27,960 bases of DNA from a virus. The notes beneath the pieces are model-generated. The model had not been told where the DNA came from, searched no databases, and was given only the letters and a program-made list of their open reading frames with translations. The stretch covers positions 1 to 27,960 of IMG/VR virus record IMGVR_UViG_3300009420_001815; one strand, given 5' to 3'. This document shows, piece after piece, positions 1 through 27,960 of the stretch. The translations under genes were made by a program, and so were the position numbers. Position 1 is the first letter of the stretch, and every line of letters starts with the position of its first letter.

Positions 1-6
1 TATGAG

Positions 7-14
7 TATTTATC
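7..14 (-). promoter_or_regulatory. T4-type late promoter box at window edge
   Basis: On the minus strand the sequence reads GATAAATACTCATA, one mismatch from the T4 late box TATAAATA. It overlaps the stop codon of the helicase gene and would drive the next gene leftward, outside the window. The spacing resembles other late boxes here, where ATG follows five bases after the box; that would put a start codon at base 1, which cannot be confirmed. Confidence 0.55.
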
Positions 15-1392
15 ACTTTTTATTCTTAAGGAAGTCTCTTAATTGTAAGCCGGCTTCTACTACATCAGTTGCTTCAGGACTATCTGACTTAATTGAGCTA
101 GTTCTTTTTAACTGATCAACTAAGCTGTTAGTAGTCATTGTCATTGCATCTTCGTCGCCTTCGTCTAGATCTTCAATACGCAATGTATCAGGATTAAACT
201 TTAAGTCTACTTTACTGCCTACACCGCTACTTGACCGTGTTTTCATAAATTGTACTTGATATCTACCACGTTCACGCATAGCATTACTTGTAAAGATACC
301 TACAACATTATCTGCTGTCTGAATTTTACTAATACCACCTGCAATATGTTGGTGATCAAATTCTATTTCTTCTACAGCACTTCTATTTAACTGCGATGCC
401 GTAACCATTAATAAATTACGCTCTTGTGCAAGGTTACGCAGTTCTTCAGAAACAAACTTATCTTTAATAAATGTATTTTCAGCACTAATCTTTCCGCTTA
501 TAGGCATCATGAGATCTAAGTAATCAACTAATAAGCAGTCTACTTTTACACCGCTCTGTATTTCATACTCTCGTAAAAATGCTCTTAGATCGTTAGTAGT
601 AATACCACTGTTCATGTACTTAACTCTAAACTTACCTGCTTTTTTACCTTTCATACGCACTTTTAAATCTACGTCATCGATATTTTTCATAATATCTCTT
701 GCGGCATATTCACTAACCATGCCGTCTAAACGCATACTAATAAGTTGTTCACTAAGCTCTAAACTAATATATACAACATTAAGTCCTGCTAATGACCAGT
801 TAACACCAAAGTTTTGTAAGAACAAACTCTTGCCTGCACCTGAACCACCAGCAAAGATTGTTATTTCGCCTTTGTTCAATCCACCAAATAACTTATGATC
901 TATAGCTTTCCAGCCTGTGCTAACTGCACCACTTTGTGCTTTAATCCACTCTAATCTTTCTTTAGGATTTTCAAAGTATTCAAGACCTAAGTCTTTTACA
1001 AGACTAACTTCCATTGCACTTCTAATCTTTTGCTCTACTGTACCGTAATCTTGTTTTTCCAACAAGTCAGTACTTTCAATGATTGCTGTCTCCATTGCTT
1101 TGTGTCTACAGAAAGTTTCAAACTCATCCATAAACCAGCTTTGATGGTCTGGCGTTACATTTTCTATAGTTTCTAAGTTTAACTGGCCTACTGCATTAAT
1201 CTGCTCAATAGTAGGTACAGAATTGTAATCTTTACTATGAGAAATTAATAAATCTACTGTAGGTCTAAACTTTCTACTAAATGCATCAGAATTTACAATG
1301 TTTTGACACCTAGCAAATAAATCGGCATCACTAATTAAGAACTGTATAAACAGTCGTTGTACGTCTTCGTTATATTCTGTAATTTCGCTCAT
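13..1392 (-). CDS. 41: Replicative DNA helicase, DnaB family (T4 gp41-like)
   Basis: This is the hexameric 5'-3' helicase that unwinds DNA at the phage replication fork and works with the primase to form the primosome. The 459-residue protein matches the gp41/DnaB length. An N-terminal helical region (about 1-150) precedes the RecA-like core: Walker A GGSGAGKS at 182-189, the catalytic-glutamate strand YISLELSE near 208-215, Walker B LLVDYLDLM at about 287-295, and a TASQLNR motif typical of DnaB motif H3. The start ATG overlaps the stop of the upstream gene as ATGA, so the two are probably translationally coupled. Primase lies two genes upstream, as in the T4 61-41 arrangement. The tail after about 410 is acidic and polar. 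Identification is firm; the link to gp41 rather than another DnaB paralogue rests on phage context. Confidence 0.95.
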   Translation of the reverse strand: MSEITEYNEDVQRLFIQFLISDADLFARCQNIVNSDAFSRKFRPTVDLLISHSKDYNSVPTIEQINAVGQLNLETIENVTPDHQSWFMDEFETFCRHKAMETAIIESTDLLEKQDYGTVEQKIRSAMEVSLVKDLGLEYFENPKERLEWIKAQSGAVSTGWKAIDHKLFGGLNKGEITIFAGGSGAGKSLFLQNFGVNWSLAGLNVVYISLELSEQLISMRLDGMVSEYAARDIMKNIDDVDLKVRMKGKKAGKFRVKYMNSGITTNDLRAFLREYEIQSGVKVDCLLVDYLDLMMPISGKISAENTFIKDKFVSEELRNLAQERNLLMVTASQLNRSAVEEIEFDHQHIAGGISKIQTADNVVGIFTSNAMRERGRYQVQFMKTRSSSGVGSKVDLKFNPDTLRIEDLDEGDEDAMTMTTNSLVDQLKRTSSIKSDSPEATDVVEAGLQLRDFLKNKK

Positions 1393-2096
1393 CGTTGTGC
1401 TATTATGTTATCACGAGTTAATGTTTTAGCAACAAACTTACCGTATATGCTATGCCCGGCATCTGTTAATGTATTGCCGTTAAAATGTTCTTTTTGTAAC
1501 ACTTGCTTCGGCGTTGATAAGTAGTGATGTGTTTTAGTAACCATATAAGGGTGGAACACACTTCTTAATGCATCGCCGTCCGGAAAATGGTTTCCGTCTT
1601 TAATAATAATTCTCGTTGCCGCTGTAAATACTCTGCAATGTGAGATAATAGAATTAATTGCTTTAGCCTGCTCGTTGTATACTTCAGTGGTACCACGTAA
1701 ATCTGTCCATGCTTGTAATTTTGCTTTTTGCTTTTCTACTAACTCTAAGAAATGATCTGTGGGATTGTTTCTTAACTCTTCATCAGCAATCCACGAATTA
1801 AATGTACTGCCACACACATTTACATGCGTACCGTATTCTGGAATCCACAATGTTTGATTATAAGGATCAGGAAATTCTATAACATACACAGTATTTTTAA
1901 TAGCCTGTTCGCTCTCTTGCTCATCTGGTTGCCCTAATGATCTAATATAGCCGTAATACGATTGTAACATACCTTCTGAACTTTTATAAGGTTCTGCTGA
2001 GTTGTGATAATTATCAAATTGTCTTACTAATTGTGTAGGCCAAGCTGTCTCTCCTAGAGACCATTCTGTGCCATCAACGTATAAATTCTGTGCCAT
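1389..2096 (-). CDS. Unknown protein between primase and helicase
   Basis: A 235-residue protein I do not recognise. It has no signal peptide or membrane segment, and no nucleotide-binding loop is visible. The sequence is rich in aromatic and polar residues, with two histidine-bearing stretches (HCRVF near 153 and KTHHY near 188). The start at 2096 is supported by GAGGGAAAAAG upstream on the minus strand. It begins 28 bases after the primase stop and overlaps the helicase start by four bases (ATGA), so it is co-transcribed with the primosome genes. T4 has a small unknown gene (61.1) in a comparable position, but I have no sequence evidence that this is its counterpart. A replication-linked role is inference from position only. 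Confidence 0.8.
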   Translation of the reverse strand: MAQNLYVDGTEWSLGETAWPTQLVRQFDNYHNSAEPYKSSEGMLQSYYGYIRSLGQPDEQESEQAIKNTVYVIEFPDPYNQTLWIPEYGTHVNVCGSTFNSWIADEELRNNPTDHFLELVEKQKAKLQAWTDLRGTTEVYNEQAKAINSIISHCRVFTAATRIIIKDGNHFPDGDALRSVFHPYMVTKTHHYLSTPKQVLQKEHFNGNTLTDAGHSIYGKFVAKTLTRDNIIAQR

Positions 2097-2124
2097 ATAT
2101 CTTTTTCCCTCAATAAGTACTTAT

Positions 2125-3099
2125 TCAAAACATCCTAGATTTTACTTTAATCTTGATTGTGTTAGCCGTTGCATTTTTTACAATACTGTTAATAGTTGCT
2201 AACCTTCCATATTTTAAAACAGCATCTGCGGCATCATTACAATCTGGATGCCAATCTGGAAAACTTACTTCCCAGCCAAGTGCTAATGCTTGATCAATTA
2301 ACTCAACACCAGCTTCGTCTTTGTCAGGACATACTATAACACGTTTGTCTAACTTGTCAATTAAATGTGCTTGTTCTGGTGTTACGTGGTTACCTTGTAC
2401 TGCTACGCCATCAATCATAATAGCATCAAACACACCTTCTGTTACAATAACAATCTCTCTATCATTGTTTGCAAATGCATCAATGTTGAATACATATCCA
2501 CTAGGCATGTTATGTAAATACTTTGGGGTTTCTTTATTAGGTGGATTAATATGTCTCGCTGTCCAGCCAATTAATTCGCCGTTGTAAGTAAAAGGTACAA
2601 CAACACGTTTTCTATTTGCCATATCGTTGATATGCAGTAGTGGATATAAACCTAGTATGCCTCTATCTCTTGCATATTCTTTAAGAGCATTACCGTCTGG
2701 TAACGATTCTATCATTTGGCTACCTTCTGGTAACTCAATAGTTTCAAATGCTTTAAAATTATAAACATACTCTGTGTCGTCAGTGTCTTCTAACAACTCG
2801 CTGTTCTGCATAAGTGTTATTTGTACATCATGTATTGTTTTAGAATCAGCCCCCAACTTGTCTGCTAAGTCTCTGTACTTTTTACCTAAATGAGGACTAG
2901 GACTCCAGCCAGTTGTGTATGCACAATTAAAACAATGAAAACTTATTTTAGAACCACCGAGGATAATACCAGCACGATGCCTTGTATCGGAACACATCGG
3001 ACAGTTGAAAGTCCGCCAACCACTTGGAGTAGTATTTGTTCGTATAGGTAAGTTATCTAGCAGTAACTTATGTACTGATTCTACAATATGTTCGACCAT
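2125..3099 (-). CDS. 61: DNA primase (T4 gp61-like)
   Basis: This protein would synthesise RNA primers for lagging-strand replication together with the gp41 helicase. The N-terminal zinc-binding domain is visible: CPMC at 33-36 and CFNC at 56-59. A TOPRIM catalytic core follows, with VTEGVFDAI (glutamate at 221) and VCPDKDEAG (acidic pair around 259-261), matching the DnaG/gp61 metal-binding motifs. At 324 residues it is close to the gp61 size. The ATG at 3099 lies only five bases beyond a perfect TATAAT, so transcription would start at or next to the start codon, giving a leaderless message. A GTG a few codons in is an alternative start; no ATG lies before the zinc motif otherwise. The unknown gene and helicase follow downstream. 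Confidence 0.93.
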   Translation of the reverse strand: MVEHIVESVHKLLLDNLPIRTNTTPSGWRTFNCPMCSDTRHRAGIILGGSKISFHCFNCAYTTGWSPSPHLGKKYRDLADKLGADSKTIHDVQITLMQNSELLEDTDDTEYVYNFKAFETIELPEGSQMIESLPDGNALKEYARDRGILGLYPLLHINDMANRKRVVVPFTYNGELIGWTARHINPPNKETPKYLHNMPSGYVFNIDAFANNDREIVIVTEGVFDAIMIDGVAVQGNHVTPEQAHLIDKLDKRVIVCPDKDEAGVELIDQALALGWEVSFPDWHPDCNDAADAVLKYGRLATINSIVKNATANTIKIKVKSRMF

Positions 3100-3104
3100 G
3101 CATA

Positions 3105-3132
3105 ATTATAGCATAGAATCAATAAAAGTCAA
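3105..3132 (-). promoter_or_regulatory. Sigma70-type early promoter of the primase gene
   Basis: On the minus strand it reads TTGACT, a 16-base spacer and TATAAT, with an extended -10 (ATGCTATAAT). The start site falls at about 3098-3099, the first base of the primase ATG, leaving no room for a ribosome-binding site. It belongs to a family of near-identical promoters elsewhere in the window. Confidence 0.85.
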
Positions 3133-3951
3133 CTAGTTTCTTAATAAAACTTTGGCAAGATTTGACGTATCTGCACTTACTGTAGGCTTACTTACAACCC
3201 TAATCCAGTTAGCACTAACAGTAAATGTTTCATGTCTAATTTGTGTATTGGCTGTCATGTCAATGTTCTTTACATTAAACCAATCTGTGCTTACATCACT
3301 TGTTGCAGGAGAGCCTGTAATACAACTTGCTTGAACTGTAACTTGTCCTGTGTAAGCCGCTGTTGGGTAAACTGCAATAGTATGCTGTGAGTTTTGGAAG
3401 TTCTTTGCTAGGTTGCCAAACATTGCATTAGATACAAAAGTGTTAGCCGCATCTCCTTCATCTGTATCTGCTGTTTGGAAAAATGTTAGGTCTTGTTGGG
3501 TAGCAACAGGATCTTGGACAACTTGGTCAGAGACTTCTATCTCCATATTAGCATTTCCTTGTTGGTCGCTAAATAATGGTAGGCTGGATTGGTCTGATGA
3601 ATCGTTCTTAACGATATGCATCTGATATAATCCTCTGCCTAAGTTTTGTAAGTCGCCATCGGTTAATACTAATTTCACAACGCCGACATCAGAGGTATGT
3701 TCAAGTAACTTAGTTACTACCCTCGCTTTAGTTGTCGGAGATACTATATATGCATATAATGTATCTGCAAAAACGTTGTACTTTTTTCTGTCCTTGTTGG
3801 TGATGCTGAATAATAATTCATTGTTAACACCTTTATGGACTTTTAATTTTCTACTGTTCATAGGTCTGTTATCCAAAGTTATTGATGTATCAGTTGACAC
3901 TAAATCAATCGTAGTGTCATAAGAATACAATTTTGAGGTAAAGTTGCTCAT
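3133..3951 (-). CDS. Putative virion structural protein
   Basis: The protein has about 272 residues from the ATG at 3951 (MSNFTSKLYS). An upstream in-frame ATG at 4008 would overlap the divergent gene and the late promoter, so I reject it. The composition is threonine-, serine-, valine- and asparagine-rich with short alternating beta-like stretches and no catalytic motif, as in tail, baseplate or fibre-associated proteins. The first half (RKLKVHKGVNNELLFSITN, then a YIVSP segment) resembles beta-sandwich adaptor domains near the N terminus of tail or baseplate proteins, but this is an impression, not a match. A GATAAATA late box ends five bases before the ATG, placing it in the late virion class even though it lies among replication genes. 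There is no Shine-Dalgarno sequence. The structural role is inferred. Confidence 0.75.
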   Translation of the reverse strand: MSNFTSKLYSYDTTIDLVSTDTSITLDNRPMNSRKLKVHKGVNNELLFSITNKDRKKYNVFADTLYAYIVSPTTKARVVTKLLEHTSDVGVVKLVLTDGDLQNLGRGLYQMHIVKNDSSDQSSLPLFSDQQGNANMEIEVSDQVVQDPVATQQDLTFFQTADTDEGDAANTFVSNAMFGNLAKNFQNSQHTIAVYPTAAYTGQVTVQASCITGSPATSDVSTDWFNVKNIDMTANTQIRHETFTVSANWIRVVSKPTVSADTSNLAKVLLRN

Positions 3952-3990
3952 AACTGTATTTATCAAAAAATTAATATGGTAAATACAGTT
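3952..3990. promoter_or_regulatory. Palindromic divergent late-promoter region
   Basis: Eleven-base perfect inverted repeats (AACTGTATTTA at 3952-3962 and TAAATACAGTT at 3980-3990) flank a 17-base centre. Each arm carries a late-type box pointing outward: GATAAATA (3957-3964, minus) toward the gene at 3951 and GGTAAATA (3978-3985, plus) toward the gene at 3993. Both boxes lie five to seven bases from their ATG. Confidence 0.65.
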
Positions 3991-3992
3991 AC

Positions 3993-4355
3993 ATGACAGA
4001 AGCAACAAGCGAAATTGAATTCTTAACGGGCATTAGATATGCTGGCGCAGAATACGTCGGGATTATAGTAAATGCCGATAATCAGATACTCACGTTCTAT
4101 GATGCTGATCAGATCAGCAGTAGAGAGCTTAAGAAAGAATTTCTTGCACTCGGTGAGATATGGTGGTGGGAATCTAACCGTATGTTACCTATCGATGTAT
4201 TTTTACATCACGAAATGAGAGTATTTCGTCCTTTCCTTAAAACGTTTGCTATGAAAGATGTTGAGATTTTGTTTGGACCAGTTACAAGTCTACAGAATTT
4301 AATTAAGAAAAGAGTTAAAAGACGTTCAATACAATTAGTCAGAAAGACAGATTAA
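3993..4355 (+). CDS. Unknown 120-residue protein, divergent
   Basis: One of only two genes on the plus strand. The 120-residue protein is unrecognised: a short beta-rich N-terminal half (YVGIIVNADNQILTFYD), a tryptophan cluster (EIWWWES) near the middle, and a basic C-terminal tail (KKRVKRRS) that could bind nucleic acid or phosphate. There is no signal peptide. The start is set by the late-type box GGTAAATA seven bases upstream; no Shine-Dalgarno sequence is present, suggesting a nearly leaderless message. It is divergent from the virion-type gene at 3951. It converges without any gap on the minus-strand gene ending at 4356, with no terminator visible between them. Confidence 0.75.
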   Translation: MTEATSEIEFLTGIRYAGAEYVGIIVNADNQILTFYDADQISSRELKKEFLALGEIWWWESNRMLPIDVFLHHEMRVFRPFLKTFAMKDVEILFGPVTSLQNLIKKRVKRRSIQLVRKTD

Positions 4356-4925
4356 TTAACCTTCACACAACAAGTTAAGTTGTACTTTAATTGCCACAGC
4401 ATATGAATAAGAATGTGATTTCTTAAAGAAATAGATATCATCTTGTGGTTTAATCCAAACATCAGCTTCAATCTCTTCCCAGCTTTTACCAACTAAATGT
4501 CTTTTGCCTGGTCTAATCATAGCAAGTATCATTGCTAACTGGTCTATGTTTGTAGGTGGGTGTTGTTTTACAATACCAAAGTGATTGTTTATGTGAAACA
4601 ACTTTTCTACTATGTCTTGGTGCTCAAATAGTTCCCACATAACTTCATCGTTTAATAACTTTTCTAAATGTGCTTCATCTCTAACATCTTTATAAATGCT
4701 GTTGTTTAGTACATCAAGTTTAAACCAACCATCTTCTTCTGCTTGTTTATGATCTATCGAGCTGTAGGATTCTATTGGAAAGAAAGGAATGTTTTGTAGA
4801 TATACCCCTGTGTTGTGTTTTGTAAATTGTTCTTCTTTACAAATACTTGCAGGCGTATGTTGTATTACATCTAACAGTTTATCCCTGTTAAACATATCTA
4901 TATCTACATCAAAATCAAACTTCAT
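4356..4925 (-). CDS. Unknown protein, faintly DNA polymerase III alpha-like
   Basis: A 189-residue protein with no clear family assignment. The N terminus FDFDVDIDMFNRDKLLDVI recalls the PDxDIDF..xRdxvi motif of bacterial replicative polymerase (DnaE) catalytic subunits, and KHNTGVYLQNIPF recalls another part of that family. Only short pieces match and no complete polymerase domain is present, so catalytic activity is unlikely or at least unproven. Similar short proteins, as I recall, occur in marine T4-like phages as conserved hypotheticals. It is the last gene of the ligase/SHMT operon and its start overlaps the SHMT stop as TAATG, implying coupled translation. It abuts the convergent gene at 4355. 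Confidence 0.8.
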   Translation of the reverse strand: MKFDFDVDIDMFNRDKLLDVIQHTPASICKEEQFTKHNTGVYLQNIPFFPIESYSSIDHKQAEEDGWFKLDVLNNSIYKDVRDEAHLEKLLNDEVMWELFEHQDIVEKLFHINNHFGIVKQHPPTNIDQLAMILAMIRPGKRHLVGKSWEEIEADVWIKPQDDIYFFKKSHSYSYAVAIKVQLNLLCEG

Positions 4926-6061
4926 TATATAATGTCAGCCATTTGATCTGCTAAATCTCTAAACCATTGAGTATCATGTCCTTTAGTTGTTTCTGCCGCA
5001 GTACCTAATCTAATACCACTTGTTTCTATAAAACTTCTAGGATCATTTGGAATGCCATTTTTGTTTACAGTAATACCATTCATCTCTAATATGTTTGCCG
5101 CAGACTTACCGCTCATTCCTCTGTTTGTTAAATCAAGTAATATTATATGCGAATCTGTGCCATCTGTCAAGCATTTAAATCCATTTGCTGTAAGTTGTTC
5201 TGCAAATGCTTTTGCATTAATAACAACATCTTGTGCATACATACCAAAACTAGATGTGTTTGCTTCGACAAAGCATTGTGCTTTAGCGGCAATCATATTC
5301 ATTAAAGGTCCGCCTTGTGTGCCTGGGAAGATTGCACTATTAATACGCCTAGAATATTCTTGGTTGTTCCATAGTATAATACCCCCTCTAGGACCGCGTA
5401 GCGTCTTGTGTGTTGTACTTGACACTACATCAGCGAACTGTATAGGGCTAACGTATGCTTTACCGGCTACTAAACCGGCGTAATGTGCCATATCAACGAA
5501 TAGTATTGCGCCTATTTCATCTGCAATCTCTCTAAACTTTGCCCAATCCATCTGTCTAGGATATGCACTAGCACCTGCTATAATCATTTGAGGTCTAACT
5601 TCTTTTGCTTGTTCCATTATAGCATCGTAGTCTAAATACCCGTCAGCGTTTACGCCATAATGATGTGCTTGATAAATTTTGCCTGAGATATTTGGAGCAC
5701 TACCGTGACTTAAATGTCCACCACTTGCTAAATCCATTCCGAGTATTTTATCACCTGGTTCTAAAAATGCTTGGTAAACTGCTGTGTTGGCATTCGCTCC
5801 ACAATGTGGTTGCACATTAGCAAAGTTACAACCAAATAGTTTAGTAACTTCATCAATTGCCATGGATTCAATTTCATCCATATGATCGCAACCGTTGTAA
5901 TATCGTTTTCCTGGATAACCTTCTGCATACTTATTTGTAAATATACTTCCACTTAATTCCATTACAGCATCGCTGGCATAGTTTTCACTTGCTATAAGCT
6001 CAATTGTGTTGTTTTGTCTAGACGTTTCTCTACTGAGAATATCTTTTATTCTTTGATCCAT
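4925..6061 (-). CDS. glyA: Serine hydroxymethyltransferase
   Basis: The PLP enzyme converts serine and tetrahydrofolate to glycine and 5,10-methylene-tetrahydrofolate, the one-carbon donor for thymidylate synthesis. Family signatures are clear: IELIASENYAS at 20-30, KYAEGYPGKRYYNGC, FVDMAHYAGLVAG with the PLP-ring aspartate near 190, and STTHKTLRGPRGG with the Schiff-base lysine at 219. At 378 residues it is shorter than the usual 410-430, mainly at the C-terminal end and in small loops, but all catalytic motifs are present. It sits in the ligase operon; the methylene-folate product is the substrate of the ThyX enzyme encoded at 10555-11229. A late-like GGTAAATA box ends five bases before the ATG, so late expression in addition to read-through is possible. 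Clearly an auxiliary metabolic gene of cellular origin. Confidence 0.95.
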   Translation of the reverse strand: MDQRIKDILSRETSRQNNTIELIASENYASDAVMELSGSIFTNKYAEGYPGKRYYNGCDHMDEIESMAIDEVTKLFGCNFANVQPHCGANANTAVYQAFLEPGDKILGMDLASGGHLSHGSAPNISGKIYQAHHYGVNADGYLDYDAIMEQAKEVRPQMIIAGASAYPRQMDWAKFREIADEIGAILFVDMAHYAGLVAGKAYVSPIQFADVVSSTTHKTLRGPRGGIILWNNQEYSRRINSAIFPGTQGGPLMNMIAAKAQCFVEANTSSFGMYAQDVVINAKAFAEQLTANGFKCLTDGTDSHIILLDLTNRGMSGKSAANILEMNGITVNKNGIPNDPRSFIETSGIRLGTAAETTKGHDTQWFRDLADQMADII

Positions 6062-6066
6062 GTCGA

Positions 6067-6074
6067 TATTTACC
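6067..6074 (-). promoter_or_regulatory. Possible late promoter box before glyA
   Basis: The minus strand reads GGTAAATA followed by five bases and the glyA ATG, exactly the spacing at the virion gene starting at 3951. It deviates from TATAAATA at the first two bases and overlaps the upstream stop codon, so it may be chance. Confidence 0.35.
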
Positions 6075-6379
6075 TAACTAGTGAGTTCTCTTATTTGAAA
6101 TAAGAGTCGATCTACTTCTGGGTCATTTAGACTACGAATAACATCATCAGTAAGTGGTGAAGAGTAGCAAAGTTCATCATTGTATAAAACTGCAACTTCC
6201 CAGAGACCTTTAATAGGCTCCCTAGAAAACACACCTTCTGTTACAAATGTGTCTTTATATTCAGGAATAACACTTGCCCCATATCCATTAGGAAACTGGT
6301 AAACCTTTTGTTTGCCGTTACCCCAGAGACCGTTCAAGTGTTTGTTAGTCTCAACTAAAAATGATTTGTTATCGCTCAT
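6074..6379 (-). CDS. Unknown 101-residue protein
   Basis: A small unrecognised protein without signal peptide, membrane segment or metal motif. A central part (FPNGYGASVIPE followed by GLWEVAVLYNDELCY) looks like a compact beta-rich fold, followed by a C-terminal helix-like stretch (TDDVIRSLNDPEVDRLLFQI). I recall proteins of this style in marine T4-like phages but know no function. I chose the ATG at 6379 because it overlaps the stop of the preceding 21-residue micro-ORF as ATGA; the earlier ATG at 6409 would bury that ORF. It lies 12 bases before glyA in the same operon. Confidence 0.75.
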   Translation of the reverse strand: MSDNKSFLVETNKHLNGLWGNGKQKVYQFPNGYGASVIPEYKDTFVTEGVFSREPIKGLWEVAVLYNDELCYSSPLTDDVIRSLNDPEVDRLLFQIRELTS

Positions 6380-6441
6380 GTTCCGAATCCTAACTGACCT
6401 TTCAACCAATCATTTAGTTCTTGCTTTTCTTTATCGGTCAT
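6376..6441 (-). CDS. 21-residue micro-ORF coupled to both neighbours
   Basis: A tiny reading frame encoding MTDKEKQELNDWLKGQLGFG plus one threonine. Its ATG shares a base with the stop of the cupin gene (TAATG), and its TGA overlaps the next gene's ATG (ATGA). Such junctions on both sides are the normal style of this operon. The peptide is charged and could form one short amphipathic helix. It may be a real microprotein, a translational relay between neighbours, or the remnant of a longer gene. No function can be assigned. Confidence 0.5.
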   Translation of the reverse strand: MTDKEKQELNDWLKGQLGFGT

Positions 6442-6773
6442 TAGTGGTCCCGTTTTCCATTAAACACACATACAAAATAAAGTCCTAAGTGTCCTGTGTT
6501 ATAGACCTTATGGAACTCCCCGTCTTCAATGAGAACGCAATCGCCTTCTCTAACATTTAACTTTGTATTATTAACTTCCATTTCACCTGAGCCACGTATA
6601 AACATGTAGACTTCTTCCTGTCCTTTATGTGTGTGCCCGGTAGTATGTTGATTAGCTCTTAAAAATGTACTGCTCAATACTAAGTTGTTTAATAGTTTGT
6701 TATCTTTCAAGAGATAGACGCTATTATCTTTAATAACTTTGCCGCCTATATCATCAATACTAACTACTTGCAT
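6441..6773 (-). CDS. Single-domain cupin protein
   Basis: A 110-residue single cupin barrel. Motif 1 is GHTHKGQEEVYMFIRGSG, with metal ligands H47, H49 and a glutamate at 53 or 54. Motif 2 is GDCVLIEDGEFHKVYNTG, with the fourth ligand H88. Cupins of this size include small-molecule isomerases, dioxygenases, epimerases and sugar- or ligand-binding regulators, so the metal site is credible but the substrate is unknown. The start has a good ribosome-binding site (GTAAGGAG) about seven bases upstream. It lies in the ligase operon, ten bases after an acidic protein gene, and its stop overlaps the following micro-ORF. In phages such cupins are usually considered auxiliary or modification enzymes; that is inference. 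Confidence 0.85.
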   Translation of the reverse strand: MQVVSIDDIGGKVIKDNSVYLLKDNKLLNNLVLSSTFLRANQHTTGHTHKGQEEVYMFIRGSGEMEVNNTKLNVREGDCVLIEDGEFHKVYNTGHLGLYFVCVFNGKRDH

Positions 6774-6783
6774 AACAAACTCC

Positions 6784-7044
6784 TTACGGTTTTTCTCCTG
6801 ATTCTTCTAACCTTTTAGCATCCTCAATATCATCTGATTCATCATGTTCAGTTGGATGATAAATTGGTTCTAATTCTTCTTGCATTTTTTCTGATTCAGT
6901 CCATGCGTTGAGCTTTTTGAGCTCTTTGTCTACAATCTTCTCGAGCACCTCTAGGTCAGGCATAGAGTCACGGTCCTCTTCATCCATGATCTTTCTCTCT
7001 GGATTTTTTTTACCTAAACTTTTATTAAGATCTTCTGAATTCAT
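6784..7044 (-). CDS. Unknown highly charged 86-residue protein
   Basis: A short, strongly charged protein dominated by glutamate, aspartate and lysine, with a likely helical centre (LEVLEKIVDKELKKLNAWTESEKMQEEL). No domain is recognised. It begins one base after the ligase stop and ends ten bases before the cupin start, so it is translated within the ligase operon. Its charge and likely disorder would suit a protein-protein adaptor or DNA-mimic protein, but this is speculation. The reading frame being free of stops and tightly packed between two convincing genes supports it as real. Confidence 0.75.
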   Translation of the reverse strand: MNSEDLNKSLGKKNPERKIMDEEDRDSMPDLEVLEKIVDKELKKLNAWTESEKMQEELEPIYHPTEHDESDDIEDAKRLEESGEKP

Positions 7045-7045
7045 A

Positions 7046-8317
7046 TTACAGTTTTTCGCCTACTTCGAACCCCCTGAACGTTTTGAAGCGTGGGAACCTA
7101 AGACTCCAAACATCATCAGCGTCTTGACTTTGTGTAGCCGCATCAGCTCTAATTTCAACTAACTGGCCAATTACTTCATCTTTAACTGCCCAAACATCCT
7201 TACGCATGTCGTCTGTTAATCCGCTACCAACATTAAGATGGAAATCTTTCCCATCATCGTTGCCTTCAACAATAAACGCACCAAGCATATCAGTATTTTT
7301 ACCTGTACCCTCTTCAACGCCTACTACTGTAAGTGTAACTTCAATAAACGGCTTGATCTTTAACCATGCATGTGAACGTTTACATTTATATCCATCATCC
7401 GCGGGTTTAATCATTAGACCCTCATAGCCTTCGTCTAACGCAAGTTTGTTCATCTCTTTGAACTTTACTTGTCCTTCGTCTAAGTCAAGGTTAACGAGCG
7501 TTGCTTCAACTAATTGAATTCTATGGTTAAACGAGCTACTCAACTGAGTTAGCCTATCACGTCTATCAATAGCAGACATCTTAGTGCCGCCTTCGTTAAA
7601 TTCTTCAAGTGTTAGCATGTCAAATACTGCTAGGTATGAATCCTCGGTCTGAGCGCCTTCTTTCCTATGCACTTGTCTCATAAGTGTCTGGAAGTCTTCC
7701 GACATAACTTCACCATCAAATACTAAGCCTTCAAACTCTGGCTTACTTAATGCTTCGTTAATGTGTGGGAAGTTTTCTAGCAACTTACCATTACGTGAAT
7801 ATAATGTAGCATCACCGTTTTTAACAATAGCAATAACTCTAACGCCATCGTATTTGTATTCAATATAACATACTCCAGCAATCTTCTTAGGATGTTTAGC
7901 ACCGTCATGTGCTAACATACAACCAAATAGTGGAATAGTATCTTTCTTTACTTTGTTAAACAGTTTAGCACCAGTACCACAACGTAGGTCTTTGATAAGA
8001 ATCCTACGGTACCAATCGTTCCATTGGTCAATGTATGACTCGTCTGCTAATTCTTGTATAGCATCACGAGCCGCATGTCCAGTTAACTGTCTTGCAATTA
8101 ACTTGTCTGCAAGTTCTACAAATTGTTCCCATTCAACACCTGTGCCTTGCGTGTCTGTGATAGGCACTTGCTTAACACCAAATGTTACAAGAGGATCAAG
8201 ACACATTGTAGCACCAGTAATAAACTGCTCATTGTTGATGTTATCAGCAAGTACTGATTGCTTGAATAGTGAACTGTTATCGCTCTCTAACTGTTGAATT
8301 ATTTTGTGTGGTGTCAT
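7046..8317 (-). CDS. 30: ATP-dependent DNA ligase (T4 gp30-like)
   Basis: This enzyme seals nicks during lagging-strand synthesis, recombination and repair. The 423-residue protein has an N-terminal helical domain (about 1-125), then the nucleotidyltransferase core with EYKYDGVR (adenylated lysine about 155), YSRNGK, FDGEVM, and EGLMIKP (motif IV/V region), and a C-terminal OB-fold with WLKIKPF. These are the ordered motifs of ATP ligases. I chose the ATG at 8317, not the upstream frame at 8341, because GGGGTGA lies six bases before it and it overlaps the preceding stop as ATGA. The length is somewhat less than T4 gp30 (487). It is the second gene of an operon starting at the 8574-8601 promoter. 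Confidence 0.95.
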   Translation of the reverse strand: MTPHKIIQQLESDNSSLFKQSVLADNINNEQFITGATMCLDPLVTFGVKQVPITDTQGTGVEWEQFVELADKLIARQLTGHAARDAIQELADESYIDQWNDWYRRILIKDLRCGTGAKLFNKVKKDTIPLFGCMLAHDGAKHPKKIAGVCYIEYKYDGVRVIAIVKNGDATLYSRNGKLLENFPHINEALSKPEFEGLVFDGEVMSEDFQTLMRQVHRKEGAQTEDSYLAVFDMLTLEEFNEGGTKMSAIDRRDRLTQLSSSFNHRIQLVEATLVNLDLDEGQVKFKEMNKLALDEGYEGLMIKPADDGYKCKRSHAWLKIKPFIEVTLTVVGVEEGTGKNTDMLGAFIVEGNDDGKDFHLNVGSGLTDDMRKDVWAVKDEVIGQLVEIRADAATQSQDADDVWSLRFPRFKTFRGFEVGEKL

Positions 8318-8538
8318 GATGTCACCCCGTCTATTTCCCAATTGCCGTCATTGTAATCAATGCCTGTTCTACTAGAAACACTTTTAAAAACCCTATCTTC
8401 TAATAGGTAACTTTTAACATGGTCTCTGCTTTCATCAGCGGCTAAACTAGCCAGCCACCATATTGCTTCGAGACTCGAAAGTGGCTCAGAAGCAGGAATG
8501 TCTGTTGCTAAATGGGTTAAATTTAAAGTAAATTTCAT
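8314..8538 (-). CDS. Unknown 74-residue protein, first gene of the ligase operon
   Basis: A short unrecognised protein with a likely central helix (SLEAIWWLASLAADESRDHVKSYLLEDRVFKSV) and no signal peptide. It is preceded by an excellent ribosome-binding site (TAGGAGGA, about five bases before ATG) and a consensus early promoter. Its stop overlaps the ligase start as ATGA. It is therefore certainly translated. It may mainly serve as a strong leader cistron for ligase, or be an early takeover protein; sequence alone gives no function. Confidence 0.8.
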   Translation of the reverse strand: MKFTLNLTHLATDIPASEPLSSLEAIWWLASLAADESRDHVKSYLLEDRVFKSVSSRTGIDYNDGNWEIDGVTS

Positions 8539-8573
8539 AAAATCCTCCTACAAATTAATTAACTTATGTACAT

Positions 8574-8601
8574 ATTATAGCAAATATTAGCTATTTGTCA
8601 A
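8574..8601 (-). promoter_or_regulatory. Sigma70-type early promoter of the ligase operon
   Basis: On the minus strand GGTTGACA, a 16-base spacer and TGCTATAAT (extended -10). Predicted start about 8567, giving a leader of about 28 bases with TAGGAGGA before the ATG at 8538. Confidence 0.9.
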
Positions 8602-8604
8602 CCA

Positions 8605-8793
8605 TTAAAGTGTACTGTTTGTGGTGTATATCTCAATATCCGCACCATTTGTAGTGTTTAAAGTGTGCATAATTAGGTCTACAGTACCGTTATTGTCTAT
8701 ATCGTGCATAAACCCAGCAGTATCCTTATGCAGATTGTTAACTTCGTTAGCCTTCGTGTACGCCAAGTATGCCTGGGTTAATCCATTCTGCAT
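8605..8793 (-). CDS. Possible small protein with calcium-loop-like motif
   Basis: An open frame of up to 71 residues; the first ATG (8820) lies deep inside the upstream gene, so the ATG at 8793 or a TTG further in are alternatives. The C-terminal half contains DIDNNGTVDLI, which resembles the DxDxxGxxD loop of FG-GAP, dockerin or EF-hand repeats. No signal peptide. It overlaps the preceding gene by about 47 bases and ends just upstream of the ligase-operon promoter. No clear ribosome-binding site. It could be a remnant of a longer protein. Confidence that it is a real gene is moderate to low. Confidence 0.4.
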   Translation of the reverse strand: MQNGLTQAYLAYTKANEVNNLHKDTAGFMHDIDNNGTVDLIMHTLNTTNGADIEIYTTNSTL

Positions 8794-9001
8794 ACAATCC
8801 GTTTTTGTCAAGAATATCAACTACAATTTGGTTAACACCAAACAGTCCAAAGCCTTGATCATAGTAATCGGCCCATTGAGTTGAATCATTGTATTCTGCA
8901 CTAATACGGAAAAACCTATCGTCGCCATAGTCGTCGCCTTCTATAACTGGTGCACCGAGGTTTTTTAAAGCAGTAAAAGCCTTTTTATAATTACGTTGCA
9001 T
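8747..9001 (-). CDS. Unknown 84-residue protein
   Basis: An acidic, aromatic-rich small protein (DYGDDRFFRISAEYND, WADYYDQGFGLFGVN, LYAEWINPG). I recall similar short proteins in marine T4-like phages, always without known function. It starts three bases after the preceding gene's stop, which implies translation from the same message driven by the promoter at 9298-9325. No strong ribosome-binding site is seen, consistent with coupling. No catalytic motif is recognised. Confidence 0.75.
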   Translation of the reverse strand: MQRNYKKAFTALKNLGAPVIEGDDYGDDRFFRISAEYNDSTQWADYYDQGFGLFGVNQIVVDILDKNGLYAEWINPGILGVHEG

Positions 9002-9004
9002 TTG

Positions 9005-9262
9005 TTAAACGGCTTCTATCATTGAAAGCGGAACATTGTAACTACCTTGCGGAAGTTGGACAATTGCTTTCTTGATGTTTATTTTTGTAACAGTACCCAA
9101 AGTTTTTTTAGTCTTTTGGACAACGTATACTTTATCACCAATTGAAATACTAGTTTTAGCATTCATCACTTTCACAGCACTAATATAAGCACCAAGTTCG
9201 TTAAGTTCTGCTAAACTAAAGTTACCACTTTGAATGGCTTTTTTAATATCTATCATGTTCAT
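9005..9262 (-). CDS. Unknown 85-residue protein with SH3/KOW-like C-terminal half
   Basis: The protein has a short helical N-terminal part (IKKAIQSGNFSLAELNELGAYISAV) and a beta-rich C-terminal part (SIGDKVYVVQKTKKTLGTVTKINIKKAIVQL). The latter has the look of a small SH3- or KOW-type barrel, as found in RNA- or ribosome-binding proteins. That fold suggestion rests on pattern, not alignment. A clear ribosome-binding site (GGTAGGAG) lies about seven bases upstream and a consensus early promoter above it, so strong immediate-early expression is expected. A second in-frame ATG two codons on could also serve as the start. Confidence 0.8.
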   Translation of the reverse strand: MNMIDIKKAIQSGNFSLAELNELGAYISAVKVMNAKTSISIGDKVYVVQKTKKTLGTVTKINIKKAIVQLPQGSYNVPLSMIEAV

Positions 9263-9297
9263 ATAAAAACTCCTACCTTTTTATTTAATATACAACT

Positions 9298-9325
9298 ATT
9301 ATAGCAAATATCTAGTTTTTGTCAA
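9298..9325 (-). promoter_or_regulatory. Sigma70-type early promoter
   Basis: GGTTGACA, a 16-base spacer and TTGCTATAAT on the minus strand; full -35, full -10 and extended -10. Predicted start about 9291. Drives the 85- and 84-residue genes. Confidence 0.9.
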
Positions 9326-9329
9326 CCGC

Positions 9330-9566
9330 TTATTTGCTATCAGTAATAGTGTATCGTTTTAAGTCAATGCCTAATCGTGCCTTTAGCATGTTATCCAGGA
9401 TAGGCAAGTAACCATTATAAAATGCAGTAGCTTCTTCAAAATTTAATTCTATATCAAATTCGGCTACTGTTGAAGGTCGTGTGTCAGCTCCACTAGTGTT
9501 ATTAAGCCAGTCAGCAGTAAATGTATTACCTGGAACAGGGTCGATACGTTTTACTGATATCATCAT
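9330..9566 (-). CDS. Unknown 78-residue protein
   Basis: A small acidic protein with a likely alpha-helical C-terminal half (FDIELNFEEATAFYNGYLPI, then a stretch ending RLGIDLKRY). I do not recognise it. The ATG at 9566 is preferred to the one at 9575, because the AAGGA ribosome-binding site would abut the earlier codon but is well spaced for the later one; another ATG follows immediately. No clear promoter lies directly upstream, so it is probably transcribed from 9870-9897 with the preceding gene. An imperfect palindrome lies between the two genes. Confidence 0.65.
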   Translation of the reverse strand: MMISVKRIDPVPGNTFTADWLNNTSGADTRPSTVAEFDIELNFEEATAFYNGYLPILDNMLKARLGIDLKRYTITDSK

Positions 9567-9645
9567 TGCAATCATCCTTATAGTCTATGTTGTGTGTAAA
9601 TTCTACTAGATTTTACGCAAATAAGTTATGCCATGTGTAAATTAG

Positions 9646-9837
9646 TTAGTTTATTACTTGCACAATGTAAGCGGGTTTAGTTGGATCAATGATTAGATCT
9701 AGATTTGAAACTGCTATTGGCATACCTGGGCGCCATCCTTTAGCACGATCATATTGGTTGAAGTGCTCAACGAATGCGGCTTCTAGTTGTACTTCTTGTT
9801 GTGTATCAATGCAAAGCTCTTGTCGTATAGTAGGCAT
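9646..9837 (-). CDS. Unknown 63-residue protein
   Basis: A very small soluble protein of unknown function (FVEHFNQYDRAKGWRPGMPI in the centre). No motif is recognised. It is supported as a gene by its position about 26 bases below a strong early promoter start site and by AGAGAAG before the ATG. Its size and early promoter fit a host-takeover or counter-defence protein, which is only a guess from position. Confidence 0.7.
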   Translation of the reverse strand: MPTIRQELCIDTQQEVQLEAAFVEHFNQYDRAKGWRPGMPIAVSNLDLIIDPTKPAYIVQVIN

Positions 9838-9869
9838 ATACTGCTTCTCTTTTGCGTAAGTAAGTGTAT

Positions 9870-9897
9870 ATTATACTACAATACCAGTTTTTGTCAA
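9870..9897 (-). promoter_or_regulatory. Sigma70-type early promoter
   Basis: GGTTGACA, 16 bases, TATAAT on the minus strand, without an extended -10. Predicted start about 9863. It drives the 63-residue gene and faces away from the plus-strand gene at 9923. Confidence 0.88.
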
Positions 9898-9906
9898 CCG
9901 TTTTAG

Positions 9907-9914
9907 GCTAAATA
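9907..9914 (+). promoter_or_regulatory. Possible late promoter box
   Basis: GCTAAATA on the plus strand, eight bases before the ATG at 9923. It matches TATAAATA at six of eight positions and has the short box-to-ATG distance seen at other late genes here. It is the only promoter-like signal before this gene. Confidence 0.4.
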
Positions 9915-9922
9915 GTCATATA

Positions 9923-10558
9923 ATGTCCAATAAAACTCCCAATAAAACTTTTATTTTTCAGGCGGATGCTGTGGTTTGTATAGATTGTTGGGGTATGCCA
10001 GTATGGAATACCTTAGACTTTGATAGTCATGCAGACTTCACTGCTAAACATTTTGAAGCATATTTGAATGATTTTTTAAAAGGATTTGAACCAGCACTAA
10101 ACAGATACTGCTTTGATACATTTATAAGTGCAACATACAAGAATGGCGGACTAGAACAAGAACCTGGCTTTTCTCCACTGCATAAAAGATACAAGTACAA
10201 TTGTAATCCTGAGTGGGTAATGTTACATGATGCACAAATGAAAGATATAGTTAGTATGGTTCCGAAGAATGGTAAAATAATTGTAGGTGGCGGATCATGG
10301 GGTCACTGTTCTCATAATAGACCAGTTGGTATTAGGAACTTATTAAGAGAAGGCTTTAGAGTATTTACTAATAGCCATTTAGTATTTCGTGAATCGGAAG
10401 CCATTAACTATACCTATGAAGGCAATCATGGCGCATTGCCTCTAGAATACTTCATATTGGACGATATACTATGGTCCAGATGCTACGATGAAGGTCATTA
10501 CTACGATCACTTATATGAAGGAATGATACACCCTGGCATACCTACAAAAAATACTTAG
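9923..10558 (+). CDS. Unknown 211-residue protein on plus strand
   Basis: The second plus-strand gene. The protein is soluble, with an N-terminal FIFQADAVVCIDCWGMPVW and a central IIVGGGSWGHCSHNRPVGIRNLL that together look like an alpha/beta fold, rather like a hydrolase or nucleotide-binding enzyme; the cysteine, histidine and glycine placement does not identify a family. No signal peptide. Histidine- and tyrosine-rich C-terminal part (YDEGHYYDHLYEG). It is preceded by a weak late-type box and no Shine-Dalgarno sequence. Its stop overlaps the stop of convergent thyX by about three bases, with no terminator between. Late timing and a virion or lysis-stage role are possible but unproven. Confidence 0.8.
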   Translation: MSNKTPNKTFIFQADAVVCIDCWGMPVWNTLDFDSHADFTAKHFEAYLNDFLKGFEPALNRYCFDTFISATYKNGGLEQEPGFSPLHKRYKYNCNPEWVMLHDAQMKDIVSMVPKNGKIIVGGGSWGHCSHNRPVGIRNLLREGFRVFTNSHLVFRESEAINYTYEGNHGALPLEYFILDDILWSRCYDEGHYYDHLYEGMIHPGIPTKNT

Positions 10559-11229
10559 ATCGCGTTGTTTTTAAAATCTTCTGCTAATGGGAATATTTTA
10601 GTAATAGCATCTGCTACAGCATGAGCTAATTCCATGTGTTCTAATTGTGTTCCATTAGCACCACGTAACTCTATATAATGTATCCAACTACGCAACGTAC
10701 CATTAACGTACAGGCGGCTTAACGTGTTTCCTTCAGGTAGTACTACTCTGGCCTGCTCTTTAGCAATACCTTTGCTTACAGCGAAGTTGTATGCGTCTAA
10801 GGCGGCGTCTATAACTCGTTGTTGCCTGTTTTTCCATTCGCCTTGAAGTACGGAATGTCCATCCATCTCAGGATCAAGTTCAATACTGTTTTGTCTATTA
10901 ACAGGATCTTGCAATCGTGCTTGTCTAATTTCAAACGACAAGTCTTTTGTTGGATCTGCATAACGCTGACTAAACTCTTGGAAACTAAAACTTCTATGCC
11001 TTAGCAATTGCCTAGCGATGTCCCTAGTTGTCTCTATTTCCAAACATGCTGAAACCATTTCTAGTGGGCTCCAATGTTTGTGCTTCATAAGATACTTAAC
11101 AAGTTTTTCATTTGTTTCTTTATTGTTTTGATTCTCTGGATTGCTTACTCTTGCACAATAGGCAATCAAGTCTAATGCTGACTCGTTATAATCTGGTGCT
11201 TGGCTGTGACTAATAATCTTTACTTTCAT
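10555..11229 (-). CDS. thyX: Flavin-dependent thymidylate synthase
   Basis: The enzyme makes dTMP from dUMP using methylene-tetrahydrofolate and reduced FAD, without producing dihydrofolate. The ThyX signature RHRx7S is present (RHRSFSFQEFS at 77-87), followed by QRYADP. HWSPLEM near 52 and the C-terminal RSWIHYIELR with QLEHMELA are other family landmarks. The length of 224 is typical. Its ATG overlaps the preceding stop as ATGA, making it the last gene of the UvsW-MetK operon. SHMT encoded at 4925-6061 makes its folate substrate. Common in marine phages, where dTMP supply matters for AT-rich genomes. Firm identification. Confidence 0.96.
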   Translation of the reverse strand: MKVKIISHSQAPDYNESALDLIAYCARVSNPENQNNKETNEKLVKYLMKHKHWSPLEMVSACLEIETTRDIARQLLRHRSFSFQEFSQRYADPTKDLSFEIRQARLQDPVNRQNSIELDPEMDGHSVLQGEWKNRQQRVIDAALDAYNFAVSKGIAKEQARVVLPEGNTLSRLYVNGTLRSWIHYIELRGANGTQLEHMELAHAVADAITKIFPLAEDFKNNAI

Positions 11230-11933
11230 ATTCCTGCTTCCTTACATGTGAATTGTATTCTTTCTACTTCTTCTGGACTCTTAGCAAAAACGCTTAACCA
11301 AAACTTTGCTTCAATAATATGATTAACCATACCAATTTGCTCATTGTTAAATCTAGTTAATAATGACCCACCTGTCTCACTTAAATAAAGTAACCAAGGA
11401 GAGATTTTTGCACTACGCAAATCATATACTGCTCTTGCACTACTTACTGTATTAAAATAGTCTTGCCAATCGCAGTTGTTTTCTTCACCCCATGTTGCTA
11501 GATACATAATGTTACGTTCTAACGCTCGGAGACCTGATTCTTTTCTAACATACTGCAACAAGAACTCATCATACACAGAATCCTTACTCCAGTCTGCTAA
11601 CTTCTTTGCTTCATTAATTAACCAAGCGGCAAACTTCTCAGGTTCTAAGTAATCATTTAACACACAACTCCTACCAAACTTCGTAAACCCTTCATAGTAC
11701 TGACTACGAATAAAGTCTTCCATTGATTTACTTTTAGTTGCAGAAGTGTTTAACTCATAAAACAGTTGAAACACTCTATAACCTAATCTAATGTGTGTTA
11801 GGTCTTTGTCTGCCCAACGTCTTTTTTTAGGACACATATGGACACTCAAAGTTCTGTCAGATTTAAACCCTTTGTTACACCACTTGCATTGTGGATTACT
11901 TTCCGAAGATGTCTTTGATTGTTTTGTCGTCAT
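11226..11933 (-). CDS. Unknown protein with N-terminal zinc finger
   Basis: About 235 residues from the ATG at 11933, which is chosen because AAAGG lies about nine bases upstream and the earlier codon at 11951 is a TTG. The N terminus carries a C-x2-C ... H-x-C type zinc finger (CKWCNKGFKSDRTLSVHMC), followed by a basic patch (PKKRR), both suggesting nucleic-acid binding. The rest is helical and tryptophan-rich without a known domain. It overlaps the preceding gene by 38 bases and thyX by four. A DNA-, RNA- or replisome-binding function is plausible from the finger and the context beside recombination genes, but not shown. Confidence 0.8.
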   Translation of the reverse strand: MTTKQSKTSSESNPQCKWCNKGFKSDRTLSVHMCPKKRRWADKDLTHIRLGYRVFQLFYELNTSATKSKSMEDFIRSQYYEGFTKFGRSCVLNDYLEPEKFAAWLINEAKKLADWSKDSVYDEFLLQYVRKESGLRALERNIMYLATWGEENNCDWQDYFNTVSSARAVYDLRSAKISPWLLYLSETGGSLLTRFNNEQIGMVNHIIEAKFWLSVFAKSPEEVERIQFTCKEAGI

Positions 11934-12366
11934 ATCCGTTTGCCTTTGCAAAATCTTTTAAATCGTCTTTACTGTTTATACTTAGCATTAGCTCTAGTTC
12001 GTCGCTCTTAAGATGTGGGTAAACACTTAGTATAAATGCACTTACTTTATCCTTTTTCTTTCTACTGTTTGGTGGCTTAATGTAAGGGTGGAACTCAATC
12101 TTGCCTGTGCCACATGCACTTAATAGTAACCACTGCAACTCTGGATGCTTATAAATATCTTCAAAGTCTTTGTTTACTAATTCATTAACCATAAACAAAA
12201 AGTTTGGAGCGTTTTTTCCTTGAACACTACTAGCATACCTCATCATCATCCAAGTACTAAATGCTTTTTGCTTTTCTGGAGTTAATTGATTATACCAGCC
12301 TTTGTTTCTCTTGTCCAAAGCCGCCATAACTTCTTTTAATGGTAATGCTGGTGCCTTCTTAGCCAT
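11896..12366 (-). CDS. Possible clamp-loader small subunit (gp62-like)
   Basis: A 156-residue, lysine-rich helical protein. The pattern WYNQLTPEKQKAFSTWMMMRYASS, then VNELVNKDFEDIYKHPELQW, then LELMLSINSKDDLKDFAKANGY matches my memory of clamp-loader small subunits in marine T4-like phages, which are poorly conserved with T4 gp62 (187 residues). No catalytic motif is expected in that subunit. Against this, the gp44 partner gene is not in the window and gp62 is usually its neighbour. The start overlaps the MtnN stop by eight bases. Treat as a moderately supported suggestion; otherwise a conserved unknown. Confidence 0.75.
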   Translation of the reverse strand: MAKKAPALPLKEVMAALDKRNKGWYNQLTPEKQKAFSTWMMMRYASSVQGKNAPNFLFMVNELVNKDFEDIYKHPELQWLLLSACGTGKIEFHPYIKPPNSRKKKDKVSAFILSVYPHLKSDELELMLSINSKDDLKDFAKANGYDDKTIKDIFGK

Positions 12367-12919
12367 TCGTTAATCTCTCATACTGTTCAATGTAATGTGG
12401 TTCTCCATTAGCAACATTCTCATGCCAATCATCTTTAGATTCTTCGTTTGCATTATCACTTACATACTTGTAACAATGAAACTTTATATCTCTGTCTGCT
12501 TTAATAACTGCTTTTGCAATAGCATAGGCTTCCATATCAACAACATCTGATTTTATTGTTAAGTCAGAATCTGTAACAAAGTTGTCGCCTGTGCTACATA
12601 TTAATGCATCATACTGAAAGCAAATTGTCGTGTAATGCTCAAAAGGAGTTATACCTTCTTGTACTCCCATCGGTTGACATAACATATCACGTTGTACAAA
12701 ATTACCTACATGATGTAGTCCGCCTAAATCATGCGTTATTCCGCCCACCGTTCCAAAATTATATACATGCTCACATTCCGGATAACGTTCTAATAATGTT
12801 GCTGTTGTGACTGCCGCATTAACCTTACCTACTCCTGTAAAAAATACGTTGTCCCATTTAGCCATTGCAGGGGCTTCTTGCTCTAATGCTATCAAAATTA
12901 TATCTTTAATACTATTCAC
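12359..12919 (-). CDS. mtnN: 5'-methylthioadenosine/S-adenosylhomocysteine nucleosidase
   Basis: The enzyme cleaves adenine from S-adenosylhomocysteine, methylthioadenosine or 5'-deoxyadenosine, relieving product inhibition of SAM-dependent enzymes. Family residues are visible: the N-terminal acid in ALEQEAP (equivalent of E. coli Glu12), GVGKVNAA, NFGTVGG, VDMEAYAIAKA (Glu174 equivalent, contacts ribose) and VSDNANEE (catalytic aspartate). At 186 residues it is shorter than the usual 230, mostly in loops after the GTVGG strand. No ATG exists at the 5' end; a GTG at 12919, overlapping the Apt stop, or a TTG at 12931 must be the start. It directly follows apt, whose substrate is the adenine it releases. 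Confidence 0.88.
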   Translation of the reverse strand: MNSIKDIILIALEQEAPAMAKWDNVFFTGVGKVNAAVTTATLLERYPECEHVYNFGTVGGITHDLGGLHHVGNFVQRDMLCQPMGVQEGITPFEHYTTICFQYDALICSTGDNFVTDSDLTIKSDVVDMEAYAIAKAVIKADRDIKFHCYKYVSDNANEESKDDWHENVANGEPHYIEQYERLTNG

Positions 12920-13460
12920 CTTCGAATTCAATTAGTTTATTTACGTTATATCCTTGTTCTTTTATTATAGCACACCCACCCAGATCGGGCAAGTCTATTA
13001 CTGCAAGTATTAGTATATTTTCTTTAGGCACATTAAAACATTCGTGTACTAAATCCGCACAGGCTAGTGCTGTTCCACCTGTTGCAATTAAATCATCTAT
13101 AATAACAATATTGTCGTGCTCAGTTATATCTGTAACCTTTTGTATTTCTAAACTTGTACTTCCGTACTCTAGATCAAAATCACGTTTATATGTTTCGTTT
13201 GGCAACTTGCCTGGTTTCCTTGCCATTACAAACGGAATACCTAAGTCTCTGGCAATTGGTGCTCCAAAAACAAATCCTCTACTTTCAATACCAATAATTT
13301 TAGTAGCATTCATAGATAATGATGTTAAATCCATCAATGCTTTATTAAATGCTAGTGGTTCTTCTATTAGGCTAGTTATATCTCTAAACTGTATACCTGG
13401 AATAGGAAAGTCTGGAACAGTTCTTATGATTTTTTTCAAATCAATATCATAACTGCTCAT
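12912..13460 (-). CDS. apt: Adenine phosphoribosyltransferase
   Basis: The enzyme converts adenine and PRPP to AMP and pyrophosphate. The family landmarks are complete: DFPIPGIQFRDITSL at 17-31, GIESRGFVFGAP at 58-68, RKPGKLPNET, and the PRPP-binding loop VIIDDLIATGGTA at about 119-131. The 182 residues match bacterial Apt. The ATG at 13460 overlaps the metK stop as ATGA and is preferred to a frame extension at 13484. It lies between metK and mtnN in the same operon, so it can recycle adenine released by MtnN from SAH. This turns a SAM-using process into a supply of AMP, possibly useful for an AT-rich genome. Identification is firm. Confidence 0.95.
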   Translation of the reverse strand: MSSYDIDLKKIIRTVPDFPIPGIQFRDITSLIEEPLAFNKALMDLTSLSMNATKIIGIESRGFVFGAPIARDLGIPFVMARKPGKLPNETYKRDFDLEYGSTSLEIQKVTDITEHDNIVIIDDLIATGGTALACADLVHECFNVPKENILILAVIDLPDLGGCAIIKEQGYNVNKLIEFEGE

Positions 13461-14554
13461 AATTTCAAATCTACTTTTTCCCAAGGCATTTCTTCTTTAC
13501 CAAAGTGCCCATAGTTTGTTGTTTGTGTTAAATCTAAATCAAATAAATTAAATCTATCTATAATTCCTTTAGGAGTTAGATCAACATTATCACGGAAGTA
13601 ATCTGCAAACTCTTTTCTTACAATGCCATCTGCATAAACATACAAACTAGTTGGCTCTTTAACACCAATAGCATAACTAAGTTGTACAGTACAATTTTCT
13701 GCTTTACCGTTTGCTACAATGTTCTTTGCCAAGTAGCGAGCCATATATGCGGCCGATCGGTCGACTTTAGTACAGTCTTTACCGCTAAATGCACCCCCAC
13801 CATGTGGAGCATACCCCCCATAAGTATCAACAATAATTTTACGTCCAGTAACACCAGTATCTCCATCGGGTCCTCCAATAACAAATTTTCCTGTAGGGTT
13901 AATTAACCATTCAGTGTGTAGTAAATCTACTTTATCTTTAACCACCGGCAATATAATATCCATTACACGGTCTCTAACTTCTTCTATAGATATTTTCCAG
14001 GAATGCTGAGTACTACACACAATAGTTTTAATACTCACTGGCTTCCCAATGTCGTCATAATAAAAAGTAACCTGTGCTTTACTATCTGGACCTAACCAAT
14101 CTGCGCCTTCAACGGTTCTAGCATTATCTAATGCTTCAAGTATCTTATGACTGTAATAAATTGCACTAGGCATATAGTTTGATGTTTCGTTACAAGCATA
14201 ACCAAACATTAACCCCTGGTCGCCTGCACCAAAGTCATCAGTTCCTAAAGCAATGTCTGGTGATTGTCCGTGCAATTCATTGTATACTCTTAAATGCTTC
14301 CAATGAAAACCATCTTGCTCATATCCAATTTCTCTAACCGTGTGTCTAACAATTTTTTCAATTTCGTCTTTGTCGAACCTATCGCTTTTATATTCGCCTG
14401 CTACAGTAACCATATTAGTTGTTACTAGTGTTTCTACAGCCGCCCTGTGATTAATGTTGCCTGCAATTAAGTATGTTGCTACAGCATCACTAATTGCATC
14501 TGCTACCTTGTCTGGGTGTCCTCTACTAACACTTTCGCTAGTGAATTCATACAT
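13457..14554 (-). CDS. metK: S-adenosylmethionine synthetase
   Basis: MetK makes SAM from methionine and ATP. Signatures are intact: GHPDK at 12-16 with the catalytic histidine, the GAGDQGLMFGY hexapeptide region at 109-119, GGPDGDTGVTGRK at about 227-239, and GGGAFSGKD at 252-260. At 365 residues it is close to bacterial MetK (about 384), slightly short. The ATG overlaps the preceding stop as TAATG and its own stop overlaps apt as ATGA. Its product would feed methyltransferases whose by-product SAH is handled by the downstream MtnN. MetK is not a standard T4-like gene, so it is most likely acquired from a bacterial source. No missing catalytic residue is apparent. Confidence 0.96.
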   Translation of the reverse strand: MYEFTSESVSRGHPDKVADAISDAVATYLIAGNINHRAAVETLVTTNMVTVAGEYKSDRFDKDEIEKIVRHTVREIGYEQDGFHWKHLRVYNELHGQSPDIALGTDDFGAGDQGLMFGYACNETSNYMPSAIYYSHKILEALDNARTVEGADWLGPDSKAQVTFYYDDIGKPVSIKTIVCSTQHSWKISIEEVRDRVMDIILPVVKDKVDLLHTEWLINPTGKFVIGGPDGDTGVTGRKIIVDTYGGYAPHGGGAFSGKDCTKVDRSAAYMARYLAKNIVANGKAENCTVQLSYAIGVKEPTSLYVYADGIVRKEFADYFRDNVDLTPKGIIDRFNLFDLDLTQTTNYGHFGKEEMPWEKVDLKL

Positions 14555-15051
14555 TAAATTAAATCCCCTATTTGAAAATCTTGTACCTTGTTTAGCTCTT
14601 TAACAAAGAATACACACTTAGGACATTTCTTATCTTCTAGTGGTACTGCTAGTAAGTGACCATGTTTAAGTTTAGGAAAGAACCACTTAACATCTTGATA
14701 GATGTTTGTAATTGTAATATCTAAACTGTCTGGTATTCTATTACTCATTGGATTCATTGATAATGCTCTGAACCCTCTATTGTTTAAACTTGCTAACGGA
14801 ATAGTTTCAACCATTCCCATATCTTCATCACACAAAAGAATGCTCCAGTCCATTGGCATTTGAACTTTATGTTCGCCTATCTGTAAACAGATTGCAGGTG
14901 CATAAAAACTTTCTAAGAATATAAGCGGAAGGAAGTAAAAATCTACCCACTCCTTGTCACTGGCATCTAAGGCACAATATCTTAAATCGTCTATTTGTTC
15001 AGGTACCGTATCAAGCTCGTACGGATAATCATCCACTGTTAGTATTTTCAT
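14554..15051 (-). CDS. Unknown 165-residue protein between uvsW and metK
   Basis: An acidic, proline- and leucine-rich soluble protein that I do not identify. Notable segments are WSILLCDEDMGMVETIPLASL, NRGFRALSMNPM and a C-terminal CPKC (about 147-150), which could be half of a zinc site, though no second cysteine pair is visible. It overlaps uvsW at the start (ATGA) and metK at the end (TAATG), so expression is fully tied to the operon. Its style (SMNP, FFPKLKHGHLLAVPL) is familiar from conserved hypotheticals of marine T4-like phages. Position suggests replication or recombination support; function unknown. Confidence 0.8.
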   Translation of the reverse strand: MKILTVDDYPYELDTVPEQIDDLRYCALDASDKEWVDFYFLPLIFLESFYAPAICLQIGEHKVQMPMDWSILLCDEDMGMVETIPLASLNNRGFRALSMNPMSNRIPDSLDITITNIYQDVKWFFPKLKHGHLLAVPLEDKKCPKCVFFVKELNKVQDFQIGDLI

Positions 15052-16505
15052 TTATATTCCACCTTTGTAATTGTGTGCCTAAATTCTTGTTCTTTATAAA
15101 ACTGCTTTCTTTTAGTAAGATGCCGTTTACTGTACTTCAGGTCACTTGTGATATCTATCACGTTAACATAATCTTTGTCTTGTGCTTTACGAATACCTCT
15201 ACCGATACTTTGTATAACACGAACAAAACTCTTCCCAGGTTCCAACATAACTAGATTAAAAATTCTAGGAATGTTAATACCAACTGCCGCTACGCCATAA
15301 GTCGCAACAATAACTTTGTTATCCATTTCGGATATTTCATCATACTCTTCTTGTCTATCTTTAACTTTCATTCCTCCAGAAACAAATGTCCAATTTGGAT
15401 TCTGTTCTGTAAAGATCTCACCAGTTCTAATTCTATCAATAAGTACTAGTGTGTTACCATTTTTAGACAACTGGTCTATTACAGTTGAGATATGTTTTAA
15501 TCGTACCTCATCAGTTGTTAACCATTTCAACTCTTGTGCATAACTATTGAAACCAGCTGGAGCATCTTTCATTTGAAGTATGCTTATATCCAAGTCTGCC
15601 AACACACCCATGTCTTGTAATTCTTTACTACTCAACCTTCCTACAACAGGGCCTAATGCACATGTACATGCTACTGCTTCATGGTCATCTTTGGGTATGG
15701 TTCCTGTTAGTCCCCAACGTATAGGTACATCTTTAAACATACCACTAAGTTGTTCTCTGAGAACGTCTGCTTTTGCTTTATGAACTTCGTCAACCATAAT
15801 GCAAACTACTTTATCTAAGAATACATCTAAGTCAACTTCAGCCTCGCCAGCTTTTGTTTTCTTTTCTAATACTGCAAGACTTTGCCATGTGCATATTGTG
15901 TGGGTTTTGTCATATTGTTTTCTATCACCAAACAACACTCCTACATCAAGTCCTAAATTCTTATAATCTTTTTCTGTTTGTACAACTAAATCTTTATTAG
16001 GTACAACAACAATTGTTCTACCATACGGTTGACACTTATGACTAAGTACTGCGGTTACTAATGTCTTGCCTGCTCCTGTGGCTACTTGCTGTAAGCATTG
16101 AGGGTTATCCAAGAAGTCATTAATTACTTTAACCTGATAGTCTCGCAATATAATAGGCATGCCTTCTGCTGGATGCTTTTTAGGCCAAGCAGTATCATCA
16201 TAACTAGTTGATTCAACATGCTCAAAGTTAAATGACCAAGCCGCTCGATTATCTTCAACGTCAACTGTGTAACCTTCTTTAGTAATAATAGGCAGTAAGC
16301 GATCTAATAAATTTATATAAGACCTACCACCTATATCACAAAATCTAACACACCCGTCCCACCTTCCTAACTTGTAGGCTGGCATGTGATAAGCATAAGG
16401 CAAGAAGTATTTAGTTTCATCAGAAATCTTACGCCTAGTTTTAACATCAAGTCCTTTGAACCTAATGTTTACTTCGTCTTTAATTTCCAGAGTTACATTT
16501 ACCAT
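15048..16505 (-). CDS. uvsW: UvsW-type DNA/RNA-DNA helicase
   Basis: The superfamily-2 helicase remodels recombination intermediates, unwinds R-loops and helps the switch from origin- to recombination-dependent replication. The 485 residues hold an N-terminal DNA-binding segment (GRWDGCVRFCD near 47-57), then Walker A ATGAGKT at 142-148, a DEVH box at 239-242, LTGT (motif III) near 264, and the C-terminal QSIGRGIRK (motif VI) near 445. The ATG at 16505 lies directly after a consensus promoter -10, so the message is leaderless or nearly so. It heads the metK-apt-mtnN-thyX operon. The identification as UvsW rather than another SF2 helicase rests on length, motif set and phage context. Confidence 0.94.
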   Translation of the reverse strand: MVNVTLEIKDEVNIRFKGLDVKTRRKISDETKYFLPYAYHMPAYKLGRWDGCVRFCDIGGRSYINLLDRLLPIITKEGYTVDVEDNRAAWSFNFEHVESTSYDDTAWPKKHPAEGMPIILRDYQVKVINDFLDNPQCLQQVATGAGKTLVTAVLSHKCQPYGRTIVVVPNKDLVVQTEKDYKNLGLDVGVLFGDRKQYDKTHTICTWQSLAVLEKKTKAGEAEVDLDVFLDKVVCIMVDEVHKAKADVLREQLSGMFKDVPIRWGLTGTIPKDDHEAVACTCALGPVVGRLSSKELQDMGVLADLDISILQMKDAPAGFNSYAQELKWLTTDEVRLKHISTVIDQLSKNGNTLVLIDRIRTGEIFTEQNPNWTFVSGGMKVKDRQEEYDEISEMDNKVIVATYGVAAVGINIPRIFNLVMLEPGKSFVRVIQSIGRGIRKAQDKDYVNVIDITSDLKYSKRHLTKRKQFYKEQEFRHTITKVEYK

Positions 16506-16512
16506 ATGCTTA

Positions 16513-16541
16513 ATTATACACTACTTATATACTACTGTCAA
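16513..16541 (-). promoter_or_regulatory. Consensus sigma70 promoter for uvsW operon
   Basis: TTGACA, 17 bases and TATAAT, a perfect match to the sigma70 consensus. The -35 lies inside the last codons of the TonB receptor gene (TTG ACA encode Leu-Thr) and the spacer holds its stop. The start site is at about 16505-16506, at the uvsW ATG. Confidence 0.92.
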
Positions 16542-18101
16542 TAAGAAACTTCTTCCGCCGGCTCCAAAGCCTGGGAGGACCTCATACTCATCATCAAATA
16601 TGTCTTGTACATGTATTGCTATATTGAATTTACCAAATTCTTTAGACACATTAAAGTCTAAAGACTGAATGTTATCTAATGACTTATCGTATACACTAGG
16701 CATTCTATCTCTCATTGTAGAATGAGTGAAAGTATATTTATACGAACCTACTGTAAAAAATGCATCAATAGCACTTTTCCATTTTGGAACCCTAGGTTGA
16801 TCAGAGTCTGTATACCCTATCATAATGTTCATGCCACCGTATGGCAAGGCAACTGTCTCCATGACTCTAACACCTTTAGTAGAGTAACTACCTGTGTTAA
16901 CATACTGTTGGTTCTCATAACTAATGCCTTCGCTAAAGTTATATGAAAATACACTTATACCGTTGTAACCTAATTCGCCACCTATTGCTTCTTCTGGCAA
17001 TAAGCCTGAATTTGGTTTTACCCAGCCGTCTCCATACTGTTGATATAAAGTAGGGTTAGAATAACTAGTACCTAAGTTACCAAAGAAACCATTCTTTTCA
17101 AAACCTGCTCTAAGTACCGTTGCATCACTAGAAACTCTTAGACCAATATCAAATGCACCTGTGTTTGTTAATAAGTAAACGCTGGAGTTGTTTTGTTCTT
17201 TGTCATTGTACTCTGCTTGATCTAATGTTACACCATATGTAATTGTTGCACCAGTGAAATGTTTAGAGTCCCTAGCGTCAACGTAGACCCTACTAGCTTC
17301 GTTTACAGTAGTTTGGGTGCCGTTAGTATAGTAGTTAGTATTATTAAACGTGTAACCGAATGTAACGTTGTCGTTCCTTGCACTTACTGTACCTCTTTCA
17401 CCTTGTTGAGTACAATCGTTACTTGGCACAAATATACGCAGAGTTGTATACTCTGGATAACAATTATCATAATCGTATTCATAATCAGTGTACGACATTA
17501 CAACATCTAATATGCCTGCATCAAACATTGTTTTAACTGATGTATTACTATAAAAATCATCCTCTTCGTTATCTGTTTTAACACTTCCGTTATTAACATC
17601 AAAAGAAGTAATACTAAAGCCTAGATCTTCTTTGCCATACTGGACGTTTAAAAAGTCATGTTCATCGCCCCACCTAACTGTAGTACTTGTCTCAAAAGAA
17701 TCAGTAATAAAAACTGCTCCGCCAAGCGAACCAGAACCATACGCAACACCGTTTGGTGCAGTTACAACTTTAACTGTTTCTGATCCTGTTGCTAAGTCAT
17801 GTGCAAAGTCATACCAGCCTGACCCTGAATCATTTGCAGGAATACCATTAACAAATATAGTCGAATGAGATGTTTGTGTGCCTCGCTCGTTGTATAATGC
17901 GGCGCCGCCGTATCCACCTGGGTTGTCTGGTCTTGCTGGTAAAACTATCTCTATTAATGAGACTTCTTGTGTTGGATCGGAATCTGTTTCTACAACTGTT
18001 GCTCCAACAACAACAACTTCTTCTATCTCGTCTGCCCAAACATTTGTTGGGACGCCTATCACTATTAGTATACTTAGTGCGGTCAATAATATTTTTTTCA
18101 T
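16521..18101 (-). CDS. TonB-dependent outer-membrane receptor (phage-borne)
   Basis: A full small TonB-dependent transporter. Residues 1-23 form a signal peptide (MKKILLTALSILIVIGV..VWA, cleavage before D24). EEVVVVGA (27-34) is a TonB-box-like start. The plug (about 45-140) has TIFVNGIPAND, and VAYGSGSLGGAVFITD, the counterpart of the YGSGAxGGVINI plug motif. The rest (140-526) is a beta-barrel with many aromatic, alternating strands and long Asn/Tyr/Asp-rich loops, ending in an NLFDxxYE-like DIFDDEYEVLPGFGAGGRSFLLTVVYK region. It is short (526 versus 600-800) and lacks the usual terminal phenylalanine. Ribosome-binding site AAGAGGAAAG lies before the ATG. There is no obvious promoter, only a terminator upstream. 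Substrate unknown; BtuB-like in general look. It would act in the host outer membrane, which fits receptor blocking, uptake or envelope remodelling. Confidence 0.9.
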   Translation of the reverse strand: MKKILLTALSILIVIGVPTNVWADEIEEVVVVGATVVETDSDPTQEVSLIEIVLPARPDNPGGYGGAALYNERGTQTSHSTIFVNGIPANDSGSGWYDFAHDLATGSETVKVVTAPNGVAYGSGSLGGAVFITDSFETSTTVRWGDEHDFLNVQYGKEDLGFSITSFDVNNGSVKTDNEEDDFYSNTSVKTMFDAGILDVVMSYTDYEYDYDNCYPEYTTLRIFVPSNDCTQQGERGTVSARNDNVTFGYTFNNTNYYTNGTQTTVNEASRVYVDARDSKHFTGATITYGVTLDQAEYNDKEQNNSSVYLLTNTGAFDIGLRVSSDATVLRAGFEKNGFFGNLGTSYSNPTLYQQYGDGWVKPNSGLLPEEAIGGELGYNGISVFSYNFSEGISYENQQYVNTGSYSTKGVRVMETVALPYGGMNIMIGYTDSDQPRVPKWKSAIDAFFTVGSYKYTFTHSTMRDRMPSVYDKSLDNIQSLDFNVSKEFGKFNIAIHVQDIFDDEYEVLPGFGAGGRSFLLTVVYK

Positions 18102-18122
18102 CTTTCCTCTTTAGTTAATGTT

Positions 18123-18160
18123 AATAATAAAAGGAACACTAGCATAATTGCTAGTGCTCC
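18123..18160 (-). terminator. Strong rho-independent terminator
   Basis: On the minus strand a 12-bp stem (GGAGCACTAGCA with TGCTAGTGTTCC, one G-T pair), an ATTA loop and the tail TTTTATTATT. It lies between the AAA+ ATPase stop and the TonB receptor start, so it ends the ATPase transcript and limits read-through into the receptor gene. Confidence 0.9.
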
Positions 18161-18189
18161 AGTCGAGTTATAAGTTTAGTGTGGGAGAA

Positions 18190-19224
18190 CTAAAAATCTA
18201 CAACTCTTTTCATACAGGTGGTGGTTGCTAAGTCCTTCCAAGTGTCCGGGGACATTTGTTTTAAATCAGAAACCTTAAGTACCATCCTTAATGAAATCTC
18301 TCTCAATCTAGTCTGCTTGTCGACCATAAAGTCTACAACTTCTTTATTCCCTTCATCACCAAAGTTGTATTCATCAAGCATACCATCTCTAACAATTTGA
18401 TTGATTCTTAAAAATCTATCATTAACACTACCCATTTCTAGATCAATGTAATGACACCTGGACATAAGAGCCGCTAAGTGATCTTTAATCTTCTTGCTAC
18501 GAACGTTTTCAAAATCAACGTTAGTAATAAAGATACAACCACCTTTAAACTCAAATCTATCAGGAATCCCTTCTCTACGAAGTGCTTGTGATTCTGCCTT
18601 CCAACTAATAGTTCTTTTCTTGCCTGAGTCAAGTACTGCTTTCAACATGTTCAAGCAAACTTCATCAAACAACACACTATCACAGTCATCAAATACAAGT
18701 ATGTTACCTGCGGCTGAATTGTTATATAGTGTCTGGAACAAACCAATTGGTGTCATAGACCCTTTAACAATTTCTGTTCTCGGTGCTTGGTTAGAGAGTT
18801 TTGTCATCATGTCATACTCTTCCAACACTTTTTCTACACCAAAACTTTTACCAACTCCTGGAGGACCACTAACAATAAGTCCGCGGACTACACCGTTAGC
18901 AACTGCATCAGTCATTTGGTCTAAAATCTCAAACCTTTTTGCAATACGGTCAAGTGCTTCTTCGTCTGTTTCAGCAACTACTTCTTCAGCAACTACTTCT
19001 TCAGCAACTACTTCATCAGCTGGAACGTAACTTACGTCATTCTCTGATTCAATTAAAACGCGGATTGCTTTTTTACTTGGATCAAGAATTTTGCTGGCAT
19101 CAACTGTTACGAACATGCCTTTCTTGCCATACTGTATTGGTTTAACCAAAGGAAATACAGTATCCATAATTGGAGCGTTTCTGTATGTACCTTGGAATAT
19201 TCTTACTTTATTTGTGTTTGTCAT
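18190..19224 (-). CDS. AAA+ ATPase, unknown role
   Basis: A 344-residue protein. The N-terminal 70 residues look like a small beta domain (RIFQGTYRNAPIM, GKKGMFVTVDASKI). A linker with three EEVVA repeats (about 71-85) follows. The AAA+ core has GPPGVGKS (120-127), ILVFDDCD Walker B (175-182), and a sensor-1-like CIFITNVDF (about 230-238). The ATG at 19224 with GGGAGG just upstream is preferred to an earlier TTG. It is not obviously gp44: it lacks the clamp-loader SRC motif and has an extra N-terminal domain. It runs alone behind two tandem early promoters and ends in a strong terminator, so its dosage is independently set. Remodelling of DNA, protein complexes or the host is possible; function unknown. 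Confidence 0.88.
   Translation of the reverse strand: MTNTNKVRIFQGTYRNAPIMDTVFPLVKPIQYGKKGMFVTVDASKILDPSKKAIRVLIESENDVSYVPADEVVAEEVVAEEVVAETDEEALDRIAKRFEILDQMTDAVANGVVRGLIVSGPPGVGKSFGVEKVLEEYDMMTKLSNQAPRTEIVKGSMTPIGLFQTLYNNSAAGNILVFDDCDSVLFDEVCLNMLKAVLDSGKKRTISWKAESQALRREGIPDRFEFKGGCIFITNVDFENVRSKKIKDHLAALMSRCHYIDLEMGSVNDRFLRINQIVRDGMLDEYNFGDEGNKEVVDFMVDKQTRLREISLRMVLKVSDLKQMSPDTWKDLATTTCMKRVVDF
18967..19014 (-). repeat. Triple 15-bp tandem repeat inside the ATPase gene
   Basis: Three near-perfect copies of a 15-base unit (TTCAGCAACTACTTC on plus) encode EEVVA x3 in the acidic linker. The repeat joins the N-terminal domain to the ATPase core, and its copy number may vary among relatives. Confidence 0.85.
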
Positions 19225-19261
19225 ATTTGCCTCCCACAGCAATTATTTAATTTACTAGTAT

Positions 19262-19289
19262 ATTATAACATCGATTTACTATTTGTCAA
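19262..19289 (-). promoter_or_regulatory. Sigma70-type early promoter, proximal to ATPase gene
   Basis: GGTTGACA, 16 bases, TGTTATAAT on the minus strand. Predicted start about 19255, giving about a 30-base leader with GGGAGG. Confidence 0.88.
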
Positions 19290-19340
19290 CCATTCAGTTG
19301 AACTAGTTAAAATCTTTGTTTAATTCCTAACTATCCAACT

Positions 19341-19368
19341 ATTATAGCAAGAATCTAGTATTTGTCAA
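19341..19368 (-). promoter_or_regulatory. Sigma70-type early promoter, distal to ATPase gene
   Basis: GGTTGACA, 16 bases, TTGCTATAAT on the minus strand, about 79 bases upstream of the proximal promoter. The -35 overlaps the acpS stop. The two promoters in tandem should give strong ATPase expression. Confidence 0.88.
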
Positions 19369-19745
19369 CCGGTTTCTAGTACTACAGTTGCTAAAGAGTG
19401 CATATTTGTGTCTGAAATAGTGACATGAGTGCTAGTAATTTGCTCATTTTCCATCAATTCTTTGAGCTTTCCTAGGGGTGTTAGCACGGGTTTTCCTAGT
19501 GAATCTCTATGTATTTCCATGTTTGTAAAGATAACTTCGTTCCTAATACCAGTGCCAAATGCCTTAGAGATTGCTTCTTTGCATACATATTGATTTGCTA
19601 AGTATTTGATTGCTTTAGATTCTGACAGATTTTTAAACACATCATACTCATATGCTGTTAGCACTTTTAATGCTAAGTTAGTGCTTCGTTTGTAATCACT
19701 TAGTCTACTAATCTCTAAGATGTCGTTTCCGATACCATAAATCAT
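19365..19745 (-). CDS. acpS: Holo-[acyl-carrier-protein] synthase
   Basis: AcpS transfers the 4'-phosphopantetheine arm from CoA to a serine of acyl carrier protein, activating fatty-acid or related carrier proteins. The 126-residue protein has the family's two signatures: GNDILEISR (Asp8, metal-binding) at 6-14 and VCKEAISKAFGTGIRN at 54-69 with Glu57. LGKPVL at 83-88 and HVTISDTNMHSLATVVLE at the end are the other expected segments. E. coli AcpS has 126 residues, so the protein looks complete. No carrier protein gene is in this window, so the target would be the host ACP or one encoded elsewhere in the phage. It is the last gene of the gp32-UvsX unit; no strong ribosome-binding site. Very uncommon for a phage. 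Confidence 0.92.
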   Translation of the reverse strand: MIYGIGNDILEISRLSDYKRSTNLALKVLTAYEYDVFKNLSESKAIKYLANQYVCKEAISKAFGTGIRNEVIFTNMEIHRDSLGKPVLTPLGKLKELMENEQITSTHVTISDTNMHSLATVVLETG

Positions 19746-19751
19746 ATAATA

Positions 19752-20213
19752 TTACTCAATAACAATGTCTTCCATACCTGCTGTTCGCAGTCTGGTAATG
19801 TGTCCAATTTGCCATTGCTTGACATCTAGGCCTTTCATAATACCGAGGTATTGATTACGCAATAGGCTAAATTGATTAGTAAGGTGTGTTAGGTCAATTA
19901 CATCTTGTTCACTGTCAACAAACTTTTCAGCATCTCTACTGGATAACGCTCTATTGTAACTTTCTAAATACTTACGGAATGTAATAGAACGTACTTTACG
20001 AAGTTCTATGTTAAGGTGTTCGAGGATCGCTTCGATCTCTTGTAACTGATTAAAGCGATACTCGGTAAGTCCAGGAAGGGAGGAACTAGCTTTTTCTAGG
20101 CTCCCTTTGATCCTGCACTCGAACCTGGCTTCTGATAGTTCTTTTTCAAAATAAGTAATACTGTCAACAATACTACCTAAATCTCCAACAACTTTATTAT
20201 ACCATGTAGCCAT
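19752..20213 (-). CDS. UvsX-linked helical protein, possible recombination accessory
   Basis: A 153-residue, mostly helical protein with probable coiled-coil segments (FEKELSEARFECRIKGSLEKAS; FNQLQEIEAILEHLNIELRKVRSITF). The C terminus WQIGHITRLRTAGMEDIVI looks familiar from proteins beside uvsX in marine T4-like phages. The position three genes after gp32 and two after uvsX, and the helical, charged character, would fit a UvsY-like mediator. No sequence match to T4 UvsY is evident, so that is only a hypothesis. Ribosome-binding site AGGAAGAAAG precedes the ATG. It lies seven bases from acpS. Confidence 0.8.
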   Translation of the reverse strand: MATWYNKVVGDLGSIVDSITYFEKELSEARFECRIKGSLEKASSSLPGLTEYRFNQLQEIEAILEHLNIELRKVRSITFRKYLESYNRALSSRDAEKFVDSEQDVIDLTHLTNQFSLLRNQYLGIMKGLDVKQWQIGHITRLRTAGMEDIVIE

Positions 20214-20224
20214 TTCTTTCTTCC

Positions 20225-20461
20225 TTAGTACTCTGCATCGTCTGAGTCATCATCTTCGTCGTAACCTTCATCATAAAAGTTAACGATTGCCGCCTTCATT
20301 GATTTATCAAACTCATGAGCGTTATCGTTCAGGTCGGACATCTCAATATGCTCATCGAAAATTCTAAGTAATCTTTCTGCTTCGTGAAGTCGTTCTTTAG
20401 CCGCAATATGCGGTCTAACAGAATCCCAAACTTCATGAAGTAATGCTACTTCAGGACTCAT
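20225..20461 (-). CDS. Unknown acidic UvsX-linked protein
   Basis: About 78 residues from the ATG at 20461; an earlier in-frame start at 20476 lies within uvsX and lacks a site. The chosen ATG has GAGGAG seven bases upstream and overlaps the uvsX stop by 11 bases. The protein has helices (EVALLHEVWDSVRPHI, KERLHEAERLLRIFDEHIE) and an extreme acidic tail (DEDDDSDDAE). Acidic tails of this kind occur on single-strand-binding and DNA-mimic proteins. Likely a conserved protein of marine T4-like phages. Function unknown. Confidence 0.75.
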   Translation of the reverse strand: MSPEVALLHEVWDSVRPHIAAKERLHEAERLLRIFDEHIEMSDLNDNAHEFDKSMKAAIVNFYDEGYDEDDDSDDAEY

Positions 20462-21557
20462 CGTTATACTCCTCATCAGTTGGTTCTAATACGTCAGGAT
20501 CAATATCTTCAATTACTTCTTTCTGTGCAATTGGATTCTGTTCCCACTCGTCTATAACTATTTGAAGTTTCTCATTAGACCAGCCTTTTCTGAACTCTTT
20601 AATTTCTTCACCAGTCACTGGTGATGTATATAAAAGTTTGTTGCCAGTCTTAACGATAATGCCTTTTTGTTCAAGCATTTCTACCATACCACTGTACGGG
20701 TCCATTCCTGTTTCATATGGAATCTTAATCTGCACACCTTCAAAAGGTTTGCTGTATCTAGACTTCACAACTTTACAAGCGGCTCTAATACCTTGTACTG
20801 TAGAAACTTTATTACCGTCCTCATCTTCTTTAAGTTTTAGTTTTTTAATTGCTACTACAATACTTGATGCATATATAAAACCTTGTCCTCCACTGATTTT
20901 ATCATCAGGGTCAAACATGTCTTGCGATGCATAAGTGTGGTTGGTTGCTACAATGCCAATCGGATAAGGGGCAATCTGGTTAACGGTGTTTCTAACTAAA
21001 GACGCTAACGCCTTTGGCTTTCTACCCATATCACCTTTCATGTCACCTTTTTCAAATTGTGCAACGTCTGTTGGTGTAAGTAACATTCCCAAACTATCAA
21101 TTACAAATAACAACTTAGGCATATCATCATATTCTAGCTCGCCGTAGTTAGTTTTATAGTCTTTCATAAATTCACTAATTGCTTTAGCAACATCGTCAAT
21201 CATAGAAACACTAATTTTTAATAGTTTATCTGGGGTTGTTTCTACATCTAATGCTTGTAACCATTGTTCATCCAACGCATTCTCAGAGTCAAACAATACT
21301 ACTTGACATCCTTTCTTTTGTGCATTCCTAACAATGTTACCTGAACATATAAATGATTTACCAGAACCAGATTCACCTGCAAACACAGTTACTTTACCGA
21401 GGGGAATACCCCCGGCAAAGTCTCCACTAATTAAATAGTCTAGAGTGTGGTTACCGGTGCTGATCCAATCCCTAGGGTCATGGAATCCTGCACTAATACC
21501 ACTAATGCTTTTAGTTATACCTGTTCTGAACTTAGTTAAGTCAAATGGCTTCTGCAT
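20451..21557 (-). CDS. uvsX: RecA-like recombinase UvsX
   Basis: UvsX forms filaments on single-stranded DNA for strand exchange and recombination-dependent replication, working with gp32. The 368-residue protein has the RecA core: Walker A GESGSGKS (61-68), FDSENALD (catalytic region near 89-96), Walker B LLFVIDSLGMLL (149-160), and a GGQGFIYASS loop. The acidic C terminus (EDIDPDVLEPTDEEYNDES) is typical of UvsX and RecA. Ribosome-binding site AAGGAG lies before the ATG, nine bases after gp32. The length (T4 UvsX 391) is near normal. Firm assignment. Confidence 0.96.
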   Translation of the reverse strand: MQKPFDLTKFRTGITKSISGISAGFHDPRDWISTGNHTLDYLISGDFAGGIPLGKVTVFAGESGSGKSFICSGNIVRNAQKKGCQVVLFDSENALDEQWLQALDVETTPDKLLKISVSMIDDVAKAISEFMKDYKTNYGELEYDDMPKLLFVIDSLGMLLTPTDVAQFEKGDMKGDMGRKPKALASLVRNTVNQIAPYPIGIVATNHTYASQDMFDPDDKISGGQGFIYASSIVVAIKKLKLKEDEDGNKVSTVQGIRAACKVVKSRYSKPFEGVQIKIPYETGMDPYSGMVEMLEQKGIIVKTGNKLLYTSPVTGEEIKEFRKGWSNEKLQIVIDEWEQNPIAQKEVIEDIDPDVLEPTDEEYNDES

Positions 21558-21566
21558 GATAACTCC

Positions 21567-22592
21567 TTAAGATGTTGATCTGTTACGGATCAAGTTCAGG
21601 ATGTCATCTGCTGATTTTTTACCTTTGTCTTCTACTTCTGCCACTGGTGCCACTGTTGCAACTGGTACTGGAGCAGGTGCAGTTTCAACAACAGGTGCTG
21701 TTGTTTCCGCTACTGCTGGTGCCGGTGCTGTTACTGGTGCCACTACTGGAGTAGGTGCAGGTGCTGTTGCTTGAGCTGGAGCACTTGATGCCTGAACTGC
21801 TGTTGCAGGAACTTCAACGCCATATGGCTTGTAGAAGTTACCCCATTTTGCAGGATCATATAACTCACCATCTACTGAAGCCGCAAACATTTCTGCAATT
21901 GCGTTGTATCCTTCGGCAGTTGGTTGTGCTGGTAAGTAGTCGCTTAGATTGAATAAACCATTGGCATCAACAGCCGCTAGTTGCGTTTCATCTAATGAAC
22001 TATCTTTACGAGCCCAGTTTGATGTTGAATAATCAGCGTATTGCCCTTTAGTAGTTTTAGTAACTCTAAAGTCACAACCATTAACATAATCAGTTGGAAT
22101 ATTTTCCATATCTGGGTCCATTAATGCGGACTTAATAATGTTAAAGATTTGTGGTGAAATAACAAATCGTCTAATTGGGTTTTCAGGTGCTTCCTCGTTT
22201 AGAGGACTGTCAATAACAAATCCTTGAAAAATATAAGAACGTTTCTTCCAATATTTCCTGCCCATATCTTCTAATGAAGAATCCTTAAACCAAGGCCTAA
22301 CTTCCGTTAGTACTGGACATGTGTCACCGTACATCTCGCCACAAGGGACTTGTACTGTAACTGGTTTGTTTTCTCCGCCTACTACACCTGGGAAGGTGAG
22401 ACGAATCATTTGACGTTCAATCCAAAAGAAAGTATTATTTGTATCACTGTCAGGTAAGAACCTTAGTGTTACATTTGTACCTTCGTCAATATTCCAATGA
22501 GGAAATATTGCGTTATCGGATTGCTTGTTGTTGGAACCGGGTTTGGTTTCCATTGATGAGAGCTTCGCTCTGATTTCTGCTAATGAGGCCAT
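21567..22592 (-). CDS. 32: Single-stranded DNA-binding protein gp32
   Basis: gp32 coats single-stranded DNA and coordinates replication, recombination and repair. The ATG at 22592 (MASLAEIRAKLS) is used; AGGAG precedes it, and the upstream frame to 22634 lacks a site. An N-terminal cooperativity segment (about 1-20) is followed by the OB-fold core (FPHWNIDEGTNVTLRFLPDSD through PCGEMYGDTCPV and YIFQGFVIDSP). A long Ala/Pro/Val linker (about 275-325) and an acidic/charged tail (EVEDKGKKSADDILNLIRN) complete it. The zinc site looks degenerate: only one Cys pair is obvious. At 341 residues it is longer than T4 gp32 (301), owing to the linker. It heads an early unit with a hairpin-bearing leader. 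Confidence 0.95.
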   Translation of the reverse strand: MASLAEIRAKLSSMETKPGSNNKQSDNAIFPHWNIDEGTNVTLRFLPDSDTNNTFFWIERQMIRLTFPGVVGGENKPVTVQVPCGEMYGDTCPVLTEVRPWFKDSSLEDMGRKYWKKRSYIFQGFVIDSPLNEEAPENPIRRFVISPQIFNIIKSALMDPDMENIPTDYVNGCDFRVTKTTKGQYADYSTSNWARKDSSLDETQLAAVDANGLFNLSDYLPAQPTAEGYNAIAEMFAASVDGELYDPAKWGNFYKPYGVEVPATAVQASSAPAQATAPAPTPVVAPVTAPAPAVAETTAPVVETAPAPVPVATVAPVAEVEDKGKKSADDILNLIRNRSTS

Positions 22593-22644
22593 GATGTTTC
22601 TCCTATGTTGCCATGTTTGCCATGTTCGCCGCAATATTGCGACT
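22593..22644 (-). promoter_or_regulatory. gp32 mRNA leader with hairpin, possible autoregulatory site
   Basis: The predicted leader of about 52 bases begins with a 6-bp hairpin around the perfect palindrome CGCAATATTGCG (22630-22641), followed by two repeats of AACATGGCA and then AGGAG. T4 gp32 represses its own translation by binding a structured leader followed by unstructured RNA over the ribosome-binding site; this layout is similar but the role is inferred. Confidence 0.4.
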
Positions 22645-22650
22645 GTTACT

Positions 22651-22679
22651 ATTATAAATGCCTAGATAAGAAAAGTCAA
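22651..22679 (-). promoter_or_regulatory. Sigma70-type early promoter of gp32-uvsX unit
   Basis: GGTTGACT, 17 bases, TATAAT on the minus strand. Predicted start about 22644. A weak late-like TAAATA also lies upstream at 22724-22729 on the same strand. Confidence 0.85.
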
Positions 22680-22731
22680 CCGTTTTTTTAATTTAATATT
22701 GACACATTTTTTCTTAACAATAGTATTTAGC

Positions 22732-22759
22732 AAAAAACCCACATAAAGCGGGTTTTTTT
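22732..22759 (-). terminator. Rho-independent terminator of virion block
   Basis: An 11-bp stem (AAAAAACCCGC with GTGGGTTTTTT, one G-T pair) around a TTTAT loop, flanked by A and T runs, so it can act on both strands. It ends late transcripts from the right before the gp32 promoter. Confidence 0.88.
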
Positions 22760-22782
22760 AGGTCTATAAAAGAATTTACTAT

Positions 22783-23328
22783 TTACTGTACTTGATTAAT
22801 TGTTGGACCACTAAAGAAAACTTCAATTGTAGCTGTACCAGTTGTTGCGCCGCCTTGAGTAATTTGTGCTAGTATATCTGTTTCACTAGCGTAAGTATAA
22901 CCTGAATCTATTTTGTATTGTTCGCCGTCTGCTTGAAAGCCTGAGAACAATCTATCTGTGTCGCCTGAGTCACCTACTGTAATTTCTGTTGTCGCATTAT
23001 AAGAAGACCAGTTAGTAGCTTTTGTAACCATTACATTAAGAATTTTTGTATTTGCGGCAACTGAAAACAAAAAGAAATTAGCGCCACTGTTATAATTTAC
23101 AGTTTCTGTAATTGTTTGCACTTTGCTTGACGTTGCTGTATCCATTTGTAATTTAGTTACTGCTTGATCATCCGCTGTACCTGCTAAACAATCTACTGGC
23201 GAAAGGCTATTATTTGCATTCTTTAATGATATGTCGCTTGCTGAGCCAACAATTTTTTTGCCTGCTTTACCAAGCTCAACTGTTGCACTTACTCCTGCAA
23301 TACCGTAATTTTTTACTGAATCGACCAT
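22783..23328 (-). CDS. Putative virion structural protein (small, beta-rich)
   Basis: A 181-residue protein rich in Thr, Ser, Ala, Asn and Gly with alternating beta patterns (KVQTITETVNYNSGANFFLFSVAANTKILNVMV; GTATIEVFFSGPTINQVQ). No catalytic motif or signal peptide. Such composition is usual for capsid decoration, tail or fibre-associated proteins. A perfect late box TATAAATA lies just upstream, and GGAG precedes the ATG. A strong terminator follows at 22732-22759, so the late unit ends here. It lies downstream of the packaging genes. The structural class is inferred from composition and timing. Confidence 0.78.
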   Translation of the reverse strand: MVDSVKNYGIAGVSATVELGKAGKKIVGSASDISLKNANNSLSPVDCLAGTADDQAVTKLQMDTATSSKVQTITETVNYNSGANFFLFSVAANTKILNVMVTKATNWSSYNATTEITVGDSGDTDRLFSGFQADGEQYKIDSGYTYASETDILAQITQGGATTGTATIEVFFSGPTINQVQ

Positions 23329-23340
23329 TTTGTCTCCAAA

Positions 23341-23348
23341 TATTTATA
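23341..23348 (-). promoter_or_regulatory. Consensus T4 late promoter box
   Basis: TATAAATA on the minus strand, a perfect match. Predicted start about 23335, seven bases before the ATG at 23328. Confidence 0.8.
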
Positions 23349-23352
23349 TTAG

Positions 23353-25305
23353 TTATAGAATGTCAAATTGTTCTATGAACTGTTCGTATTGATCTTCTAC
23401 GCTTTCTGCTACACTTACAGGTACTTCATGCTGTTGGTGGGCACCTAATAAACAACTTTTGATAGTTGTGTACTCATGTTGTGACATTCTGTCCCCGTTA
23501 TTGAGCTTCTTGCTAATTCCTGATAAGTAGTTACCTAAATGAGAATTGGTTACACTAGTACTCATTTGTCCTACTTGATGTCCTAATTTCGCATATGGTG
23601 TTGCAAACTCCATTCCGTCATCTTCAGATAATAAGCTCTTTAGTGATGCAAATGTTTCGTTTGTAACTGCCGTATTAATTATGCTTTCAAAACTTGTTCT
23701 TCTTGACATTGCTGTTTTAATAGAATCTATTACGTTAGCAACTTTGTTATCAAAATGTGTTTCAGTAAATTTACTTTCTAGGTCAATGTCATCTTGTAAC
23801 ACTTCTGTATGGGACCTATCTAACACTTGTTCTGTTGCATTAGCATATGATTTAACACCTGCTAACTTAGTAAATGATTTTGTTATATAATCAATGTTCT
23901 CTACAGCTAATGCCACATAGCTCTCGTTTTCTTCATTTACGAGACCTGACGTTTTAACATAACGTACAAACTCTCTGAGTTTTCTTTGTTCTGTTGCCAT
24001 TTCATTAATAGCATTACCAACTGAATCAAACGGCTCTCCGCCATTCTTTACATGTCTTGCCATTGCTCTAGCGGCTTTGAGATTAGTCTCTGCCATTTTA
24101 AATCTTTCGTCGCCACGTTGTATAAAGATACTGTGAATATTTCTACTACGTGATCCTCTAATTTCTTCGTTAACTTCTTTTTTATGTCTTACAATAAGTT
24201 TAACGTTGTCTAAGCCTTGATAACTTGTTTTGCTACTGCCTGACATAGAACTGAATCCTTCTTTTACGTCTTCAGGTTCTTCAGGACATTCACATCCTGG
24301 AACTTTATCAATGTCTAACGTTTCTCCGCCTTTAACTTTACCGCACTTAGGACATTTTGTGCCATAATTACTTAACGTAAAATTGCTTTCATCAATATCT
24401 GCTTCTTTTGTATTTTTCATATTTTCTTGTCCTTCATATGCCTTATCTTCAAACATGGAGCCTGGCCAGTTTCTTAAATCGGCTTTAAATGCTTTCAATG
24501 CCTCGAATGATTTGTCGCGACTGAGTCCTTGGGTTTGTATTGCTTGAACCATTGATTCGTCATCATCAAAATTAGCGAAGAACCAATTTCTTTCTGCTTC
24601 ACCTAATTGACCCTTTGCCATGTTTATAATAAACGTATAAGCCATTGGGTATTTATACGAATGATAACCTGGTAAATCATTTTGAAATTCGTTTAGGTCT
24701 GATTCTACTTTAGGATCGTTGCGTAGCTTAGAAATAACTTCACCCGTATTACTACATGCCGAACAGCCGTCGCCTTTACACTTAGGACATACTTGTGGAT
24801 TTCCTCCAACTGGTCTAGTGTGCCTATGTGCTGGGTCGTATTGCTTTTTATCTTTGCCAGTACTGTGAGTGCTACTAGTTGTAGGTCGCTTAAATTCTGA
24901 AATAGTATCTACTGGTAAACCTGCTAGTTGCTTTAAAGTGTTTAATGCTTCTAATACGTCGCCCATTGGTTTTTCTGATTTTTGTGCAATGTCTATTGTT
25001 TCAGACTTAGGTTTTAGTACCTTGCCAAAAATCTTAAAATCAAAATTCATTAAATAATCGTTTGCTAAGTGCTTAACTGAATCACGTAAATCGTGGTTGT
25101 CAAAGTCTTCTCTAACTCCCATGGATACTGTTTCTGTTGCTTTATCAAGTCTTACAAGTATATTAGGTTGCTTGATAACAAACCTCGATGCTTCTGTTGG
25201 ATCAATAACTGTTTCACCAGCGGAATTTAAGCTCAAGATATCATACCCGCTACCTGCGAGCAAGTTAAATGCCTTTTCAGCTACTAATTCTATGTTTACA
25301 GCCAT
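23353..25305 (-). CDS. Large unknown zinc-motif protein of the packaging/virion block
   Basis: A 650-residue protein with no family I recognise. The N-terminal part (about 1-140) contains a LAGL segment (LKQLAGLPVD near 125-133), also found twice in the neighbouring acidic protein. The first zinc-type cluster is CPKCKGDGCSACSNTG (173-188), like DnaJ or rubredoxin zinc repeats; a second is KCPKCGKVKGG with CECPEE (about 318-345). The rest is helical and charged, with no transmembrane segment. Ribosome-binding site AAAGGAG and a GATAAATA late box lie upstream. A TATAAATA inside the gene at 24650-24657 precedes an in-frame ATG. It follows gp17 and may be a head, neck or packaging accessory protein; this is inference. 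Confidence 0.82.
   Translation of the reverse strand: MAVNIELVAEKAFNLLAGSGYDILSLNSAGETVIDPTEASRFVIKQPNILVRLDKATETVSMGVREDFDNHDLRDSVKHLANDYLMNFDFKIFGKVLKPKSETIDIAQKSEKPMGDVLEALNTLKQLAGLPVDTISEFKRPTTSSTHSTGKDKKQYDPAHRHTRPVGGNPQVCPKCKGDGCSACSNTGEVISKLRNDPKVESDLNEFQNDLPGYHSYKYPMAYTFIINMAKGQLGEAERNWFFANFDDDESMVQAIQTQGLSRDKSFEALKAFKADLRNWPGSMFEDKAYEGQENMKNTKEADIDESNFTLSNYGTKCPKCGKVKGGETLDIDKVPGCECPEEPEDVKEGFSSMSGSSKTSYQGLDNVKLIVRHKKEVNEEIRGSRSRNIHSIFIQRGDERFKMAETNLKAARAMARHVKNGGEPFDSVGNAINEMATEQRKLREFVRYVKTSGLVNEENESYVALAVENIDYITKSFTKLAGVKSYANATEQVLDRSHTEVLQDDIDLESKFTETHFDNKVANVIDSIKTAMSRRTSFESIINTAVTNETFASLKSLLSEDDGMEFATPYAKLGHQVGQMSTSVTNSHLGNYLSGISKKLNNGDRMSQHEYTTIKSCLLGAHQQHEVPVSVAESVEDQYEQFIEQFDIL
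24650..24657 (-). promoter_or_regulatory. Possible internal late promoter in the 650-residue gene
   Basis: Perfect TATAAATA on the minus strand, with an in-frame ATG (residue 221) beginning four bases after the box. The box also encodes Tyr-Lys-Tyr, so it may be coincidence. Confidence 0.25.
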
Positions 25306-25329
25306 TTAGAATACTCCTTTATCAAATAC

Positions 25330-25337
25330 TATTTATC
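25330..25337 (-). promoter_or_regulatory. T4-type late promoter box
   Basis: GATAAATA on the minus strand, predicted start about 25324, followed by AAAGGAG and the ATG at 25305. Confidence 0.7.
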
Positions 25338-25343
25338 AAATAG

Positions 25344-26980
<1,637 letters not shown>

Positions 26981-26992
26981 CGGTAATTGAAT

Positions 26993-27748
26993 TTACTTAA
27001 GACGTTGTTGGAGTTTGTCTTTAATAATATTGACTAAAGTTTGCTTTGCATCACTCTTGTCGGAAGGTTCTGGATCACCGCATGGTGATTCATCATCACT
27101 ATCTGGAGAAACAACTACCATTTCATCTTCTGGTGATTCATCATCTGGGCTAAGTAAGAGCTCTTCTTGTTCTGGCTCATCATTAGCTTCAGGCTCATCA
27201 TTAGCTGGAGCATTTAAATTAGGAAGTGATAATCCTGCTAGTTGCATGATTTTTTGTAACTCTTCCATATTGTCTGCACTTGCTTCAATACTTACAGAAC
27301 CTTTATCAGTATTTTTATGCTGTTTAAATTCTACTGATCCACCTTCTGTACTATCTTGAGGTTCTCCGCTAGTAATACCATAAGCATCGCTCATTGCTTC
27401 ATCAATAGATTCTAATCCTGCTAGTTGCATGATTTTTTGTAGTTCTTCAACTGCTTCTTCTACTGTTTCTTCTTTGTCTTCGTCTTTTTTTCCTTTCATT
27501 ACTCCGACTGCTTTGCTATATCTTCCTTTAGCGTCCTTTATTTTTGCTTTATCTTCATCGGTGTCCACATCATCTTTCTTGCCGTTCTTTTTATCTTGAT
27601 ATGCTTGTAGTCCTGCAGGTAATTTACCTTCATCTACTGGAGCGTCTGTAGTAGGCATAACTGGAGTGATTCCGTCAGCTTCGTACATTTCATCAATAAT
27701 GTTAAGTAACGTCTTACATAAGTCTAGGTCGTTTACTGGATTGCTCAT
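26993..27748 (-). CDS. Acidic repeat-bearing protein, possible scaffold or accessory
   Basis: A 251-residue, extremely Asp/Glu-rich protein with low complexity and no catalytic motif. The segment EELQKIMQLAGL appears twice (about 101-112 and 162-173), encoded by a perfect 29-bp DNA repeat. A related LKQLAGLPVD occurs in the neighbouring 650-residue protein. Acidic, helical, repeat-bearing proteins near gp17 are often prohead core or scaffold proteins, or small-terminase partners; no direct match is seen. The ATG at 27748 has GGGGGAA just upstream and overlaps the preceding stop as ATGA. A KGKKDEDK-type basic/acidic patchwork lies around 50-95. Confidence 0.78.
   Translation of the reverse strand: MSNPVNDLDLCKTLLNIIDEMYEADGITPVMPTTDAPVDEGKLPAGLQAYQDKKNGKKDDVDTDEDKAKIKDAKGRYSKAVGVMKGKKDEDKEETVEEAVEELQKIMQLAGLESIDEAMSDAYGITSGEPQDSTEGGSVEFKQHKNTDKGSVSIEASADNMEELQKIMQLAGLSLPNLNAPANDEPEANDEPEQEELLLSPDDESPEDEMVVVSPDSDDESPCGDPEPSDKSDAKQTLVNIIKDKLQQRLK
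27230..27258 (-). repeat. 29-bp direct repeat, copy 1
   Basis: Perfectly identical to 27413-27441; both encode QKIMQLAGL in the acidic protein. The DNA identity suggests a recent duplication or gene conversion. Confidence 0.9.
27413..27441 (-). repeat. 29-bp direct repeat, copy 2
   Basis: Identical to 27230-27258, about 183 bases away in the same gene and reading frame. Confidence 0.9.
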
Positions 27749-27960
27749 TTTATTCCCCCAGACTGATTAATTGTTGTTACTTCTTTAGAATCGGTGCTTT
27801 GTCCCATGTTGCCTGCGTTATTAATAGTGTCCCATATAGGTCGTAAAGTGTCACCCATTAAGTCATCTTTATCAGGATACTGTCTAAAATAGTCTGCACC
27901 TTTTTCTGCTTTAATTTTTTCTAGCTCTGCTAAGAACTTAGCATTGTATTCTTCACCAAA
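27745..27960 (-). CDS. Partial gene, C-terminal end (cut by window edge)
   Basis: A frame open to the window edge ends at TGA 27747-27745, overlapping the next gene's ATG as ATGA. The visible 71 residues include FGEEYNAKFLAELEKI and GADYFRQYPDKDDLMG, then a Thr/Asn/Ser-rich tail. It is probably part of the same late packaging/virion operon. The start and the rest lie outside the window, so no family can be named. Confidence 0.7.
   Translation of the reverse strand, partial: FGEEYNAKFLAELEKIKAEKGADYFRQYPDKDDLMGDTLRPIWDTINNAGNMGQSTDSKEVTTINQSGGIK

Follow-up and report, generated by a model that had tools for sequence, protein, structure and literature searches.

In T4-type phages, promoter early stem-loop cassettes (PeSLs), the subject of work by Arbiol in 2010 and Comeau in 2014, have reportedly been proposed to serve gene shuffling. 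These PeSLs are repeated host-type promoter units set between small variable genes, as outlined in the part of PMC4503421 drawn on here. Hypervariable islands, that is variable regions between conserved modules, are described for pelagimyophages and cyanomyophages in an excerpt of PMC7029224, which presents middle and late promoters of pelagimyophages as not definable and, within that excerpt, does not describe a repeated promoter-leader unit. For jumbo phages, an excerpt of PMC7824862 describes a possible polymerase subunit, a small protein of SH3 fold encoded next to certain DNA polymerase genes. Among the titles and abstract openings listed in literature searches, no description of a promoter-leader module of the kind reported below was found.

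The locus considered here lies in a window of 27,960 nucleotides, the whole stretch of viral DNA that was analysed, from a relative of the PA5oct group of jumbo phages; its nearest isolates suggest a probably marine origin. We regard it as fairly probable that its block of small genes (8605-9897) is an accessory-gene hotspot of self-promoted cassettes that resembles PeSLs in function and includes a probable small nucleic-acid-binding regulator.

A variable slot and its promoter-leader modules

The block sits in a slot between two conserved genes, and the interval was compared across 70 related loci carrying both flanking genes (57 distinct interval sequences, with the window pieces L001-L003 left out of all locus statistics). 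It measures 658 bp or less in 27 of the 70 loci, none of which showed a window gene, 903-1,993 bp in 28 (22 with thyX alone and 6 with none), and more than 3 kb in 15, reaching 6.3 kb in the window. This spread, from 658 bp or less to over 3 kb, upholds the variable region that the sequence-only reading had proposed; the block, taken together, is not universally conserved, although the 85-aa gene recurs in very different phages. The slot mates are metabolic, namely ATP-dependent DNA ligase (7046..8341, minus strand), an accessory member of the slot, serine hydroxymethyltransferase (glyA) and thymidylate synthase (thyX), and the gene content between modules differs among L005, L007, L008, L045 and the window. 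Divergent from the block, a 211-aa gene with no assigned function (9923..10558, plus strand) is kept at this place in L004-L008. A megablast search of the region against phage isolates gave no match.

Two near-consensus promoters and a third close by had been read from the letters alone, and all three are exact 12/12 matches to TTGACA-16-TATAAT on the minus strand, in the block and at its edge (9897-9870, 9325-9298 and 8601-8574). Across the whole window, 7 perfect matches were observed, whereas 100 dinucleotide shuffles gave 0.06 on average; one of the 7 (5142-5170) falls within the glyA coding region, and the remaining three lie before gene 18190-19242 (two) and gene 15048-16505 (one). At a loose threshold of 9 of 12, positions 7000-12000 held 17 sites against 16.7 expected, with no excess, and the weight therefore rests on the near-perfect sites only. 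Judged by sequence, the promoters of the block are confirmed as real and sigma70-type with a host-type sequence, from which early expression of the block may be read. No terminator-like site was found in the block, and neither a tRNA nor an Rfam family at gathering score was found in the window.

The earlier description of strong, dedicated promoters is supported, and it extends to a repeated module of which each of the three promoters is the front. In this module, of about 70 bp, GG-TTGACA and TATAAT stand 16-17 nt apart and are followed by an AT-rich leader (about 20-25 nt), a Shine-Dalgarno site and the start codon. It also precedes unrelated genes in other phage contigs. Copy P1 (9837..9904, minus strand; 33.1 bits), containing the perfect promoter at 9897-9870, stands before the 63-aa gene. 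Copy P2 (9263..9331, minus strand; 57.2 bits) stands before the 85-aa gene, with its place and sequence type alike in relatives and other phages, and copy P3 (8541..8606, minus strand; 41.5 bits) directly follows the stop codon of a gene remnant and precedes the 74-aa gene and the DNA ligase gene. A tandem pair on the minus strand (19326..19375, 33.8 bits, and 19240..19294, 21.8 bits) precedes gene 18190-19242.

A module profile trained on 27 sequences from 19 sources, with a match cut-off of 12 bits, gave 175 matches in 79 of 178 sources not picked for the module, 121 of them in 60 sources without a training row. The order-3 Markov control yielded 0 matches against 366 in the real set, which also included loci fetched by the module pattern. 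Among 85 distinct modules of at least 20 bits (excluding lower scores, late starts in the model and identical sequences), a complete downstream ORF follows 79 by raw count, in 23 clusters at blastp 1e-4, and in 60 a same-strand stop of a 40-codon frame lies within 120 nt upstream, at a median of 9 nt. When whole records were searched, the exact pattern was present in 10 of 15 (window counted), on a single strand in each positive record and in two or more copies in 8 of the 10, and the reversed control pattern in 0 of 15; it was not found in the isolates HTVC008M, Melnitz-3 and DSS3_MAL1 or in records G011 and G006. A blastn search of the module against phage isolates returned 189 records, and the lowest E among the 30 listed, 0.05, was taken as uninformative. 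The listed records come from a scatter of phages, among them those of Staphylococcus, Salmonella and Lactobacillus. Folding of the three block copies against shuffles gave z values of 0.35 for P3, -0.02 for P1 and -2.6 for P2, so that P2 alone among them folds better than shuffles. The idea of a shared hairpin around the Shine-Dalgarno sequence (AAAAA-GGTAGGAG-TTTTT) was rejected, because its energy is weak and no better than that of shuffles, and because neither L005 nor L007 keeps it.

A possible but clearly less probable explanation is that these are ordinary host-type promoters, whose likeness would come from selection, in an AT-rich genome, for the sigma70 consensus and a good Shine-Dalgarno site, with no cassette mobility. 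In keeping with it, modules occur before the core-like AAA-type gene (18190-19242) as often as before the 85-aa gene (14 each in the sample) and are therefore not a mark of accessory genes alone, the spacers between the hexamers vary freely among copies, and perfect promoters without the GG are the majority (127 of 175). However, the likeness passes beyond the hexamers into the leader, with 41 nt at 97.6% between window positions 9303-9263 and L166, where a different gene follows, and L005 carries three copies before three unrelated genes within 2.6 kb. The GG is also strongly associated with a Shine-Dalgarno site, found 15-45 nt downstream in 21 of 48 perfect promoters with a preceding GG against 6 of 127 without it, and in 0.9% of random windows. 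These observations suggest that the module may move as a unit; common descent with strong selection on promoter and leader could produce the same picture.

Small genes of the block and the 85-aa family

The five small genes proposed from the letters alone exist as ORFs of 63, 81, 85, 84 and 71 codons, and four of them score as coding, whereas the 71-codon ORF is a remnant. The statement that no family is recognised holds at the level of curated families (Pfam, PHROGs, NCBIfam and PADLOC); phage families do exist, though, for the 85-aa and 84-aa proteins. A sixth small gene, of 74 aa (8314..8538, minus strand), is part of the block, standing behind the third promoter and running into the DNA ligase gene. 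The 63-aa ORF (9646..9837, minus strand) is acidic, has the least clear coding score of the four and ends in a C-terminal motif, N-x-DLIIDPTKPAYIVQ, common to otherwise different small phage ORFs; of 10 stretches with this motif, four (L275, L278, L279 and L280) have it within long frames that are unrelated and were left out of the count of tails. The 81-aa ORF (9330..9575, minus strand), also acidic, has coding-like codon usage, and no relatives of it were found.

It seems rather unlikely that the small genes encode proteins for host takeover or counter-defence that appear immediately after infection. Such proteins are usually acidic, with few or no relatives, as are the 63-aa and 81-aa proteins (pI 4.8 and 4.7), and the genes are small and variable and lie in a variable slot under host-type promoters. 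Against this role stand the metabolic slot mates and the 85-aa gene, which looks too widespread to track the defence of one host; PADLOC matched 0 of 7 proteins, a result that tests little with a library of defence systems.

The 85-aa gene (9005..9262, minus strand), behind module P2, scores as coding and belongs to a widespread phage family with homologues at 65 IMG/VR loci and in Pelagibacter and Methylophilales phages, and the protein is therefore no local orphan. Bacterial genomes gave 1 locus, on a MAG contig titled Synechococcus. Family members measure about 82-98 aa and are basic, with a pI of 9.3-10.1 in 35 of 35, and codon comparison of the 85-aa and 84-aa genes with relatives gave dN of 0.15-0.21 and dS of 0.7-1.5, the latter near saturation. 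A promoter with at least 11 of 12 consensus bases is present in 35 of 45 distinct upstreams of the gene and lacking in 10, compared with 38 of 277 other genes with room for one, and the module at 20 bits or more is present in 14 of the 45; these upstreams, like the 85 modules, share descent, so that test values overstate their independence. The 45 sequences collapse 61 of the 65 loci plus the window, with L021, L050, L061 and L068 dropped for a short upstream or weak match. Upstream of the isolate homologues, the promoter matches 11/12 in Melnitz-3 and 9/12 in HTVC008M.

The predicted model of the 85-aa protein (pLDDT 87, pTM 0.61) comprises an N-terminal helical hairpin and a five-strand SH3/KOW/Tudor-type barrel. 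The modelled barrel superposes on the PHF1 Tudor (Z 8.8, 1.5 A, 50 residues) and on Spt5 KOW2-KOW3 (4ytl; Z 8.0, 1.8 A, 47 residues), with the aligner placing background at Z 7-8, and a Foldseek search against the PDB gave E values no better than 2e-3; SH3-like barrels are common. The protein itself gave no match to Pfam KOW (PF00467) up to E 1, and 1 of the 35 family members matches it, at 0.0052. Pfam and PHROGs returned several weak matches for the protein (E 0.008-0.16), none at curated level, and the profile libraries returned scattered weak matches for the 35 relatives. A KOW-like pattern can be seen by eye around G42-G56. In the model just two helices precede the barrel, with no NGN domain, and Y75 is the sole aromatic among invariant or nearly invariant family columns, with no aromatic cage evident from conservation. 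Models of two BFVD proteins from uncharacterised phage entries, A0A6J5QBE2 and A0A7S5Y9L8, resemble it (TM 0.69 and 0.61), and AGE60381.1 of Pelagibacter phage HTVC008M is a 59% sequence match; all three are uncharacterised, being unnamed or listed as 'hypothetical protein' in tables. As modelled, the 85-aa protein is most likely a small basic nucleic-acid-binding protein of KOW/SH3-barrel type, and it may act on transcription or translation soon after infection.

Whether it is instead a virion or replication accessory protein, and not a regulator, we consider doubtful. SH3-type barrels are present in many phage structural proteins. The possible polymerase subunit described in the excerpt of PMC7824862 is likewise a small SH3-fold protein; however, no virion or polymerase gene stands beside the 85-aa gene in the window, its surroundings vary from phage to phage (although baseplate genes stand about 1 kb off in HTVC008M), and its own host-type promoter would point to early expression. 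Seven loci were left unplaced by the simple gene caller in this neighbour comparison (L033, L034, L036, L040, L043, L044 and L061).

The 84-aa gene and the adjoining remnant

The 84-aa gene (8747..9001, minus strand) starts 3 nt past the stop codon of the 85-aa gene and encodes an acidic protein with homologues in other IMG/VR contigs, phage DSS3_MAL1, and Roseobacter and Caulobacter phages. The ORF is complete, scores as coding and has homologues of about equal length. Its fold model (pLDDT 74) reached a best Z of 6.3, with trehalose-phosphatase-like chains, which is not above background, and in the comparison with viral models E fell below 0.001 for a CcrPW homologue only.

The 71-codon ORF (8605-8820) has a TTG start and shares 74 bases with the 84-aa gene. 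Roughly its first 30 codons score as non-coding; the part that reaches to 8820 is out of frame, whereas the final 39 codons (8605..8724, minus strand) match the C-terminus of an FG-GAP lipoprotein-like protein of about 490 aa. By these matches, the ORF is not a gene but the tail of a lost gene. The large gene is kept in 6 of 6 syntenic relatives fetched (in L004 it runs off the contig), and its L005 copy scores 31.1 bits with the FG-GAP_3 profile against a cut-off of 26.9. Homology to L171-L173 spans exactly the 84-aa ORF (9002-8747), homology to L005 resumes at 8724, and the module after the remnant is the one that follows the large gene in L005, L007, L008 and L045. Of 18 tblastn rows for the 71-aa ORF, L171 and L174 reflect the out-of-frame overlap with the 84-aa gene and not the remnant. 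In other phages an 89-aa family lies near the 85-aa gene; its apparent tie to the 71-aa ORF proved wrong, the family being a different one.

Comparison with the relatives thus shows a state in which the large gene is lost and the 84-aa gene occupies its place, with deletion and replacement seen in one contig and the order of events conjectural. An assembly chimera or a single frameshifted gene is very improbable, for although the junction occurs in the window's contig only and the large gene stands there in the 6 syntenic relatives, the 84-aa ORF is complete and about as long as its homologues, the remnant runs into the same module as the large gene does, and a frameshift is no explanation because the two parts match different proteins.

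Proposed organisation and comparison with known systems

In the accessory-hotspot reading that we favour, the slot would be filled with one- or two-gene cassettes, each with its own host-readable module of about 70 bp, often placed a few bases past the previous stop codon. With transcription and translation signals both in the module, a gene could be swapped in or out while expression is kept, and the repeated modules may provide short homologies for recombination. One such swap would have removed the large gene behind the 85-aa gene, leaving its last 39 codons, and inserted the 84-aa gene. The product of the 85-aa anchor gene, by its modelled fold, would bind nucleic acid and might act on transcription or translation soon after infection. 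A bolder proposal, which we hold to be unlikely, is that several unrelated phage backbones share a portable expression unit for gene exchange, with promoter, leader and ribosome site as one conserved 70-bp block. In this proposal the 85-aa protein, whose gene is among those that most often follow the module in the sample, would be a phage regulator without a name so far. As infection begins it would bind RNA polymerase, mRNA or ribosomes, and it might act on the leaders of module-bearing genes. Module and protein do not always co-occur, which argues against action on the leaders of module-bearing genes: G015 and G016 (perhaps incomplete) carry modules without the 85-aa gene, and G011 and two isolates carry the gene without the module pattern.

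Should the module prove to be a mobile expression unit, this would account for the swapping of small genes without loss of expression and would give a sequence by which to find accessory genes transcribed by the host in uncultured phages. The 85-aa family, which keeps a strong promoter of its own across widely differing phages, is a good candidate for biochemistry. Short ORFs in such blocks may be debris, as one of the five here is the tail of a deleted gene.

The 85-aa protein shares its modelled barrel and basic character with KOW, SH3-like and Tudor proteins such as ribosomal L24, the KOW domains of NusG/SPT5 and Tudor domains, but unlike them it stands alone, has an N-terminal helical hairpin and falls below Pfam thresholds. 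The block resembles the pelagimyophage and cyanomyophage islands, as far as the excerpt cited at the outset describes them, in being a variable region between conserved genes. Like the PeSLs, the module appears from its sequence to be a host-type promoter repeated between genes of variable regions; unlike them, it seems to have no general stem-loop or terminator, judging from the folding of the three block copies, from the terminator search in the block and from the distance between the upstream stop codon and -35, with a median of 9 nt in 60 of the 85 modules. The conserved part of the module, in contrast to that of PeSLs, extends downstream through leader and Shine-Dalgarno site to the start codon, and its setting is a jumbo phage group and other contigs rather than T4-type phages.

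Phage setting and the variable slot

The window, an IMG/VR virus record of 27,960 bases, encodes a terminase that shares 58% identity with its counterparts in Pseudomonas jumbo phage PA5oct and relatives. The conserved gene at 11226-11951 matches 61 isolate records; the 20 matches listed (32-39%) are all to PA5oct-like and other phages >280 kb. A related IMG/VR record of 339,794 bases carries the terminase (68%), the ligase (74%) and a relative of the 85-aa small protein (49%). Nearly all long ORFs of the window lie on the minus strand. The closest isolates are phages of Pelagibacter, Methylophilales and Roseobacter, which suggests a marine habitat.

Several other minus-strand genes are of note. 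The product of 16521-18101 contains the plug domain of TonB-dependent receptors (PF07715, 4.7e-7), has tblastn matches in 36 of 166 loci and is a predicted phage-borne protein resembling outer-membrane receptors; 19365-19745 encodes a phage 4'-phosphopantetheinyl transferase (AcpS-like, PF01648, 4.3e-12). Genes for metK, adenine phosphoribosyltransferase and an MTA/SAH-nucleosidase-like protein, the last scoring below its own family cut-off, stand in a row at 12359-14554, with 4925-6061 and 10555-11229; glyA and thyX lie in the same region, and the set could serve S-adenosylmethionine remaking and adenine recycling.

Related phages share the order metK, apt, 11896-12366, 11226-11951, a variable slot, 4356-4925, 3133-4008 and 2125-3099, some genes being missing or truncated in some relatives. 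Both borders of the slot are present in 70 loci (57 distinct). In 27 of them the slot measures at most 658 bp with no window gene detected; in 28 it spans 903-1,993 bp, holding thyX as the sole window gene in 22 and no window gene in 6; and in 15 it exceeds 3 kb. This spread supports the proposal of the sequence-only reading that the small-gene block lies in a variable region. The window's slot, at 6.3 kb, also holds thyX, ligase and glyA by family matches, and the 85-aa gene occupies the slot of three distinct phages among the 70 loci (L005, L008, L045). Ligase, 84-aa and 85-aa genes also occur on fetched stretches, all partial contigs, that share few or none of the other window genes; the 119-kb contig L171 pairs the 84-aa gene with a 74-aa relative and carries an 85-aa relative (69%) some 74 kb off. 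The takeover or counter-defence roles that the sequence-only reading also proposed for the small genes are hypothetical. The area's only long plus-strand gene (211 aa, 9923-10558), without a family match, keeps its place in L004-L008 and has a different one in L045.

Small genes and the trace of a larger one

The strong promoters previously proposed for the block are borne out by three perfect TTGACA-16-TATAAT sites on the minus strand, at 9897, 9325 and 8601, before the 63-, 85- and 74-aa genes respectively. Window-wide, 7 perfect sites were observed against 0.06 expected; a scan of 7000-12000 at the loose threshold of 9 of 12 bases gave no enrichment (17 found, 16.7 expected). ORFs of 63, 81, 85, 84 and 71 codons are present in the block. 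A score of codon usage, for which 25 long window ORFs served as the training set, groups the 63-, 81-, 85- and 84-aa ORFs and the adjoining 74-aa gene (8314-8538) with coding sequence. The 71-aa ORF, in its overlapping first part (8725-8820, 30 codons scored), groups with non-coding frames, as do two plus-strand ORFs. The earlier observation is therefore partly confirmed: the five ORFs exist, and the 71-aa ORF is the remnant of a larger gene.

Residues 33-71 of this ORF share 77.5% identity with the C-terminal end of a protein of 488 aa, encoded directly 3' of the 85-aa gene in both L005 and L006. Proteins of the same cluster (488-506 aa) follow the 85-aa gene in L005, L006, L007, L008 and L045, and in L004 the same large ORF runs to the contig end, placing the large gene in all six loci syntenic with the window. 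By eye, the N-terminus of these proteins is signal-like and closes with GCGG, similar to a lipobox, and the L005 copy has an FG-GAP_3 match. In relatives, lipoprotein-like proteins of ~490-510 aa (L005:8268-9734, L045:8269-9753, L073, L102, L109) are encoded behind the 85-aa gene or at other places in the slot. Because similarity of window DNA to L171-L173 (9002-8747) covers exactly the 84-aa ORF, and similarity to L005 resumes at 8724 and extends through the promoter to 8533, the 84-aa gene appears to have replaced the large gene, leaving 39 codons of it, which is a new point. The 84-aa ATG lies three bases past the 85-aa stop codon, and the Shine-Dalgarno stretch preceding this gene in L171 is, by eye, absent at that place in the window.

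The 84-aa family includes members in DSS3_MAL1 (58%), Roseobacter phages CRP-13 and CRP-207 (48-49%) and Caulobacter phages CcrPW and CcrColossus (35%); structure modelling and matching assigned it no fold. Chained blastp matches and weak direct ones (E 0.003-0.007) tie the 74-aa gene to ORFs of 122-123 aa, and since these fill the space between promoter module and ligase in L152, L155, L157, L158, L160 and L161, the 74-aa gene may be ligase-linked. A search for relatives of the 81-aa ORF found none, and the 63-aa ORF has a C-terminal motif alone in common with other small ORFs. This NPDLxLDPTKPAYIVQ-like motif (9646-9711, minus strand; also L177, L180, L276, L277) occurs behind four different N-terminal parts and is possibly a short docking or stability tag.

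The 85-aa protein and its promoter

Relatives of the 85-aa protein are encoded at 65 IMG/VR loci (best segments 33-81% identical), 6 of them syntenic with the window, and in isolates by Pelagibacter phage HTVC008M (59%; two records, one genome) and four Melnitz phages (49%); the bacterial collection yielded one contig. In an alignment of 35 members, G42, V45, V47 and P78 are invariant, K36, K50, K52 and G56 are among the near-invariant residues, and the pI is 9.3-10.1 throughout. The model (pLDDT 87, pTM 0.61) has helices at 3-12 and 17-38 and five strands from 44 onward, and in structure searches it resembles barrels of the Tudor and KOW types, with a best Z of 8.8 and Foldseek E-values of 2e-3 or above. 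The viral models that rank first are uncharacterised phage proteins, and the barrel is also common to SprT-like proteins of giant viruses. PDB sequence profiles match weakly in the same direction (L24 at 0.05, SPT5 at 0.14), and one of the 35 members matches Pfam KOW, at 0.005.

A promoter of at least 11/12 stands in 35 of 45 distinct upstream regions of the family, starting 57-68 nt before the start codon in 33 and 79 nt in two, compared with 38 of 277 other genes having at least 50 nt of room; among isolates, Melnitz-3 has 11/12 at -61 and HTVC008M 9/12 at -59. This gene therefore mostly keeps a host-type promoter of its own across differing phage contexts. A widespread family of predicted barrel proteins with a mostly conserved private promoter is a further new point, and the small basic barrel and host-type promoter suggest, as the best interpretation, an early factor that would bind nucleic acid.

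A repeated promoter-leader module

The DNA 5' of the 85-aa gene resembles that 5' of a 171-aa gene and of the ligase in L005, of the 74-aa gene's relative in L007 and L008, and of still other genes in L157, L160, L162, L166 and L171. This repeated module, a new point as well, consists of GG-TTGACA, 16-17 nt, TATAATA, in many cases preceded by TGC, a leader rich in A+T (80% over 22 nt) and a Shine-Dalgarno site, AAAAAGGTAGGAG or similar, followed by the start codon. With a profile of 27 such sequences, five copies are detected in the window: one each before the 85-, 74- and 63-aa genes, and a tandem pair before 18190-19242. The profile gives 175 matches in 79 of the 178 sources that had been fetched independently of the module (the window included), 121 of them in 60 sources without any training row.

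Among 85 distinct copies (≥20 bits), a complete ORF of at least 30 codons starts adjacent to 79, and a same-strand frame of at least 40 codons ends within 120 nt upstream of 60 (median 9 nt). The adjoining ORFs fall in 23 clusters, the commonest, partly determined by the way loci were fetched, being the 85-aa gene (14), gene 18190-19242 (14) and the 74-aa gene with its relatives (12). The same sources hold 175 distinct perfect promoters versus 4 in a Markov-2 control, and a Shine-Dalgarno site lies 15-45 nt downstream of 21 of 48 preceded by GG versus 6 of 127 others (Fisher p 3e-9, related sequences counted as independent). The exact pattern occurs in 93 IMG/VR stretches and in 10 of 15 whole records picked for containing loci of interest, on one strand only in each and in two or more copies in 8 of the 10; it was not found in G011, G006 and the isolates HTVC008M, Melnitz-3 and DSS3_MAL1, and a reversed control pattern had no match in the 15.

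At the copy before the 85-aa gene, a 10-bp inverted repeat (ATAGCAAATA / TATTTGCTAT; 9301-9340, minus strand), not seen by eye in L005, joins the 81-aa gene end to the -10 region; of 200 shuffled versions of 9255-9345, 199 fold less well than the native stretch. The module would work like the promoter early stem-loop cassettes (PeSLs) of T4-type phages, but since it shows no general stem-loop of the kind that gives these their name, we do not class it as a PeSL.
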